Shown: piece by piece, positions 1-64,000 of the stretch
Layout of the letters: each line of letters begins with the position of its first letter
Position numbering within the stretch: position 1 is the first letter of the stretch
Source of the DNA: Terriglobia bacterium
Lineage (GTDB): Bacteria > Acidobacteriota > Terriglobia > Bryobacterales > UBA6623
DNA: 64,000 nucleotides
NCBI GenBank assembly: GCA_009838515.1
Contig: VXRL01000016.1
Location: 62,001-126,000, forward strand
Direction of reading: 5' to 3'
Notes under the pieces: model-generated
Seen by the model: the letters and a program-made list of their open reading frames with translations, nothing else
What the model was told of the DNA's origin: nothing
The model's database searches: none
Made by a program: the position numbers and the translations under genes

Positions 1-237
1 GCACGTGTGCAGCTCTCGGCGGAGCTCTTCAATGCGTTCGACATAGACAACGTCGAATTCGGGGGATTCAACACGGTATTCGGACCGGGTCTGGACCTAG
101 GATCGGGCGAGGCGATCGGGCCGCAGGCAAACTTCATGCGGCTGAGGGACGAGAATGGCTCGTACGACCGCGGAAACCGCCAGATACCGAGCGTAAGCCC
201 ACTCCAGCTTCAGATCGGGGCGCGGTTCTTCTTCTAG
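1..237 (+). CDS. C-terminal end of a TonB-dependent outer-membrane receptor (5' truncated by window)
   Basis: The reading frame is open from base 1, so the gene begins outside the window; only 78 codons remain. The segment contains the pattern ELFNAFDIDNVEF, typical of the last strands of SusC/OmpA-barrel receptors where ELFNxFN motifs precede the final strand, and it ends in the aromatic run GARFFF, the terminal beta-strand signal recognised by the BAM assembly machinery. The complete receptor at 18128-21409 ends the same way (aromatic C-terminus after a FNAFNTP motif), which supports the assignment. Role by family: ligand uptake across the outer membrane; the substrate cannot be told from this fragment. 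Confidence 0.75.
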   Translation, partial: ARVQLSAELFNAFDIDNVEFGGFNTVFGPGLDLGSGEAIGPQANFMRLRDENGSYDRGNRQIPSVSPLQLQIGARFFF

Positions 238-545
238 CCGCAATTTCCGGCGCAAACGGCCGACCGGCTGGGGCCGCTTGGGCCAAATCTTCCTCTAGCG
301 GAGAGCACGGTCACCTCCGAACACCGGCCCGTTGTCCTGCCGCACCACCACCGACCTCTCCAAACCAAAGAGGCCATTTCCGAGCTCCCCCGTTGGTCTA
401 GGAGATCGGGCGAATTCGTGGACCCAGATTCCAAGCATTTCAGTCCTACTGTGCCCCGCTGTCTGACAAGGATCCTGCCCAGGCTGGTGTCGTTGTGCTC
501 CGGACCCGCGTGTGCTAACTGTGAATGGCCATGGAAACGGGCGTG
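238..545. other. Gene-free spacer between the receptor tail and phoD-like gene
   Basis: About 300 bases with no credible coding frame on either strand; the open frames here lack ribosome binding sites and look like GC-driven shadows. No strong inverted repeat or promoter consensus was recognised. It must hold the upstream signals of the following lipoprotein gene. Confidence 0.5.
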
Positions 546-2237
546 ATGGTAATTGCGCGGAAGACGTTGTTTCTGTCTGTGCTGGCCTCGCTGTTGGGCT
601 GTTCATCCGGAGAGGAACGCCCGTTCAAGGGGTACGCACCCTCCGATGCGTACATGGAAGGGGACGATCATCCTTACTACGGCAGCGAGACTCCGTGGGA
701 CCTCCGGTTCTTTACAGAGCACATCGAGACCCTCGCAAAACGACGCGGCCAGCGGCAGATGCTCGACATCGTGAAGGGCCGGGCCGACGATGCAGCCAAA
801 TACGCCGAGGAAACGCTTCTGGCCGATCCAGGAGATCTGGAGTCGATGTTCAACCTGTCGGTTGCGCAGGCTCAGCTAGGACAACTCGACCAAGCCGTTG
901 AGACCATGCGACAGGCGCTGGACGGAGGCCTTCCGATCGAGCGGTTCGTCGCGGGTCCTAGGAACCTCCTGAAGCCGTTGGTGGAATCCGATGCGTTCCG
1001 GGGTGAGCTTGTCCGGCGCAATGTCAGCCTGATCCACGGCCCGATGGTCGGCGCGGTGACAGCCACCAGTGCCCGATTCTGGGTACGCACGGCCAAGGAG
1101 GCCGAAATTCGGGTCATTGTCCACCCGGACATTCAATCGGATCCCGTCCGGACGCACGTCAGTGCCGACTACACGGCAGTCACCGAGGTGCGGGGACTTC
1201 AGCCCGACACGGCTTATACGTACGAGGTCACGATCGACGGGGACGCGACGACCGGACCCGATCATCCCTTGTTCCGCACGTTTCCTGCCGCAGGTGCTCC
1301 GGCCAAGTTCGCGGTGGGTTTCGGGGGTGGAGCCGGGTACGTTCCAGAGCACGAGCAAATGTGGGACGTGATCCGATCGCACGGCCCTCTCGCATTTCTG
1401 TTTCTTGGTGACAACGTGTACGTTGACCTGCCAGAGATGCCGAACGGGCTGCACTACTACACGTACTACCGGCGGCAGTCGCGGCCCGAGTTCCGTCGCT
1501 TGGTTGCCGCGACGTCCGTGTACGCCATTTGGGATGACCATGACAGCGGCACGGATGACGTCTGGCTTGGGCCGTACGTGGACCAGCCACCTTGGAAGCT
1601 TCCGCTCTTCCAGCAGTTCCGCGAGAACTGGAACAATCCGTCCTATGGTCTCGATGGGCACCCTGGCGCGTGGTTCAGCTTCGTAATCGGTGACGTGGAA
1701 TTCTTCCTGCTGGACTGCCGGTTCTACCGGACCAACCCTTATGTAGCACCGAAGACCATGCTGGGTCCGGTCCAGAAGAAGTGGCTGTTCGAGCGGCTCC
1801 AACAATCCGCGAGCAGTTTCAAGGTGATCGCCTCGTCAGTACCGTGGGCATTCGAGTCCAAAGGCGATGCTGTCGATACCTGGAACGGATTCCGTGAGGA
1901 GCGTACTGAGATCTTCGACTTCCTCGCCGAGAACAGGATCGGGGGGGTGATCCTGATTTCTGCAGATCGCCACCGTTCGGATGCTTGGAGGATCGAGCGC
2001 CCCAACGGCTACCCGCTGTACGAATTCGAGAGCTCACGCCTCACCAATGAAGCCGTTCACGAATTGATGCCGGGAGCCCTGTTCGGCTACAACGAGAAGC
2101 AGTCGTTTGGCCTTCTGGCGTTTGACACCACCGTTCCGGATCATACGGTCACGTATCGGATTGTGAGTATCGACAACGAAGTCAAGGCCGCCCTTTTGCT
2201 GCATCGCAGCGAACTCGCCCACGCCGGCACGCACTAG
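546..2237 (+). CDS. PhoD-like metallophosphatase, lipoprotein, with TPR-like N-terminal part
   Basis: A 563-aa exported phosphodiesterase/alkaline phosphatase D family protein. The start chosen gives a short basic n-region, a hydrophobic stretch and lipobox SLLGC; ATGs at 525 and 531 are alternatives that only lengthen the n-region. Residues about 75-120 read as one TPR-like helical pair (SMFNLSVAQAQLGQLDQAVE). From about residue 150 there is an N-terminal PhoD Fn3-like domain, then the catalytic metallophosphatase motifs FLGDNVYVD (about 285), WDDHDSGTDD (about 329), LLDCRFYR and ISADRHRSDAWR. These match the Fe/Ca-dependent PhoD fold, which hydrolyses phosphate mono- or diesters outside the cytoplasm. 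The TPR-like insertion between signal and catalytic domain is unusual for the family. Substrate unknown. Confidence 0.88.
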   Translation: MVIARKTLFLSVLASLLGCSSGEERPFKGYAPSDAYMEGDDHPYYGSETPWDLRFFTEHIETLAKRRGQRQMLDIVKGRADDAAKYAEETLLADPGDLESMFNLSVAQAQLGQLDQAVETMRQALDGGLPIERFVAGPRNLLKPLVESDAFRGELVRRNVSLIHGPMVGAVTATSARFWVRTAKEAEIRVIVHPDIQSDPVRTHVSADYTAVTEVRGLQPDTAYTYEVTIDGDATTGPDHPLFRTFPAAGAPAKFAVGFGGGAGYVPEHEQMWDVIRSHGPLAFLFLGDNVYVDLPEMPNGLHYYTYYRRQSRPEFRRLVAATSVYAIWDDHDSGTDDVWLGPYVDQPPWKLPLFQQFRENWNNPSYGLDGHPGAWFSFVIGDVEFFLLDCRFYRTNPYVAPKTMLGPVQKKWLFERLQQSASSFKVIASSVPWAFESKGDAVDTWNGFREERTEIFDFLAENRIGGVILISADRHRSDAWRIERPNGYPLYEFESSRLTNEAVHELMPGALFGYNEKQSFGLLAFDTTVPDHTVTYRIVSIDNEVKAALLLHRSELAHAGTH

Positions 2238-2478
2238 CGCCTGCGGGTGAACTGATGCGGAGGCGAGCCGTCCAGCGTCCCAAGTTGAATTCAGCCCTCC
2301 GCTTCCGGAGTTGACGACCGCACTTAGGGTCCGACGAGCCCGCAGGCTGTGCAGTCAGCTCCCCTGCGCCGCACACACCCGCATGGGCTCCCGTGGGTGG
2401 CGACGCCGGACCGAGGTAAGTGTCAAGACTTGCTGTGCTACGCTTGGATTTTTGCCGGCAGCGGGCTCCGGCAGTGTC

Positions 2479-3930
2479 ATGCTTCTGGAGCTTTCGTCGA
2501 TCCGCAAGAGCTTCGGCGGCGTTCACGCGCTACTTGACGGCACCCTACATGTTGATTCCGGCCAAGTGCATGCCCTAGTCGGAGAGAACGGCGCGGGCAA
2601 GTCGACCCTGATGAAGATCGTGGCCGGCATGTTGCGCCGGGACGGCGGCGAGATGCGCTGGAAGGGCGCAAGCGTCGATTTCGCCCAGCCCGCCGACGCG
2701 CACGATGTCGGCATCCACATGGTCCACCAAGAGTCGCTGCTGGCTCCGCATCTGACTGTCGCCCAGAACGTCTTTCTCGGCCGCGAGCGCATGCGCGGGT
2801 TTCGCTTGGATCGGAAAGGCATGATCGACGGCGCGGCAGAGATCTTGGAATCCCATCACTTCCCGGTCAAGGCGGACTGGAGAGTCGAGACTCTGAGCCC
2901 GGCACAAAAGCAAATCGTCGAGATCTGCCGCGCGCTGCACGGCAACCCGTCGCTGCTGATATTCGACGAACCAACGTCCTCTCTCTCGGACGCCGAGGCT
3001 TCCGAGGTCTTCCGCACGGTACGCGCCCTGCGTGACAAAGGCATCGGAATCATTTACATCACGCACCGCTTGGTCGAACTCGAACAAATCGCCGATCACG
3101 TCACGATCCTGCGTGACGGCCGCACAATTCAAAGCTGTCCGGCAGCCGATACCACCACGGGCGAGATCGTGCACCACATGGTAGGCCGCGACATCTCCTC
3201 ATCCAAGCAGCGCCACAAGCTGCCCCCTGGGGAGACCCGCCTGAACGTGAGCCTCCCTGGCGTTCAGTTCGAATTGAGGGCGGGCGAGATCGTCGGCATG
3301 GCCGGCCTGATCGGGGCGGGCCGCACGGAGGTGTGCGAAACGATCTTCGGCATCACACCGGCAGAGTCCGGCACGATCACCGTCAACGACAAGCCAGCTG
3401 ACATCAGGTCTCCGAACGATGCCGTAGCCGCTGGTATCGCGCTCGTAACGGAGGATCGCCAGCGCACCGGCCTAGCCGTCGACCTCTCGATTCGCACGAA
3501 TACCACGCTGGCAAACTTGGATGCGCTATGCACGGCGGAGGTGGTGCAGGTCTCCAAAGAGAAGGCCGTCACCGAGCAGCTACGCGAGAAGCTACAGATG
3601 CAAGCCGACTCTGTGGAGCAAAAGGCTTCCGAGCTCAGCGGCGGAAACCAGCAAAAGGTCGTGATTGCAAAGTGGATGTTCCGCGATACCGACGTTGTGT
3701 TGTTCGACGAACCGACCCGCGGCATTGACGTGGGCGCTAAGGCCGAGGTGTTCGTGCTAATGGACGAACTAGCTAGGCAGGGCAAGGCGATCCTGATGGT
3801 CAGTTCGGAGTTGCCGGAATTGCTGCAGGTCGCAGATCGGATCTTGGTCATGCGCGAAGGCGAGCTGGTCGCGGAACTGCCGCACGAGACGACGCAGCAG
3901 GAAATCATGCACCACGCCGTGACACAGTAG
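2479..3930 (+). CDS. Sugar ABC transporter ATP-binding protein (RbsA/MglA type, two NBDs)
   Basis: A 483-aa ATPase with two tandem nucleotide-binding domains, the layout of ribose/galactose importer subunits. NBD1 has Walker A GENGAGKSTL, signature-like LSPAQKQIVEI, Walker B LLIFDEPTSSLS and switch ITHRL. NBD2 has the degenerate P-loop GLIGAGRTE (no lysine, as is normal for RbsA), an intact signature LSGGNQQKV and Walker B VVLFDEPTRGID. The start was placed at the ATG before LLELSSIRKSFGG because the longer frame upstream is arginine-rich and not conserved in this family. It is followed after 15 bases by its permease, so they form one unit. No periplasmic sugar-binding protein gene lies beside it, so the substrate cannot be inferred. 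Confidence 0.93.
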   Translation: MLLELSSIRKSFGGVHALLDGTLHVDSGQVHALVGENGAGKSTLMKIVAGMLRRDGGEMRWKGASVDFAQPADAHDVGIHMVHQESLLAPHLTVAQNVFLGRERMRGFRLDRKGMIDGAAEILESHHFPVKADWRVETLSPAQKQIVEICRALHGNPSLLIFDEPTSSLSDAEASEVFRTVRALRDKGIGIIYITHRLVELEQIADHVTILRDGRTIQSCPAADTTTGEIVHHMVGRDISSSKQRHKLPPGETRLNVSLPGVQFELRAGEIVGMAGLIGAGRTEVCETIFGITPAESGTITVNDKPADIRSPNDAVAAGIALVTEDRQRTGLAVDLSIRTNTTLANLDALCTAEVVQVSKEKAVTEQLREKLQMQADSVEQKASELSGGNQQKVVIAKWMFRDTDVVLFDEPTRGIDVGAKAEVFVLMDELARQGKAILMVSSELPELLQVADRILVMREGELVAELPHETTQQEIMHHAVTQ

Positions 3931-3945
3931 CGAGAACGAACAGCG

Positions 3946-4887
3946 ATGCCGAGAGAATCCTCCGTTGTCCAGCGGTTCCTGCCGTTCATCAGCCTGGCCG
4001 CGCTGTTCGTGATCCTGTCGATCGCGTCTCCGTACTTCTTGACGGCCACGAACATCTCCAGCGTGATCCGCCAGACGGTCGTGATCAACATCATGGCGCT
4101 GGGCATGACGCTTGTCATCGTTTCGGGAGGCATCGACCTATCGGTAGGGTCGATCCTCGCATTCTCGGGCGTGGTCGGGACGATGACGATGGTCTCCACG
4201 GACTCGGTCATGTTGGGGATCCTGGCAGGCATCGTTAGCGGCGCGCTGTGGGGCTGCGCTAACGGGCTGATGATCGCGCGCATGCGCATCCCGCCGTTCA
4301 TCGTGACTCTGGGCACGCTAGGAATCGTCCGTGGCCTGACGCTGGTAATCTCCGGCGGCTTGCCCGTGGTCGGGTTGCCGAAGGAGCACGGCTTCCTAGG
4401 AGAGGGCACAGTCGGCCCGGCACCGTTCGTGCTGGTAGTCCTGATCGCCTGCGTCATCTTGGCGCATTTCGTGCTGCACTCGACCAAACTGGGGCGTTAT
4501 ACGTACGCGATCGGCAGCAACGAAGCCGCGGCGGTCTACGCCGGCATACCGGTGGGCCGCTTCAAGGTTGCAATCTATGCCATCTGCGGATTGCTGACCG
4601 GCCTGGCCGGAATGATCGAGACGTCCCGCCTGATGACGGGCCAGCCCACGGCGGGCGTCACGTATGAACTGCAGGTGATCGCGGCGGTGGTGATTGGCGG
4701 CGGCAGCCTCGCCGGCGGCGAGGGCACTGTGATCGGGACGCTAATCGGCGCGTTCATCATGGGCCTGCTGTCGAACGGCAGTGACCTGCTGGGAATCAAT
4801 CCGTACTGGCAGCAGGTAATCATCGGAGCGATCATCATCTTGGCCGTGGCGCTGGATGTGGCCCGCAAGCGACGCTTCGCCTCCTGA
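3946..4887 (+). CDS. ABC transporter permease, RbsC/branched-chain sugar permease family
   Basis: A 313-aa polytopic inner-membrane protein with about eight to ten hydrophobic helices. Family hallmarks are GGIDLSVGSILAFSG in the first third, PPFIVTLGTLGIVRG in the middle, and YAIGSNEAAAVYAGIP followed by the late GGGSLAGGEGTVIGT motif, all typical of RbsC-like permeases (BPD_transp_2). It lies 15 bases after the ATPase gene and is certainly co-transcribed with it. Together they would form the membrane core of an ATP-driven sugar importer; the binding protein must be encoded elsewhere or be absent. Confidence 0.93.
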   Translation: MPRESSVVQRFLPFISLAALFVILSIASPYFLTATNISSVIRQTVVINIMALGMTLVIVSGGIDLSVGSILAFSGVVGTMTMVSTDSVMLGILAGIVSGALWGCANGLMIARMRIPPFIVTLGTLGIVRGLTLVISGGLPVVGLPKEHGFLGEGTVGPAPFVLVVLIACVILAHFVLHSTKLGRYTYAIGSNEAAAVYAGIPVGRFKVAIYAICGLLTGLAGMIETSRLMTGQPTAGVTYELQVIAAVVIGGGSLAGGEGTVIGTLIGAFIMGLLSNGSDLLGINPYWQQVIIGAIIILAVALDVARKRRFAS

Positions 4888-4983
4888 TCCGCCTCCCGTC
4901 CCGCAGGAAGCGCGGCACGATCCGTTTGCTGCCTGTAGAGGCACGCGACCGGAGCTTGCAGGAATCTGTAGAATTGAACCGTC

Positions 4984-5799
4984 ATGGATTGCCGAACCGG
5001 AGGTGCCGGGACCTGCCTTGCCATCGCAGCGGTGGCGATGGTCTTCGTTTGGCTGCCCCTAGCCGCCCAAGACAACGCGGCGCCAAGGGCCTACGACGGG
5101 CATCCCGACCTAAACGGCGTATGGCAAGCCATCGGCACGGCCCACTGGAACCTAGAGGACCATCCCTCAGGCCCCGGGCATCCAGACCTCGGGGCGATCG
5201 GGGCGATCCCTCCGGGTCAGGGCGTGGTACTCGGCGGCGAGATCCCGTACTTGGAAAGCGCTCGGCAGCAACGGCAGAAGAACTTCGAGAATCGCATGAC
5301 CGAAGATCCGGAAGCGAAGTGCTTCCTGCCGGGCGTGCCACGAGCCACGTACCTACCCTACCCGCTGCAGATCATCCAAGGCGACCGCAAGATCATGATC
5401 CTGTATGGCTTCGCCGAGGCCAATCGCACCATCCACATGGACAAGGAGACTCCTGAGCCGCCGCCGCTGGACAGCTGGATGGGGCGTTCGCATGGGCGCT
5501 GGGAAGGCGACACGCTCATCGTGGAATCGGAAGGTTTCAACGGCCAGGCATGGCTTGACCGGGCCGGCAATTTCGCCAGTTCCTCGTTGCGGGTGGAGGA
5601 ACGCTACACGCCGCTCGGCGCGCACGCCATCATGTACGAGGCCACTCTGACAGATCCCGAGGTTTTCTCTCGTCCATGGACCATCCGGCTGCCGCTGTAC
5701 CGGCGCTTGGAGGAGGATGCCCGCGTGCTGGAGTTCAAGTGTGTCGAGTACGCCGAGGATCTGATGTACGGCCACCTACGCAGGGAGCCCACCCGTTGA
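4984..5799 (+). CDS. Secreted GRWEGDT-family protein, function unknown (paralogue 1)
   Basis: A 271-aa protein with a signal peptide ending near LPLAAQ. The mature part starts HPDLNGVWQ, continues with a conserved CFLPGVPRA segment, the motif GRWEGDTLIVES and a late ERYTPLG...YEATLTDP segment. The same order of motifs occurs in the genes at 5822-7561 and 8262-9236, so this is a local paralogue family. From memory such proteins are numerous in Acidobacteriota genomes and are annotated only as hypothetical. A TAGAAT hexamer lies 12 bases before the ATG, so the transcript may have a very short leader. It opens a tight gene run with the next two genes (22-base gap). No catalytic function can be assigned. 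Confidence 0.8.
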   Translation: MDCRTGGAGTCLAIAAVAMVFVWLPLAAQDNAAPRAYDGHPDLNGVWQAIGTAHWNLEDHPSGPGHPDLGAIGAIPPGQGVVLGGEIPYLESARQQRQKNFENRMTEDPEAKCFLPGVPRATYLPYPLQIIQGDRKIMILYGFAEANRTIHMDKETPEPPPLDSWMGRSHGRWEGDTLIVESEGFNGQAWLDRAGNFASSSLRVEERYTPLGAHAIMYEATLTDPEVFSRPWTIRLPLYRRLEEDARVLEFKCVEYAEDLMYGHLRREPTR

Positions 5800-5821
5800 C
5801 GACTGACGAGGTTCATTCGCT

Positions 5822-7561
5822 ATGACCTTTCTCCGCACAATCGCTTTCGCCGCCGTGACCGGAGCCGTCTCGGCACCGGCGATGTTCGCCGCAGAACTCC
5901 ATCACATCCAGATCACTGCCGCCAGTCCTTCGGAAGCGGTGCGCTGGTATAGCAGGCACTTCGACTGCCAGTCCGTCTCCGGCCGGCCGGACACCGCCGA
6001 CTGCGACGGCGTGGAGCTTATATTCGCGGTCCAGCCCATGATGGGCAGCTCGCAAGGGACAGGCGTCAACCACATTGGATTTTCCTACGCAGACGTCGTC
6101 TCCAAGATGGCCGAGCTGGAAGCGGTGGGCGTGAGGGGTTCCGGCGTGCGACTGCAACGCTTCGACGACGGGTCGACGCTGCGCGAGCTTCCGGGCATGT
6201 ACCTGCACGGGTTTGTGTTCGACCCGTGGGGCACGCGCATCGAAGTGCTGCAAGACCCGCAGAACGAAGGCTTTCACCAGGTGCATCTCAGCGCAGTGGA
6301 TCCGGCCGAGACTCTGGACTGGTACCGCAAGGCGCTCGGCGGCACGCCGGCCAAGTTCAAGGGCCGCGAGAATGCGCTACGCTTCGGCGACGTGTGGCTG
6401 TTCGCGTCCCCTCACCCCGATGGCACGCCTGCCCCGACGCGGTCCCGCGCAGTCTCCCACATCGCGTTCGACGTGCCTGACCTAGGGCAGGCCGAGCCGA
6501 ACATGCGGCGCAGCGGAGCGGATTTCGAATCCGAGCCGGAGACGCCTCCCAACGCCCGCAGCCGGGCTAAACGGGCATTCGTGCGCGGCCCGGACAATGT
6601 GAGAATCGCCATCGTGGAGTCCGGCTACGCCGGAATCGAAAGCAAGTTCGAGGCGGTGGCATCGCAGGAGGCGGCCGAACCCTACTCCGTGCCCCGCACG
6701 CCATGGGGCGAGCCGGACATGCAGGGCGTGTGGACAGGGAACGCCGCTCACGGCATTCCGCTAGAGCGGCCGCAGGACCTGGCGGATGTCGAAGCGCTGA
6801 CGCCCGAGCAGGCGGCCGCGCGCCGAGAGCGGGGCACGCTAGGCAGCATTTGGGGGTATGAGCGCGAATGGCGCGACACAACCTTGGGCTACGACAAGAT
6901 GCCGCCGTCCACGCAAGTGTCAATGATCGTCGATCCGCCGAACGGCAGGTTGCCCGAGCTGACCGCCGAGGGAAAGCGCATGGCCGCTGAAGCGCAAGAG
7001 GAGCGGGCGAGGAAGGCGGGCCAGACGCCGGATGGCCCCGAGGATCTGGGCATGTATCACCGCTGCATCACGCGCGGCCTGCCCGGATTGATGATGCCGT
7101 CGATCTACAACAACGGCCTGCAGATCGTGCAAGGGCCGGGATTTGTGGCCGTCCAAAAGGAGATGATTCACGAAACGCGCGCGATCCCGACGAAGCCGCG
7201 CAAGCCCGTGGGCGACAGACTCACTTCTTGGCTCGGCGATTCGCAGGGCCGCTGGGAAGGCGACACGCTCGTGGTGGAGACGAGCCGCCTCAATGGTCGG
7301 GCCGGTTATCGCGGCGCGACCGCGGCCGCCCGCCTGACAGAAAGGTTCACGCGCATCGGCCCGACCAAGTTGCGCTACGAATTCACCATCGACGACCCGA
7401 CCGTCTGGGTGCAGCCGTGGACGGCAACGTTCGCGTTCGACCTAGACGACGAGCAGTACGAACTGGTGGAGTACGCCTGCCACGAGGGCAACTACGGCAT
7501 GTTCAACGCCCTCAGCGGCGCGCGCGCCCGCGACAAGCAGGCGGCGCAATCCGGCGAATGA
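5822..7561 (+). CDS. Secreted fusion: two VOC (glyoxalase-like) domains plus GRWEGDT-family domain
   Basis: A 579-aa exported protein. A signal peptide (residues 1-23) is followed by two vicinal-oxygen-chelate modules: about 25-130 (ELHHIQITAASPSEAVRWYS ... FVFDPWGTRIEVLQDP) and about 148-255 (HQVHLSAVDPAETLDWYRKA ... HIAFDVPD). Residues about 285-579 repeat the family domain of the neighbouring genes (PWGEPDMQGVW, CITRGLPG, GRWEGDTLVVE, LVEYACHEGNYG). VOC pairs bind a metal and act as lyases, dioxygenases or binding proteins; the histidine and glutamate positions (HHI, IEV) are present in domain 1. The fusion suggests the GRWEGDT domain acts together with a small-molecule-binding module outside the cytoplasm. 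Its stop overlaps an ATG of the next frame (ATGA). Confidence 0.85.
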   Translation: MTFLRTIAFAAVTGAVSAPAMFAAELHHIQITAASPSEAVRWYSRHFDCQSVSGRPDTADCDGVELIFAVQPMMGSSQGTGVNHIGFSYADVVSKMAELEAVGVRGSGVRLQRFDDGSTLRELPGMYLHGFVFDPWGTRIEVLQDPQNEGFHQVHLSAVDPAETLDWYRKALGGTPAKFKGRENALRFGDVWLFASPHPDGTPAPTRSRAVSHIAFDVPDLGQAEPNMRRSGADFESEPETPPNARSRAKRAFVRGPDNVRIAIVESGYAGIESKFEAVASQEAAEPYSVPRTPWGEPDMQGVWTGNAAHGIPLERPQDLADVEALTPEQAAARRERGTLGSIWGYEREWRDTTLGYDKMPPSTQVSMIVDPPNGRLPELTAEGKRMAAEAQEERARKAGQTPDGPEDLGMYHRCITRGLPGLMMPSIYNNGLQIVQGPGFVAVQKEMIHETRAIPTKPRKPVGDRLTSWLGDSQGRWEGDTLVVETSRLNGRAGYRGATAAARLTERFTRIGPTKLRYEFTIDDPTVWVQPWTATFAFDLDDEQYELVEYACHEGNYGMFNALSGARARDKQAAQSGE

Positions 7562-7575
7562 CGGGGGAACCAAGA

Positions 7576-7995
7576 ATGACACGCACGACAGCCGCCGCCC
7601 TGTCCGGAGTCGGGCTGGCCGCGTTGCTGGCTATCGGCCCGCTCGCGGCGCACCATGCCTTCTCCTCGGAGTTCGATGCCGAACAGCCCGTCCGCTTGCG
7701 CGGCAAGATCACCAAGATGGAGTGGATCAACCCGCACGCTTGGATGCACATCGAGGTTACAACCGACCAAGGCGCGACGGAGAATTGGATGATCGAGGCC
7801 GGTCCGCCCGGAGCCTTGGTGCGCCGGGGCTGGCGCAAGGATTCGGTGAAGCCCGGAGTCGAGGTGCTGGTCGAGGGCTACCGTGCGATCGACGGTACCA
7901 ACAAGGCCAACGGCCGCGACGTAACACTGCCGGACGGGACGAGGCTGTTCGCGGGCTCTTCGGGCACGGGCGCGCCATACGACGACCGGCCGTAG
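7576..7995 (+). CDS. DUF6152 family exported protein
   Basis: A 139-aa protein with a cleavable signal peptide and the mature N-terminus HHAFSSEFDAEQPVRLRGKI, followed by KMEWINPHAWMHIEV and a late DGRDVTLPDG-like stretch (here NGRDVTLPDGTRLF). This is the DUF6152 pattern, a small secreted beta-barrel-like domain of unknown function common in Acidobacteriota and Proteobacteria. An in-frame ATG at 7558 overlaps the previous stop, but the ATG at 7576 is preceded by GGGGGAACCAAGA, a good ribosome binding site, and gives a normal signal peptide. Its position between two GRWEGDT-family genes suggests a joint extracytoplasmic function. Confidence 0.88.
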   Translation: MTRTTAAALSGVGLAALLAIGPLAAHHAFSSEFDAEQPVRLRGKITKMEWINPHAWMHIEVTTDQGATENWMIEAGPPGALVRRGWRKDSVKPGVEVLVEGYRAIDGTNKANGRDVTLPDGTRLFAGSSGTGAPYDDRP

Positions 7996-8261
7996 CTTCA
8001 AGAGAAGGGACCAAAGCTATACACAGTCTGGCCGAGCCGCGGATTTCGGGCTCGGCAGCACACCGTTCGAGCCTATAATCGCAGAGTGCGGAACGTCCAA
8101 GGCCGCCGTGCCCAGCCGCTGCGCGACGCGTGGGGGCGCGGCTGTCTTGGCCGGAGTGCCGCGATCGTCCATGGCGAGGCAAGCAAGGAACCGACCGCAT
8201 TGAAATCTCGATTCATCGCTTCGCTCTCGAGTGCGATCTACTGCGCCGGAAGGAGATTCAA

Positions 8262-9236
8262 ATGACAAATCGGACATTCGCTCTGTCAGCTCTCATCACG
8301 GGGATCGCGTTGCTCGCACCCGCCGGCCTGGCGGAAGACGACGGGTGGACGCTTCCGCGAACGGCTTGGGGCCATCCTGACCTGCAGGGGATGTGGACGA
8401 ACGAAACGATCACCCCGTTCGAGCGCCCCACCGACCACGCCGGAAAGACAGTCCTCAGTGACGAGGAAGCTGCGTCGATAGAAGCCGGCGTCGCCCAGCG
8501 GCGAGCCGCCTCCGACGGAACATCCCCGCCCGGCAGCGTGGGTGGTTACAACCAAGTCTGGCTGGATTCGGGGGACAAGTTCCTCTCGAGCCGCCAGACT
8601 TCTCTGGTGGTCGATCCTCCGAGCGGCCGCGTGCCCACGCGCCCGTCTGCGGTGGCGAGGCGAGACTACAACCGCGCCCACGAAGGCGACTCGTACGTGC
8701 ATATGAGCGTGTGGGACCGCTGCATCTCGCGGGGCGTGCCCGGCTCGATCTTCCCCGCTGGCTACAACAACGCCTATCGGATCCTGCAGACGCCACAGTA
8801 CGTCGCGATCCTGTACGAGATGATCCATGATGCCCGGATCATTCCGCTGGACGGCGGGTCCCACGTCAGCGATGAGATCCGCCTGTGGATGGGAGATTCG
8901 CGCGGCCGCTGGGAGGGCAACACCCTGGTCGTGGAGGTCAGCAACTACACGGACAAGGGCTGGATCGCGTCCAATTCCGCGTCCCGGCGGATCAAGGGCA
9001 TCCCGCAGTCGGAGAAGCTCAAGGTCGTCGAACGATTCACGCGCGTGAGCGAGGAGACGATCCAATACGAGGTCACCATCGAGGATCCGGAGATCTACAC
9101 GGCCCCGTGGAAGATCGCCATGCCGCTGACCAACGACCCCGAGTACGTGATGTACGAATACGCCTGCCACGAGGGCAACATGGCCGTAGAGCTGATCCTC
9201 GGCGGGGCACGGGCGATGGAGAAAGCGGGCAACTGA
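8262..9236 (+). CDS. Secreted GRWEGDT-family protein, function unknown (paralogue 3)
   Basis: A 324-aa exported protein. The start is fixed by a strong AAGGAG site eight bases before the ATG and by the signal peptide (MTNRTFALSALITGIALLAP). Mature motifs parallel those of the VOC fusion gene: TAWGHPDLQGMWTNET, CISRGVPGSIFPAGYNN, GRWEGNTLVVE, ERFTRVSEETIQYEVTIEDP and EYACHEGN. The GD of GRWEGDT is GN here. The 266-base space before it has no gene and probably holds its promoter, so it may be an independent transcription unit although it lies in the same gene run. Confidence 0.85.
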   Translation: MTNRTFALSALITGIALLAPAGLAEDDGWTLPRTAWGHPDLQGMWTNETITPFERPTDHAGKTVLSDEEAASIEAGVAQRRAASDGTSPPGSVGGYNQVWLDSGDKFLSSRQTSLVVDPPSGRVPTRPSAVARRDYNRAHEGDSYVHMSVWDRCISRGVPGSIFPAGYNNAYRILQTPQYVAILYEMIHDARIIPLDGGSHVSDEIRLWMGDSRGRWEGNTLVVEVSNYTDKGWIASNSASRRIKGIPQSEKLKVVERFTRVSEETIQYEVTIEDPEIYTAPWKIAMPLTNDPEYVMYEYACHEGNMAVELILGGARAMEKAGN

Positions 9237-9264
9237 TTCCGGCGCGGCCCCGCATTCCGAACTC

Positions 9265-9279
9265 TGGCACTCTGTGCCA
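9265..9279 (+). terminator. Small hairpin after the 8262-9236 gene
   Basis: TGGCAC-TCT-GTGCCA, a perfect six-base stem with a three-base loop, starts 29 bases after the stop codon. No T-run follows, so factor-independent termination is uncertain. Confidence 0.3.
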
Positions 9280-9365
9280 ACGAGCCGACGCAGCGCCTAG
9301 CTTCGCGGGCAGCGGCTGGCGCGTGCTCCGGGCTCACACGCCCTTGGTATTCTCGTAGCACCGCC

Positions 9366-12314
9366 ATGACCGCCCGTATCGCCCGCATCCTCGCCATTTC
9401 TGTGGCCCTCGCGACAGCGTTGTGGCCCCAATCGTCTACGCAGACAACCCTGCGAAATCCGCCCGCTGATGCTGACCACGCACTCCTGGTGACCTTCGGA
9501 ATAGGGGACAAGGCGGAGACTGGCTGGGACGGCGACGTGCAGGTGAGGAACGGCGAGCTGGTCGAGCTGATCGGCTACGAAATGGGGCTCGGCGACGTGA
9601 TCCACCCGCCGAGGAGGTGGGAGATGTCGACGCGTCCGGCGTTTCCATTCGACCGCAGGAACCACGACGAGGACATCCTCGTGGACCTGCCGGCGGACAC
9701 CTATCTCACGCCTAGGTTCTACGTATACCTGAACGGCTCGGCTTCCACCGAGGTGGATGTCTCCACCGAACAGGGCGACTTCAGCCTCAGGGTCGGTGAC
9801 ATTCCGGCGGCCGGGACGGCCGATTTTCTGGACGGGAGGGCATCCGTGTCACGCGTGCCCATCGCGATGCTGCTCGGTCGCGGCGACCCGGGACCTCCCG
9901 ACCGGCGCTTGACCGATAACGATTTCGCATCGCTCGAGGTCGCTTCCGACGATTCGGTGTGGGTCGCGTTCAGCGGATTCGCGAACGGCTCAGACCGCGT
10001 GTACGCCGACCGCATCCTGCCTGGCCAGGCGTCCGGATCTGCGGAAGGGCCGCACGCCATCAGCCCGGCGAACGGGGATGTCTATCGCACGGCGGTGGCA
10101 GAAGACGCTGAAGGCAAGGTCTGGGTCTTGTGGTCCGAGCAGGTCCGCGGCAACTGGGATCTCTACGCCCGGGCCTTTGACGGCGAGGGCTGGGGCTCGA
10201 TCGAACGCCTGACCACCGCCGCCCAGCCGGATATCCACCACAAGGCAGTGCGGGATCCGGACGGTACGATCCACCTGGTCTGGCAGGGTGCGCGCGACGA
10301 CCGCTTCGGCATCTTCCACCGCAGCTACGACGCGTCCAGCGGTTGGGGCACTGCCACAAGAGTCAGCTCCGCCTCCGCTGGGAATTGCTGGGAACCGTCG
10401 ATCACCATCGACAGCAACGGCACCGTGTACGTGGGATGGGACCAGTACAGCGAATCGACCGGATACGACGTGTACCTGGCACGCAAGGCCGGGCGCGACT
10501 GGGACGCGCCGAGACCAGTAGCTCGGACTGGCAGGTTCGAGGCTTACGTCACCCTGGCGGCCGACCGCCAGAATCGGGTCTGGATGGCTTGGCACGAGTC
10601 CGGCATCAACTGGGGCAAGGACTGGGGATATCCGTTCGATATCCAAGCCAACGCGACCGGGCTGTACAACTCCCGCAACATTCGCATGGCGGTCTATGAC
10701 CGCGGGCAGCTGCGCGCGCCAGCGACCAGCCTCGAGTCCTCCCTGCCAGATCCGGGGCCGGGAAACAACTTCTACGAGTATCCACAACTGGCCGTGGACG
10801 GATCCAACCGTATCTGGGTCTTCTTCCGGCACCGGCGCCCCATGCAGCACAACGTCTACTGGCGCACGCCGTCGCACCACGCGCTGTGGGAGATCTACGC
10901 CAGCTACTACGACGGCGACGAGTGGTCCCCGATGATGTTGCTGCCCTATTCCACGGGGCGCACGGACATGCGCATCGAAGCCGAGGCGGACTCGGCCGGC
11001 CGCTTGATCGCCGCCTACTCCACGGACAGGCGGAGTTTCCGGGACTTCGTCAACGTCATGCTCGACGTGTTCGCCGCACGACTGCCGGCCCCGGCGCCTG
11101 AGGCGAAGTCGCACCGCCTAACGAGTCTGAGCCTGCCACCTGCGCAGGCCGCGAGGCAGCCGCCCAACCGGCCGAGCCGCGAAATGCCCGCCAGCGAACC
11201 CGTACACCCCAACGACGAGCAGGACGTGGCGCGCATCCGCAGCTATGTCTACGATGTCGGCGGTAAGCGCTACAAGATCTACCGCGGCGACATGCACCGC
11301 CACACGGAGATCTCCTGGGACGGCTACAACGACGGCTCGACCGAGGACACTTACCGCTACGCGATCGATCCGGGCGCGCTGGATTTCCTCGCCATCACCG
11401 AGCACAACTTCGGCGTGGCCGACGAATACGACTGGTTCCGCAGCCAGAAGTACGTCGACATCTTCCGCGTCGGTTCAGCGTTCGTTCCGCTGTATGCGTA
11501 CGAGCGCTCGATCAAGTACCCCAACGGACACCGCAACGTGGTCTTTCCGTACCGCGGCGCTCCGATCCTCGACTACCAGCACTACGAGTGGGCGTTGCCA
11601 GCCAACTATGCGCGCCAAGGGCCCGAGCGCTTCTTCGCATACTTGCGCAAGTACAAGGGAATCGCTATGGCGCACACGTCGGGCACGGACATGGGCACCG
11701 ACTGGGCCGACTACGACCCCGAGGTCGAGCCGATTGTCGAGATCTACCAAAGCGACCGCAACAGCTACGAATGCGAGGGCTGCTGGCGCTCCGCCCCGCC
11801 GGACGAGAAGAAGAAGCAGTTCGGCGGCTACCGCCCCGACGGCATGGTATCGGTGGCTTGGGCCAAGGGCTACCGGCTCGGCGTGCAGGCCAGTTCCGAC
11901 CACCTTGCCGTGCATACTTCCTATTCGATGTTGTTGGCCGAGGAGAATTCGCGCACCGGCTTGGTCGACGCCATCCGGGCCAGACACACGTACGGCGCGA
12001 CCGACAACATCATTGTCGACTTCCGGCTAGTTGAGGAGGGGCGCGAGTACCTCATGGGCGAGGAGGTCGAGATCGCTGGAACGCCGACGTTCCGAGTACA
12101 TGTTGAGGGGACTGACAACGTCGGCGAGGTCGAGATCGTCAAGAACAACCAGCGCGTCTATCGGCAGACTCCAGGCACCAAGACGGCTGACTTTGAGTAC
12201 CAAGACAAGGCCAAGCCCGGCGAGGAAGCGGACTTCTACTACCTGAGGGTCAGGCAGTCGGACCGGGACCGCCAAGTGGCGTGGAGTTCGCCAATCTGGG
12301 TCACGGCACAGTGA
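9366..12314 (+). CDS. Exported beta-propeller/DUF3604 fusion protein
   Basis: A 982-aa protein with a signal peptide (residues 1-22). Residues about 180-560 carry repeated short motifs of propeller blades: DDSVWVAFSG, GKVWVLWSEQ, GTIHLVWQG, GTVYVGWDQ, NRVWMAWHE and NRIWVFFRH, spaced about 45-60 residues, resembling sialidase/BNR-type blades. Residues about 620-982 are the DUF3604 domain: YRGDMHRHTEISWDGY, FLAITEHNFG, SGTDMGTDW, QASSDHLAVHTSYS and RHTYGATDNI, a PHP-like histidine/aspartate-rich metal site. A related DUF3604 gene lies at the right end of the window without visible propeller. A TATTCT hexamer sits 16 bases before the start. The function is unknown; an extracytoplasmic metal-dependent hydrolase is the best guess from the PHP-like motifs. 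Confidence 0.85.
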   Translation: MTARIARILAISVALATALWPQSSTQTTLRNPPADADHALLVTFGIGDKAETGWDGDVQVRNGELVELIGYEMGLGDVIHPPRRWEMSTRPAFPFDRRNHDEDILVDLPADTYLTPRFYVYLNGSASTEVDVSTEQGDFSLRVGDIPAAGTADFLDGRASVSRVPIAMLLGRGDPGPPDRRLTDNDFASLEVASDDSVWVAFSGFANGSDRVYADRILPGQASGSAEGPHAISPANGDVYRTAVAEDAEGKVWVLWSEQVRGNWDLYARAFDGEGWGSIERLTTAAQPDIHHKAVRDPDGTIHLVWQGARDDRFGIFHRSYDASSGWGTATRVSSASAGNCWEPSITIDSNGTVYVGWDQYSESTGYDVYLARKAGRDWDAPRPVARTGRFEAYVTLAADRQNRVWMAWHESGINWGKDWGYPFDIQANATGLYNSRNIRMAVYDRGQLRAPATSLESSLPDPGPGNNFYEYPQLAVDGSNRIWVFFRHRRPMQHNVYWRTPSHHALWEIYASYYDGDEWSPMMLLPYSTGRTDMRIEAEADSAGRLIAAYSTDRRSFRDFVNVMLDVFAARLPAPAPEAKSHRLTSLSLPPAQAARQPPNRPSREMPASEPVHPNDEQDVARIRSYVYDVGGKRYKIYRGDMHRHTEISWDGYNDGSTEDTYRYAIDPGALDFLAITEHNFGVADEYDWFRSQKYVDIFRVGSAFVPLYAYERSIKYPNGHRNVVFPYRGAPILDYQHYEWALPANYARQGPERFFAYLRKYKGIAMAHTSGTDMGTDWADYDPEVEPIVEIYQSDRNSYECEGCWRSAPPDEKKKQFGGYRPDGMVSVAWAKGYRLGVQASSDHLAVHTSYSMLLAEENSRTGLVDAIRARHTYGATDNIIVDFRLVEEGREYLMGEEVEIAGTPTFRVHVEGTDNVGEVEIVKNNQRVYRQTPGTKTADFEYQDKAKPGEEADFYYLRVRQSDRDRQVAWSSPIWVTAQ

Positions 12315-12397
12315 GGGGATCAGATACGAGAGCGTCGGAAGAAAGCACCAACGCTAGCGGCTGAGAACCCTGGGAGCCTGATGGGGCGGCCACGCCG

Positions 12398-14035
12398 TTA
12401 CGGCGACGTCACGGGCGCATCGTATTCCGCGGTTTCGGGGTAAGGGAGCGGGACCGGCTCGTACCCGGGCTTGCGGCTCGGACGGCCAGGCAGGACGTTC
12501 CTCTCCTTGGCCCACTCCGTATACATCTCAATCATCCGCCGACCGGTTTCCGGGTGGGCCGCCATGACATCCTCGGTCTCGGTCCGATCGGCGTCCATGT
12601 CGTAGAGCTCCCAGGGTCCCCGGTTCTCCGCGACAAGCTTCCACTTGCCGAGCCGGACCGCGCGATTGCCCTCGTGCTCCCAGTACAGCGCCTCCCGGTC
12701 GAGCGGCATGCCCGCGAACGCGGGGACCATGGAGACGCCCTCGAGCGGCGTGATCCGGTTGCCAGCGAATTCGGTCGGGTACTCCGCCTTCCCGACATCC
12801 AAGGCCGTTGCCATCAGGTCGATCAGGTGCGTTGGCTCGTTGCGCAATTCGCCCTTCGCAGACACCCCCGCCGGCCAATGCACCACTAGGGGCGAGGCGA
12901 TGCCCCCTTCGTGCACCCAGTGCTTGTACGTGCGGAAAGGCGTGTTGGAGGCGTTAGCCCAGGCCTGGCCGTAAGAGTGGCTGTAGCCATCCTTGGTGGT
13001 CAGGATCTCGAGCGGGCCGCGGCCGAGCATACCCCCCTCCGCGCAGCCGCCGTTGTCCGACAGGAAGAACACCAGCGTGTCATCCAGCTCGCCGAAATCC
13101 TCTAGGGCCTCGAGAAGCTTGCCGATGTTCTGGTCCATCCGATCGACCTGGGCGGCGTAGATCGCCATTCGCAGGTCCATTTCGTCCTTCTTGCCGCGAG
13201 TCAGGGTCTCCCACGCCACGGCATCCCGGACAGTCATCTTCCAGCCGTCGTCGATGATCCCGATCGAGCGCATGCGCCGGAGCCTAGCCTCCCGGACCCT
13301 GTCCCAGCCGATCATGTACTTGCCGCGGTACTTCTGGACGTCTTCCGGCCATGCGTGCAGCGGCCAGTGCGGCGCCGTGTAGGCGAGGTACAGGAAGAAG
13401 GGCTGGTCGTCGTTCCGCTCCGCCTCCCGAACGAATCGTATGGAGTGCTCGGTGAATGCGTCGGTCGTGTAGTAGTCCTCGCCCGGGATCACGCGCTCCC
13501 GGTTTCGGACCAAGAGCTTCCGGGGGGCCGGCCGGAAGAAGTTGGACGCCCCCCGGATGATTCCGTAGAACTCGTCGAAGCCGCGGTCCACGGGCCACAT
13601 CCCCTCGAACGTGCCCACGTGCCACTTGCCGGACATCAGCGTCTTGTAGCCTGCCGGCTTCAGTGCCTCGGCGATTGTCACGCAACTTCTGTTGAGGAAC
13701 CCCCGATATCCCGGATAGCCGAGATCAAAGCGCAGTTGCTCGTTCTCGCTCGTCATGTGACCGATCCCGGCCTGGTGCGCGTACAGCCCGGTGAGCAGCG
13801 ATGCGCGCGTCGGGCAGCAGCGTGCGGCGTTGTAGAACTGCGTGAAGCGGAGTCCGTTCTCTGCGAGGCGGTCCACGTTGGGCGTGCGAATCTCCCCGCC
13901 GTAGCAGCCGATGTCCGAATACCCCATGTCGTCGGCCATGATGATCACGATGTTGGGCTTGCCGCGAGCCTCCGGCATGCCGGACATGCACGCGATGGCG
14001 CAGGAGAGGGTCGCGAGTCTTTGAACGCGTCGCAT
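12398..14035 (-). CDS. Formylglycine-dependent sulfatase (arylsulfatase family)
   Basis: A 545-aa exported sulfatase. After a signal-like N-terminus it starts with KPNIVIIMADDMGYSDIG, the metal-binding DD of the alkaline phosphatase fold, and shows CCPTRASLLTG, the C-x-P-x-R motif whose first Cys becomes formylglycine, then KWHVGTFEG and a late FLSDNGG motif. The start ATG at 14035 gives the signal peptide; a longer TTG-initiated frame to 14089 adds 18 residues without improving it. It probably removes sulfate from sulfated glycans or small esters in the periplasm. It is convergent with the propeller/DUF3604 gene; only about 80 bases separate the stops. No maturating enzyme gene lies nearby. 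Confidence 0.93.
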   Translation of the reverse strand: MRRVQRLATLSCAIACMSGMPEARGKPNIVIIMADDMGYSDIGCYGGEIRTPNVDRLAENGLRFTQFYNAARCCPTRASLLTGLYAHQAGIGHMTSENEQLRFDLGYPGYRGFLNRSCVTIAEALKPAGYKTLMSGKWHVGTFEGMWPVDRGFDEFYGIIRGASNFFRPAPRKLLVRNRERVIPGEDYYTTDAFTEHSIRFVREAERNDDQPFFLYLAYTAPHWPLHAWPEDVQKYRGKYMIGWDRVREARLRRMRSIGIIDDGWKMTVRDAVAWETLTRGKKDEMDLRMAIYAAQVDRMDQNIGKLLEALEDFGELDDTLVFFLSDNGGCAEGGMLGRGPLEILTTKDGYSHSYGQAWANASNTPFRTYKHWVHEGGIASPLVVHWPAGVSAKGELRNEPTHLIDLMATALDVGKAEYPTEFAGNRITPLEGVSMVPAFAGMPLDREALYWEHEGNRAVRLGKWKLVAENRGPWELYDMDADRTETEDVMAAHPETGRRMIEMYTEWAKERNVLPGRPSRKPGYEPVPLPYPETAEYDAPVTSP

Positions 14036-14281
14036 CAAGACGTTGATGGTACTCAGGCCGAGCTCGGTTGTCGAGCGGCCGGTTGCCAACCGGCCCGTCC
14101 CTTGCCCCTTACTACCGCGCCAACCGGCAAGTCGTGAGCGGAAGGGCTACGACACGGCTGCCTAGGGCGAGGACTCGTACCCGGAGGAGGGAGTGCCCGG
14201 AGGCCAGCTGTCTGAAGAGCTGTTCCACGAAAGTGGGACGTACTGGGGACGGAAGGGATCCCGCTACCCCCTCGCTACCGA
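14036..14281. other. Spacer between sulfatase and VapBC-like module
   Basis: No coding region is supported here. The open frames on both strands are short, arginine-rich and lack initiation signals. It should contain the sulfatase promoter on the minus strand. Confidence 0.5.
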
Positions 14282-14337
14282 TCCCGCAATGCGGGAATGC
14301 AGGAACCATCGACAACGCACCTGCGTCACTGTACTGT
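14282..14337 (+). promoter_or_regulatory. Operator-like inverted repeat and promoter of the VapB-like antitoxin gene
   Basis: A perfect inverted repeat TCCCGCA-a-TGCGGGA lies at 14282-14296. It is followed by TCGACA (14309-14314), a 17-base spacer and TACTGT (14332-14337), a plausible sigma-70-like pair. The GTG start of the antitoxin follows only eight bases after the -10 hexamer, which suggests a leaderless or near-leaderless transcript. Antitoxins of this type normally repress their own promoter, so the repeat may be the operator. Confidence 0.45.
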
Positions 14338-14344
14338 GGTTCCC

Positions 14345-14590
14345 GTGAGAACAACTGTGACCTTGGATGACGACATCCACGAGGAGGCGCTGCGCCAATC
14401 TAACGCGACAGGCAACAGCCTTGGCGCCGTGCTGTCCGAGATGGCCCGCCATGCGCTTCGATCCGATACACGACGGATGTGCGAGGCCGAGAAGGAATCT
14501 CGTTTCCCCTCGTTCGACGTGGCGCCGGAAACACCGCTGATGTCTGCCTCACGGGTCCAGAAGGCTCTCGACGAGAACGGCATCGCCTGA
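14345..14590 (+). CDS. Ribbon-helix-helix antitoxin, VapB-like
   Basis: An 81-aa protein starting at a GTG: RTTVTLDDDIHEEALRQ is the beta-strand/helix pattern of CopG/VapB ribbon-helix-helix DNA-binding domains (residues about 1-45), followed by a disordered toxin-binding tail. The frame remains open upstream to 14297, but that part does not resemble the fold and would run across the promoter-like elements. The next frame, from about 14601, encodes a PIN-domain toxin remnant, so this is the antitoxin of a VapBC-type module that binds and neutralises the RNase and represses the operon. Confidence 0.8.
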   Translation: MRTTVTLDDDIHEEALRQSNATGNSLGAVLSEMARHALRSDTRRMCEAEKESRFPSFDVAPETPLMSASRVQKALDENGIA

Positions 14591-14600
14591 GGATCCCGAG

Positions 14601-15035
14601 CGTCCGTCTCTACTTCCCACCAATGCGCTGGTAGCGCTCGCATGGCCGAACCACCAGTTCCACGGTCTGGTCGTGACCCGCCTAGAACACGAGCCTGTCG
14701 CGCCATGGGCAACGTGCGCGCTGACCCAACTGGGTTTCGTGAGGCTATCGTCAAATCCCTCCGTCGTGGGACGACGCGAGACACCTGCCGACTCTGTGGC
14801 GACGCTAACGGCGCTCACGCAAGACGGCCAGCACCGCTATCTCGAACTGCTTCCATCCCTGCCGAGCGTGCGGAACCGCTTCCATAGGCTGATGGGCCAC
14901 AACCAAGTGACCGACGCCTATCTGCTCGCTCTGGCCGCCACGAACGGTGCCGTCTTGCTAACACTCGATCGGCGGATAGTGCCACGCGGCAGCGTGCGCG
15001 AACACATCGACGCTCTTGTGTCCGATCAGTTCTGA
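14601..15035 (+). pseudogene. Probable decayed PIN-domain toxin (VapC-like)
   Basis: The frame reads SLLPTNALVALAWPNHQFH from about 14607, then about 120 aa ending in TDAYLLALAATNGAVLLTLDRRI, clearly a PIN-domain RNase of the VapC type. Two things are wrong. The first catalytic Asp, expected in an LLDxN-like motif before NALVALAWPNH, is not there (LLPTN). There is also no ATG, GTG or TTG in frame from the stop at 14538 to a GTG at 14673, which would delete the first strand and helix of the fold. Either a small indel removed the real start and the Asp, or the sequence has an error. The second acidic cluster (TDAYL ... TLDRR) is intact. Confidence 0.65.
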
Positions 15036-15204
15036 CTGCGAATCCAATCGGGTGCCCGAGATCGGCGCTTTGGAAGGTCTGATCCGACCCTAGCCAAAAC
15101 AGGCAACAGCCGATGAGACGGCAGCGGGGAGCGGCAACCGAATCCGGAGCCGGCCGTCCGCTCCTTGCGGATCAATCCCGGGCGTCGTGACGTCGGGGCC
15201 GCAC

Positions 15205-16206
15205 CTAGCCGACTGCGAACCCGTGCTGCTTGCGAGGGCTGGGTCCGTCGAAGTCCTGGGTGGACTTGAACCGTTCGTATCTGCCGTCCCCGGCCACATC
15301 GGCAACCTTGGACAGCAAGACGGCTTTCTGGTCATCGGCCATGGGCTTGAAGCCGCGGCCGATCTTGATGTCGGCCATCAGCTCGTCCATGGAGCGAATC
15401 CCGACCACTAGGGTGGACACCGGCAGGCTCAGGGCGTACCGCCGACACTCCTCGTGGGTAGCCGCTGACTTGGCGGGGATATCGCCGCCGCCAAAGCTCT
15501 TCATTCCGATCACGCCGACATCTCGGGCCAAGCAGGCCGGCACGGCCTCCTTCTGGAAGCTGCGGTAGTGCGCGTCCATCACGTTGATGGGCATCTGCGC
15601 CGTAGCCCAGTCATAGGGCTTGTTGAGCATCTTGATGTGGATGCTCGGGTCCTTGTGCCCGGTGAAGCCGATGTAGCGCACCTTGCCGGCCTTCTGCGCA
15701 GCGAGCGCAGTCTTGAGGCCTCCGCGATCAAGCACCCAGTCCGGATCATTGTCGTAGTTCATTTCATGGAACTGCCACAGGTCGATGTAGTCGGTCTGCA
15801 AGCGCCTGAGGCTGTCGTCCAAGCACTGCTGGGCGAACTTCTCGTCGCGACCGGAACTCTTGGTCATCAGAAAGACCTTTTCGCGCTTGCCCGGGCCCGA
15901 CAGCGCGCGGCCCATGATCTCCTCAGAGCCGCCATCGTGGTACTCCCACGCGTTGTCGAAGAAGGTCATGCCCTCGTCGATCGCGGCATCCATGATTCGA
16001 ATGGCCTCGTTCTTGTCCTCTACAGCGCCGATATGCCAGCCGCCGAGACACATGATCGAAACCTGCTCGTCGGTCCGGCCTAGACGGCGGGTGGGAAGGC
16101 CGTTCGCGCTGTCCTGCTGCGCCAACGCTTGCTGCGCCATGGCAACAGCGGCGGCACTGCCGAACATACCTTGGAAGAACGAGCGGCGCGTAGCGTCAAG
16201 CGACAT
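15205..16206 (-). CDS. Tat-exported aldo/keto reductase
   Basis: A 333-aa protein with a twin-arginine signal (TRRSFFQGMFGSAAAVAMAQ) and an aldo/keto reductase barrel. Catalytic tetrad candidates are Asp and Tyr in FFDNAWEYHDG, Lys in FLMTKSSG and His in LWQFHEM, in the correct order. The C-terminal part VSTLVVGIRSMDELMADI is the usual NADPH-binding region. An AGGAG site lies eight bases before the ATG. Tat export of a nicotinamide-dependent reductase implies folding with cofactor before translocation, a pattern known for Acidobacteriota and Planctomycetota AKR proteins. Substrate unknown; it stands alone between the VapBC-like module and the TPR gene. Confidence 0.92.
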   Translation of the reverse strand: MSLDATRRSFFQGMFGSAAAVAMAQQALAQQDSANGLPTRRLGRTDEQVSIMCLGGWHIGAVEDKNEAIRIMDAAIDEGMTFFDNAWEYHDGGSEEIMGRALSGPGKREKVFLMTKSSGRDEKFAQQCLDDSLRRLQTDYIDLWQFHEMNYDNDPDWVLDRGGLKTALAAQKAGKVRYIGFTGHKDPSIHIKMLNKPYDWATAQMPINVMDAHYRSFQKEAVPACLARDVGVIGMKSFGGGDIPAKSAATHEECRRYALSLPVSTLVVGIRSMDELMADIKIGRGFKPMADDQKAVLLSKVADVAGDGRYERFKSTQDFDGPSPRKQHGFAVG

Positions 16207-16463
16207 TGCAAACTCCTAGCCGGTTTGGCGATGCCCTATGATAGCCGATCGCTCGGCGGCTTGGAGTCTAGGCGCTGCCCGCCAAGGCGACACTCGCCGA
16301 GCTTGAATTGCATTGAAGCACTTTGCGGGGCAGATCTCAGCCATGGACGGTTTGCGGCTAGCCGGAGGCGGTGACCTCCCTGGGCCGGGAGTGCAAGCAG
16401 CGGTCGTCAGGCCAACAGAGCGAGTCTCGACGTGCCCAACTGCATGCGGCTACCATATCCGCA

Positions 16464-17873
16464 GTGTCCGGGTTCCGAGGCGTTCTGGCTGTGGGGCTGG
16501 CCATCTCGTTGGCGGCGTGTGTCGGCGGTGTCGAACGTAGCCTGCCAGCGATCCCTGACGTTACTTCCGAGGACTTTCCCGGAAACGCACGCGATCTGGC
16601 TGCCCAGCGGATTCGAGCCGTTGAGGAGGATGCGGGCGATCCTTGGGCAAACGGGGATCTCGGAACCATCCTGCACGCTCACGAGCAATTGGCCAGGGCG
16701 GCAGTATTGTACGAGCGTGCGGAGACCCTATCGAGTGGCGAATTTCGCTGGTCGTACCTGCGGGGCGTTGCGCTCCAAGAGGCCGGGCGGCATGGAGAGG
16801 CAGCCGCCTCATTCAGGCGTGCCCTCGCAAAGCGGACGTATGCTCCGGCAGCGGTCCGGCTCGGCGAATCGCTGGTCGCGGACGGCAATCCGAAGGACGC
16901 TGAAGTCGCTCTGCGCACCGCAGTGCAGCTTGATGGCGGTGCGGCCGCGATCTATGCCCTGGGTAGGGCCCTAATGGAGCTTGGCAAGAGGAACGAGGCC
17001 ATTCCGGTGCTCGAACGGGCGTTGTCGCTCGCTCCCAGCTCAGGCGCTGTGCGCTATGCGCTGGCGATGGCCCAGCGGGCGGCAGGGAACGAGCAGGAGG
17101 CCAAGCGGCAGCTTGAGATGCTCGCCCCGGGCGGAAATCTCAAGCCACCGCTCGACGATCCGGTCTTTGCACGCGTCGAGGCCCTTGCGGCGAACGAGCA
17201 CTACTTCCTCAACACGGGCAAGAGTCTTGAGGCTGCGGGGAGACTGGAAGAGGCGATTCGTTCGTACGAACAGGCCCTTGAGCTGGCCCCGAGGCTGGCG
17301 TCGGCTCACGTGAACTTGGTCGGCGCATTCGGGCGCCTGGGGGACTCCGAAAGGGCCCGAGCCCACTACGACGCGGCAACCTCCATCGACCCGGACATCG
17401 AGGAGCTGCATAACAACTGGGGGATCGTGATGGCCGCTCAAGAGAATCCCTCGGGCGCGATGGCCGCGTTTCGGCGGGCACTAGAAGTCAATCCGAATTC
17501 CTCGAAGGCTCACGCTAACCTCGGAGTGGCCCTGACCTCGCTCGACCAGGTGGAGAAAGCGATTGAGCACTTCAGGCTGGCGGTCGCCAACGACCCGAAC
17601 AACCGTCCGGCGAGGCTGAACCTCGGGGTCCAAGCTCTCGAATACGACCGCCCGGAAGAGGCTGCGCGGCACCTCGAGGCGGCTCTCGAGGGTGACGAGG
17701 ACGGGAGCGGAGCGTTCGTTCGCTTCACGCTCGGGCGCGCGTACAGGCGGCTCGGGCGCGATGCCGAGGCTAGCGAGGAAATGGTGCATGCCCTGCGACT
17801 CGCGGAGGAAAACGATCTTAGGGAACTGGCAAATCTCATCGAGCTCGAAATCAGGCAGCTTGCGCGCAAATAG
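16464..17873 (+). CDS. TPR-repeat lipoprotein
   Basis: A 469-aa protein started at a GTG that gives a short basic n-region, a hydrophobic core and lipobox SLAAC; the frame is open upstream to 16371 but that part would disrupt the signal. Nearly the whole mature protein is tetratricopeptide repeats, roughly ten, with consensus pieces such as ALGRALMELGKRNEAIPVLE, YRALELAP-like EQALELAPRLASAHVNL, NNWGIVMAAQENPSGAMAAF and HANLGVALTSLDQVEKAIEH. TPR lipoproteins act as protein-protein scaffolds at the outer or inner membrane. It stands alone, convergent with the TonB receptor gene. Confidence 0.88.
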   Translation: MSGFRGVLAVGLAISLAACVGGVERSLPAIPDVTSEDFPGNARDLAAQRIRAVEEDAGDPWANGDLGTILHAHEQLARAAVLYERAETLSSGEFRWSYLRGVALQEAGRHGEAAASFRRALAKRTYAPAAVRLGESLVADGNPKDAEVALRTAVQLDGGAAAIYALGRALMELGKRNEAIPVLERALSLAPSSGAVRYALAMAQRAAGNEQEAKRQLEMLAPGGNLKPPLDDPVFARVEALAANEHYFLNTGKSLEAAGRLEEAIRSYEQALELAPRLASAHVNLVGAFGRLGDSERARAHYDAATSIDPDIEELHNNWGIVMAAQENPSGAMAAFRRALEVNPNSSKAHANLGVALTSLDQVEKAIEHFRLAVANDPNNRPARLNLGVQALEYDRPEEAARHLEAALEGDEDGSGAFVRFTLGRAYRRLGRDAEASEEMVHALRLAEENDLRELANLIELEIRQLARK

Positions 17874-18127
17874 CCTTATGCTGGCAGATCGCTTCGAGCG
17901 GTTGGGCCCAAGAGGCCTCGGCTGGCGCGGCGAGTGGAAGCTCTTCGTCGATCGCAGCCACTCTTACACGGGTCTTCCCGGCCGGAGCACTGGCGGGCCT
18001 GTTACGTTTGCCAACCTGCTGAAGTCGCTGGCGGAGACATTCGACGACCTTCGCCAGGCCTTAGACAATGGCTCTTGCAGCAGGTCGGGCCTTGGGCCCG
18101 AGGGCGAATCAGACCAATCACCCAGGA

Positions 18128-21100
18128 TCAGAAGATGAACTTGAATCCCAACTGCATGACTCGCCCAGGCGCAGCACGTGAGATCACCCCGAGATTGCGG
18201 TTCCCGACCTGAAGGTTCGGTCCGTCGAAGATCGGTGTGTTAAATGCATTGAACGCCTCGGCCCGGAACTGCATCCGCATGCCCTCCCTTATCTGGAAGT
18301 TCTTGTGCAGCGCCAAGTCGAACTTGATCGTGCCGGGGGCCTCCAAGATGTTCCTTCCGGCATTGCCGAACGTAAATGGATCGTTTCGGGCAAACGCGTC
18401 CGTGTTGAACCAGCGGTCAGGCCCTCGCTCTGAGCGAGGAATTCTCCACTCCCCGACGACGTTTGGCCGGTCTAGATTGAAGCCCCCCGTTCCCGAAGGA
18501 TTGCCTCTGACGGACAGGTTCATCGGGAAGCCCGTGATGAAGCTGTTGATGCCGCCGATCGTCCAGCCGCCAAGGAGTGCGTCCATTGCCTTGCCCCAGC
18601 CGGTTCCGAATCGCTGGCCCCGTCCGAACGGCAGATCGTACAGGTAGCTGACCACAGCGCGGTGAGCCACGTGCTGGTTTAGCAGCGATCGTTCCGCCGC
18701 GAGATCCAGAGCGTTTTGCACGCCCCAGTTCGCCCCGATACCTCGATCCTCCCCGGGGATGAAGCTATAGTCCCCGATGGCCTTGGACCAAGTGTAGGAC
18801 AGCAGGAAGCTGAAACCGCTTCCGTAGCGCTTTTCCAGCTTGGTCTGCATAGCGTGATAGTTGGAGTTGGAGTTGTTCCGGAAGTTGTGGAGGAAGTCCA
18901 GGCCCACATCGAGGTCAGTGCCGGGAAACCTCACTTGTGGCCAGATCCGACGGCTCAGCGGAGTGCCCGGACCAGGAACCGCATAGTTCAGATTGTATCG
19001 ACGGATGATGTGTGTGCCCTTGGTGCCGAAGTATCCGATTTCCCAGAGCACGTTCCCTGGCAGTTGCTTCTGGATGTTGAAGTTCCACTGCGAGGCTACC
19101 GGCCACGGCGGATCGATCTCGAATGAGCCCGGCACCAGAGCAGGAGAGTTCATCGGGTCTAGAGCTCCGGGACCTGGTCCGTCAGTCACCCTGATCGTGG
19201 GGCTGATTCGATCTGTGCCAAGCTGGGTCTTGACATGCGACGGAGGGTTCGTCTCCATGAATTCGCCGCCTCCGGTGTTCATCGTGTTGGCATAGAAGAG
19301 ACCGAAACCTCCCCGGATGACAGTGCCTTCGCGCAAGCGATATGCGAATCCGAAGCGGGGGGCAAGGTTGTTTAGGTCGGAGGTGACTAAGGCGCGGTTG
19401 AATCGCCCATCCCCTCGTTGTCCAACGACGACGAACTCGGGCTGGTTGGATTCCGTGTCCACATCAAGGTTCGAGATCTTGTCGAACTTGTCTACCCAAG
19501 GCAGGCTCACTTCGTAACGCAGGCCGATGTTGAGGGTCAGCTTGTCGGTGACGCGCCAGTCGTCCTGCACATACTGATGCAGCCACGGCGCGCGCAGCGC
19601 CATGTGCCTATGGTTCGAGTTGCGCAGCTCTCTGGAATAACCGAGCAAGAAATCTGCCATCGACTCGCCGCCTGCGCGCGTTGCGGGGTCCTCGGAGAAT
19701 CTCCCGTCAAAGACGAACCTCCCGGTGATGAACCCGGCATTGAAGATCTGGCTCTGCAGCCAGAACGTGGTGTGTCCAAACTTCAGGGTGTGCCTCCCCT
19801 TCGTCCAAGTGATGTCGGCAGAGAACTGCCGTGTCTGTGATCCGATGTAGTTGAAGCAGCAACTCCCCACTCCCCGGTAGCCAGCGGGCGTGAAGCTGCC
19901 CGAGCCGGGCGTCGAGATGTCGAGGCCATTCCCCATGTCCAATCCGACAATTGGATTTACTGGTACGTCATTGGCGTGCTCCACCCCCGTGTCGATATAG
20001 CTCCAGCCCGTTCGGAACGATCCAACGAGATTCGGCGACCAGACGCCGTTGTACACGAAAGCCATTTGGCGGTTCGTGATGTCGACGTCCTTGCCGTGCA
20101 GGTACAGACCGTCGGCACTGTCTGGGAGGATTGGCACGCGACCGTTGTCCGTCTGTTGGCCGCTGACGCGGAAGTAGAAGTTGTTCCGGTCGTTCAAGCT
20201 GTGGTCATACCGCAAGTCCCACCTGTTCAGGTCTTGGTTCCGTGGCGGGACGAAGACGTGGTTGCGCGTGCGCGAGTCGTTCGTGGGAGTCGGCCACCAG
20301 TCGCGGGCAATCCTCATGACCGGGTCTATCCGGCTATCCGGAACCCTGTTGTTCGGAAACGGGTCTCGGGCGCGGGTCTGAGGGTCTGTCGTTAATGCAT
20401 CGCGGATGATGTCCCCGGCCGAAAAATCGCCGGCCCGCTCCATCAAGCTCGGAATAGTGTTCACCCTAGTCGACGATTCACGGATATTCGTAAGCTCCAT
20501 GTCGCCGAACAGGAACGCCTTGTTCCGCTTCAACGGCCCGCCTACCGCGAAGCCGTATTGATTTCGCGCGAACGGAGGCTTCTCGACGTCGTGCGGAACG
20601 AAGAAGTTCTTTGCGTCCATGGCTTCGTTGCGGAGGAACTCAAAGACCGAACCGTGCAGTTGGTTGGTTCCAGACTTGGTCGTCATGGTGACTACACCGC
20701 CCATGGAGCGTCCGAATTCGGCTGAGTAGGCATTCGTGAGGATCTTGAACTCCTGAACCGCGTCGATCTGTGGCTTGATGGCCTCCTTCTGATTGCCCTG
20801 GGAGGCGATCGACTGGTTGTTGTTGTCGATCCCGTCGATGATGAAGTTCACTTGCGTGGCCTGCGAGCCGCCGACGCTGACGCCTTGCCGGTTCGCGACC
20901 TCCGAACGTGCGGGCGGAGTGACACCAGCCGAGATGCGGGCAAGCTGCAGGTAGTCCCGTCCGTTCAGCGGCAGTTCGAGAATCTGTTGGTTCTCCATGA
21001 CCGTGCCGGTGGCACCTTCCTGGGTTTGCAGCAGCGGTGCCTGCGCGACGACTTCAATAGTCTCGGTGACCTCTCCGATCTCAAGCACCAGGTCGACCTG

Positions 21101-21409
21101 GCGAGTGTCGCCGGCGTTGAGGATGATGCCGGTACGCTGGATGCGTTTGAACCCGGCAGATTCGGCCTCCATCAAGTATTCGCCGATGCGAAGGGGGGGC
21201 GTGCGGTAGAAGCCGCCCGGATCCGTCTGGACGGTGTAGATCGCGCCCGTGCCTGTGTGACTGAAGCGGAGGTCCACCCCGGGGATCACTGCGCCCGTGA
21301 CGTCGGCGACAACTCCTACGACGACCGCCGTATCGGCCTGCTGGCCGAAAGCGGGAACGGTCACAGCCAACACAAGAAGGACTGCTATGGTGAGGGCTCT
21401 CGTAGTCAT
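18128..21409 (-). CDS. TonB-dependent receptor with carboxypeptidase-regulatory-like domain
   Basis: A 1093-aa outer-membrane receptor. Signal peptide residues 1-22; residues about 25-110 form the Ig-like carboxypeptidase-regulatory domain (VVADVTGAVIPGVDLRF ... GFYRTPPLRIGEYLMEAE); a plug domain follows (QILELPLNGRDYLQLAR, GGSQATQVNFIIDGIDNNN) and then a large barrel ending in FNAFNTPIF and an aromatic C-terminus. This is the Oar-like/SusC-like architecture common in Acidobacteriota. The start at 21409 is supported by GGAG six bases upstream and by the signal peptide; the frame is open to 21499 but lacks a better start. It imports an unknown, probably large, ligand or carries outer-membrane adhesive functions. 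Confidence 0.93.
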   Translation of the reverse strand: MTTRALTIAVLLVLAVTVPAFGQQADTAVVVGVVADVTGAVIPGVDLRFSHTGTGAIYTVQTDPGGFYRTPPLRIGEYLMEAESAGFKRIQRTGIILNAGDTRQVDLVLEIGEVTETIEVVAQAPLLQTQEGATGTVMENQQILELPLNGRDYLQLARISAGVTPPARSEVANRQGVSVGGSQATQVNFIIDGIDNNNQSIASQGNQKEAIKPQIDAVQEFKILTNAYSAEFGRSMGGVVTMTTKSGTNQLHGSVFEFLRNEAMDAKNFFVPHDVEKPPFARNQYGFAVGGPLKRNKAFLFGDMELTNIRESSTRVNTIPSLMERAGDFSAGDIIRDALTTDPQTRARDPFPNNRVPDSRIDPVMRIARDWWPTPTNDSRTRNHVFVPPRNQDLNRWDLRYDHSLNDRNNFYFRVSGQQTDNGRVPILPDSADGLYLHGKDVDITNRQMAFVYNGVWSPNLVGSFRTGWSYIDTGVEHANDVPVNPIVGLDMGNGLDISTPGSGSFTPAGYRGVGSCCFNYIGSQTRQFSADITWTKGRHTLKFGHTTFWLQSQIFNAGFITGRFVFDGRFSEDPATRAGGESMADFLLGYSRELRNSNHRHMALRAPWLHQYVQDDWRVTDKLTLNIGLRYEVSLPWVDKFDKISNLDVDTESNQPEFVVVGQRGDGRFNRALVTSDLNNLAPRFGFAYRLREGTVIRGGFGLFYANTMNTGGGEFMETNPPSHVKTQLGTDRISPTIRVTDGPGPGALDPMNSPALVPGSFEIDPPWPVASQWNFNIQKQLPGNVLWEIGYFGTKGTHIIRRYNLNYAVPGPGTPLSRRIWPQVRFPGTDLDVGLDFLHNFRNNSNSNYHAMQTKLEKRYGSGFSFLLSYTWSKAIGDYSFIPGEDRGIGANWGVQNALDLAAERSLLNQHVAHRAVVSYLYDLPFGRGQRFGTGWGKAMDALLGGWTIGGINSFITGFPMNLSVRGNPSGTGGFNLDRPNVVGEWRIPRSERGPDRWFNTDAFARNDPFTFGNAGRNILEAPGTIKFDLALHKNFQIREGMRMQFRAEAFNAFNTPIFDGPNLQVGNRNLGVISRAAPGRVMQLGFKFIF

Positions 21410-21988
21410 CTCAACTCCAAAGAACCAGCGGAAATGCGCTGGAGTTAAGCGTCGCTTCCGTTCCCAAGCCGCCAGCACACAACCGACGCACGTTGCCACC
21501 GCGAACGACTCTCGGCGAGAGTCCGGACCTGACTCTAGCAGAGGGTAGGGCTAGGTAGGGCCATTTTGGCGACAGAAAACAGTGGCATTTCCTGAAGATA
21601 TTGCGCTTTGACTTAGCTAGGTTTGAATTTTCGGTGGCTCGTGCGGGAGTTCAGGCTCGACAGCCTGGCGCAACATGCGCTTGAGGATGGTGCTTCCAAC
21701 GAGCCGGGGTTAACACCATATAGCACCTCTCCCACAATTTCGGGACCAAGGGGCTGAGGCGTTGCGCGCAGCTGCGCCGCTTGACGGTTGCGTCACGCCG
21801 GTTAGAGCGCACGGATCCGATCAAAGCCAGATCGAGACCGCTGACCGCCAGCTGGAAGAGTTAGGCCTAGCGTGGAACCGCCTCAGGCCCGCGAGACTGA
21901 GCAAGCCCTCGGCGCTAAATGCTCTAATCAAGTTCATGACTCGCTACAGTCGTCGCACTGGATCTAGCCGTCAGAGGGGGGACACCAG
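21410..21988. other. Long divergent intergenic region with one hairpin
   Basis: No gene supported in about 580 bases. It separates the divergently transcribed receptor and ThDP-enzyme genes, so it must hold both promoters; no unambiguous -35/-10 pair was found. A perfect inverted repeat CAGGCT-CGAC-AGCCTG lies at 21652-21667. A short run of TAGGG units lies at 21544-21560. The weak open frame at 21762-21992 has no family resemblance and was not accepted. Confidence 0.5.
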
Positions 21989-23629
21989 GTGAAGGTATCG
22001 CGCGCCATCGCCAAGATGCTCGGGCAAGAGGGCGTTGATCGCCTCATCGCCTATCCGGTCAATCCGGTCGTGGAAGCCTGCGCGGAAGAGGACATCCGCA
22101 CCGTGATCGTGCGCCAAGAGCGCACCGGCCTGCACATGGTGGATGCCGTGGGCCGGCTGAGCTCGGGCGGCAAGGTGGGCGTCTTCGCGATGCAGCACGG
22201 CCCGGGCGTGGAGAACTCCTTCGGCGGGGTTGCCCAAGCCTACAGCGAATCCGTCCCGATGGTCGTGATCCCGGCAGGCTACGCCCGGGCACGCACGAAT
22301 GTCCAGCCCAACTTCAGCTCGCTGGTGAACTTCCAGAACGTCACCAAGTCGGTCGAGCAGGTCACGCTCGCACAAGAGGTTCCGAACGCCATCCGGCGCG
22401 CGTTCACCCAAGCCAAGAACGGACGGCCCGGTCCGTGCATGGTCGAAGTGCCGTGGGACATGTTCAACGAGGAATTCCCCGGAGAACTCAACTACCGTCC
22501 GTCGATCCGAACGCTCAGCGCTCCAGACCCGGCAGCGGTGCGGGAGGCGGCGAAGATCCTCGTCGAAGCCGAGCTGCCCGTCATCTATGCGGGTCAGGGA
22601 GTGCACTACGGCAAGGCGTGGCCCGAACTGCGCGCACTCGCCGAACTGCTCGAAGCCCCTGTCACCACCAGCATCGAGGGCAAGAGCTCCTTCCCTGAAA
22701 CGCATCCGCTCTCGCTGCAATCGGGAGGCAGGGCCTACTCTGCCGAACTCGACAGCTTCTTGTCCAAGGCAGATGTCGTCTTCGGGATCGGGGCGAGCTT
22801 CACGCAAACCGCATTCGGCATTCCTTGGCCAAAGTACCTGGGCCGTGCCACCGTGGTCCAAGCCACCATCGATACAGCCGACCTGCACAAGGACGTCCCG
22901 ATCGACCTCGGCTTGGTCGGGGACGCGCGGCTGACGCTGGCCGCCCTGCTGCAAGAGGTGAGCCAGCGGATTGCCAAGCCCCGCGGGCGGACGCCTGCGG
23001 TGACCGCCGAGATCGCCGCCCACCACACCGCGTGGCGGTCCCGCTGGAGTGCCAAGCTCGACTGCCCCGATGCCCCGATCAACCCCTACAGGGTGATCCG
23101 GGACCTCGCCGCAACTGTCGATGTCAAGAACACGATCATCACTCATGACGCGGGCAGCCCGCGCGACCAGCTGACTCCGTTCTGGCAGAGCGTCGAACCG
23201 CTGAGCTATATCGGCTGGGGCAAGACGACGCAGCTGGGCTACGGGCTCGGGCTGGCGATGGGCGCGAAGCTGGAGCACCCCGACAAGCTCTGCATCAACT
23301 GGTGGGGAGACGCGGCCATAGGATTCACCGGAATGGACTTCGAAACGGCGGTACGGGAGCGCATCCCGATCCTGTCCGTGCTGTCCAACAACTTCAGCAT
23401 GGCCATTGAAATACCCGTCATGCAAGTCGCGACCGAGAAGTTTCGCGGCACCGACATTTCAGGAAACTACGCGGAGTTCGCCAATGCGCTGGGCGGCTAC
23501 GGCGAGCGCATCACAGATCCCAACGAGATCGTGCCCGCCATCAGGCGCGGAATCGCCAAGACGGAGCAGGGCGTGCCCACCCTGCTGGAGTTCATCACTT
23601 CGAAGGAGATTGAAATCTCCCGGTTCTGA
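21989..23629 (+). CDS. Thiamine-diphosphate-dependent enzyme, acetolactate-synthase-like
   Basis: A 546-aa three-domain ThDP enzyme. N-terminal PYR domain: VRQERTGLHMVDAVGRLS carries the activating Glu and the conserved H; QHGPGVENSFGGVAQAY matches the GPG motif. The middle domain spans about 190-330. C-terminal PP domain has NWWGDAAIGFTGMDFETAVR and VLSNNFSMAI, the GDx ... NN Mg/ThDP-binding motif. The GTG start is preceded by GGGGGA at good spacing. The split from true acetolactate synthase is clear, because no FAD-type regulatory signatures are visible; family members of this kind are annotated only as thiamine pyrophosphate-requiring. Likely a decarboxylase or carboligase; the substrate is unknown. 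Neighbours (esterase, DUF1080) do not define a pathway. Confidence 0.88.
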   Translation: MKVSRAIAKMLGQEGVDRLIAYPVNPVVEACAEEDIRTVIVRQERTGLHMVDAVGRLSSGGKVGVFAMQHGPGVENSFGGVAQAYSESVPMVVIPAGYARARTNVQPNFSSLVNFQNVTKSVEQVTLAQEVPNAIRRAFTQAKNGRPGPCMVEVPWDMFNEEFPGELNYRPSIRTLSAPDPAAVREAAKILVEAELPVIYAGQGVHYGKAWPELRALAELLEAPVTTSIEGKSSFPETHPLSLQSGGRAYSAELDSFLSKADVVFGIGASFTQTAFGIPWPKYLGRATVVQATIDTADLHKDVPIDLGLVGDARLTLAALLQEVSQRIAKPRGRTPAVTAEIAAHHTAWRSRWSAKLDCPDAPINPYRVIRDLAATVDVKNTIITHDAGSPRDQLTPFWQSVEPLSYIGWGKTTQLGYGLGLAMGAKLEHPDKLCINWWGDAAIGFTGMDFETAVRERIPILSVLSNNFSMAIEIPVMQVATEKFRGTDISGNYAEFANALGGYGERITDPNEIVPAIRRGIAKTEQGVPTLLEFITSKEIEISRF

Positions 23630-23654
23630 GCGAAGACACCGTCGAGCGGACGAA

Positions 23655-24953
23655 TCACCGGTTGCAAATCTTCACGCGGAAGTACGGCTTGTCCTTCTCG
23701 TCGGGATCCATGACAAAGGTCTGATGCGTCAGCAGCGGATCGTAGTCGCGCCATAGCCATGTCATCGCGGCAGGCAGTTCCGCATCGCCGTAGGTGGTGC
23801 TGTGCTGGGCGTTGCCGAAGCTGAACTTGAAGTCGTACTCCTTCATCTTCAGCGAGTTCGCCAGTTGGATGTTCTGCAGCGGCCAGCTGCCGTGGGCATT
23901 CTCTAGGTCGTAGGTGCCGTCCTCGAGCCAGATGCGGATGTTCTTGCGATCGCGCTTGCGAATCAGGAACGGCCAGATCTCGCCTCCGTCCAGGGGCTCG
24001 CACGGATCGCGGTCCCCGAAGCGTCCGAGCGGGTACTCGCCGAACGGATTCTCCTGCCCCCAGCGCCACTGGATGCTGGCATAGCTGCCGATCCGGGACA
24101 ACACCCGGCTGAAGGCATGGGGCCTGAACCAAGCCGAGTTCAGCGAGCAGATGCCCCCGGAAGACTGTCCGCCGATGGCCCGGCTGTAGCCGTCGTCCCG
24201 CAGGCGGTAGGTCTTGTTCACCTCTGGAAAGATCTCGTCTACCACCATCTTGTTGTAGTCGTCATTGAACGTGTCATACAGCAGGCTGCGCATGTGCCCG
24301 ACTGCGCGCGGCGCGTAGGACGAGGAATTGTCGTGGCTGCCGATGTAGCCTGGCGCGATCAAGACCAAGACCATGGGAGGGATCTTCTTCTTGTGAACGA
24401 GGTTCTCTACCACGACGGCGATCCGCGAGCGCTGTTCGCGCTCCAGGAAGCGGTGCCCGTCCTGCCACACCATCACGGCCGATGGCTTGGCCGGATCCAC
24501 GCCCGGCGAGGCGTAGAGCCAGTAGGAGACCTTCCAGCCGCGATAGGTCGGGCTCTCGTGGAACAGCTCGTCGGAATACTCGCCCTGCGGCACCCCGTCC
24601 TGCGCGTACGAGTCCTCGCCGAAGGCTGCAGTGTCGAACCGCCTGCCGCCCAGCACCGCCCTGTCGACGCGGTAGTAGTGGGCGTGCGAGGTGCCGGTGC
24701 GGACACGACGGCTATGCACCCACAAATCGTCCGGCAGCGGGTCCATGGGCGGGGCCGGCTCGTCATCCACGTAGAGATGCGGACGGCTGTCGGACTTGAT
24801 CGCCCAGACGAACTCTCCGCCATAGGCGGACACCGCCGCTCCGCTGGCTAGGTTCTCGGCCTGGAAGTGGGAGGTCAGGGCCGTGGCGATGGAAGTTGGG
24901 TCCGAGTCGGAGTTGACAAGTTGAAAGAGTTCGTGGCGTTGTGCGTCGGTCAT
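23655..24953 (-). CDS. Alpha/beta-hydrolase, putative esterase (Fes/EstD-like)
   Basis: A 432-aa protein. An N-terminal domain of about 130 residues (immunoglobulin-like, YGGEFVWAIKSDSRPHLYVD) precedes a Fes-type alpha/beta-hydrolase domain: WKVSYWLYASPGVDP, AVMVWQDGHRFL, nucleophile elbow AIGGQSSGGICSL, and a late HSTTYGDAELPAAMTWLW with the probable catalytic His. No signal peptide is visible, so it may act in the cytoplasm. The start ATG at 24953 was preferred to the longer frame (to 25088), which is Arg/Cys-rich. It is divergent from the DUF1080 gene; the pair could process an ester-linked carbohydrate together (inference). Confidence 0.85.
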   Translation of the reverse strand: MTDAQRHELFQLVNSDSDPTSIATALTSHFQAENLASGAAVSAYGGEFVWAIKSDSRPHLYVDDEPAPPMDPLPDDLWVHSRRVRTGTSHAHYYRVDRAVLGGRRFDTAAFGEDSYAQDGVPQGEYSDELFHESPTYRGWKVSYWLYASPGVDPAKPSAVMVWQDGHRFLEREQRSRIAVVVENLVHKKKIPPMVLVLIAPGYIGSHDNSSSYAPRAVGHMRSLLYDTFNDDYNKMVVDEIFPEVNKTYRLRDDGYSRAIGGQSSGGICSLNSAWFRPHAFSRVLSRIGSYASIQWRWGQENPFGEYPLGRFGDRDPCEPLDGGEIWPFLIRKRDRKNIRIWLEDGTYDLENAHGSWPLQNIQLANSLKMKEYDFKFSFGNAQHSTTYGDAELPAAMTWLWRDYDPLLTHQTFVMDPDEKDKPYFRVKICNR

Positions 24954-25105
24954 GAGGGAAGCGGGGGTCTCGCCCGATCTCAAGCAGGATACCAGCTTGG
25001 CCGGCCCAGCCTCCCTGCAGCGCAACCGCACCCGCCGGCGCTCCGCTCCCAGGTTCCCGCAGGCCCCGCAGGCGGCGCTCCGCGGCAAGCACCGCTATGC
25101 CGCCG

Positions 25106-25132
25106 TTGAGTGTCGTCTGGTCTGGCTATACT
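25106..25132 (+). promoter_or_regulatory. Promoter candidate of the DUF1080 gene
   Basis: TTGAGT (25106-25111), a 15-base spacer and TATACT (25127-25132). The ATG is at 25142, so transcription would start within a few bases of the start codon, giving a nearly leaderless message. Confidence 0.4.
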
Positions 25133-25141
25133 TGCCTCAAG

Positions 25142-25987
25142 ATGCAATTGCGAATCGCGTGTTTCCTCATGGCAGCAGTCTTTGCGTCGGTGGCCACCGC
25201 ACAGACCAGCGACGACTGGATACAGCTCTTCAACGGCAAGAACCTAGATGGCTGGACGCCCAAGATCCGCGGACACGAGCTCGGAGAGAACTTCGGCAAC
25301 ACTTTCCGCGTCGTCAACGGAGCGATGCAGACCGGCTACGAGGCCTACGGACCGTTCAACGAGCGTTTCGGGCACATCTTCTACAAGGACCCATATTCCT
25401 ATTACCGCCTAGCGGTGGAATACCGTTTCGTAGGAGAGCAGTCTGAGGGAGGACCGGGCTGGGCCATCCGCAATAGCGGCCTGATGCTGCACTCGCCCGC
25501 CCCCGAGACCATGGGCAAGGACCAGACTTTCCCCATCTCGATCGAAGTCCAGCTGTTAGGGGGTCTCGCGGAGGGCGAACGCACCACCGCGAACCTCTGC
25601 ACTCCTGGCACCAATGTCGTCCGCAACGGCAGGCTGCTAACGCGCCACTGCACAAACTCGACATCCAAGACCTACCGCGGCGAACAGTGGGTTCGGACAG
25701 AGATCGTGGTCTTGGGCAGTTCCTCGTTTCGACACTTCGTCGAAGGAGACCTCGTCCTGGAGTACGAAATGCCCCAGTACGGCGGGGGCAACGTGGACGG
25801 GCACGACCCTAAGGACAAACCTGACGGCGAACTGATGTCCGGCGGCTACATCTCGCTGCAGAGCGAGAGCCATCCGGTCGAATTCAGGAAGGTCGAGCTG
25901 CTCGACTTGGCGGGCTGCATGGATCCGAAGGCCGAGAACTACAAGGACTACTTCGTCAAGTCCGAACCAGCGACCTGCCAGTACTAG
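25142..25987 (+). CDS. Exported DUF1080 (3-keto-disaccharide hydrolase-like) protein
   Basis: A 281-aa protein with signal peptide MQLRIACFLMAAVFASVATA. The mature N-terminus IQLFNGKNLDGWTPKI is the DUF1080 signature; FRVVNGAMQT, YRLAVEYRFVGEQ and YISLQSESHPVEFRKVELLDL complete the concanavalin-like fold that binds or hydrolyses sugars. The C-terminus carries a distinct tail GCMDPKAENYKDYFVKSE ending CQY, which resembles the GCxDPxAxNY calcium/cell-surface tail repeats of some Bacteroidota and Acidobacteriota proteins, present here as a single copy. The frame is open upstream to 25097, but only the ATG at 25142 gives a normal signal peptide. Confidence 0.9.
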   Translation: MQLRIACFLMAAVFASVATAQTSDDWIQLFNGKNLDGWTPKIRGHELGENFGNTFRVVNGAMQTGYEAYGPFNERFGHIFYKDPYSYYRLAVEYRFVGEQSEGGPGWAIRNSGLMLHSPAPETMGKDQTFPISIEVQLLGGLAEGERTTANLCTPGTNVVRNGRLLTRHCTNSTSKTYRGEQWVRTEIVVLGSSSFRHFVEGDLVLEYEMPQYGGGNVDGHDPKDKPDGELMSGGYISLQSESHPVEFRKVELLDLAGCMDPKAENYKDYFVKSEPATCQY

Positions 25988-26112
25988 CAAGTCCCGCCCG
26001 CTTGTCCAACTCGATTCCGACAACAAGGACATGCGGGCCAGCCGCGACGATCAGGGCACCTTTCCACGGAGCGGGTCGTCGAACTCTCCGTTCCCGCTGG
26101 CGACTCGAAGCG

Positions 26113-27732
26113 TCAGCGTCTCGGCACGCTGCGGCCCCGGCTGCGAAAGTCTTCCATCGTCGCGGTGAGCCGCTCCACCACGAGCGGATGCTTGTCCCAC
26201 AGGTCGGTCGTTTCGCGCAGGTCTGCTTCCAAGTCAAACAGGTATCCGGCACCCTCCATCGACTGGACGACCTGCTCGCCGCGGCCGAACACGACCTTCC
26301 ATCGCCCGTCGCGCAGCCCGAATGCGCCGCCCCCGGAATGATGCACGATTGCCGGCCGGGGCGCCGTGACCCCCTTGGAGCCTTCGAGCACTGCCAGCAT
26401 GTCGAAGCTATCTTCGCCAGCATCGTCCGGCAACTTCTCCCCCACAACTGAAGCGAACGTCGCAATCAGGTCGACCAACGATCTCGGCTCGTCTGTGACG
26501 GTACCTGCATCGATCCTTTGGGGCCAGCGGGCGATGAACGGTACGCGGTGGCCGCCCTCGTAGATCCGTCCCTTGAACCCGCGCAGCGGGCCTGCGGACT
26601 GATGCCCATTGGAGACTGTCGCCGTGCTCTCGCGGGCTCCCGGCTCGAGCGATCCTCGCAAGGGCCCGTTGTCGCTGGTCACGATCAGAAGGGTGCTCTC
26701 CGCGACTCCGAACCGCTCCAGAGTGTCCATGATCTGGCCGACCGCCCAGTCGACCAGCCAGACCATGTCGCCGCGGACACCCGCCTCGCTCCTGCCTGCG
26801 GCGAACTCCGGAACCAGATGCGGCGAGTGCGGTGCCGACAACGCCAGATAGACGAAGAATGGTGTCTCGGAACCGCTCTCGTGCGTCCGTGCAATGAAGT
26901 CGGTTGCCTCTTGCGTGAACCGCACGTCGACGGTCTCGTTCACCCAGTTCTCGGCCGCCATTCCTGATCGCCAGCTCCCTGCCGGATTCCGGTAGCTGGC
27001 GTTCTCCATCCCGAGAAACACTCCGTCCCGGATGAAGCAGAACGGCTCTTGGTCGGTCGAGCAGCCAGCCGTGTAGAACGCCTCGTCGAAGCCCAGCTCG
27101 GTCGGCCCGCCCGAAGCGGGCGTTGAGAAATCGATGCTCGCGCCCACTTCCGGATCTGGGTCCGGCCCGGCGTACCAAGGCAGGGGCCGGTCAAAGTCGA
27201 CGTGCTCGCCCTCCTTGACGGCGAAGTCGAGCCCCAAGTGCCACTTGCCGAACATGCCCGTGCGGTAACCCTTGCGCTTCAGCAGTGACGCAAGCGTCAG
27301 GCGATCGCGTTCGATCAGCGGCGGTTCGTAGTTGAACAGTACCGTGCGTTGCAGCCGGGTGCGCCAGCAGTAGCGGCCCGTCAGCAATCCGTACCGGGAC
27401 GGCGTGCAGACCGAATCCGGCGAGTGCATGTCGGTGAAGCGGACCCCCTCGGCGGCAAGCCGATCCATGTTGGGCGTTGGTATGCGCGACTCAGAGTTGT
27501 AGGCACCCACGTCTCCGAAACCCATGTCGTCGGCCAGAACCAGCACGATGTTGGGTAGCACCGCGGCCACAGGGCGGTTCCCGCCGCAAGCTGCAGCGGC
27601 GAGCGCCGCCCCCAAGGCAGCGAGGGCCAGTCGCGGGCCGAGCCAGCGATCCCTTGGACATCTCCCAGGCAGGGCGTCTTGCGTCCGCCGGGCCCTGGGC
27701 GAAGGCGGGAATGGGCGGCTACCGCGGCGCAT
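26113..27732 (-). CDS. Formylglycine-dependent sulfatase, lipoprotein (arylsulfatase A-like)
   Basis: A 539-aa sulfatase. The start at 27732 overlaps the stop of the upstream sulfatase gene by 14 bases and is followed by a basic proline-rich n-region, hydrophobic core and lipobox LAAAACGG. Core motifs: LPNIVLVLADDMGFGDVGAY, catalytic SVCTPSRYGLLTG (CTPSR), FGKWHLGLDF, SAPHSPHL and VTSDNGPL. The GLLTGRYCWRT sequence after the active site is typical of the arylsulfatase A subgroup. The overlap points to translational coupling with the 27719-29158 gene, so the two enzymes probably act on the same sulfated substrate. Confidence 0.93.
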   Translation of the reverse strand: MRRGSRPFPPSPRARRTQDALPGRCPRDRWLGPRLALAALGAALAAAACGGNRPVAAVLPNIVLVLADDMGFGDVGAYNSESRIPTPNMDRLAAEGVRFTDMHSPDSVCTPSRYGLLTGRYCWRTRLQRTVLFNYEPPLIERDRLTLASLLKRKGYRTGMFGKWHLGLDFAVKEGEHVDFDRPLPWYAGPDPDPEVGASIDFSTPASGGPTELGFDEAFYTAGCSTDQEPFCFIRDGVFLGMENASYRNPAGSWRSGMAAENWVNETVDVRFTQEATDFIARTHESGSETPFFVYLALSAPHSPHLVPEFAAGRSEAGVRGDMVWLVDWAVGQIMDTLERFGVAESTLLIVTSDNGPLRGSLEPGARESTATVSNGHQSAGPLRGFKGRIYEGGHRVPFIARWPQRIDAGTVTDEPRSLVDLIATFASVVGEKLPDDAGEDSFDMLAVLEGSKGVTAPRPAIVHHSGGGAFGLRDGRWKVVFGRGEQVVQSMEGAGYLFDLEADLRETTDLWDKHPLVVERLTATMEDFRSRGRSVPRR

Positions 27733-29158
27733 CAGTCTCGGCTTGGCTGGCGGCATCTTGGGCGTTCTTGAACCGGTCACCGCCGGTTCCGAATGGAACG
27801 ATCCCGTAGGATTCGTCGGTCTTGCCGATCCCCATGTACGCTTCCAGGCGCGCTTGGAGTCGTTCCCGCGCATCCGCATGGCTCGGCTTGCCAGCTAGGG
27901 ATTCCATGCTGTAGCGCGTTTCGTTGCCGGACACCGGGATGTCATACAGGCGCCCGTCTTCGTGAAGCCGAAAGCGCTTGTCTCGAACGAAATACACGCC
28001 TCCCTCGAACGCCATCGAGAAATACTCGCGATCCTCGCCAGGCTTGCCCAAGAGGGAATGGGACAGGTCCATGCCGTCGACGGGATGCCCCACTGGGATC
28101 CGTGCCAGCGCGCTCAACGTGGGCATCACGTCCAGCAGCGAGAAGAACGCATCGCGGCTTCCGGCGGGTATCGTCCCCGGCCAGCGCGCGATCAACGGAA
28201 CCCGGGTTCCGGCCTCGTTCATGGTCCGCTTGCCGCCCGTGAGCCTGAACGGGCCGAGTCGGCTCTCCAAGTTGTTGGCAGTGCCGTTGTCGCCTGTGAA
28301 CACGACCAGAGTGTCTTCGTCTAGATCGAGTTCCTCGATCTTGTCCAGAAACTTGCCGACGATTGCGTCCATGTACGTAACCATATGTCCTGCTCGCCGC
28401 TCGTTCTTTCCGAGGTCGTCGGGGTATCTGCTCTCGGCGAGAGTCTTCAGCCCCGGTGGCTCGACGAGAGGGCCGTGAATCAGATTCATCGGATAGTAGG
28501 CCAGGAACGGGCGGTCCTGATTGTGTTCGATGAAGTCGATGAGGAAGTCGCTGTAATAGTCCGGCCCGAACGTCTCTTCGCCATGAACCCGATACGTTCC
28601 GTCTTCCCAGTTGTGGGGGCCGTAGTATCGACTGCGTCGCTCGCCGTCCCAGTACTGCACCCATAGGCAGTGCTCGTCAAAGCCGTGCGACGCCGGCTGA
28701 TCGGGATGGGCCTGGAAGTCGCCCAGATGCCATTTCCCAGCGATGGCAGTGGCGTATCCCGCAGCCTGAAACACGCGCGCGAACGTCGGCAGGTGCACGG
28801 GGAGCCGGTTGTTCCTTTCGGTGTCGAGAGGACTGTCGAGACGTTCCAAGATGCCAGTCCTGTTCGGATACAGGCCGGTCAGGATCATCGCCCGGGTGGG
28901 GCTACAGACGGGAGTGGCAAATGCATTCTCGAAACGCGCGCCCTCCCTTGCCATCTGGTCCAAGCGAGGGGTTGAATTGACCGTGTTTCCATAGCAGGCT
29001 AGCGTTTCCGCTCCCAGGTCGTCCGCCATGATCAGGACGATATTGGGCTTCCTTCCGGAAGTGGGATCGGCAGCGGTGTCGCCGGAACCGCAAGCCAAGA
29101 CCCCGCAAGCCAAGGCCGCGGCGATGGCGTTGACCTGGCGCATGGGCTGGATTCTCAT
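27719..29158 (-). CDS. Formylglycine-dependent sulfatase, lipoprotein
   Basis: A 479-aa sulfatase, first gene of a two-gene operon. An alternative ATG at 29143 gives the same signal with lipobox GVLACGS. Motifs: KPNIVLIMADDLGAETLACYG, catalytic PVCSPTRAMILTGLYPNRTG (CSPTR), AIAGKWHLGDFQ, FTGDNGTANN and RLYDIPVSGNE. All ligands of the sulfatase metal site appear present. Sequence length and motif layout match arylsulfatase/ choline-sulfatase-like enzymes acting on soluble or glycan sulfates. The 3' end overlaps the start of the second sulfatase. Confidence 0.93.
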   Translation of the reverse strand: MRIQPMRQVNAIAAALACGVLACGSGDTAADPTSGRKPNIVLIMADDLGAETLACYGNTVNSTPRLDQMAREGARFENAFATPVCSPTRAMILTGLYPNRTGILERLDSPLDTERNNRLPVHLPTFARVFQAAGYATAIAGKWHLGDFQAHPDQPASHGFDEHCLWVQYWDGERRSRYYGPHNWEDGTYRVHGEETFGPDYYSDFLIDFIEHNQDRPFLAYYPMNLIHGPLVEPPGLKTLAESRYPDDLGKNERRAGHMVTYMDAIVGKFLDKIEELDLDEDTLVVFTGDNGTANNLESRLGPFRLTGGKRTMNEAGTRVPLIARWPGTIPAGSRDAFFSLLDVMPTLSALARIPVGHPVDGMDLSHSLLGKPGEDREYFSMAFEGGVYFVRDKRFRLHEDGRLYDIPVSGNETRYSMESLAGKPSHADARERLQARLEAYMGIGKTDESYGIVPFGTGGDRFKNAQDAASQAETDAPR

Positions 29159-29345
29159 TCGACGCGGAGCTTGCCTGCGGGACGCCGGTCGATTCGGTAC
29201 TACCCTACACCAGCCAGCCCGGGCAGCCAGTTCTGTCGCGATCCCCTTGCCACTCAGGGCCTGCTGGAGAGAACTGAATTGCCCTCAGCCTGAATCCACT
29301 GTTGCTTGGCGGATGATCGATGGCAGGTACTCGCAGTAATAGGAA

Positions 29346-30194
29346 TCAATTCCCGCCGGGCACACTAGCAGGCTCGTAGGAGCCAAGCACCGCTAGGAAT
29401 TCCGTCATCTCGGAAAGGTGCGCCATGGCGTTGGCACAGTGCTCTTCCTGCGGCGAGGCCAGGATATCGACGTAGAAGCTGTATTCGAACGGGCGGCCCT
29501 TCAGAGGGCGCGATTCGATCTTGGTCAGGCTGATGTCCCGCAGCGCGAAGGCGCTCATGCACTTGAAGAGAGCCCCAGAGACGTTCTTGGTGACGAACAC
29601 GAGCGAAGTCTTGCGCGCGCCGCCGGGCTCGACCGGCGAGGACTCGCGACCGAGCAGGAAGAACCGCGTGTAATTCTCCGGATCATCCTCGATCGAGGTC
29701 TCGATAATCTTCGCGCCGTAATACTCCGCGGCCGCGGCCGAAGCGACCGCCCCCAAGCTTGGGTCGTCTCCGTCCATGACCGTCTTCACGCTCCCGCCGG
29801 TGTCGTAGTGTGTCTCGGCGCTGATGCCGGGGTTGCGGCGGAAGAAGTCCAAGCACTGTGCCAGCGCCACCGGATGGGAGATGGCCCGTTTGATTTGGGA
29901 GCGAGAGGCCTCGGGCCGCCCGATCAGGTTGTGGACGATGCGCACGTGGGTCTCGGCTAAGATCTCGGGGCGGTAGTTCAGCAGATGGTCATAGTTCTCA
30001 TGCACTGAACCGTGCAGGGTGTTCTCGACCGGGATGACGGCGTAGTCGACAGCATCGTCGCGCAAGAGTTCAAAGGCCTCGAAGAACTTCTCGCACGGCT
30101 CGAACGACAGTTGCCTGCCCGCCAGAATCTGCTTGCTAGCCTGCTCGCTGAACGCTCCGCGCGCCCCTTGGAATGCCACTCGTGTTCGACTCAT
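29346..30194 (-). CDS. pheA: Prephenate dehydratase
   Basis: A 282-aa monofunctional prephenate dehydratase, which converts prephenate to phenylpyruvate in phenylalanine synthesis in the cytoplasm. Motifs in order: VAFQGARGAFSEQA, YAVIPVENTLHGSVHENYD, ISHPVALAQCLDFF, YDTGGSVKTV, and the catalytic ENYTRFFLLG. The C-terminal ACT domain carries KIESRPLKGRPFEYSFYVDI, the ESRP effector-binding motif for feedback inhibition by phenylalanine. No chorismate mutase domain is present, so the mutase must be separate. It is followed downstream by the sulfatase operon and preceded by smc on the same strand (110-base gap). Confidence 0.95.
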   Translation of the reverse strand: MSRTRVAFQGARGAFSEQASKQILAGRQLSFEPCEKFFEAFELLRDDAVDYAVIPVENTLHGSVHENYDHLLNYRPEILAETHVRIVHNLIGRPEASRSQIKRAISHPVALAQCLDFFRRNPGISAETHYDTGGSVKTVMDGDDPSLGAVASAAAAEYYGAKIIETSIEDDPENYTRFFLLGRESSPVEPGGARKTSLVFVTKNVSGALFKCMSAFALRDISLTKIESRPLKGRPFEYSFYVDILASPQEEHCANAMAHLSEMTEFLAVLGSYEPASVPGGN

Positions 30195-30304
30195 GCGCTT
30201 CTTGGGATCGCGGGCAGGAAGCGTCGCGCGGTGCCGCGTCGCACACGATTATAGGAGGCAGCTCAGACGAGCGCGGAAAACGCCCTTGCGGGTGAGGAGA
30301 GGCC

Positions 30305-33300
30305 TCACGCCACGACTGCTTCCTTGTCCTGCGCTCTAATCCCTTGCGGCATTTCGGCGATCTTGCTTCCGGCCATGCGCACCGAGACCAGCTTCGAGAC
30401 CCCGGCCTCGCCCATCGTGACGCCATAGAGCGCCTCGGCCGCCTCCATCATGGTCTTGGAGTGGGTGATCACGATGAACTGGGTTTCGGGAGCCATTTCC
30501 TGGATCAGGCCCCGCAGCCGAATGGTGTTGGCCTCGTCCAACTGCGAGTCCACCTCGTCCAAGACACAGAACGGGCTGGGCTGATAGCGGAACGTCGCCA
30601 ACAACAGCGCCATGACGGTGAGCGACTTCTCGCCGCCAGAGAGCAGGGCTATGTTCTGCAGGCGCTTGCCGGGAGGCTGGGCGACGATCTCGATCCCGGA
30701 GCCGTCGGCGTCGGCCGGGTCGGAAAGTCTCAGCTCGCCAATGCCGCCGCCGAACAGTGTTGCGAACACGCGCCGGAAATTGTGATTGATCGCTTCGAAC
30801 GCAGCCTCGAAGCGCTCGCGGCTGGCAGTGTCGATTTCCCGGATGGCCTCGCGCGTGTTGCGAATTGAATCCAGCAGGTCCTGCTGCTGCGTCTCGAGGA
30901 ATAGCTTGCGCTCGGATACCTCCTCGTACTCCCGCCGGGCGAGGACGTTGACCGGACCAAGACGATCAATCTTGTCGCGGATCGATCGGTGACGCTCCTC
31001 GGCCTGCCGGAGGTCCTCTTCCGAAAGGGCCTCTGGCGCGTCTTCGGCAACCTCGGCAATCGGCTGGTCTAGCTCGGCAGCGCAGCTGTTCTCCAAGTGC
31101 TCGATGTCCGACTGCAGCCGCGCCAAGGAGACCTCTTTGGCCGAACACCGCTCGCGCGCCGCCTCGACATCGGCGCGCTGATCGCGGATGGCTTCCATCA
31201 GAGCGCCCGTGCGGGCGCGCGACTCCTTGAGGTTGTCGGATGTTTCGCTGATCTGTACCTGCAACGCCTCGCGGCGGTTGCCCGCGCCGACGACCTGCTC
31301 GTCCAGCGTCCGGTTGCTCTCGGCCAATTCCCGGCTTTCATCGGTCCAGCGCTGGATCTGGTCCTGCAAGTCCTTGGCTCGATGGCGCTGGTCGGCCAAC
31401 GCAGCCTCCGCTCGCCGCACCGAGTTGATGCCGGACCGGAGCCGCTCGTCCATCGTGGCTGCCTCGGTCCGCAGGGTCGTCCGCTCCTCTTGCAGGCTCG
31501 CCAGAACCGCCTGGCGGGCCTGAGCCTGTTCGGCGAGATCGGCCGAGCGTGCCCTTGCGTCGGCGTAATCGCCCTCAAGCCTGGTGCGGTCATCCAACGC
31601 CCGCTCGCGGGCGCTCTCGGCGCTCGAGCGCTCGGCCTCGAGGCGGCCGATGTCTACGGCTGCTTCCTGCGCCTGTTGCTGAAGGTCCGCAACGACACTC
31701 TCGGACCGACTGACTTCGTGCTGGACCGCGAGCGCTTCCTTCTCTGTGTCCTGCAGGCTGGCCATCACGGTCTCGAGTTCGCCGCGGTCGCGCCTCACCG
31801 CGTCCTCGGCACTTTCGATGTCCTGCTCTGCCTGCGCCAATGCCTGTTCGGCGCGTTGCAGTGCGGGCACCAGTTCCCGCAGTTGCTGCTTGAGGACAAG
31901 CGGACCGCTGGAAGACTTGCGGCCGGCCTGAACAACCGGGCCTCGGTACCACGTTCCGTCTGCAAGCACGAAGTAAAGATCGGGGTGCAGGCCGGCCAGG
32001 CGTTCTGCCGTGGCCTGATCCTCTACCAAGAACGCATCTCGCAGCTTGGGCAAGAGGGCGGGCGCCGCCCCGCCGCCCCGCGCGACCAAGCGTACGTGAT
32101 CCGCCAACCGGGCCGCCGATTCCAGCCCGGGCCGTGCCCGGGGCTCTACATCCGCCTCGCGCTGGACCAGCAGGAAGGCTGCCCGACCGCCGAACTCATC
32201 GCGGACCAATTGCGCGCCCCGCGCTGCCTCGGCCCAGCTACCCACGACTACGTGCTCAAGTTCTTCGGCAAGGAATTGTTCCGCCACCCGCTCATAACCG
32301 GCGTCTACCTCAAGGAAGTCAGCGAGCACTCCCAGCGGGGAGAAGCCGTACGCGGGCTCGCGCTCGAGCGCGTCGAAGATGTCCTTGACGGCTTCTGCGC
32401 CGTACGCGCGATGCTGCAGCATCTCGTGGACAGAATCGCGCCTCGCCGCCAGAGCAGACCGCTCTGCGCGCTGGCCCTCGGCAGCCTTGCGCAGCGAACC
32501 CAGGCTCGATAGGCCCTGCTCCACTGCCTCGCGTAACGCGTCGCGTCGAGCGATCAGACCACCGATCGCGTCCGTCATCTTGGCGGCTTGTGTCAACAGC
32601 GCCTCCCGACGCGTGGTGGCCGAAGCGATGCCGCTCTCGGCAGCCGAGTTGCTGGACCGCGCGCGCTCGAGGCGCGTGTCGCAGCCAGCCAGAGTCTCGT
32701 CGAGCTTGCCCAAGCGTCCCTTCGTGTCCGAGAGGGCGTTGAGCGAATCCAACATCCCCACCCTGCGGGCTTCGTGCTCAGCATGGGTGTCGGCCAAGCT
32801 GCTCTGCTGGGCGCCGCACTCGACCTCCTTGCTTTCAAGCTTGTTCCGAAGAGCGCTCGCGGCGCTCTCGAGCTCGGAGACTTCGTGCCGCTCCCTGCGC
32901 ACGCCGGCCTCCAGCGCGTCGACGCGGCTTGAGGCCGTCTCCAAGTCCTCCGTTGCCCGCTGCTGGCGGGCGGTGTTGTCGCCAATGGTGCGGGTCTGCT
33001 GTTGGATGCGCTCGCGCATCCGCTCCTCGTCGATGCGCAGGTCGGACAGCTCGGCCCTCTCGACCTCCAACTGCGCCTCCCATTCCTGCTCGCGCTCGCG
33101 CTTGCCGGAAAACTCGGACTCCAGGTCCCGCGTCTCGTCCGAGACCGAGGCCAAGCGCTGCTTGGCGAGGGCGGTCTCCGACTCCAGCGTCGCGCGGCTG
33201 GACTCCAAGCGGCGGTACTGGCCAGCAAACACCAGGCTGAGGGCTTCCCGAAGCTGTTCGCGGTACGTCTCGTAGCGCTCGGCCCGCTCCGCCTGGCGCT

Positions 33301-33973
33301 TGAGAGAATTCGCTTGGCGCGCGACCTCCTGAAGGATGTCGTGGACCCGCTCGAGATTCAGCTCCGTGTTAGCGAGCTTCAACTCGGCGAGCTTGCGGCG
33401 GGACTTGAAGCGCGTGACGCCGGCAGCCTCCTCGACGAAAGCCCTGCGGTCCAGCGAGCGGGCCGTCAAGAGCTGCCCGATGCGGCCCTGCTCGATGATG
33501 GCGTAGTGGTTCGGGCCGAGACCGGTGCCGAGGAACAGATCTTGCACATCGCGGAGGCGGACGGTCTTGCCGTTGAGAATGTACTGGCTCGTGCCGTTGC
33601 TGAACAGCTTGCGGGTGACAGAGATCTCGCCCGGAGTGGGGCTTGCCGGAGCCTTGGGCGCGCCAGAGCGGCCATTCTTGGAGAACAGCCGCTCCAAGGT
33701 GTCGTCGGGGTCGTGCAATGTCAAGGTGACCTTGGCCATGCCTGCGGGCTTGCGGTGGCGGGTTCCGGCAAAGATGACATCGTGCATGCGCCCGCCGCGC
33801 AGGGACTTGGCCGACTGCTCGCCGAGCACCCAGTTCACGGCGTCGCAGATATTGGACTTACCGCAGCCGTTGGGGCCGACCACGGCGGCCAGTCCGTTTC
33901 CGGCGAACTTCAAGTGTTCCCGGGTGCAGAACGACTTGAAGCCGACCAGATCGATCTGCTTGAGCCTCAGCAT
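30305..33973 (-). CDS. smc: Chromosome segregation SMC ATPase
   Basis: A 1222-aa SMC protein. N-terminal ATPase half: MLRLKQIDLVGFKSF, Walker A VVGPNGCGKSNICDAV, then Q-loop YAIIEQGRIG. Long coiled coil about 170-510, hinge about 515-680 (FSPLGVLADFLEVDAGYE ... FVLADGTWYRG), second coiled coil, and C-terminal half with signature ALLSGGEKSLTVMALL and Walker B PFCVLDEVDSQLDEAN. Length is in the usual 1150-1220 range. It compacts and segregates chromosomes with ScpA/ScpB, whose genes are not here. A small GTGAGG-AGAGG-CCTCAC hairpin spans the stop codon region (30292-30308). Confidence 0.97.
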   Translation of the reverse strand: MLRLKQIDLVGFKSFCTREHLKFAGNGLAAVVGPNGCGKSNICDAVNWVLGEQSAKSLRGGRMHDVIFAGTRHRKPAGMAKVTLTLHDPDDTLERLFSKNGRSGAPKAPASPTPGEISVTRKLFSNGTSQYILNGKTVRLRDVQDLFLGTGLGPNHYAIIEQGRIGQLLTARSLDRRAFVEEAAGVTRFKSRRKLAELKLANTELNLERVHDILQEVARQANSLKRQAERAERYETYREQLREALSLVFAGQYRRLESSRATLESETALAKQRLASVSDETRDLESEFSGKREREQEWEAQLEVERAELSDLRIDEERMRERIQQQTRTIGDNTARQQRATEDLETASSRVDALEAGVRRERHEVSELESAASALRNKLESKEVECGAQQSSLADTHAEHEARRVGMLDSLNALSDTKGRLGKLDETLAGCDTRLERARSSNSAAESGIASATTRREALLTQAAKMTDAIGGLIARRDALREAVEQGLSSLGSLRKAAEGQRAERSALAARRDSVHEMLQHRAYGAEAVKDIFDALEREPAYGFSPLGVLADFLEVDAGYERVAEQFLAEELEHVVVGSWAEAARGAQLVRDEFGGRAAFLLVQREADVEPRARPGLESAARLADHVRLVARGGGAAPALLPKLRDAFLVEDQATAERLAGLHPDLYFVLADGTWYRGPVVQAGRKSSSGPLVLKQQLRELVPALQRAEQALAQAEQDIESAEDAVRRDRGELETVMASLQDTEKEALAVQHEVSRSESVVADLQQQAQEAAVDIGRLEAERSSAESARERALDDRTRLEGDYADARARSADLAEQAQARQAVLASLQEERTTLRTEAATMDERLRSGINSVRRAEAALADQRHRAKDLQDQIQRWTDESRELAESNRTLDEQVVGAGNRREALQVQISETSDNLKESRARTGALMEAIRDQRADVEAARERCSAKEVSLARLQSDIEHLENSCAAELDQPIAEVAEDAPEALSEEDLRQAEERHRSIRDKIDRLGPVNVLARREYEEVSERKLFLETQQQDLLDSIRNTREAIREIDTASRERFEAAFEAINHNFRRVFATLFGGGIGELRLSDPADADGSGIEIVAQPPGKRLQNIALLSGGEKSLTVMALLLATFRYQPSPFCVLDEVDSQLDEANTIRLRGLIQEMAPETQFIVITHSKTMMEAAEALYGVTMGEAGVSKLVSVRMAGSKIAEMPQGIRAQDKEAVVA

Positions 33974-34312
33974 GTGCCGTTTGCCTCCAAAAATCCGCGC
34001 CCAATGAACTCGGCAAGCCGGCAGCGAAAAAGGCGGCCTGCGAATGGCGGAGCGAGCGTGACAGCAGTCACTGCACGCTTAGCCTAGCGGAACGATGGGC
34101 AACTTCGCAACTACAGACAGTATATTCTGTGATCCGGAACACAAGGTATCCCGCTCCTGTGGAACAAGATCGGACTCGCGGCTGGAATGGCCGCCCGCTT
34201 GCGGCACAGCAGCCGACGTGCTGCCAGACACCAGCTCCGCCCGCCTTCGCAAGACTTGTATCGCAGCGTATCGGGGCTGGACTCCTGCCCTCGCCCTTGC
34301 GGCCTTTACCTG
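33974..34312. other. Spacer upstream of smc
   Basis: About 340 bases without a supported gene. A near-palindrome ACAGTATATTCTGT lies at 34117-34130 and contains, on the minus strand, TATACT, a possible -10 element for smc about 150 bases before its start; a matching -35 was not clear. Confidence 0.4.
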
Positions 34313-35497
34313 CTAGCGCAGCGCGGCCGTGGAGTACTGGTTCTTGGGACTCCACAGCAGGAATCCGCGATAATCCTCGCCCAGGGCGTCGGAGACGGCT
34401 CGAATCTGCGCCCTGACCATGTCGGCGTCGTATTCCGCACCGATGCTGAAGTCCTGCAGCCACGGAATCAGCTCGGCTCTTTGGGGCGCAGTCGCCGCAT
34501 GCCCGCGGAGCCGCTCGGCTGCCAGCCTCATCGAATAGTTGACGACTTCGTAGGGATGCTCGGCGGGATTCTCGAAGCCGTAGAAGCCTTCGGCGTAGTG
34601 CGAGGGATAGACCATGGGGCACAAGGCATCGAAGTATGGCAGCGCGTCTTCGATCACTTGGCCGATGCCAAGGTCGTCGCGAGCGACGGTGACGAGCCCG
34701 AACAAGTCCGCCGACAGGCGCGCGTCGGGAAGCTGTTCGCGGAGATGCTTGAAGAATCGGACGATGACATCGCGTTTAGGCACCTCTTCGCCAGTGACAG
34801 GCAGGTGCATGTCGTCGAGGCTGCCGCCCGAAGGAAATCGGACGTAGTCAAAGTTCACCTCGTCCACGCCACGCGAGAGCGCGTCCTTGGCGATCGCAAT
34901 GTTGTAATCCCAGGCTTGTCGCGCCCCCGGATCAACCCACAGCAGGCCACGCTCGTCCTGCCAGAACGTGTCCGCTGACAACTGCGGCCCGTTCTCGTCC
35001 AGCCGAGCCTTGCTATGCACCGCCAAATCAGGTCGCGCTCGCGCCAGCATCGCGTCGTTGAACGTCACGATGCGGGCAACCACGTGCAGTCCGCCCGCAT
35101 GGAGTTTGCGGACCAAGCCACCCAGGTCTGAAATGATCCGTTCCCGCGACCGGTATTCAACGGACTGAGGCACCTTGGAATCGAACGCGACCCGCCCCAT
35201 GACGTCCTTGACATCGATCACAACGGTGTTGATGAGTCCGTCCTGCGCGAGTTGGATCACGTTGTCGACCCTGCTCGGCATGCTCGCCGACCAGAAGGAC
35301 AGGTATATTCCTTTAACGACTTTGTGAGCATTCCCCCGGCGTTGCGCGCCTAGCGGGGCAAGAGCCTGGCGCACGTCCTCGACATCTGGGCCGGGAACAG
35401 GCGACTGCAGCTGCTGTGCAATTGCCGGGCACAGCACTGCCGCCGCTGAGGCCGAAATCAGAGTCGCGGCGCGGAGATAGGGCGAGTGAATTCGCAT
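34313..35497 (-). CDS. Exported putative glycoside hydrolase, DUF4015 family
   Basis: A 394-aa protein with a signal peptide (cleavage near CPAIAQQ). The mature part follows the DUF4015/COG1306 TIM-barrel pattern: KGIYLSFWSAS, NTVVIDVKDVMGRVAFDSK, LHVVARIVTFNDAMLAR, WVDPGARQAWDYNIAIAK, VDEVNFDYVRFPSGG, SADLFGLVTV, ALCPMVYPSHYAEG and a final PWLQDFS. FDYVRFP and MVYPSHY are family hallmarks, with the acidic residues at barrel strand ends as candidate catalysts. By family it is a predicted glycosidase acting in the periplasm. The TTG codon just before the ATG extends the frame by one residue; the ATG was preferred. Confidence 0.9.
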   Translation of the reverse strand: MRIHSPYLRAATLISASAAAVLCPAIAQQLQSPVPGPDVEDVRQALAPLGAQRRGNAHKVVKGIYLSFWSASMPSRVDNVIQLAQDGLINTVVIDVKDVMGRVAFDSKVPQSVEYRSRERIISDLGGLVRKLHAGGLHVVARIVTFNDAMLARARPDLAVHSKARLDENGPQLSADTFWQDERGLLWVDPGARQAWDYNIAIAKDALSRGVDEVNFDYVRFPSGGSLDDMHLPVTGEEVPKRDVIVRFFKHLREQLPDARLSADLFGLVTVARDDLGIGQVIEDALPYFDALCPMVYPSHYAEGFYGFENPAEHPYEVVNYSMRLAAERLRGHAATAPQRAELIPWLQDFSIGAEYDADMVRAQIRAVSDALGEDYRGFLLWSPKNQYSTAALR

Positions 35498-35500
35498 CAA

Positions 35501-35943
35501 ATCAATAGGGAGAGTTCTTCGTCAGTTCATTGATATTCTAGCGTGAATTCTTTGTCCCTCATCGCAGGGTCCCCGGGACCATCCATGCCTTGAGGCAGCA
35601 GCGGTCGACTTGACCCTCACAGGGGCTGCGCCCCTGCGATCAGAATCGACGATCCGGGCAAGTCCCCCCGCGGCTACTCACGAAGGCAAACTGGGGCAGA
35701 AGCGACATCTACAAGCCAATGATCGAATTTGCCCGGCGCCGCAAACCCATCCCAAGCCAGCCTAGATTAGCAGCCCAGCCGATGGCTGCTTCGCTGCGGG
35801 CGCGCCCCTCGGAGGCAGCATTCCTCCAACTCTTCCCGGGCCTGCTTGCCGCCCCTGCTGGTCGAAGCGCGGTCGCTGATAGCTAACGCAGCCGAGACTG
35901 TCGCGGCCAGGTCCGAATGAATGCGTATTCCCGCCAAGATGAT
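35501..35943. other. Intergenic region with two perfect hairpins
   Basis: About 440 bases without a gene. Two compact inverted repeats are visible: GGTCCC-c-GGGACC at 35568-35580 and CAGGGGC-TGC-GCCCCTG at 35620-35636. Neither is followed by a T-run. This region also separates the glycosidase and the toxin-antitoxin operon. Confidence 0.5.
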
Positions 35944-35989
35944 TTGGATTACCGCACGTGATTGTATAAAGTATTACTTAGCGATACTT
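35944..35989 (+). promoter_or_regulatory. Promoter and operator-like inverted repeat of the RHH/ParE toxin-antitoxin operon
   Basis: TTGGAT (35944-35949), a 15-base spacer and TATAAA (35965-35970) form a weak sigma-70-like promoter. An inverted repeat AAGTAT-tacttagcg-ATACTT (35969-35989) overlaps the -10 and the likely start of transcription, where a ribbon-helix-helix autorepressor would bind. This AT-rich stretch stands out from the GC-rich surroundings. Confidence 0.55.
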
Positions 35990-36001
35990 GGAGGGAAATC
36001 A

Positions 36002-36265
36002 GTGAGCTCCACCGCCGTTTCCGTAGCTGTGAAGATCGATCCGGAGATGCGCGAACGCATGAAGCGCCTCGCAGCCCGGCGCCGACGCACCCCGCACTGG
36101 CTGATGCGCGACGCGATCCGCGAGTATGTCGAGCGGGAGGAGGCGCGCGACGCGTGGCAGGAATACCGGGAGACGGGCCTGCATGCCAGCGCTGAAGAGG
36201 TGCTGGCGTGGCTCGACACTTGGGGCGGGGAGTCCGAGACGGCCGCTCCGGCATGCCACGAGTAG
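36002..36265 (+). CDS. Ribbon-helix-helix antitoxin (CopG/ParD-like)
   Basis: An 87-aa protein. The GTG start is supported by GGAGGGAAATCA directly upstream. The first 45 residues (AVSVAVKIDPEMRERMKRLA ... LMRDAIREYVE) are the classic RHH DNA-binding fold with the RTPHWLMRDAIR second helix typical of RelB/ParD-like repressors; the rest is the toxin-binding tail. Its 3' end overlaps the toxin gene by 13 bases, so translation is coupled. It would neutralise the partner toxin and repress the operon at the inverted repeat upstream. Confidence 0.9.
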   Translation: MSSTAVSVAVKIDPEMRERMKRLAARRRRTPHWLMRDAIREYVEREEARDAWQEYRETGLHASAEEVLAWLDTWGGESETAAPACHE

Positions 36266-36546
36266 CTTTCGCCCCGTCCGCAGTACGCGACTTAGAGCGC
36301 CTGCGTGCATCCCTGGAGCCCAAGAGCCCGGCGGCCGCGCGCCGCGCCGCCGCGGCCATCGCCGACGCCGTGCGGAAGCTCGGACAGCACCCGGGAATCG
36401 GCCGGCCTGTCGAGGAAATGCCCGAATGCCGGGAGCTACTGGTCGATTTCGGCGACAGCGGCTACGTGGCCCTGTACCGACACGCGGGCGATCAGGTGAC
36501 CGTGCTAGCCCTCCGGCACCAGCGCGAGGCGGGCTACCGCAGGTAG
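36253..36546 (+). CDS. ParE/RelE-family toxin
   Basis: A 97-aa toxin that starts inside the end of the antitoxin gene (ATG at 36253). Motifs: RVAFAPSAVRDLERLRASLE for the N-terminal helical hairpin, HPGIGRPVEEMPECRELLVDFGDSG for the central sheet (split here only by description), and YVALYRHAGDQVTVLALRHQ with terminal REAGYRR, the ParE/RelE core. The family blocks either gyrase (ParE) or mRNA at the ribosome (RelE); the sequence does not tell which. A complete, apparently functional toxin-antitoxin pair. Confidence 0.9.
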   Translation: MPRVAFAPSAVRDLERLRASLEPKSPAAARRAAAAIADAVRKLGQHPGIGRPVEEMPECRELLVDFGDSGYVALYRHAGDQVTVLALRHQREAGYRR

Positions 36547-36652
36547 GCAGGCTTTGCCCGGCTAGTGGTTTCCTGTTACGGGAGACGCTCGAGCGTACGG
36601 GCAGTACGACCGGCGCGGACACCACCACTAGAATGGTCAAGAAGGGAGTCAC

Positions 36653-37717
36653 ATGCGCATACACTGGTCAGCGTGCCTGGTACTCGCGCTCTGCGCGGCC
36701 TGTGGCGGTCCCCTGCAAACCCCGGTCGAGGATGCTTCGGCCGAATCGGGTCCGCTTCTGTCGAACATCCGCCAACTCACCTTCGGCGGCCAAAACGCAG
36801 AGGCCTACTGGTCGCCGGACGGAAGCAAGCTAGTCTTCCAGGCCACGCGTGGCGATGCTTCGTGCGATCAGATCTACGTCATGAATGCGGACGGCTCCGA
36901 CCAGCGCATGGTGTCCACGGGCAAGGGAGTGACCACTTGCGGCTACTTCTTGCCCAATGGCGAGAGCATCGTCTATGCGTCAACCCACCTAGCCGGAGAC
37001 AACTGCCCGCCACGCCCGGACCGCAGCAAGGGCTACGTATGGCCGGTGCATGCCGGATATGACATTTTCCGCACCGACCTGAGCGGCTCCGAGCCCGTGC
37101 GGCTCACCGACGCAGACGGCTACGACGCCGAGGCGACGGTCAACTGGACGCAAGGCAAGATCGTCTACACGTCGATGGCGTCCGGAGACCTGGACTTGTG
37201 GTCCATGGACCTCGACGGTTCGAACAAGACCCGCTTGACGACCGCCTTCGGATACGACGGCGGGGCGTTCTACTCGGCAGATGGCGAGATGCTGGTGCTG
37301 CGCGCGAACCATCCCGCAGCGGGCCCGGCGTCCGACACCTACGCAGAGTTGCTGGCGGAAAACCTGACGGCACCGATGAAGATGGAGATCTTCGCGGGCA
37401 ACGCCGATGGCAGCGGCATGCAGCGACTCACCGATTTCGGCTGCGCCAGCTTCGCCCCGCAGTTCACGCCGGACGGCAAGCACATCATCTTCTCGTCGAA
37501 CAAGAACAACTGCGACAGCCGGGAATTCGACCTGTTCCTGATCGGCACCGACGGTTCGGGCCTGCGCCAGGTGACCGAGTTCGGCGGCTTCACGTCGTTT
37601 GCCGAGTTCTCGCCGGACGGTTCGCAGCTGGTGTTCTCGTCCGACCGCGATGCCAAGTCCCGCTACGAGTTCAACATCTTCGTGGCGGACTGGAGCGGGC
37701 CGGGCGCCCAGCCCTGA
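36653..37717 (+). CDS. TolB-like WD40/PD40 beta-propeller lipoprotein
   Basis: A 354-aa lipoprotein (lipobox LCAACGG after a hydrophobic stretch). An AAGGGAG site lies just before the ATG. The mature part is a PD40/TolB-like propeller with repeated blades: IRQLTFGGQNAEAYWSPDGS, YVMNADGSDQRM, WSMDLDGSNKTRLT, FSPDGSQLVFSSDRD and FAPQFTPDGKHIIFSSNKN. Such propellers act as scaffolds or receptors at the membrane. Its stop codon abuts the stop of the convergent UPF0182 gene (TGA|TCA), leaving no spacer for a terminator. Confidence 0.87.
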   Translation: MRIHWSACLVLALCAACGGPLQTPVEDASAESGPLLSNIRQLTFGGQNAEAYWSPDGSKLVFQATRGDASCDQIYVMNADGSDQRMVSTGKGVTTCGYFLPNGESIVYASTHLAGDNCPPRPDRSKGYVWPVHAGYDIFRTDLSGSEPVRLTDADGYDAEATVNWTQGKIVYTSMASGDLDLWSMDLDGSNKTRLTTAFGYDGGAFYSADGEMLVLRANHPAAGPASDTYAELLAENLTAPMKMEIFAGNADGSGMQRLTDFGCASFAPQFTPDGKHIIFSSNKNNCDSREFDLFLIGTDGSGLRQVTEFGGFTSFAEFSPDGSQLVFSSDRDAKSRYEFNIFVADWSGPGAQP

Positions 37718-40423
37718 TCAGCGCTCGAAGTCGCGCTCGAGCGCCTCGATGTCGTCGGCTAGCTGGAGCGCCTGCCTGCGCAATTCCGCCAGACGGCGGG
37801 CCACCGCGCGGATCGGCGGCTGCACAGCCTCGGCGACGGGCTGTCCCGCCTCCGCATCGGCAGAGGCAAGCAGGGCCGCAGCGTCTTCGGCCTCTAAGTC
37901 GCCCAGCGTGGCCAGCGCCTCCTCGAATGTGTCCTCGTACACCAGCCTCTCGCCCATCGCGAGCACGACCTTGCGCAGCTGCGGCATGCGAGCCGCCTCG
38001 GCTTGGATGTAAATCGACTCCACATAGAGGAAATTCTCCCCAACGGGCATGGCGATCATCTCGCCGCGCAGCACGCGGGAACCCTGCTGGTTCCAGAGCG
38101 TGAGATCGCGGGCGATCTGCTGCTCTTGGTTGATTTGCGCTTCGATCTGGTTCGGCCCGTAGACGAGCTGCTGCTTGGAAAGCTGATAGAAAATCAGTTC
38201 CCCGAGCCTGTCTCCGTCGCAGCGGGCTGCCATCCAGCCGTTGAGATTGTCCTTGTTGCGCGGCGTGAACGGCAGCATCAGCAGGAATTCCGGCTCGGTC
38301 TCGCCCGGCAGCGTCGCCACGATATAGGTCGGTTTCATGCGCTCGGCGGCGCCGGTGTCGCCGGCGAGGCTCCTGCCCACGTCCCAAATGTCTTCCCGGT
38401 TGTAGAACACGGTCGGGTCACGCATGTGGAATGTCCTGTAGAGCTCCGCTTGGATATCGAAAATCAACTCCGGGTAGCGAGCATGCTCGCGGATCGAGGC
38501 AGGCATCGCCTCCATCGGCTGGAACAGGTTCGGGAACACGCGGGCGTAGGACTGGATGATCGGATCGGTCGCGTCGAACATGTAGATCGTGGTGGTTCCG
38601 TGATAGGCATCGACGGTTGCCTTGACGGCGTTGCGGATGTAGTTGACCTGCGAGCCGAAGCCGCCCACCCGGATCGCCTGAGAATAGGGGTGGGCTTCAG
38701 AAACGGTGTAGCCGTCCAAGATCCACACCAAGCGTCCGTCGTCCGTGATCGTCAGATACGGGTCGGGATCCCATTTGATGAAATCGGCGAGATGCTCGAG
38801 GCGCTCGCTCACGTTTCGATAGATCATCATCCGGCTCGACGGATTGGTCAGCCCGGTGAAGAGGATGTTGTAGTCGCCATCCCGGATCGCGGTCATCAGG
38901 CGGGTGGCGATGGAGTGGATCGGAATCCCGCCGGTGCCCTCGTAGTGCGACATCACGTTCTGGTCTTCCTTGGGGTAGTCGAACTCTTCCTGCTCCGTGC
39001 TGACGAACACTTGGTGGTTGGTCAGTTCACCGTAGTAGATCTCGGGCCGCGCAATCGTGATGTCCGGGATCTCGATCTCGGGGGGCGCATCCTTGATCAG
39101 CAGCACCGGCAGGCCGTCCGGCGTCGTACGGTTCACTTCTGAAGTGACCACGCCGTAGCCGTGCGTGTAGACCCAGTGACGGTTGATCCAGTTGTCGGCA
39201 GCGGCATCCAGAGATCCGACATCGATCTCGCGGGGAGAGAGGAGCAACTGCTTCACCTTGTTGTTGATCTGGTAGCGATCGATGTCCATGTCGGCGAAGC
39301 GGTAGTACAGCCGCAGCGCCTGGATCTGGGTGATGGTGTCGGTATAGGCCTTCTCGTCCCAAAGGCGGATGTTGTCAACCAAGGTCGCGTTCGCCTCGAC
39401 GTCGAGTGACGGGGTCTCGCTGAGCGAGAGGAACTCCTCGCTGCCGTCATTCAATGCGTAGGCCTGGCGCGTGGCTTGGATGTGGCGCTCGATGTACGGC
39501 TGCTCCAACTTGAGTTCGTTCGGGCTGACATACAGCGCCTGAACTGCCAGAGGCACGGCGGCGTGCAGCGCGATGGCACCGCCGGCGATGTAAGCCATCG
39601 CCTTGAGGCGCGACGTGGCGACGCACAGGATCGACAGCAGCAGCGCGACCACAACCACCCAGCGCAGGGGCAGCCTCCAGACCTCGTCCAAGTAATCCAT
39701 GCCGACCATGAAGTCGTGGCTCGACAGCAGCAGCCCGTACTGGCCTAGGTAAAACCACGCTGCCGCTCCAGCCAGCGCGATGCAGGCGATGACCTTGGCA
39801 AAGCTGGTCTTGGTCGCGCCCGCCAGAAGCAAGGGCTGCGGGCCGAGGTCAAATTCCTCAAGGTCACCGCCGCTCGCTCTGAAGCTGGTGAACTTCTGGA
39901 AAACCTGCCATCCGCGGCCCGTGGCCCAGAAGACCGCCGTGCCGGTGAGGGCAAGTGCGAAGAGGTATTGCACGAGCAGTTGCAGCAGCGGGAGATCGAA
40001 CAGGTAGAAGGACAACTGCTTGCCAAAGATCGGATCGGCCCAAGACTCGACGTTCGCGCCCAGTCCGCGCGAGCCGGCAAACTTCATCACCGTCTCGGGA
40101 TCGACGCGGGAACCGATGAACACGGTCGCCAAAACGAGCAGGACGAGCGGCACGGCTCTGCGATACAGCGAGTAGCGGGAAGTGTCCGCGCCGGCGAAGG
40201 CGGCCCCACGGCGGTGCGCCCACAGCAACGCCAACCAAGCGATCAGAGCCGCAGCCACCGTCGGAAGGATCTTGTAGGCCAGCTTCGTCAGCCAGGTCGA
40301 GAGCTGGCCGACTTCAGTCCACCACAGGTATTCGATCGCGAAGTCCGCCAACCCCCGGGCCGTGCCAAGGATGAGAACAAAGGCGAGAGCAGCGAGCAGC
40401 AGCCGAAGCTGTCGAGGTTGCAT
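37718..40423 (-). CDS. UPF0182 family membrane protein
   Basis: A 901-aa protein of the UPF0182/COG1615 family. The N-terminal third has about seven hydrophobic helices (start LLLAALAFVLILGTARG, later FSFYLFDLPLL-like LSFYLFDLPLLQLLVQYLF and others to about residue 300). The long extracytoplasmic part contains family stretches RHIQATRQAYAL, YTHGYGVVTSEVNRTT, YYGELTNHQVFVSTEQEEFD, and WLDGYT-like ILDGYTVSEAHPYSQ, then DYPNGFRNW-type motifs in FMLMLPFTP region (MLPFTPRNKDNLNGWMAAR). Conserved across many bacteria but functionally uncharacterised. Abuts the convergent TolB-like gene stop-to-stop. Confidence 0.93.
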   Translation of the reverse strand: MQPRQLRLLLAALAFVLILGTARGLADFAIEYLWWTEVGQLSTWLTKLAYKILPTVAAALIAWLALLWAHRRGAAFAGADTSRYSLYRRAVPLVLLVLATVFIGSRVDPETVMKFAGSRGLGANVESWADPIFGKQLSFYLFDLPLLQLLVQYLFALALTGTAVFWATGRGWQVFQKFTSFRASGGDLEEFDLGPQPLLLAGATKTSFAKVIACIALAGAAAWFYLGQYGLLLSSHDFMVGMDYLDEVWRLPLRWVVVVALLLSILCVATSRLKAMAYIAGGAIALHAAVPLAVQALYVSPNELKLEQPYIERHIQATRQAYALNDGSEEFLSLSETPSLDVEANATLVDNIRLWDEKAYTDTITQIQALRLYYRFADMDIDRYQINNKVKQLLLSPREIDVGSLDAAADNWINRHWVYTHGYGVVTSEVNRTTPDGLPVLLIKDAPPEIEIPDITIARPEIYYGELTNHQVFVSTEQEEFDYPKEDQNVMSHYEGTGGIPIHSIATRLMTAIRDGDYNILFTGLTNPSSRMMIYRNVSERLEHLADFIKWDPDPYLTITDDGRLVWILDGYTVSEAHPYSQAIRVGGFGSQVNYIRNAVKATVDAYHGTTTIYMFDATDPIIQSYARVFPNLFQPMEAMPASIREHARYPELIFDIQAELYRTFHMRDPTVFYNREDIWDVGRSLAGDTGAAERMKPTYIVATLPGETEPEFLLMLPFTPRNKDNLNGWMAARCDGDRLGELIFYQLSKQQLVYGPNQIEAQINQEQQIARDLTLWNQQGSRVLRGEMIAMPVGENFLYVESIYIQAEAARMPQLRKVVLAMGERLVYEDTFEEALATLGDLEAEDAAALLASADAEAGQPVAEAVQPPIRAVARRLAELRRQALQLADDIEALERDFER

Positions 40424-40529
40424 AGTCCTTCTAGCATAGCCGCCAGCCTCCTTCGCGTTCCCGGCGGCAGCCCGCGCGGATTGCTAGAATGCGGCTCGAT
40501 TCAGACCGGCTCTGGAGGGCGGCACAACG

Positions 40530-41903
40530 ATGGCAACAACTCGACGGAAGTTCGTGACCAAGACGGCTTTGGGAGCGGGCCTTGCGGCTGCATCGGCCCA
40601 GTCCGGCAGGGGTCAAGCGGCCCCGAGCGACACCGTCAACATCGCTGTCATAGGCATCCGCGGCCGCGGCCGCAGTCACTACCGGGAGTTTTCCGCGATG
40701 CCGGGCGTGCGGGTCACGCACCTGTGCGATATCGACGAGCGCCTGTTTCCCGAAGCGCTCGCGGAGGTCGAGGGGGCGGCGGGCTACCGTCCGGAGACGG
40801 AGACTGATTTCCGCCGCCTGCTGGAGCGTGACGACATTGACGCGATCTCAGTGGCAACGCCGGACCACTGGCACGCCCTGATGACTGTTTGGGGGTGCCA
40901 GGCGGGCAAGGACGTTTACTGCGAAAAGCCGTGTTCCTACACGCTGTGGGAGGGCCGCAAGATGGTCGAGGCGGCCCGCAAATACGGGCGCATGGTCCAA
41001 GTCGGGCTCCAACGCCGCAGCTCGCGGCGCGTGCAATCGGTGACCAGCTACGTGCGGAGCGGCGGGTTCGGCAATGCGTACCGCGCCAAAGCGGTCGTCT
41101 ACCGAGGCAGGATCAGCATCGGCAAGGTGCAGGAGTCATCGATACCTGAAGGCGTGAATTGGGACCTCTACCTGGGACCGGCACCGTACCGCGCGTTTGA
41201 CCTGAACCGCTTTCACTATGGCTGGCACTTCTTCTGGGACACGTCGACGTCGGAAGTCGGCAACAACGGCGTGCATTATCTCGACGTGCTGCGCTGGGGC
41301 TTGGACAAGCAGGTCCATCCGGTGCGAGTTCATTGCGCCGGGGGCCAGTTCGTGGAGGACTCGGACTCCGAGGTGCCAAACGTGCAGGTGGGCACGTTCG
41401 AGTACGCGGACGGGACGCTGCTCGAGATCGAGGCGACCACGCTCTACAGCCCGTCCTTCGGAGGCGTGCGCGTGGGAGGCTTCTTCTTCACCGATCAGGG
41501 GTACATCGGCTCCCACGACAACTGGAAGGCCACTCGGGGACAGTTCGTGCCGCGGGACCGCCCCGACTCCGCATCCGGGGTGTCCTACCGGACGAACAAT
41601 CTCAGCTTTCCGGATATTTCCTACCCGCCGGGACCGGAGATCCCGGATCTCGACCTGCCAGAGGTGGGCCACTTCCAGAACTTCATCGACTGCGTGCGCT
41701 CCCGCAAGCGCGACGACCTGAACTGCGAGGTCGAGCAGGGCCACTTGTCAACCTCCCTGTGCCATCTCGCGAATATCGCCTACCGTGTCGGCCGCAAGCT
41801 GGAGTTCGATCCGCAAAGCGAGACGTTTGCCGACGACGAGGCAGCGAACGCCTTACTCACGCGGAAGTACCGCGAGCCATATGTGATGCCCGATCAAGTA
41901 TGA
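40530..41903 (+). CDS. Tat-exported Gfo/Idh/MocA-family oxidoreductase
   Basis: A 457-aa protein with a twin-arginine signal (TTRRKFVTKTALGAGLAA). Rossmann domain: VNIAVIGIRGRGRSHYREF, DIDERLFPEAL, DAISVATPDHWHALMTV, and KDVYCEKPCSYTLWEGRKMV (EKP motif). The C-terminal half is the GFO_IDH_MocA catalytic/dimer domain. A GGAGG-type site (GGAGGGCGGC) precedes the ATG and TAGAAT (40485-40490) is a possible -10. By family it oxidises sugars or inositols with a tightly bound NAD(P); Tat export is common for Planctomycetota and Acidobacteriota members. A decayed copy of the last 95 codons lies 1.8 kb downstream. Confidence 0.94.
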   Translation: MATTRRKFVTKTALGAGLAAASAQSGRGQAAPSDTVNIAVIGIRGRGRSHYREFSAMPGVRVTHLCDIDERLFPEALAEVEGAAGYRPETETDFRRLLERDDIDAISVATPDHWHALMTVWGCQAGKDVYCEKPCSYTLWEGRKMVEAARKYGRMVQVGLQRRSSRRVQSVTSYVRSGGFGNAYRAKAVVYRGRISIGKVQESSIPEGVNWDLYLGPAPYRAFDLNRFHYGWHFFWDTSTSEVGNNGVHYLDVLRWGLDKQVHPVRVHCAGGQFVEDSDSEVPNVQVGTFEYADGTLLEIEATTLYSPSFGGVRVGGFFFTDQGYIGSHDNWKATRGQFVPRDRPDSASGVSYRTNNLSFPDISYPPGPEIPDLDLPEVGHFQNFIDCVRSRKRDDLNCEVEQGHLSTSLCHLANIAYRVGRKLEFDPQSETFADDEAANALLTRKYREPYVMPDQV

Positions 41904-42476
41904 ATCTTGCGAGGTGAATTGAATCGGCGAGTAGCACGAGAGAAACTCCACCAACCAGTCGCTTCGGCGACATTTGAAGGAATTCTTCGAACCCGCAGCA
42001 TAAACAGGTTCAGAGCGTGGCAATCGCGAATAGTCGCCTTCCTGTCGGCAGGGGGCTGGAGCAAACTTGACAGCGAGAACGGGGCATGCCGTGACCCGAT
42101 CGACTCCCGATCAGTTCTATGCTGGAGGGCAACGGCACCGAGTTCACGGCACCCTCGTAATATCCGAATGTGTGCCCAAGCTTGAAATGAACTAGTGACA
42201 ATCACCTGTACCTGCCGGGATTCGAGCGACTCGTCCGGGGACAGCGAACAACGATTCTCGCGTTGCGATAGCAGAAAAACCGATGCCCACGGGAACGCTT
42301 GGACTTGCAGTGTGATGCATCGTATTGACGGTGCGAGCGCATCATCTGTGCCCGGCCTAGAGATTCGCCATCACTCGTGGGATACAGGAGTCGTTTGCGG
42401 TAACCCGCCGGCGCAGATCTGGCAGATCTGTGCGGGGGCCACCGTGCAACGGGTGTCACAGCCGCAATCCCAAGGG
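41904..42476. other. Gene-free stretch at the left edge of the defence island
   Basis: About 570 bases with no supported gene on either strand. A 17-base near-palindrome CAGATCT-GGC-AGATCTG lies at 42414-42430. No tRNA, integrase remnant or attachment-site duplication was recognised here. The composition looks less GC-rich than the flanking operons, consistent with an island boundary. Confidence 0.45.
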
Positions 42477-42508
42477 GCGGGCCACGCTGGTGCTCTAGCG
42501 TGGCCCGC
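42477..42508 (-). terminator. Perfect 12-bp hairpin downstream of the 50-aa gene
   Basis: GCGGGCCACGCT (42477-42488) and AGCGTGGCCCGC (42497-42508) pair perfectly around an eight-base loop. On the minus strand it lies about 24 bases after the stop of the small gene and is the strongest hairpin seen in this part of the window. No U-tract follows, so it could be a Rho-type pause or processing site rather than an intrinsic terminator. Confidence 0.5.
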
Positions 42509-42531
42509 GACACCTACGTTTGACAAGTCAA

Positions 42532-42684
42532 CTAGCGACGACGCTCTCGAACCAGAAAGCGCCAAGCCTTCCGACCGTAGTCTGCAGCCCTCATGATCTT
42601 TCCTGTTCGTGCGTGCTTGTAGTAGGTGCAGTACACCCACCGAAAGCCTCTTGGCGCATCGCCAGGGATCTTTCGATCTCTCAT
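42532..42684 (-). CDS. Small basic protein, 50 aa, unknown
   Basis: An ATG at 42684 preceded on the minus strand by ACGGAGGTCTGTG, a strong ribosome binding site, opens a 50-aa frame: RDRKIPGDAPRGFRWVYCT, then YKHARTGKIMRAADYGRKA and a terminal WRFLVRERRR. The frame is open upstream to 42786, but the RBS argues for the short form. The aromatic-rich core ending in a basic helix looks like a genuine small domain, perhaps nucleic-acid binding; I recall similar small hypothetical proteins (inference). It lies inside the island beside the 175-aa protein, with a hairpin after its stop. Confidence 0.6.
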   Translation of the reverse strand: MRDRKIPGDAPRGFRWVYCTYYKHARTGKIMRAADYGRKAWRFLVRERRR

Positions 42685-42989
42685 CACAGACCTCCGTAGT
42701 TGGCAGGCCCGTGTCTTTCGGCGGTTGCAGTACCCTCGAGAATCGCCTATTCTAACGAGTGAAACGGAGACAACCTGCCTGAGCATTACGGGCGGAATCT
42801 CTTAGCCCCCGCAGGATCGGGTAAGGAACTTGCGGGGGCATCAACATCAACTAGCTAGCTTCAGGTGGGCTGCGACCGCTGAATTCTGTGAGTTCGGGCG
42901 TGCTGACGCCAGAAAAGGGTCGCAATAGGTTTGACGCCCATCTAGATCGAGCAGCACCGTATTGCATCGTGGTCGATCCTCCCAACTCG
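42685..42989. other. Spacer with a 9-bp stem between the two small minus-strand genes
   Basis: No gene supported. GCCCCCGCA (42805-42813) and TGCGGGGGC (42831-42839) form a perfect nine-base stem with a 17-base loop, a possible transcript end for the 42990-43517 gene on the minus strand. Confidence 0.4.
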
Positions 42990-43517
42990 TCACTGTGATT
43001 TCGGGGATTCATCTGAAGCTTCCTCCAACGGGTCAATGCCCTCCGCCTGTTCAGCGGCCGACTGGCCGGGCGTAGTCGGGTCCGCGGAAATCCACTGATA
43101 TACGCTCGGCGTACTTCCCGCCCCCTTTCGTACGATCCGTAGCTTTTTCTCACGAGCGAGATTTCCGAGACAAGCGGAAACGCTTCCTTCCGGCTTCTGG
43201 CTCAACGGAAAGTCTACTTGCCTGAGATACGCCAACATTCGGCGTGTCGTCCACTGCTCATGGGCATACTCCTCGCAAACTTCGGCGACTTTGCTCGCGA
43301 GGCTCTGGGACGCAGATGTAGCGTCTAAAGGTGGAAGCGGCATCGTCTCGGCACCGTGTCCGCTGATTGCGTTGCACAACTCCTCTCCCAGCTCTCCAGA
43401 GTCGTAACGCTCAAGTAGCGCCCTCATTCCCCTCACGGCTTCCATGTCTCGCTCATAGCGATCCTTCGCGGCTTTCTCGAATCGATCCACGACCGCCTTC
43501 GTCAACTGAATGGCCAT
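42990..43517 (-). CDS. Unknown 175-aa protein with winged-helix-like C-terminal domain
   Basis: The ATG at 43517 is preferred over the longer frame to 43556. Residues about 1-50 are a charged helix (VVDRFEKAAKDRYERDMEAV); a low-complexity linker follows; residues about 90-155 (EQWTTRRMLAYLRQVDFPLS ... NLAREKKLRIVRKGAGSTPSVYQW) look like a winged helix, with helix-turn-helix then a basic wing. That would suit a local transcription regulator of the defence island, though the sequence shows no operator. It is divergently placed from the DISARM operon, with the Gfo/Idh/MocA pseudogene between them. I do not recognise a named family. Confidence 0.65.
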   Translation of the reverse strand: MAIQLTKAVVDRFEKAAKDRYERDMEAVRGMRALLERYDSGELGEELCNAISGHGAETMPLPPLDATSASQSLASKVAEVCEEYAHEQWTTRRMLAYLRQVDFPLSQKPEGSVSACLGNLAREKKLRIVRKGAGSTPSVYQWISADPTTPGQSAAEQAEGIDPLEEASDESPKSQ

Positions 43518-43662
43518 GGGTAAAGTATAGCACGCCGGAGAGAGGCGCGCGGCCAAGGCGCGAGAGGGAGAGCAATTTATGCAATCCTACACAAACATGG
43601 AGAATTGTACAGCTAGCGGTGCGAGGTGCGGCCTAAGCCTTCACGGTGTTGTAGCGCTTATT

Positions 43663-43947
43663 TTCTACCTGCCGGGACCGGAGATCTCGGATCTCGACCT
43701 GCCTGAAGTGAGTCACTTGCGGCACTTTATCGAGCGCATGCACTCGCGCAAGCGCTAGGACCTGAATCGCGAGGTCGAGTAGCGTCGCCTGTCAACGTCC
43801 ATGTGCCACTCGGCGAACATCGCCTACCGGGTCGGCCGCAAGCTGGACTTCGACCCGCACAGCGAGACGTTCGACGACGACGAAGCGGCGAATGCGCTGC
43901 TGACGCGGGAGGACCGCGAGCCGTACGTGATGCCGGATCAGGTGTAG
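43663..43947 (+). pseudogene. Decayed 3' remnant of a Gfo/Idh/MocA oxidoreductase gene
   Basis: Read in frame from 43663 this is a 95-codon ungapped copy of the last codons of the intact gene (41619-41903): both contain PGPEI, DLDLPEV, ANIAYRVGRKL and end REPYVMPDQV. Two in-frame TAG stops interrupt it, at 43756-43758 and 43780-43782; about three quarters of residues still match by eye. Everything upstream of this point is unrelated, so the rest of the copy is lost. It marks either an ancestral tandem paralogue destroyed by the island, or a duplication of the flank on island entry. The small open frame at 43803-44036 is out of frame with this remnant and was not accepted. Confidence 0.85.
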
Positions 43948-44099
43948 GGTCGCGGCTGGTCGAGGAAACGGTTCTAGCCGTGGGGCTTTGTGGGAAGATA
44001 TTCTCGTGTCCGACGAAGGCCCCGAGAGGGAACTGACGATCTGACCGATATATTCCTCGGTGTTCGGGCGCACGGTAGAGTCGCCTAGGCCGTTCCCTG

Positions 44100-47000
44100 A
44101 TGGTTGCAACCGGAGCAGTTCAAGTCGATCGGCCGGTCCCGGGCCAGATCGTTCAGGTGCGGTCTCGGCGGTGGCTTGTCGAGACGGTGGAAGCGAGGCA
44201 CAACGGGGAGTCGCCGCTCGTGCGGCTGGCTTGCGCCGACGACGACGCGCAAGGCCAGGTTCTCGATGTTTACTGGGACTACGAGACCGACCGTGAGATT
44301 CTCGCCGAGGAAGGTTGGGCGAACCTCGCGGCCAGAGGCTTCGATCATCCGCGGTATTTTTCTGCGTTCCTCCATACCATCCGCTGGAATTGCGTGACGT
44401 CTACGGACGCGAAGCTCGTCCAAGCCCCTTTCCGCGCCGGCATCAAGCTTGATGCGTATCAAATTGAGCCGTTGCGGAAGGCTCTACAGCTGCCTCTCGT
44501 CAACCTGTTCATCGCTGACGACACGGGGCTCGGCAAGACCATCGAGGCTGGCCTGATCGCACGGGAACTGCTGCTTCGGAAGAAGGTTGAGACTATCGTG
44601 GTTTCGGCGCCTCCATCGGTACTCGACCAGTGGCGGGCTGAATTCGACCAGCGTTTCGGGCTGGTCTTCGAAATCCTCGACAGGCAGTACCTAGCCCGGA
44701 TGAGGCGCGAGCGAGGGTTCGGTATCAATCCCTGGCGGACACACAGCCGATTCCTCGTGTCGCACAACCTGCTGACCGATCCGACCTACGCGGACCCGTT
44801 GAGGGAGCGGCTCGGAGACCGCCTTCACGGAAGCTTGCTGATTCTCGATGAAGCACACCACGCCGCGCCATCAAGCGGCGGCCGCTACGGTATCGAGACG
44901 AAGTTCACGCGCGCCATTAGGGACATTTCGGGGCGGTTCGAGCACCGACTCTTCCTGTCCGCGACTCCACACAACGGCCATTCGAGCAGTTTCTCGACGC
45001 TGCTGGAGCTGCTCGACCCCCACCGCTTCACGCGAGGGGTGAAAGTCAATGAGAAGGCGCTCAAGGAGGTCATGGTCCGCAGGCTGAAGGAGGATATTCG
45101 GAGTCTCCAAGGAGGCTTCCCCGAGCGTGAAGTCAAGCCAATCACCATCAACGACCTTCCCGCAGATTCACCCGAGCTGGTCCTGTCGGAGTTGCTTGAC
45201 GAGTACCGCACAGCGCGGGAGCAGCGATTGGCCGGGCGGTCCAGGAGCGCTCGCGCAAGCGCAGCGCTCCTGGTAGTCGGCCTCCAACAGCGCCTCCTGT
45301 CGTCGATCGAGGCATTTGCTCGCAGCCTAGAAGTCCATCAGAAGACGGCACTGCGGCAGCGCGAGCAGGCCCTCGAACTGGGTGAACCGGGGCGAGAGGC
45401 TCACCGAACCGACGGACTGCTCATCACGCGCCCGCAGGGCGCGGACGACGAGCTTGCGGTCCAAGAAGACGACGATCTGCAGGCAGAGGAAGATAGCCAG
45501 ATTGAGTCCGCGACGCTCGAGAGCGAGTCGGGTTCGGCCGCGGAGGTCGATCAGTGGCAGCGAGAGCTTGAATTGCTCGACAGGATGCAGAGGATCGCGG
45601 ATAAGGCGCGGGGTCTGCCCGATGCCAAAATCCGCTGGCTCCTCGATTGGATTCGCGAAAACATGTGCTCTATCGGGGCAACCAATGTCCCGGCGCCGAA
45701 TTGGAACGACCGGCGCATTCTGATCTTCACCGAGAACAGGCAGGGGACGAAACGGTACCTGCGGGACATGATCGAGCAGGCGATCGCAGGCACCGATCAG
45801 TGCCACGAACGTATCGAGGTCATCGACGGGCTTACCAGCAGCGCCCGCCGCCGGGAAATCCAACGGCGGTTCAACGCTCCGCCGAGCGAGGATCCGCTGC
45901 GAATCCTGCTCGCAACGGATGCGGCCCGCGAGGGGCTGAACTTCCAAGCTCATTGCGCAGACCTTTTCCACTATGACCTTCCTTGGAATCCTGGCCGCAT
46001 CGAGCAGCGCAATGGTCGCATCGACCGCAAACTGCAAGCGGCCCCCGTGGTGCGCTGCCACTACTTCGTGTTGCCGCAGCGGCGCGAGGACCGAGTCCTG
46101 GAAGTGCTCGTAAACAAGACCGAGACAATTCGGCAGGAACTTGGCAGTCTCTCGAAAGTCCTTGATGATGCCATCGAGCAGAGGCTCGTTCAGCAAGGCA
46201 TCCGTCATGCGGACGCCGAATCTCTCGCCCAAGAGATCGAACGCAAGGATGTCGAGTCCGCCAAGAAGCAAACGTCCCGGGAGGAGTTGGACTCGGCACG
46301 GGAACGGCACGACGAGCTTCAGCAGCAAGTCGAGGGCTGCCGAAAGATGCTACAGCGTTCCAGAACTCATGTGAGATTCGACTCGGAACAGTTTCGAAAG
46401 GCGCTGTCGTGTTCACTGGAGCTGCTCGGCGCAGCTCCGCTTCAGGAGTCGCCTGACTCCATCGGACGCGGTACTTGGACGCTGCCGCAGCTCGATCAGA
46501 GGTCAACGACCGATCCGAGTTGGACCGCAACCTTGGATACGCTGCGCGCTCCGAGGAAACGCGACCAGAAGATCAGCGATTGGAGGAAGGAGGCACCGAT
46601 CCGCCCCGTGGTATTCGAGGACACAGGCGTCCTCAGTGATAAGACCGTCCATCTGCATCTCGAGCAACGCCTCGTACAGCGGCTTCTGGCGCGGTTCCGC
46701 TCTCAGGGATTCGTGCATCACGACCTGTCCAGGGCGTGCCTTGCCCAGACAGCCGACTCTGTGCCACGCGTCGTTCTGCTGGGACGCTTGCTGCTGTTCG
46801 GCAGGCGGGCCGAGAGGCTGCATGAAGAAATCGTGCCCGTGGCAGCTCATTGGACGGAGCCGTCACGCAGGAACGGGCGGCTCGCTCCATACGGGAGCAG
46901 CGCGGAAGCGAAGACGCTCGATCTACTGGACCAATCACTTGCTCGCACGGGAGCTCGAGAGCCGAGCGAGACGATTCGGGCGAAGCTCCTTTCAGCAGCG

Positions 47001-47372
47001 GCTCGCGATATCGAGGAATTGCTGCCGCAACTCGAGCGCACGGCCGAGGGAGCCGCGGTTGACGCGGAGAAGCTCCTGGCCGACAGAGGCCGTATCGAAG
47101 AAAGCAAGCTGGCAGAGACGCTGAAGGCACAGAAAAAGCGCGTGCTCGCCGCACTCGAGAAGCAGACCGCCGCAGGCAAGCAGCTCAGCCTAGGATTCAG
47201 GGCCGAGGAACAGAGACAGGTCGAAGCCAACGTTCGGGCTTGGAACCGCCGGATCGATGCATTTGATCGGGACATCGAGACTGAGCCCGGACGAGTCCGG
47301 GAACTCTACAAGGTGGCGACTCGCCGCGTCGAGCCCCTGGGCCTCGTGTACCTCTGGCCTGAAACGAACTGA
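44100..47372 (+). CDS. drmD: DISARM DrmD, SNF2-family helicase/translocase
   Basis: A 1090-aa SNF2-like ATPase. Motif I DDTGLGKTIEAGLIA (about residue 142), Ia VSAPPSVLDQWRAEF, DEAH box LLILDEAHHAAPSS (about 250), III FLSATPHNGH, IV FTENRQGTKRYL, and V-VI ATDAAREGLNFQAH ... WNPGRIEQRNGRIDRKLQ (about 600-640). Acidic linker about residues 445-475 (VQEDDDLQAEEDSQIES) and a C-terminal coiled-coil part. It is the class 1-specific subunit of DISARM, which limits phage DNA in the cytoplasm. First gene of the operon; its TGA overlaps the ATG of drmMI (TGATG). A TATATT hexamer at 44049-44054 may be the -10 of the operon. Confidence 0.93.
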   Translation: MVATGAVQVDRPVPGQIVQVRSRRWLVETVEARHNGESPLVRLACADDDAQGQVLDVYWDYETDREILAEEGWANLAARGFDHPRYFSAFLHTIRWNCVTSTDAKLVQAPFRAGIKLDAYQIEPLRKALQLPLVNLFIADDTGLGKTIEAGLIARELLLRKKVETIVVSAPPSVLDQWRAEFDQRFGLVFEILDRQYLARMRRERGFGINPWRTHSRFLVSHNLLTDPTYADPLRERLGDRLHGSLLILDEAHHAAPSSGGRYGIETKFTRAIRDISGRFEHRLFLSATPHNGHSSSFSTLLELLDPHRFTRGVKVNEKALKEVMVRRLKEDIRSLQGGFPEREVKPITINDLPADSPELVLSELLDEYRTAREQRLAGRSRSARASAALLVVGLQQRLLSSIEAFARSLEVHQKTALRQREQALELGEPGREAHRTDGLLITRPQGADDELAVQEDDDLQAEEDSQIESATLESESGSAAEVDQWQRELELLDRMQRIADKARGLPDAKIRWLLDWIRENMCSIGATNVPAPNWNDRRILIFTENRQGTKRYLRDMIEQAIAGTDQCHERIEVIDGLTSSARRREIQRRFNAPPSEDPLRILLATDAAREGLNFQAHCADLFHYDLPWNPGRIEQRNGRIDRKLQAAPVVRCHYFVLPQRREDRVLEVLVNKTETIRQELGSLSKVLDDAIEQRLVQQGIRHADAESLAQEIERKDVESAKKQTSREELDSARERHDELQQQVEGCRKMLQRSRTHVRFDSEQFRKALSCSLELLGAAPLQESPDSIGRGTWTLPQLDQRSTTDPSWTATLDTLRAPRKRDQKISDWRKEAPIRPVVFEDTGVLSDKTVHLHLEQRLVQRLLARFRSQGFVHHDLSRACLAQTADSVPRVVLLGRLLLFGRRAERLHEEIVPVAAHWTEPSRRNGRLAPYGSSAEAKTLDLLDQSLARTGAREPSETIRAKLLSAAARDIEELLPQLERTAEGAAVDAEKLLADRGRIEESKLAETLKAQKKRVLAALEKQTAAGKQLSLGFRAEEQRQVEANVRAWNRRIDAFDRDIETEPGRVRELYKVATRRVEPLGLVYLWPETN

Positions 47373-50300
47373 TGGCACAGGTGGATTCCGTCACCCAAGC
47401 CCACTTGGACTGGCTGGGGTTCGTGCAACCGCACGGACTTGTTGTCTCGGCTCCGGCACTCGTACGGGCCGGAGCAATTCTGAACCGGAATGATCGGGAA
47501 GGGCAGGAACTGGTAAGGCGGTGTGTCGACGAGCGGCTGGCCGGAACGGACGGAGATGTCGAGCATTGGCTGCCTGACTTCGAATCCTTCGCTAGACAGG
47601 TTTTGGGATGGAGCTTTTCTGCGAAGGTATTCGCTCAACCGAACGGATCCCAAGATGCCCTCGACCAACTTGCCGTACCGCTGGCCGAACACGAGGAGGT
47701 CTTGAGGCCCGACTACGCGGTTCGGCACTGGCCGCCCCCGACAAACGGAGAGCCGGAATGGCAGCTGCTAGTGCGGGTAGTCGATCCATTTCAACACTTC
47801 GATGCCTCGGAACGCGGGCGTGGAACCTTGGAGGCATCACCGCACGGACGGATGGAGAGGCTACTGCGAGCGACAGGCGTTGGCGCGGGCGTGATCTTCA
47901 ACAGCAGGGCGGTCCGATTGATATCGGCACCTCGCGGCGAGAGCTCGGGATGGCTCGAATTCCGTGTCGAGGATATGCTGCTGACGGCGGGCAGGCCGAT
48001 CGTGGCGGCGATGCGGCTGTTGCTGAGTCAGAGCCGTCTGCTAACTGGGCCGCAGACCTCGAGACTGACAGCACTCCTCAAGGAAAGCAGGGAGTACCAG
48101 AACGTCGTCAGCGAGCGCTTGGCGGAGCAGGTCCTGCACGCCCTATACGAATTGCTGCGAGGATTCCAAGCGGCCGACGACTCTTCCAGAGGTGCTCTGC
48201 TGCGGGCTGCACTGGAGAAGTCTCCAGATACTGTGTACCGAGCACTGCTCACAGTGATTCTGCGGTTGGTGTTCCTGCTCTATGCCGAGCAGCGCGATCT
48301 CCTACCAAACGACGAGACGTTCGTCCGGTTCTACTCGCTGGCCGGACTGCACGACAGGCTGCGGGAAGATGCCGCGCAGTACCCCGACACGATGGACCAG
48401 CGCTACGGGGCGTGGGCCCAGCTGACGGTACTGTTCCGCATGATCCATGACGGGGCGAGGTCGGGCGAGATGGAATTGCCTTCCCGCCAAGGGGCTCTCT
48501 TTGATCCAGAACGATTCGAGTTCCTAGAGAGGGTGCCGGCGGAGGGCGGGACAGAACTCGGTGGAGGGGTGATCGCGCCACTCGTTCCAGACGGGACCGT
48601 CTACAGGGTATTGGAAAAGTTGCTCGTCCTCGACGGCGAGAAGATTTCGTACAGGGCTCTGGATGTCGAGCAGATCGGTTCGGTCTACGAGACGATGATG
48701 GGCTTCCGGCTGGAGACGGCCACAGGGATTTCGGTATCCATTAAGGCAGCGAAGAAGAACGGGGCGCCTTCGACCATCGATATCGAGGCCCTGCTCGCCG
48801 AAGATGCTGCAAATCGAAGGAAGTGGATCCAAGACAGGACTGACCGGAAGATCACGGACAAGGTAAATCGAGCGGTCCGAGAGGCCAGCACGATCGATGA
48901 GATCTATGCGGCACTAGAGCCTGTGGTGGACAAGGCGGCAACCCCCGATCGGGTTCCGGCCGGGGCACTGATCCTCCAACCGAGCGAAGAACGTCGGCGT
49001 TCCGGCTCGCACTATACGCCGAGAGCGCTTACTGAGCCGATCATGCGGAAAACGCTCGGCCCAGTGCTTGAGGAGCTTCGGGAGAAAGGCGGAGGCAATC
49101 TGACGCCCCAGCAGATTCTTGAGATCAAGGTCTGTGACCCGGCGATGGGGTCGGGGGCATTCCTCGTGGAGGCGTGCCGACAGCTAGGTGACGCGCTCGT
49201 CGAAGCTTGGCATGCGACTAAATCGCAACCGGAGGATCTCGCCGGGGAAGACGAAGTCACCGTTGCTCGCCGAGTTGTTGCTCAGAGATGCCTGTACGGG
49301 GTGGACCGGAACGTGGTCGCCGTGGATCTGGCCAAGATGTCGCTATGGCTCATCACGCTTGCGAAACGCTATCCGCTGACATTTGTGGATCACGCGTTGC
49401 GGCACGGCGACTCGCTGCTAGGCCTGAGACTCGATCAGATCGAATGGTTCCATTGGCGCAGCGGCGAGAGAGGATTCGAGGCCACCATCGAATTCAAGGA
49501 GGTCATGCGGAGCCTTGAACGGGTCTCGCGGCTCCGGAAAAGAATCCAAGAATCCGAGCTATCTGCAAGGACGCAAGAACTGCGGGAGCTGTGGGGCAAA
49601 ACAGGGGACGAACTCGTTCGAGCGAGGCTGCTGGGAGATCTGCTGCTGTCGGCCTTCTTCAAGGGCAAGAAACCCAGAAACAGAGAAGTCGCGAGGTCAG
49701 AATACTCCAAGGTGATTCTAGATCCAGATTCGGACGATCCGGCCAATCCGCTTGACGACCTCCGGTACGAGGCGAAACCGCTGGCCTCCTTCCACTGGGA
49801 GATCGAGTTTCCCGAAGTGTTCGAGCGGGAAAATCCGGGCTTTGACTGTATCATCGGAAACCCTCCGTTCGCAGGAAAGAACTCAGTGATTGGGGCAAAT
49901 GCCGAGGGATACATAGACTGGCTAAAGGTCACCCATCCGGCCAGCCATGGTAGCGCCGATCTAGCCGCCCACTTCTTCAGAAGGGCGTTCTCCAAATTGC
50001 GCGAAGGCGGAAATCTGGGCCTCGTCGCGACGAACACGATCGGGCAGGGCGACACGCGATCAACGGGCCTGCGATGGATCTGCACGAATGGCGGTGAGAT
50101 CTACGAAGCTACACGACGTCTGCCCTGGCCGGGGATGGCCGCGGTTGTCGTAAGCGTGGTGCACATCCACCGCGGCCATTGGAGCGGCAAGCGGGCGTTG
50201 GACGGGACCAAGATCGATTCAATCTCGGCCTATCTCTCAGCCGGCTCAACGCACGATGATCCGGCGCGATTGGCTGAAAACAAAGACCAGAGCTTTCAAG

Positions 50301-51478
50301 GCAGCATCGTTCTTGGGATGGGCTTCACCTTCGACGATACGGACAAGAACGGCGTGGCATCGTCACTGGCGGACATGCAGCGGCTCATCGATACGAATCA
50401 GAAGAACCAGGAGCTGATCTTCCCGTACATCGGCGGCGAGGAATTGAACTCGAATCCAACTCATGCGCATCATCGGTACGTCATCAACTTCCACGACTAC
50501 CCACTCAGACGGGACCCGGATTTGGAGGGATCTTGGTCCGAAGCAGAGCAATCGCTTCAGAAACGATGGCTGCGAGAGGGGGTCGTTCCGCATGACTATC
50601 CGCACCCCGTGGCGCAAGACTGGCCGAATCTCCTAGAGATCGTTAATCCGAAGTCGGCGACGAGCGCTGAGGAACAGGATGCGACAGACTGTCGGCAGCG
50701 ATGGTGGCAATTCCTTCGAAGACGGCCTGCTCTCGCTCGGGCAATCAAAGGACTCGATCGGGTGCTGGCAATTTCGAGTGTTGGCCAACATGCAACGTTC
50801 GCGTTTTTGCCCCCGGATATGGTGTACTCACACGCGCTCATCATATTCCCGTTCGCAACGTTTGCGGCCTTCTGCGGCCTGCAGTCTCGTGTGCATGAGA
50901 TTTGGGCGAGGTCCTTTGCGTCATCGATGAAGGATGACCTGCGATACACGCCCACCGATTGTTTTGAAACCTTCCCATTCTCTCGAGGGTGGGCAACCAG
51001 CAATCGACTGGAGGGAGCGGGGAGGGAGTACTACGAATTTCGCGCCGCACTCATGCAGCGTAATGGCGAGGGATTGACAAAGACATACAACCGTTTCCAC
51101 GACCGGTACGAGAACGACCCGGACATTGCTCGTCTACGGCAACTGCACGATGCGATGGACCGCGCTGTGCTCTCGGAATACGGACGGGACGACATTCCGG
51201 TCAAGTGCGAGTTCCTCTCTGATCTGGAGTCCGAAGAGGAATCAACCAGCAGGAGATTCTTGCGCTATCGGTGGCCCAACGAGATTCGCGACGAAGTTCT
51301 CGGGCACCTGATCGAACTAAACTCCAAACGTGCCCAGGAAGAACAGCAGAGCGAGAAGGCAAGGACTGGTGAACCCAAACCCCGACCACAGACGCTCCGA
51401 CCGCCACAGGAGGAATTGCAGACGGATTCCCGCAGATCTCCAGCGTCCCCAGCACTCTTCGAGGGCGATGACCAATGA
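47372..51478 (+). CDS. drmMI: DISARM DrmMI, N6-adenine DNA methyltransferase
   Basis: A 1368-aa DNA methyltransferase of the Eco57I/N6_Mtase class. SAM motif I is VCDPAMGSGAFLVEACRQLG (about residue 587) and the catalytic motif is CIIGNPPFAGKN (NPPF, about 828). A large N-terminal region without clear motifs (1-480) and a C-terminal target-recognition-like region (about 900-1300) flank the catalytic core; a hydrophilic proline-rich tail ends the protein. In class 1 DISARM this enzyme marks host DNA and so prevents self-targeting. It overlaps drmD by one base. The 3' end lies 11 bases before the end of the antisense relE fragment, where the cargo segment begins. Confidence 0.93.
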   Translation: MAQVDSVTQAHLDWLGFVQPHGLVVSAPALVRAGAILNRNDREGQELVRRCVDERLAGTDGDVEHWLPDFESFARQVLGWSFSAKVFAQPNGSQDALDQLAVPLAEHEEVLRPDYAVRHWPPPTNGEPEWQLLVRVVDPFQHFDASERGRGTLEASPHGRMERLLRATGVGAGVIFNSRAVRLISAPRGESSGWLEFRVEDMLLTAGRPIVAAMRLLLSQSRLLTGPQTSRLTALLKESREYQNVVSERLAEQVLHALYELLRGFQAADDSSRGALLRAALEKSPDTVYRALLTVILRLVFLLYAEQRDLLPNDETFVRFYSLAGLHDRLREDAAQYPDTMDQRYGAWAQLTVLFRMIHDGARSGEMELPSRQGALFDPERFEFLERVPAEGGTELGGGVIAPLVPDGTVYRVLEKLLVLDGEKISYRALDVEQIGSVYETMMGFRLETATGISVSIKAAKKNGAPSTIDIEALLAEDAANRRKWIQDRTDRKITDKVNRAVREASTIDEIYAALEPVVDKAATPDRVPAGALILQPSEERRRSGSHYTPRALTEPIMRKTLGPVLEELREKGGGNLTPQQILEIKVCDPAMGSGAFLVEACRQLGDALVEAWHATKSQPEDLAGEDEVTVARRVVAQRCLYGVDRNVVAVDLAKMSLWLITLAKRYPLTFVDHALRHGDSLLGLRLDQIEWFHWRSGERGFEATIEFKEVMRSLERVSRLRKRIQESELSARTQELRELWGKTGDELVRARLLGDLLLSAFFKGKKPRNREVARSEYSKVILDPDSDDPANPLDDLRYEAKPLASFHWEIEFPEVFERENPGFDCIIGNPPFAGKNSVIGANAEGYIDWLKVTHPASHGSADLAAHFFRRAFSKLREGGNLGLVATNTIGQGDTRSTGLRWICTNGGEIYEATRRLPWPGMAAVVVSVVHIHRGHWSGKRALDGTKIDSISAYLSAGSTHDDPARLAENKDQSFQGSIVLGMGFTFDDTDKNGVASSLADMQRLIDTNQKNQELIFPYIGGEELNSNPTHAHHRYVINFHDYPLRRDPDLEGSWSEAEQSLQKRWLREGVVPHDYPHPVAQDWPNLLEIVNPKSATSAEEQDATDCRQRWWQFLRRRPALARAIKGLDRVLAISSVGQHATFAFLPPDMVYSHALIIFPFATFAAFCGLQSRVHEIWARSFASSMKDDLRYTPTDCFETFPFSRGWATSNRLEGAGREYYEFRAALMQRNGEGLTKTYNRFHDRYENDPDIARLRQLHDAMDRAVLSEYGRDDIPVKCEFLSDLESEEESTSRRFLRYRWPNEIRDEVLGHLIELNSKRAQEEQQSEKARTGEPKPRPQTLRPPQEELQTDSRRSPASPALFEGDDQ

Positions 51479-51489
51479 ATGCCGCCACG

Positions 51490-51762
51490 TCAGGCAGCGG
51501 CGCTTGAACCTCCCGGAAAACCCAATTCCACACGGACGAAGCTACATTGATTCCCTGATTCTGGAGCGGCCACGACACCATCACTCTCAGCTATCTCATT
51601 CGCATCTATATACTCGGTCCCGGGCACGTCTTGCGGAATCCGCGCAGACCTCCAATATGCCTTGCGTCTGTGAAGCACTCGGAGTACACGGATCAGACTC
51701 GATGTGATCTCCAGGATCAATCGCCGGTCACCGATTCTTAGCCGAATCCTCGGCGAATCAAA
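51490..51762 (-). pseudogene. C-terminal half of a split RelE-family toxin gene
   Basis: In frame from base 51762 the minus strand reads FDSPRIRLRIGDRRLILEI, then SLIRVLRVLHRRKAYWRSARIPQDVPG, aligning with GFDPPEYRLRVGDWRVRYRL ... RVLHRREAYRKSALIRQDVPS of the intact toxin at 62003-62359. There is no start codon or N-terminal half here; the missing half, ending QLRGF, lies at 53206-53375 on the same strand, 1.44 kb upstream. Joined, the two give a complete RelE apart from one frameshift. Confidence 0.75.
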
Positions 51763-52237
51763 GTCGTGGCGCTATCTGGCAAGAGCCAGCGGATCTACAA
51801 GACGATGGATTGTTCGGGGGGCGTGAAGTTCGTCCGTCCGCGAGTGACTCGAGATGTCCTCGGGAAGTACGTGGCCACCTCCAAAGGGAGTCCGGCCAAG
51901 TCGGCACGCCTGTGTAGCCCTCTGCTGCAGCGTATCGGGCGGATCGGCTACGAAATCAAGGCGATTGAAGTTCGGCAGCAGGCCCGCGTTTCTGCGCGAC
52001 AGCGCTCTAACAGAGTGTGGGTCGTCTGAGGTCGCCAGAGGCACCTCTCACGCCGTAGCCGCAAGGTCGCATCAACTGGAAGCGCACACGAAACTGCAGC
52101 GACAACGCTCTCCGCTGCCCGCCACGTTAGATCCACCTGAGCTAAGCTGCCTCAGCAGAGGCGAGTGCGTCAGCGCGCGCTGGGCTCTGGTGCGCCACGC
52201 TAGCATTCTGGAAGACAAGGAATGAGAATCTCCTGAC

Positions 52238-52396
52238 ATGAAGGTGGAACTACTGACATGTTTCTGCGAGCTGTCTGGCGGCGACTGCGAGGTCGTTGGC
52301 AAAGCCCTCGGTCCTACGGCGACTGGGCTCGTCACCTATTTCCCCTACGATGCGTCGAGGTGCCCCGTTGTCCGTTTCGAACCCAAGTCCCTCTAG
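52238..52396 (+). CDS. Possible 52-aa small protein
   Basis: An ATG-initiated frame (MKVELLTCFCELSGGDCEVV ... YDASRCPVVRFEPKSL) inside the inserted segment, 112 bases upstream of the 218-aa gene. Composition is protein-like (cysteines, GxxG turns) but no family is recognised and the ribosome binding site is weak. It may be an accessory small protein or simply an open frame. Confidence 0.3.
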   Translation: MKVELLTCFCELSGGDCEVVGKALGPTATGLVTYFPYDASRCPVVRFEPKSL

Positions 52397-52508
52397 TTCG
52401 GGAACTTCGCAAGTGGCTCTGGGGGCCAAAACGTGTCACCAGCGGTCAGCAAGAGAGGTCGCACAGATTTCCTAGAATGACGGGTGAAGCTTAACGGAGC
52501 ACGACCAA

Positions 52509-53165
52509 ATGACTGCGGCAACGCTTGCTCAGACCATTGGCAGGTACTACGAACAGGCACACAGCGATCCGGATGGTCGCGAGCGATCTTGGGACCACTG
52601 CTACGGCTTTTTCCGAGAGCATTGCAGGGATCTCGCACAGGTTAAAGAAACCGCTGCACTCCACTTGGGCTTCTACCTCGCGAGCTGGGGCATGTATCGC
52701 CCCTCCGGCTTTCTCTGGAGGCACACTTACACGGCACACATCCCGGTCATCTGCACTCTAGCCTCGCCTAAGTTCTCGGAACTATTGCACCATGATATCG
52801 GCTCACAAGATCGAGACGTCGAACTCGCACCCACCATAATCGAACTGGTGCAGTCGGTTAAGGTGGCGTACCAGCGATTCGGGAACGCAAGTGACTTGCT
52901 GGCCACGAAGGTGCTGCTGGGGACGGTAGGTTGCCTCCCGGCGTGCGATAGGTATGTCAAGAATGGTTTCGCGGCGCAGAAGCTTCTGTTTTCACGACTT
53001 GATCGAGGATCCGTCGATCGCATTCTGCAATTCTGTGTCCAGAATCGGATGGAACTGGCAGAGCAACAGTCCAAGATTGATGATTGCGGCGGCCCACGGT
53101 ATCCGCTCATGAAACTAGTGGACATGCACTTCTGGCAGATCGGCTATGAGTTGGAATCCACTTGA
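52509..53165 (+). CDS. Unknown 218-aa protein in DISARM cargo
   Basis: An ATG with CGGAGC upstream opens a 218-aa, single-domain, mostly helical protein. Distinctive parts are SWDHCYGFFREHCRDL, ALHLGFYLASWGMYRPSGFL (about residues 49-68), KVLLGTVGCLPACDRYVKNG and the C-terminal HFWQIGYELEST. I recall a widespread hypothetical family with the LGFYLASWGMYRGS motif that is often seen near restriction and abortive-infection genes; this is memory, not a search. No catalytic motif is obvious. It is the only complete gene in the segment that splits relE, and has the same orientation as the DISARM genes, so it may be read through from drmMI. Confidence 0.78.
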   Translation: MTAATLAQTIGRYYEQAHSDPDGRERSWDHCYGFFREHCRDLAQVKETAALHLGFYLASWGMYRPSGFLWRHTYTAHIPVICTLASPKFSELLHHDIGSQDRDVELAPTIIELVQSVKVAYQRFGNASDLLATKVLLGTVGCLPACDRYVKNGFAAQKLLFSRLDRGSVDRILQFCVQNRMELAEQQSKIDDCGGPRYPLMKLVDMHFWQIGYELEST

Positions 53166-53205
53166 CTTCCAAGAGCGGGTCTTGGAATTCCGAACATCAA
53201 GCGGT

Positions 53206-53375
53206 AAAGCCCCTGAGTTGACAGGTGTCTCCGAACCCAGGCCCCCCGCCATGCGTCGCACCGCGAGCTTGATGCGATCAACTTCCCGTCTGGAGAGGCT
53301 TGTGAGATCGGCGCTAGCCGGCCCGGTCCAATCGACAGATGGAACTTGACTAGGGCTACTTGTGGCCGAGTTCAC
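53206..53375 (-). pseudogene. N-terminal half of the split RelE-family toxin gene
   Basis: A GTG at 53375, overlapping the antitoxin 3' end, opens VPSVDWTGPASADLTSLSRRE then VDRIKLAVRRMAG, matching RTIDWTRQARSDLKKLSKQD ... RVQRAVERLAES of the intact toxin. After the run of six G (near 53250) the match continues only in another frame as GFGDTCQLRGF, consistent with a two-base insertion in the G tract. The homology stops at GF, where the inserted segment begins; the continuation is at 51490-51762. Confidence 0.75.
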
Positions 53376-53607
53376 GCATCACGTCATCGTGAGAAATGCC
53401 TCTCCCCCGATTCTGCACAAGCCATTCCAAGGCCTCGTCCATCGCCTCTATTTCCGCCTCGGTTGCAGGCTCTTCGTCGTAAGGTGCTATTCGTGCGGCC
53501 GGGCCAAGTCTGTGACGATACGTCGCCAAGAACTCCTTCAGCCCAGCTAGGGCCTCCGTGGCCATCCGATCAATCTCTTCGTGAAGTTCTGGCCGAAGAT
53601 CAGCCAT
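53356..53607 (-). CDS. Antitoxin of the split RelE module
   Basis: An 83-aa protein with a GAGGAA site seven bases before its ATG. It is a homologue of the antitoxin at 62361-62612: both share LHEEIDRM / VHEEIDRM near the start, a long charged helix (GLKEFLATY / GLKKLLASY), an acidic middle (EEPATEAEIEAMDEALEW / EEARLVAEADEW) and NRGRGISHDDVMREL / NDGRGIPHEEIVREF at the end. No ribbon-helix-helix is evident, so the fold is uncertain. Its toxin partner is broken, leaving it an orphan that could still neutralise a related toxin. Confidence 0.75.
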   Translation of the reverse strand: MADLRPELHEEIDRMATEALAGLKEFLATYRHRLGPAARIAPYDEEPATEAEIEAMDEALEWLVQNRGRGISHDDVMRELGHK

Positions 53608-53741
53608 CTCTGTTCCTCACCGCCATCATTCGCACGAGATCGCACTCCACGGGCTAGCCTAGCAGTCCGCTATGGCAACACCCGTCCCGAACGGCCGTTC
53701 GCCAAATCGTGCGTACCATGTAGAAATCAGTTCATCTGTCG

Positions 53742-56700
53742 ATGGCCACACCCAGTCCTCCTCCCGAACCTTCCCCGCCCCGAGACTCCGTCGAGGTCAG
53801 AGACCAGTTGGTTGAGGCGCTAAGGCTTGACCTAGTTGGGCCATGGTCCGGCCATCGTCTGGAGACCGAGCAGATCCCGAACTACACCGGAATCGTACGA
53901 CCCTCCAACTGGTATCTGACCGGATTCATCGTCCCTCCAGACACAGCTGCCTCCGAAGCCGCCAACTCGGAAATCAGTGACGACTTGGACGAGACGCCCG
54001 ACAAAGCAGGCACGACTGAGGAGTCCAGCGACGAAGGCAGATCTGCCAAGAGAGGCTACTTTCCCTCGTCGATCGGTCTCAGCTTCATGATCGATGGCGA
54101 CACGAAAGAGCTTGCTGTCACCGTCCGATGGGGCGACTATGCGCCCGAAGAGATCGACGAGACGCGCCTATGGAGCCGGATTCCCCGCGAGGAATCAACG
54201 GTCATCAACGTTCCAACAACCGAGAACACCCCGGAGTGGGAGATTCCGGGCTCGAGGGGGCTGGCTTTGCGTACCGTCACTAGGCAGGTCGCGACCCATG
54301 CACAAGGAGGGTTCGATCCCGGATCTCGGGCAGTCTCGGTCTTTCTGACGAACCACAGAAAGCAGCAGCCCGGACAGGACGTCCACGAAGACACTCTCTT
54401 TGTTTTTCAGCCCGAGATCGAGGTCCGATGCGAGCGGCCGTTCCCATCCAAGCCAATGGCCCGATCTGGCAAGTCCGACGACTGGGACGAAGAAGTCGCA
54501 GGACTCCACTACGCAGACACGCCCGAGTACGCAACAGGCCACGGAGTTTCGGCTGACTGGGACGAGTGCGATGGTGTGTGCCGAGTAGTCCGCACCGCAT
54601 GGATCGGCCGGGCAAGAGTGGAGGTCACCTCCACTTCTCCAGTGGACGGCGTGGAGTTGTCAATGCGATCGCTCGGTTTGCTCTCGAGTGGGGCCGAAGT
54701 CCATAGTTCCCTCGACCATCTCGTCGCCCAATACCGTGCATGGATCGAAGCCCGCGATGCCGACACAGAGCAACTGGACGAACATCACATGGCGACCGCA
54801 CAGGAACTTCTGCGGCTGGCCGGAATCGCCGCTGATCGAATCGAGCGTGGAATCGAAGTTCTTGCGAATGACCCCGACGCTCTCGACGCGTTCCGCATTG
54901 CCAATCGAGCGGTGGCTCGCGCCCTCGAACAGCGCCTTGACATCGAGAATCCATCCTGGCGAGCTTTCCAGCTTGCATTCATCCTCCTAAATCTTCCAGG
55001 CATCGCCGATCCGAGTGACAGCTACCGAGAGACGGTGGACCTGCTCTTCTTCCCGACGGGCGGTGGCAAGACGGAAGCGTACCTCGGGCTCGCAGCGTTC
55101 GCGATGGTGCTGCGCAGGCTCCGCAATCCTAGCTCCCAAGGGCGCGCGGGGGCAGGTGTCTCAGTGGTGATGCGCTATACGCTGCGGCTGCTCACTTTGG
55201 ATCAACTGGCTCGAGCAAGCGGCCTCGTCTGTGCGCTCGAACTCGAACGCGAGAACGCCCCAGAGCGGCACGGCACGTGGCCCTTCGAGATCGGGTTGTG
55301 GGTCGGCACTGCCGCCACGCCCAACCGCATGGGCAAGAAAGGGGATGGCCGACAGGGAACCGCCCGTAGCAAGGTCAATCAGTTCAAGAGCGACCCCGCG
55401 AACAATCCTTCGCCGATACCGCTCGAGGAATGCCCCTGGTGCGGCGAGACGTTCGCGCCCGACTCGTTCAACCTCGTGCCGAACGCTGACAATCCCCTCG
55501 ATCTGAGGGTGCATTGCATGAACTTCGAGTGCGAATTCAGCGGGGAGCGAACGCTACCTGTAGTTGCCGTTGACGAGCCGCTCTACCGAAGGCTCCCAGC
55601 ATTCCTCGTTGCGACCGTCGACAAGTTCGCCTCGCTACCTTGGACGGGCCCGACCGGCACGCTGCTTGGCGGGGCAGATCGCTTCGACAAGGACGGATTC
55701 TACGGTGCCTTCGATTCCGGCCACGGAAATCGGCTCCACGCTCCCCTCCACCCTCCTGATCTGATCATTCAGGACGAATTGCACCTCATCTCCGGACCGC
55801 TCGGTACGATGGCCGGACTCTACGAGGCCGCGATAGAGGCTCTCTGTGTTCTCAAGTCAGGGAACCAATCCCTGCGCCCGAAGATTGTCGCGTCCACTGC
55901 GACGCTGAGGCGTGCGCAAAATCAAATCCAAGCACTATTCGCAAGGCCTCAAACCCAGATCTTCCCTCCCCCCGGGCCGGATCGGCGCGACACCTTTTTC
56001 GCTCGAACGGTTCCGGATACGGAGGAGGCAGCTCGTCTGTACTTGGGAATCTCGGCCCAAGGGCGCAGCGCCAAGGTCGTAACCCGCCGGGTAATCGTGG
56101 CACTGATGGGCGCAGCCATTCGTGCCTATCTGGATGCAGGTGGCGACGACAATCAGGACAACCCGGCGGATCCCTACATGACTGTCTTGGGATACTTCAA
56201 CGCACTCCGGGAACTCGGCGGAGCGAGAAGAATCATTGAGGAGGAAGTGCAGAACACGATCAGGCGCATCGGAAAGAAGAAGCGTTTCGGCGAAACTGCG
56301 GGCCTCTTCAGGGATCGCTTTCGCTTCTCGGAGGTTGTCGAACTTACCTCCAGAGTCTCGACGAACAAGGTCGCGGAAGCACGCCGCCTGTTGGGGAACC
56401 AGTACCGAACCAGGCCGTCCCCGACCGGCAAGGCTGTTGACTGCGCCATCGCCACGAACATGATCTCGGTCGGTCTCGACATCCAAAGACTGGGGCTCAT
56501 GACGGTCGTTGGCCAGCCTAAGACCGCAGCTGAGTACATCCAAGCCACCAGTCGAGTTGGGAGGGACTCAAGGCGGCCAGGCCTCGTGGTCACGCTCCTC
56601 AACATGCACAAGCCCCGAGACCGGTCGCACTATGAGAGGTTCAAACACTTTCACGAGACGTTCTACCGCGCCGTGGAAGTAGCAAGCATAACTCCCTTTG

Positions 56701-57146
56701 CATCGCGCGCTCTCGACCGCGGGCTCGCCGGCGCACTCGTGGGCCTAACCCGCCAAGCGCTGGCGCCGCTTACACCCCCTAGGGGAGCGAGTCAGATCAA
56801 GGAGTGTCGCCCGGAAGTGGAAGAATTGCTCAAGAGGGTCTTTTCTGATCGCATTCTCGACCAGCCGGGCTCATCAGAGAGTGAGGACGAACGAGCCGAG
56901 CGACTGCGTAGCGTGCGGGATCGGGTCGATGACCTGCTGGATGCATGGTCTGGGATTTCGTCCGAGAGCGAGAGCGTCGGTCAGCCACTCCAATATCAGA
57001 AGCATGAACGGGCGGCTTCCAGCAAGACTCTTCTTCGCGAGATGATGGACGACGATATCACGGACGAGTCGCATCGCAAGTTTCGCGCGAGTCGTTCCCT
57101 CCGCGATGTAGAACCCGAGGTAAGACTGAATCTCATCGAGTCGTGA
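53742..57146 (+). CDS. drmA: DISARM DrmA, helicase-domain protein
   Basis: A 1134-aa protein. The N-terminal third (1-430) has no enzyme motif. Helicase core: Walker A LLFFPTGGGKTEAYLGLAAF (about residue 436-455), a zinc-binding-like cluster CPWCGETF ... HCMNFEC (about 563-595), DExH box PDLIIQDELHLISGPL (about 672), VASTATLRRA, and a late ATNMISVGLDIQRLGLMTVV then AEYIQATSRVGRD (motif VI, about 930). With DrmB it forms the DISARM core complex that senses and acts on phage DNA. The start ATG follows the cargo segment and precedes drmB by 39 bases; drmABC are a compact operon. Confidence 0.93.
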   Translation: MATPSPPPEPSPPRDSVEVRDQLVEALRLDLVGPWSGHRLETEQIPNYTGIVRPSNWYLTGFIVPPDTAASEAANSEISDDLDETPDKAGTTEESSDEGRSAKRGYFPSSIGLSFMIDGDTKELAVTVRWGDYAPEEIDETRLWSRIPREESTVINVPTTENTPEWEIPGSRGLALRTVTRQVATHAQGGFDPGSRAVSVFLTNHRKQQPGQDVHEDTLFVFQPEIEVRCERPFPSKPMARSGKSDDWDEEVAGLHYADTPEYATGHGVSADWDECDGVCRVVRTAWIGRARVEVTSTSPVDGVELSMRSLGLLSSGAEVHSSLDHLVAQYRAWIEARDADTEQLDEHHMATAQELLRLAGIAADRIERGIEVLANDPDALDAFRIANRAVARALEQRLDIENPSWRAFQLAFILLNLPGIADPSDSYRETVDLLFFPTGGGKTEAYLGLAAFAMVLRRLRNPSSQGRAGAGVSVVMRYTLRLLTLDQLARASGLVCALELERENAPERHGTWPFEIGLWVGTAATPNRMGKKGDGRQGTARSKVNQFKSDPANNPSPIPLEECPWCGETFAPDSFNLVPNADNPLDLRVHCMNFECEFSGERTLPVVAVDEPLYRRLPAFLVATVDKFASLPWTGPTGTLLGGADRFDKDGFYGAFDSGHGNRLHAPLHPPDLIIQDELHLISGPLGTMAGLYEAAIEALCVLKSGNQSLRPKIVASTATLRRAQNQIQALFARPQTQIFPPPGPDRRDTFFARTVPDTEEAARLYLGISAQGRSAKVVTRRVIVALMGAAIRAYLDAGGDDNQDNPADPYMTVLGYFNALRELGGARRIIEEEVQNTIRRIGKKKRFGETAGLFRDRFRFSEVVELTSRVSTNKVAEARRLLGNQYRTRPSPTGKAVDCAIATNMISVGLDIQRLGLMTVVGQPKTAAEYIQATSRVGRDSRRPGLVVTLLNMHKPRDRSHYERFKHFHETFYRAVEVASITPFASRALDRGLAGALVGLTRQALAPLTPPRGASQIKECRPEVEELLKRVFSDRILDQPGSSESEDERAERLRSVRDRVDDLLDAWSGISSESESVGQPLQYQKHERAASSKTLLREMMDDDITDESHRKFRASRSLRDVEPEVRLNLIES

Positions 57147-57185
57147 GAAACCGTCACCGAGAGCCGGGAACTAGGACGAACAAGC

Positions 57186-59003
57186 ATGGGTAGTACTCGA
57201 GTTGGAGCGATACGGTCGAGCCAAGTCATTACGACCTATGGACCCGGTGCATTGGTAGACCTGCCGAAGCACTCCGTAATCGTGGCGGGATTGGACACAT
57301 GGAGGCCCAAGAAGCTGAAATTGATCGTCGAACCGCGCCTGACCGAGAAGATCCGGCACCTGACAGGCGGTCCGCCACCGCAACTGTACTCCCCTCCGCC
57401 CGACCGAAGTGGGGCTTTGGGCGGCTCCGCTTCCTCTACCGGCTATATCGGAGTCCGCCGTTTTCCCGAATGGTTCGTCGTTCAGCGTCCGGACGGGAGC
57501 AAGGATTCTGGAGCCAGTGAGAGCAGCGGCGTCTCGCGGCGCCTCGTACATCTGTCGGAACTAGAGAATGGCCGCTTCGAGGGACAGTCAGTCGTCGCAA
57601 CACGATTTGTCCGGGCCTGCCCGAATGGCCATGTGGACGACTTGGACTGGCGTCATTTCGTGCATTCCGGACACACGTCCTGCAGGCGACCTCTTTGGCT
57701 TGACGAGCGCGGTCAGAGTGGAGACCTTGCCGATCTCGTCGTGCGCTGCCAATGTGGCCAGCAAAGACGGCTTTCCGAGGCTGGGGACTGGAACGAGAAG
57801 CCGCTCGGTGATTGCAGGGGCCAGCGGCCATGGCTTGGCAAGTACGCGACTGAACCCTGCAACCAACCAAGCCGCCTGTTGATTAGAACAGCTAGCAATG
57901 CCTATTTTTCCCAGGTCGTGCGAGTCCTTTCGATCCCAGACAGCGAAGCTCCTGTCATGGAGGAAGTCGAAAAGCACTGGAGTGTCTTCCAGGCTGTCAC
58001 CAGCCAAGAAGTGCTCGAGCAACTCGGTGTCATTCCCGATGTCAAAGCCGCCAGGGACAGATTCGGCGATGACGCGTTGATAGAAGCGATTCGTGTTCGA
58101 AGCGCCGGTACGGCAGACGACCGGCCAGCCAAGCAAGTCGAACTCGATGCGTTTCTCTCCGCACCAGAAGGATTCGGCGACGACGTCCCAGTTAACCCGG
58201 ACTTTCACGCACGGCGGTTGGCCGAGCACTACTGGAGATCCGGGAATGCATCGGACGGCATCGATGCGGTGGTTCAGTTACATCGGCTCAGAGAGGTCTC
58301 AGCCCTCGTCGGCTTCACTCGGCTCGAGGCTGCCGTTCCAGACATTGACGGCGAGTATGACACGGATGTAACTCGGGCTCACCTCGACGAAGATCCAAGT
58401 TGGTTCCCGGCAGTCGAGAATCGCGGGGAAGGGGTCTTTCTATCGCTCGACTCGGCCCAAGTCGCAGACTGGCTTGGCAGAACAGAGGTCCAGCGAAGAA
58501 TCGATGGCCTCAGCAAGGGGCATGCCCTCTGGCTGCAACGTCGCAAGAAGGAGAAGCCAGCATTTCCCGGTGGGCCGTACGTCTTGCTTCACACACTCGC
58601 GCATCTTCTGATGCAGGCTGTGTCCCTTCGCTGCGGATACCCGGCGACATCCATCCGCGAACGCATCTATGTCAACTCATCGAAACACCAGTACGGCCTC
58701 CTCCTCTACACCGCAAGTCCGGACGCCGATGGGACCCTTGGCGGCCTAGTCGAGCAAGCCCGCCACATCGAGGAGCACCTTTCGATGGCCCAGAAGTCGG
58801 CCGAGTTGTGCTCGAGCGACCCCATTTGCGCCCAGCATGCACCAGTCGGAAGTCCTGACGAGCGGTGGCTCCATGGGGCGGCCTGTCACAGTTGCTCGCT
58901 GATCGCTGAGACCTCTTGCGAGATGCGAAACGAATACCTAGACCGTGCGCTCGTCGTACCGACCGTAGACGATCGCGGAGCCGCCTACTTCAACCTCCCT
59001 TGA
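57186..59003 (+). CDS. drmB: DISARM DrmB, DUF1998 protein
   Basis: A 605-aa protein. The N-terminus RVGAIRSSQVITTYGPGALV is typical of DrmB; the C-terminal DUF1998 domain is marked by VLLHTLAHLLMQAVSLRCGYP, ERIYVNSSKHQYGLLLYTAS and the cysteine cluster CSSDPICAQHAP ... HGAACHSCSLIAETSCEMRN, a probable zinc site (residues about 540-585). DrmB partners DrmA to form a DNA-loading complex. Its stop overlaps the ATG of drmC (TGATG). Confidence 0.93.
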   Translation: MGSTRVGAIRSSQVITTYGPGALVDLPKHSVIVAGLDTWRPKKLKLIVEPRLTEKIRHLTGGPPPQLYSPPPDRSGALGGSASSTGYIGVRRFPEWFVVQRPDGSKDSGASESSGVSRRLVHLSELENGRFEGQSVVATRFVRACPNGHVDDLDWRHFVHSGHTSCRRPLWLDERGQSGDLADLVVRCQCGQQRRLSEAGDWNEKPLGDCRGQRPWLGKYATEPCNQPSRLLIRTASNAYFSQVVRVLSIPDSEAPVMEEVEKHWSVFQAVTSQEVLEQLGVIPDVKAARDRFGDDALIEAIRVRSAGTADDRPAKQVELDAFLSAPEGFGDDVPVNPDFHARRLAEHYWRSGNASDGIDAVVQLHRLREVSALVGFTRLEAAVPDIDGEYDTDVTRAHLDEDPSWFPAVENRGEGVFLSLDSAQVADWLGRTEVQRRIDGLSKGHALWLQRRKKEKPAFPGGPYVLLHTLAHLLMQAVSLRCGYPATSIRERIYVNSSKHQYGLLLYTASPDADGTLGGLVEQARHIEEHLSMAQKSAELCSSDPICAQHAPVGSPDERWLHGAACHSCSLIAETSCEMRNEYLDRALVVPTVDDRGAAYFNLP

Positions 59004-59773
59004 TGATCAGCGCTCTCATCGCATTGCCGTCGCATGTTCGCCGCAAGCTCGCGGGCGCGCTTGAATCTGGGTCGCTAGCCCCGCCATTCACTCCGGCTAG
59101 CCTGCGATCAATGGCCGGTGTCGCAGACGAAGCCGTTTTGAACGCTTTGCAGGAGTGGCGACGACTCGGCGTCTCAGGCCGGGCCGGTGCAGCGTGGCTT
59201 CGAAGTCTCGAAGAGGCAGCCTCAGGTGTCGTGCCAGCAAGCTTGGTCTGGACCGGGCCTGAGGCCAAGGGATTGCATTCACGAGATACCCGTCAGGTCT
59301 ACGAGGAGATGATCGGGTCCGCTAAGCGATCAATCCTCATCAGTTCGTACGCCTACTTCGACGGCAAGAAAGCGTTTCAATTACTCGCCAAGCGCATGGA
59401 CAGTTCCCCCGAACTGAGAGCCTCGCTACTGCTTAACATCGAACGAGGACAGCAATCAACTACGAAATCGGAGGACTTGGTCCGACGGTTCGCGGACCGG
59501 TTCTGGAAGTCCGATTGGCCCGGAAAAGCCCGTCCGAGCGTCTATTACGATCCACGCTCTTTGGAACTCGACGGCCCCAAAGGTGTTCTCCACGCCAAAG
59601 CCGTCATTACGGACGAGGACGCTCTCTTCATTACGTCAGCAAACCTAACCGAAGCCGCCCTTGATAGAAACATCGAGGCGGGCGTGCTGCTCAGGGACCG
59701 GACCATCGTCCTCACCGCACTGGCGCATTTCCGAGGCCTGATTGACCAGAAACTCCTCTTGCCGCTGCCCTGA
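59003..59773 (+). CDS. drmC: DISARM DrmC, phospholipase D-superfamily nuclease-like protein
   Basis: A 256-aa protein with one PLD-type motif, LHAKAVITDEDALFITSAN then LTEAALDRNIEAG (HxK ... D, around residue 196-220), and an upstream RSILISSYAYFDG strand typical of PLDc_2 domains. PLD-family proteins cut phosphodiester bonds as dimers; in DISARM DrmC is the putative nuclease and is dispensable in some tests reported for the system. The start ATG overlaps the drmB stop by one base; the frame is open upstream to 58916 but that part is the drmB 3' end read in another frame. Last gene of the operon. Confidence 0.92.
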   Translation: MISALIALPSHVRRKLAGALESGSLAPPFTPASLRSMAGVADEAVLNALQEWRRLGVSGRAGAAWLRSLEEAASGVVPASLVWTGPEAKGLHSRDTRQVYEEMIGSAKRSILISSYAYFDGKKAFQLLAKRMDSSPELRASLLLNIERGQQSTTKSEDLVRRFADRFWKSDWPGKARPSVYYDPRSLELDGPKGVLHAKAVITDEDALFITSANLTEAALDRNIEAGVLLRDRTIVLTALAHFRGLIDQKLLLPLP

Positions 59774-59856
59774 CCGATTGTTCGGAAGATGCACGGCTGC
59801 TTACACGGCTGCCATCGACACCAAACTTCGTCAGCCAGCCGCGTGTTGTGGGAGGG

Positions 59857-61755
59857 TTAGCTCGCGCCCATGCCCAGCTTGGCCTGCTCTTCGCGCACAT
59901 CCCGCATCAGCGCGTCCAACCGCGTTCGGACGCGATGAACCTTCTTCTCACTCTGTGCCCGGATTTCCTCGATCCGGCGGGCAAGAGCCACAAAACACTC
60001 GTGCCTGCGCCGCGCGACCGCTTCGCGCACATCGTGGATGCAGTCACGAAGTGCACTCTCCCTAGAGCGACGCTGATCTTCCGCCTCATAAACGAGCTTG
60101 CGCACGTCCTCGGAAGCGGCATCCACTGATAGCAGGGCCTGCAGGAAGGTTGTGGCTGCTCTGCCTTCGAGAGCCCCATCTTCATTCCTGTGCTGCGTAA
60201 TGAACTCCTCCAAATTCCCTTGCAAGCGCCGTGTCATGGCCTTGTATTCACGAACATCTGGTTGCCAAGCGCCAATGAAGCGCAGCGGTAGCAAGCACCT
60301 CCGAACGCGTCTTGCTGCGAGCACCTGAGCCCAGCGCAGATCCCGGTTCAGGTCGTCGAGCGCTATCCGCACCAATCTTTGCGCCTGCTCTTCCTCGAGG
60401 CGATACCCAAGGTTGTGTTGCTCGATTATGGTCTGGCACCTTGTGGCCAGCCGGTCTCTCTGCTGTTCCACAACAGCCCTTAGGGCTGCTTGCTGCTCTT
60501 CCTGGGCGTGGGTATAGTCCTGAACTGCGCGTCTATGAATCCGCTTCACCGTGCCGTCAGCCGCAGCACTTGTCTTCTTGTAGGCCTTTACCGCTTTGTT
60601 CAGGGGCTCGCGCTTGACCCGGTCGGTAGCGCTTCTCCCAGTGATGGCCCCGGCGATTCCCCCAACCACTCTCCCAACGGCCGTGCCCACCGGCCCGAAG
60701 AGCGATCCGATCTCCACCCCGATTAGTGCGCCTCCAGCTGCACCAACCCCGGTTCCCGCTGAGTCCAGCAACAGGTTCTTCATCGCATTGCCTGCGCTGG
60801 TCTTGTCCTCGGATAGTAGTCTGACCTCTCGGACGCCGGACAGGGCCAAAGTGATAAGAGGTATGCCAGTCACATCCGCAACTTCAACGTTACCCAATAG
60901 CGCATCGCTGACCTCTTCCGCGTGCTCAAACATCGCTGCCTGCTCCAGTTCGTGGTCCACGATCACAATGTTTCCCTCTCCATCTGCGACGGATCGAGCA
61001 AGCTGGTCAATCGATCCGGCTGTATCCAAGTGGATCGCTTGCTCTGGGATACCGGCCATGTCACCGGGGACGATCACAGGGACGTCCGGATACTGCTCAA
61101 AGTGCCCCGTGAGCGCATTGGAATCCGCGACGGCCTTGACGTTGACCATATGCTCGCCATTTAGAATCAGGTCCCACCCGGCCTGATTGGACGCATCCGG
61201 CATGTCGACATTTATTCCGAGGCTCTCCAAGTGCTCGGCAACTTCGGGCTCAGCCAAGTGCCCCATCAGTTTGTTGAGGCTCGCGTCGGGCAGAGCACTG
61301 CCGAATTCAGCTGACGGCCAACCTGCGAGATAGGTGCTCAGATCACCGATGGTTTCCAGCTGCTCGCCAGCTAAGCGGCTCATTTCCGAGTACACATGCT
61401 CATCGATTGCTAGCAGTGCTTCAAGGGGAGCAAACCCAATCCAAGCCCCTTGGGCGGCCGCCTCCAGCGCAGCGGAACGGTTCGGCACGGCTTCAAGCTT
61501 CGATTGCGGATCCCGGGGTGCTGGGAAGCTGTCGTCGGAACAAGCTGGGTCGCGGCCATTGGATTCCCCCGCCCCAACTCGGCGACCAAACCGCTCATTC
61601 AGTACCAGCTTGCCAAGATCTCGCGGCGTACGGGCGAGATCTGTCGGGTCCACACGCATCTGCAAGGCGTGCCATATCCCGGCGGCACCAAGTGTCACCA
61701 CGGCTCCACAAACGACTACAACGACCTCGATCCCCATCTGCCTACCCAATATCAT
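59857..61755 (-). CDS. Membrane-anchored protein with PD-(D/E)xK-like core, glycine zipper and coiled coil
   Basis: A 632-aa protein beginning 84 bases after drmC, transcribed towards it. One N-terminal transmembrane helix (residues about 8-27, VVVVVCGAVVTLGAAG). Residues about 155-235 have SNQAGWDLILNGEHMVNVKA, which resembles the D-x(n)-x-V-K core of restriction-like PD-(D/E)xK nucleases (candidate D195 and K207), followed by GHFEQYPDVPVIVPGDM. Residues about 334-374 form a glycine zipper (GVGAAGGALIGVEIGSLFGP and on). Residues about 380-632 are basic and coiled-coil. ATG at 61755 preferred; GTG at 61767 and ATG at 61737 are alternatives. No E/Q is visible before VK (N instead), so nuclease activity is uncertain. 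Unnamed family. Confidence 0.7.
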   Translation of the reverse strand: MILGRQMGIEVVVVVCGAVVTLGAAGIWHALQMRVDPTDLARTPRDLGKLVLNERFGRRVGAGESNGRDPACSDDSFPAPRDPQSKLEAVPNRSAALEAAAQGAWIGFAPLEALLAIDEHVYSEMSRLAGEQLETIGDLSTYLAGWPSAEFGSALPDASLNKLMGHLAEPEVAEHLESLGINVDMPDASNQAGWDLILNGEHMVNVKAVADSNALTGHFEQYPDVPVIVPGDMAGIPEQAIHLDTAGSIDQLARSVADGEGNIVIVDHELEQAAMFEHAEEVSDALLGNVEVADVTGIPLITLALSGVREVRLLSEDKTSAGNAMKNLLLDSAGTGVGAAGGALIGVEIGSLFGPVGTAVGRVVGGIAGAITGRSATDRVKREPLNKAVKAYKKTSAAADGTVKRIHRRAVQDYTHAQEEQQAALRAVVEQQRDRLATRCQTIIEQHNLGYRLEEEQAQRLVRIALDDLNRDLRWAQVLAARRVRRCLLPLRFIGAWQPDVREYKAMTRRLQGNLEEFITQHRNEDGALEGRAATTFLQALLSVDAASEDVRKLVYEAEDQRRSRESALRDCIHDVREAVARRRHECFVALARRIEEIRAQSEKKVHRVRTRLDALMRDVREEQAKLGMGAS

Positions 61756-62002
61756 GCTTCGCCACATTCGTGGGCCAGAGTGTGCCAGAATTCAGAGCCC
61801 ACATCGGTCATATTCGGTTGCCTAGCATGTATCCAAATGGCGCTCGCGGACCACAATCACGAAGTGGTCAATCGACAGAACGACCCGAAATCAGCAAATG
61901 CGAGGAAGTCTCGTCAAAGCTACACTTCCGAGATCGCCCATTGCCGTTCGTGAAGCTGATTAATCAAGATCCGCCGAGAACAGATCATCGACTTCGCTAG
62001 CC

Positions 62003-62359
62003 TCATGGTCTGTCGCTGCCACCATCCGGCAGCTCCCAGTTCAATTGGTCGTCGAAGCCATCGGCACTCGGGACATCTTGGCGAATTAGGGCCGACTTTC
62101 TATAGGCCTCGCGACGGTGAAGTACTCGCACAATCGGCATACTGTCGTTCTTGAGACGATACCTCACCCGCCAATCCCCCACTCTGAGTCTGTACTCTGG
62201 CGGATCGAAGCCCTTCAGATACTCAATATCGCCCAGACCCGACTCTGCCAATCGCTCTACAGCTCTTTGAACCCGATCAGAGTCTTGCTTCGAGAGCTTC
62301 TTTAGGTCGGACCGTGCTTGGCGCGTCCAGTCTATGGTCCTCGTCTGCCCCACTGGCAA
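62003..62359 (-). CDS. RelE/ParE-family toxin
   Basis: A 118-aa toxin: RTIDWTRQARSDLKKLSKQD, VERLAESGLGDIEYLKGF, PPEYRLRVGDWRVRYRL and VRVLHRREAYRKSALIRQDV are the RelE-type helical hairpin, sheet and C-terminal helix. The TTG at 62359 starts one base after the antitoxin stop; a GTG at 62353 is an alternative start. Likely an mRNA interferase or gyrase poison; the key catalytic residues cannot be assigned by eye. Intact copy of the toxin that is split at 51490-53375. Confidence 0.85.
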   Translation of the reverse strand: MPVGQTRTIDWTRQARSDLKKLSKQDSDRVQRAVERLAESGLGDIEYLKGFDPPEYRLRVGDWRVRYRLKNDSMPIVRVLHRREAYRKSALIRQDVPSADGFDDQLNWELPDGGSDRP

Positions 62360-62360
62360 C

Positions 62361-62612
62361 TCACTCTAGGCTGAACTCTCGCACAATTTCCTCATGAGGA
62401 ATCCCCCTGCCATCGTTTCGTCTGAGCCACTCATCGGCCTCAGCCACCAACCGCGCTTCCTCCTCGGTTTCCGGCTCGTCGGATGCCGGAGCGTTGCGAC
62501 AGGCAGCGTCAAGAGGGGTAGGGTACGAAGCCAGTAACTTCTTCAAGCCTTCGACTTGCTCTTCAGGCATCCGATCGATCTCTTCGTGAACCTCCTTGCG
62601 AACCTCGGTCAT
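62361..62612 (-). CDS. Antitoxin partner of the RelE toxin
   Basis: An 83-aa antitoxin with AAGGAG seven bases before its ATG, followed almost directly by the toxin gene. It shares an N-terminal VHEEIDRMPEEQVEGLKKLL helix, an acidic middle and a C-terminal NDGRGIPHEEIVREF tail with the antitoxin at 53356-53607. No DNA-binding fold is evident; it may act mainly by binding the toxin. The two modules are directly repeated on the minus strand and flank drmABC. Confidence 0.82.
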   Translation of the reverse strand: MTEVRKEVHEEIDRMPEEQVEGLKKLLASYPTPLDAACRNAPASDEPETEEEARLVAEADEWLRRNDGRGIPHEEIVREFSLE

Positions 62613-62837
62613 CTCTACTCCTTCATTTGTCCCATCGTTCGAGCCTCAAATTGGTTGTTCGACCGAACACTGGCCCGAGGCGGCTCTTGCATCGGGCTGA
62701 TCGGTCGCCCAAACAGTTGCATGATATCAGCGAACACTTTAAAACTGATTCATGTCTGATCCATCGTCAGTGAGGATGCCCGAGCGAGGAACCTGCCACT
62801 CGATCCGAACCCTCCAGCTACACCGCAGCGTCTGTCC
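62613..62837. other. Spacer between the toxin-antitoxin module and the DUF3604 gene
   Basis: About 225 bases without a gene. It includes the promoter of the antitoxin operon on the minus strand; no convincing consensus elements were found. Confidence 0.4.
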
Positions 62838-64000
62838 CTACTCCACCCAGATCGGCGAACTCCACGCCACCTGGCCATCGTTCTGCACGACGCGGATGTA
62901 GTAGTAGTTCGACCCGGCCTCGAAGTTCCGGTCCGTGTATTCGAACGAGTACTCCTCGTGGTTCGGGTGGCTCGTGTAAACGATCTCCTGATTCTTGACG
63001 ATCACGAACTGCTTGATCCGATCAGTCCCCACTGCCCGGATCAGCAGCCGGGGCGCCTGCTGGGAATTGACGATGTCGCCCATGATGTGGTGCCGCCCGC
63101 TAGCGTCCACGGCTTGGAAGTCCAGAATGATGTTGTCCGTAGCACCGTAGGCGTGGCGCGCCTTCAGCGCAGCGAACATTGACTCGCGGGTGAACTCCTC
63201 CGCCACGATCATGGCGTAGGAAATGTGCGTCGACCAGTGGTCGGACGAGGCTTGCACGCCGATCTTGTAGCCCTTGCGCAAGGCGTCCCACCAGTACCCG
63301 ATCGGATTGAAGCCGGAGCGCTGCTCGCGGAGCTTTTGCGCAGACGCCGCCAGCGGCGCGCCCATGTATTCGTAGCTGGCCCGGTACCCCTGGAAGATCT
63401 CCAACAACGGCTCGACCTCTGGATCGTTGTTGAACCAATCCGTGCCCTGCGCCGTGCCGGAGCTGTGCGGCATTGAGATGCCGTCATTTTCGTGCAGGTA
63501 GGCGTACAGCTTCTCGGCGCGCTCCTCGCCGCGACGCTCGGCATCCGGGATCGGCAGCGTCCGCGTGCCGCGTTTGCCGAAGATAATGTTGCGGTGCCCG
63601 TTCGGGAAGGTGAGCGACCGCTCGTAGCCGAACATGGGCACGAACGTCCCGGGCACGTGGAACAGGTCCGCCAGCTTCTCGTCCTGCCACCAAGTGAACT
63701 CTTGGTCGTAGCCCAGCTGGTGGTCAGTCGGCACGATGTAGTCAAATCCGACTGCGTCTAGGGCGTACCGATACACCTCGATCAGCGAGCCGTCGTACTT
63801 GAAGTCCTGCGAGACGTCGGTATGGCGATGCATGTCGCCGCGATAGATCTTGAACTGCCGCTTCCCCGCATCGACGACGTAGCCCCGAACCGCCTCGATG
63901 TTGCGCTCCTCGAATGGATGGACCGGCACCGCCTCGGCAAACGGCTCGGAGTACTGCGCGAAGTTCCCCGCGGAATAGTCAGGCTGGCCAGCGGCCTCGC
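62838..64000 (-). CDS. DUF3604 exported-type protein, 5' truncated by window end
   Basis: The frame is open to the window edge, so the N-terminus is outside; 387 codons remain. The DUF3604 domain is present from about residue 25: IYRGDMHRHTDVSQDFKYDG, IVPTDHQLGYDQEFTW, YERSLTFPNGHRNI, SGTAQGTDW, QASSDHWSTHISYAM, RHAYGATDNI and a C-terminal WSSPIWVE. It matches the C-terminal half of the 982-aa gene at 9366-12314 almost motif for motif, so these are paralogues at opposite ends of the window. Metal-binding His and Asp positions (MHRH, TDH) are conserved. Probably an extracytoplasmic metal-dependent hydrolase; substrate unknown. Confidence 0.88.
   Translation of the reverse strand, partial: EAAGQPDYSAGNFAQYSEPFAEAVPVHPFEERNIEAVRGYVVDAGKRQFKIYRGDMHRHTDVSQDFKYDGSLIEVYRYALDAVGFDYIVPTDHQLGYDQEFTWWQDEKLADLFHVPGTFVPMFGYERSLTFPNGHRNIIFGKRGTRTLPIPDAERRGEERAEKLYAYLHENDGISMPHSSGTAQGTDWFNNDPEVEPLLEIFQGYRASYEYMGAPLAASAQKLREQRSGFNPIGYWWDALRKGYKIGVQASSDHWSTHISYAMIVAEEFTRESMFAALKARHAYGATDNIILDFQAVDASGRHHIMGDIVNSQQAPRLLIRAVGTDRIKQFVIVKNQEIVYTSHPNHEEYSFEYTDRNFEAGSNYYYIRVVQNDGQVAWSSPIWVE

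Follow-up and report, generated by a model that had tools for sequence, protein, structure and literature searches.

A decayed copy of a Gfo/Idh/MocA gene tail next to a DISARM system probably records a separate, small insertion

A duplicate of the tail of a Gfo/Idh/MocA-family oxidoreductase gene was located at 43663–43947 of the window (the whole 64,000-nt stretch of DNA that was analyzed). The evidence supports the view that this remnant is a decayed, partial duplicate that is linked to foreign DNA at the same spot. The history of the locus was corrected on this basis: this marker beside DISARM most likely dates from an insertion of its own, a small one, into the gene tail. On balance, we favor an origin in which a small circular DNA entered the 3′ end of the resident gene by one crossover, with the remnant as the right-hand copy of the resulting repeat. 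The source genome comprises 5.8 Mb in 99 contigs; among named genomes, MAGs of the Bryobacterales (Acidobacteriota) are the closest to it. The structure composed of the remnant and the adjoining 1.76-kb segment was found in this one genome only.

The remnant was aligned without gaps to 41619–41903, and 231 of the 285 nt (81.1%) were identical. The initial annotation had described an ungapped 95-codon copy of this interval with two TAG codons and about three quarters of its residues kept; the re-alignment and a residue count (72/94) agree. Identities at the three codon positions were 84/92/67%. The in-frame TAG triplets are codons 32 and 40 of the remnant, and its own stop lies at the same codon as that of the intact gene. 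Immediately 5′ and 3′ of the repeat, the similarity of the two copies drops to chance level, in keeping with the annotated absence of the upstream part of the copy; no trace of a second gene copy 5′ of codon 363 was found. When the genome's own proteins were searched, the remnant yielded E = 1.1e-40 with its two TAG codons, and it is thus not a chance match. It was the only other close copy of this gene tail in the genome. Homology, disabling changes, and the lack of a 5′ part of its own are all present, as in a pseudogene fragment. Gfo/Idh/MocA oxidoreductases are strongly expanded in this genome (72 matches to the protein of the intact gene). The nearest full paralogue is on contig C17 (73% protein identity); it was rejected as the source of the remnant, its tail reaching 74% compared to 84–87% for orthologues of the intact gene.

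The intact gene (40530–41903, plus strand; 457 aa; Pfam PF01408 and PF19051) is about 91% identical in nucleotides to its orthologues in five near relatives (G005, G001, G010, G006, and G003); two more distant congeners had lower values (G007, 79%; G009, 76%). The body of the gene is ordinary in comparison with the five near relatives. It is probably native up to about 41816, with its last ca. 76 nt replaced. This probable imported tail (41828–41903, plus strand) carries seven changes that are unseen in the five relatives, all of which are synonymous or lie within the stop codon. Its best identity to a relative is 84%, the lowest value when 4.5 kb were divided into 58 non-overlapping windows; only 3 of 4418 sliding windows were equally low. 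This anomaly had not been part of the initial annotation.

The two tail copies look like reciprocal mosaics, with an opposite ancestry switch near tail position 200; the statistical support for this reading of the sequences is good, if not final. All candidate split points were scanned, with the input limited to sites that differ between the two copies. The scan placed the switch after tail position 198 and before position 210, a result reached in 20 of 20,000 shuffles (p = 0.001). The crossover intervals would thus be tail positions 199–209 in both copies, i.e. 41817–41827 on the left and 43861–43871 on the right (both plus strand). At sites where the copies differ and the five relatives agree, the intact copy was favored every time at positions 2–198, and the remnant was favored 7 to 3 at positions 210–284. 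The 5′ part of the remnant (43663–43860, plus strand) is diverged and decayed, contains both TAG codons, and is 81–84% identical to the relatives, compared to 90–97% for the intact copy. Its 3′ part (43872–43947, plus strand), which is probably the displaced end of the native gene, is 93–95% identical to the two nearest relatives, compared to 79–82% for the intact copy; over tail positions 199–285, the identity of the remnant to G005 and G010 is 94–95%. On statistical grounds (the scan and the outlier window), the pattern corresponds to gene-tail replacement of the e14/icd type. The two-copy contrast scan and the 4.5-kb outlier test were the only significant tests. Change-point tests of unique differences were not significant for the whole intact gene by itself (79/300) or for the remnant by itself (158/2000). 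Trees of the two tail segments (87–198 nt) gave weakly supported placements, and strict lineage-diagnostic sites were noisy when used alone. Decay of the remnant is heavier in the 5′ part than in the 3′ part, and the changes in the 5′ half are mostly non-synonymous. A single age of decay therefore fits the remnant poorly; the difference suggests that the 5′ part has been non-coding for longer, possibly having been so already in the incoming molecule.

The segment between the copies (41904–43662; 1759 bp) has a GC content of 57%, compared to 63% in the native flank. It was unmatched in the five near relatives, and searches elsewhere returned short matches only. A phage, plasmid, or virus origin was dropped, as the segment had no match to any such source in the databases and a remnant-specific 24-mer was not found in viral contigs. 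Both of the small minus-strand genes that had been annotated in these 1.76 kb were judged plausible. One (42532–42786, 84 aa) matches the phage family phrog_33859 (E = 1.6e-7). The other (42990–43556) encodes 188 aa from a TTG start or 175 aa from an internal ATG; its product has relatives of 42–45% identity in two same-genus genomes (G007 and G008) and had no match in family searches. No tyrosine recombinase (PF00589) was detected inside the segment or on the whole 222-kb contig (C45), and matches to this family are present elsewhere in the genome. When the flank directly 3′ of the remnant was compared with native intergenic DNA, no match was significant.

The locus was compared among seven same-genus genomes that contain it; these are largely draft MAGs, and every empty site lies within one contig. 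In all seven, the Gfo gene is single and intact, and the next native gene is the counterpart of the window gene that starts at 62838 (long, on the minus strand, and convergent with the Gfo gene). Neither the remnant nor a DISARM system occurs at this spot in any of the seven, all of which have the Gfo gene beside its usual downstream neighbor. The gene pair is separated by short spacers in four relatives (35 bp in G007; G001, G003, and G005 have about 80 to 200 bp) and by other inserts in three (ca. 2.0 kb in G009, 2.9 kb in G010, and 3.2 kb in G006); the insert in the window is 20.9 kb. Because the relatives have short spacers or differing inserts there, the two genes border a spot at which insertions occur in this genus; at least four species have acquired differing cargo there.

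DISARM occupies 44100–59773 (plus strand), with drmD, drmMI, drmA, and drmB together, as in class 1 (PADLOC), followed by a PLD-domain gene that is drmC-like (Pfam). The remnant ends 152 bp before the start of drmD and so adjoins it on the upstream side, as had been annotated. The DISARM of G007 is on another contig and shares DNA similarity with 44139–59757, but not with 41904–43947. The remnant is accordingly not conserved with DISARM in that genome, and we judge from these alignments that it is adjacent to the DISARM unit yet separate from it. It had also been proposed that the remnant marks the left boundary of the island and owes its decay to the entry of DISARM. Neither proposal was supported. 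Similarity of the window sequence to the relatives stops where the intact gene does, at its stop codon (41903/41904); foreign DNA begins at 41904, or possibly inside the last ca. 80 bp of the gene (about 41817–41828). Thus, the foreign DNA already starts 1.76 kb to the left of the remnant, and the block shared with G007 omits both the remnant and that segment; the mosaic points to an event between the tail copies. The gene tail was also considered as the attachment site of the entire 20.9-kb island, and this was rejected because no tail copy is present near the right end, where only chance-level matches of 10–13 nt were found.

Reciprocal switches at one place in direct repeats that surround foreign DNA have the geometry of one crossover with a circle. 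If the segment alone arrived, the incoming circle would have been about 2.04 kb, i.e. 285 bp of gene tail and 1759 bp of cargo. The left copy would have kept the native gene body and acquired the incoming tail, preserving the protein. In the right copy, the truncated incoming 5′ part would have been fused to the displaced native tail, giving a pseudogene fragment. The donor would have been circular, and the agent may have been either a site-specific enzyme that has since been lost or homologous recombination by the host. Host recombination across 285 bp is the simpler agent because the contig contains no tyrosine integrase. DISARM would have arrived in a separate event. The empty sites in G005, G001, G003, and G007 and the different inserts in G009, G010, and G006 were counted in favor of the single crossover, as were the single gene in all of these genomes, the scan, the outlier tail with its synonymous or stop-codon changes, the DISARM block that leaves out the segment, and the e14 precedent. 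Counted against it were the missing tyrosine recombinase, the unmatched 3′ flank, the weak trees, the uneven decay of the two parts of the remnant, the noisy diagnostic sites, and the non-significant single-copy tests. A broader scheme, which we regard as a long shot, would have a recombinase-less mini-circle moving between species of the genus with the 285-bp core-gene tail as its homology arm, restoring each gene that it enters and opening a landing spot for defense islands.

A plain partial tandem duplication or tail capture, followed by neutral decay, is possible but rather unlikely. Under it, the halves would differ by chance and because the intact tail had undergone ordinary gene conversion. 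Gene conversion among relatives is frequent in bacteria, the decay of the 5′ half is mostly non-synonymous, and trees of so few nucleotides are weak, all of which suit such a history. It does not readily accommodate the fact that both copies switch oppositely at the same place, with scanning taken into account in the p-value, nor that the intact gene stands out within 4.5 kb in its last 76 nt, nor that 1.76 kb of lower-GC foreign DNA sits exactly between the copies.

We consider it improbable that the locus once had a full tandem paralogue that the entry of the DISARM island destroyed, as the initial annotation had it. The short distance to drmD and the lack of the remnant in relatives without DISARM at the spot are consistent with this idea; indeed, the observation that had been named as its refutation, a remnant in DISARM-free relatives, did not arise (0/7). 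However, the tandem pair that was to be sought in island-free relatives is absent from all seven congeners, no piece of a second copy was found upstream of codon 363, and the remnant clusters with single-copy orthologues rather than with a distinct paralogue lineage. The DISARM block common to G007 and the earlier start of the foreign DNA also argue against it. Also improbable is an e14-like integrative element that had its own integrase, used the gene tail as its attachment site, and was reduced to 1.76 kb by the later loss of its core. An element that has to restore the gene it targets would be expected to bring a replacement tail like this one, in which all changes are synonymous or fall in the stop codon. 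In addition, the segment contains a small phage-family gene, and a tyrosine recombinase encoded at one of the matches elsewhere in the genome could have acted in trans. Against this, neither an integrase nor a fragment of one is present here, the repeat reaches ca. 200 bp upstream of the putative crossover, beyond the needs of an attachment core, and the other inserts at the spot have no tail copies.

The single-crossover reading was compared with known systems. In E. coli, e14 resides in icd, and a 165-bp duplicate (icdC) with 12 nucleotide exchanges is present while the icd frame is intact (PMC11148124; the outcome is also described in PMC6379469). As in that case, the frame of the target gene appears to have been kept by an incoming 3′ end with mostly silent changes, and the displaced native tail would persist as a fragment on the far side. 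The present locus differs in that no integrase gene was found (PF00589 profile, contig C45), the segment is 1.76 kb and not a prophage, and the repeat is longer (285 bp), with a 5′ part that is decayed and has stop codons. It would thus be a case of gene-tail replacement with a displaced remnant that is readable without any integrase in sight. Campbell-type single crossovers by host homologous recombination likewise leave reciprocal hybrid direct copies around an insert, although the donor circle here is a deduction rather than an observation. Spots between convergent core genes that carry defense or toxin-antitoxin cargo are similar in that the same pair holds different inserts in each species; the insert in the window, however, has DISARM and a tail remnant, and those of the other species have neither.

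Several further observations were made on the inserts. The region that follows DISARM, before the island ends on the right, encodes a 636-aa protein with a glycine-zipper-like stretch (59857–61767, minus strand); family searches gave no confident family for it. As judged by eye, the differing cargo at the spot in other species of the genus (L037, L039, and L042) includes ORFs that resemble Uma2, toxin-antitoxin, and transposase genes. At the right end of the island, 452 bp (62331–62782) are common to the G010 insert (L037) at the same spot (94%). G010 has ca. 0.5 kb extra between these 452 bp and the downstream gene, and an 8-bp overlap of the matches could be a target-site duplication. Between drmMI and drmA, 347 bp (53272–53618) are 78% identical to a piece of the G006 insert (L039), also at the same spot; in G006, this piece adjoins small genes that resemble a toxin-antitoxin pair.
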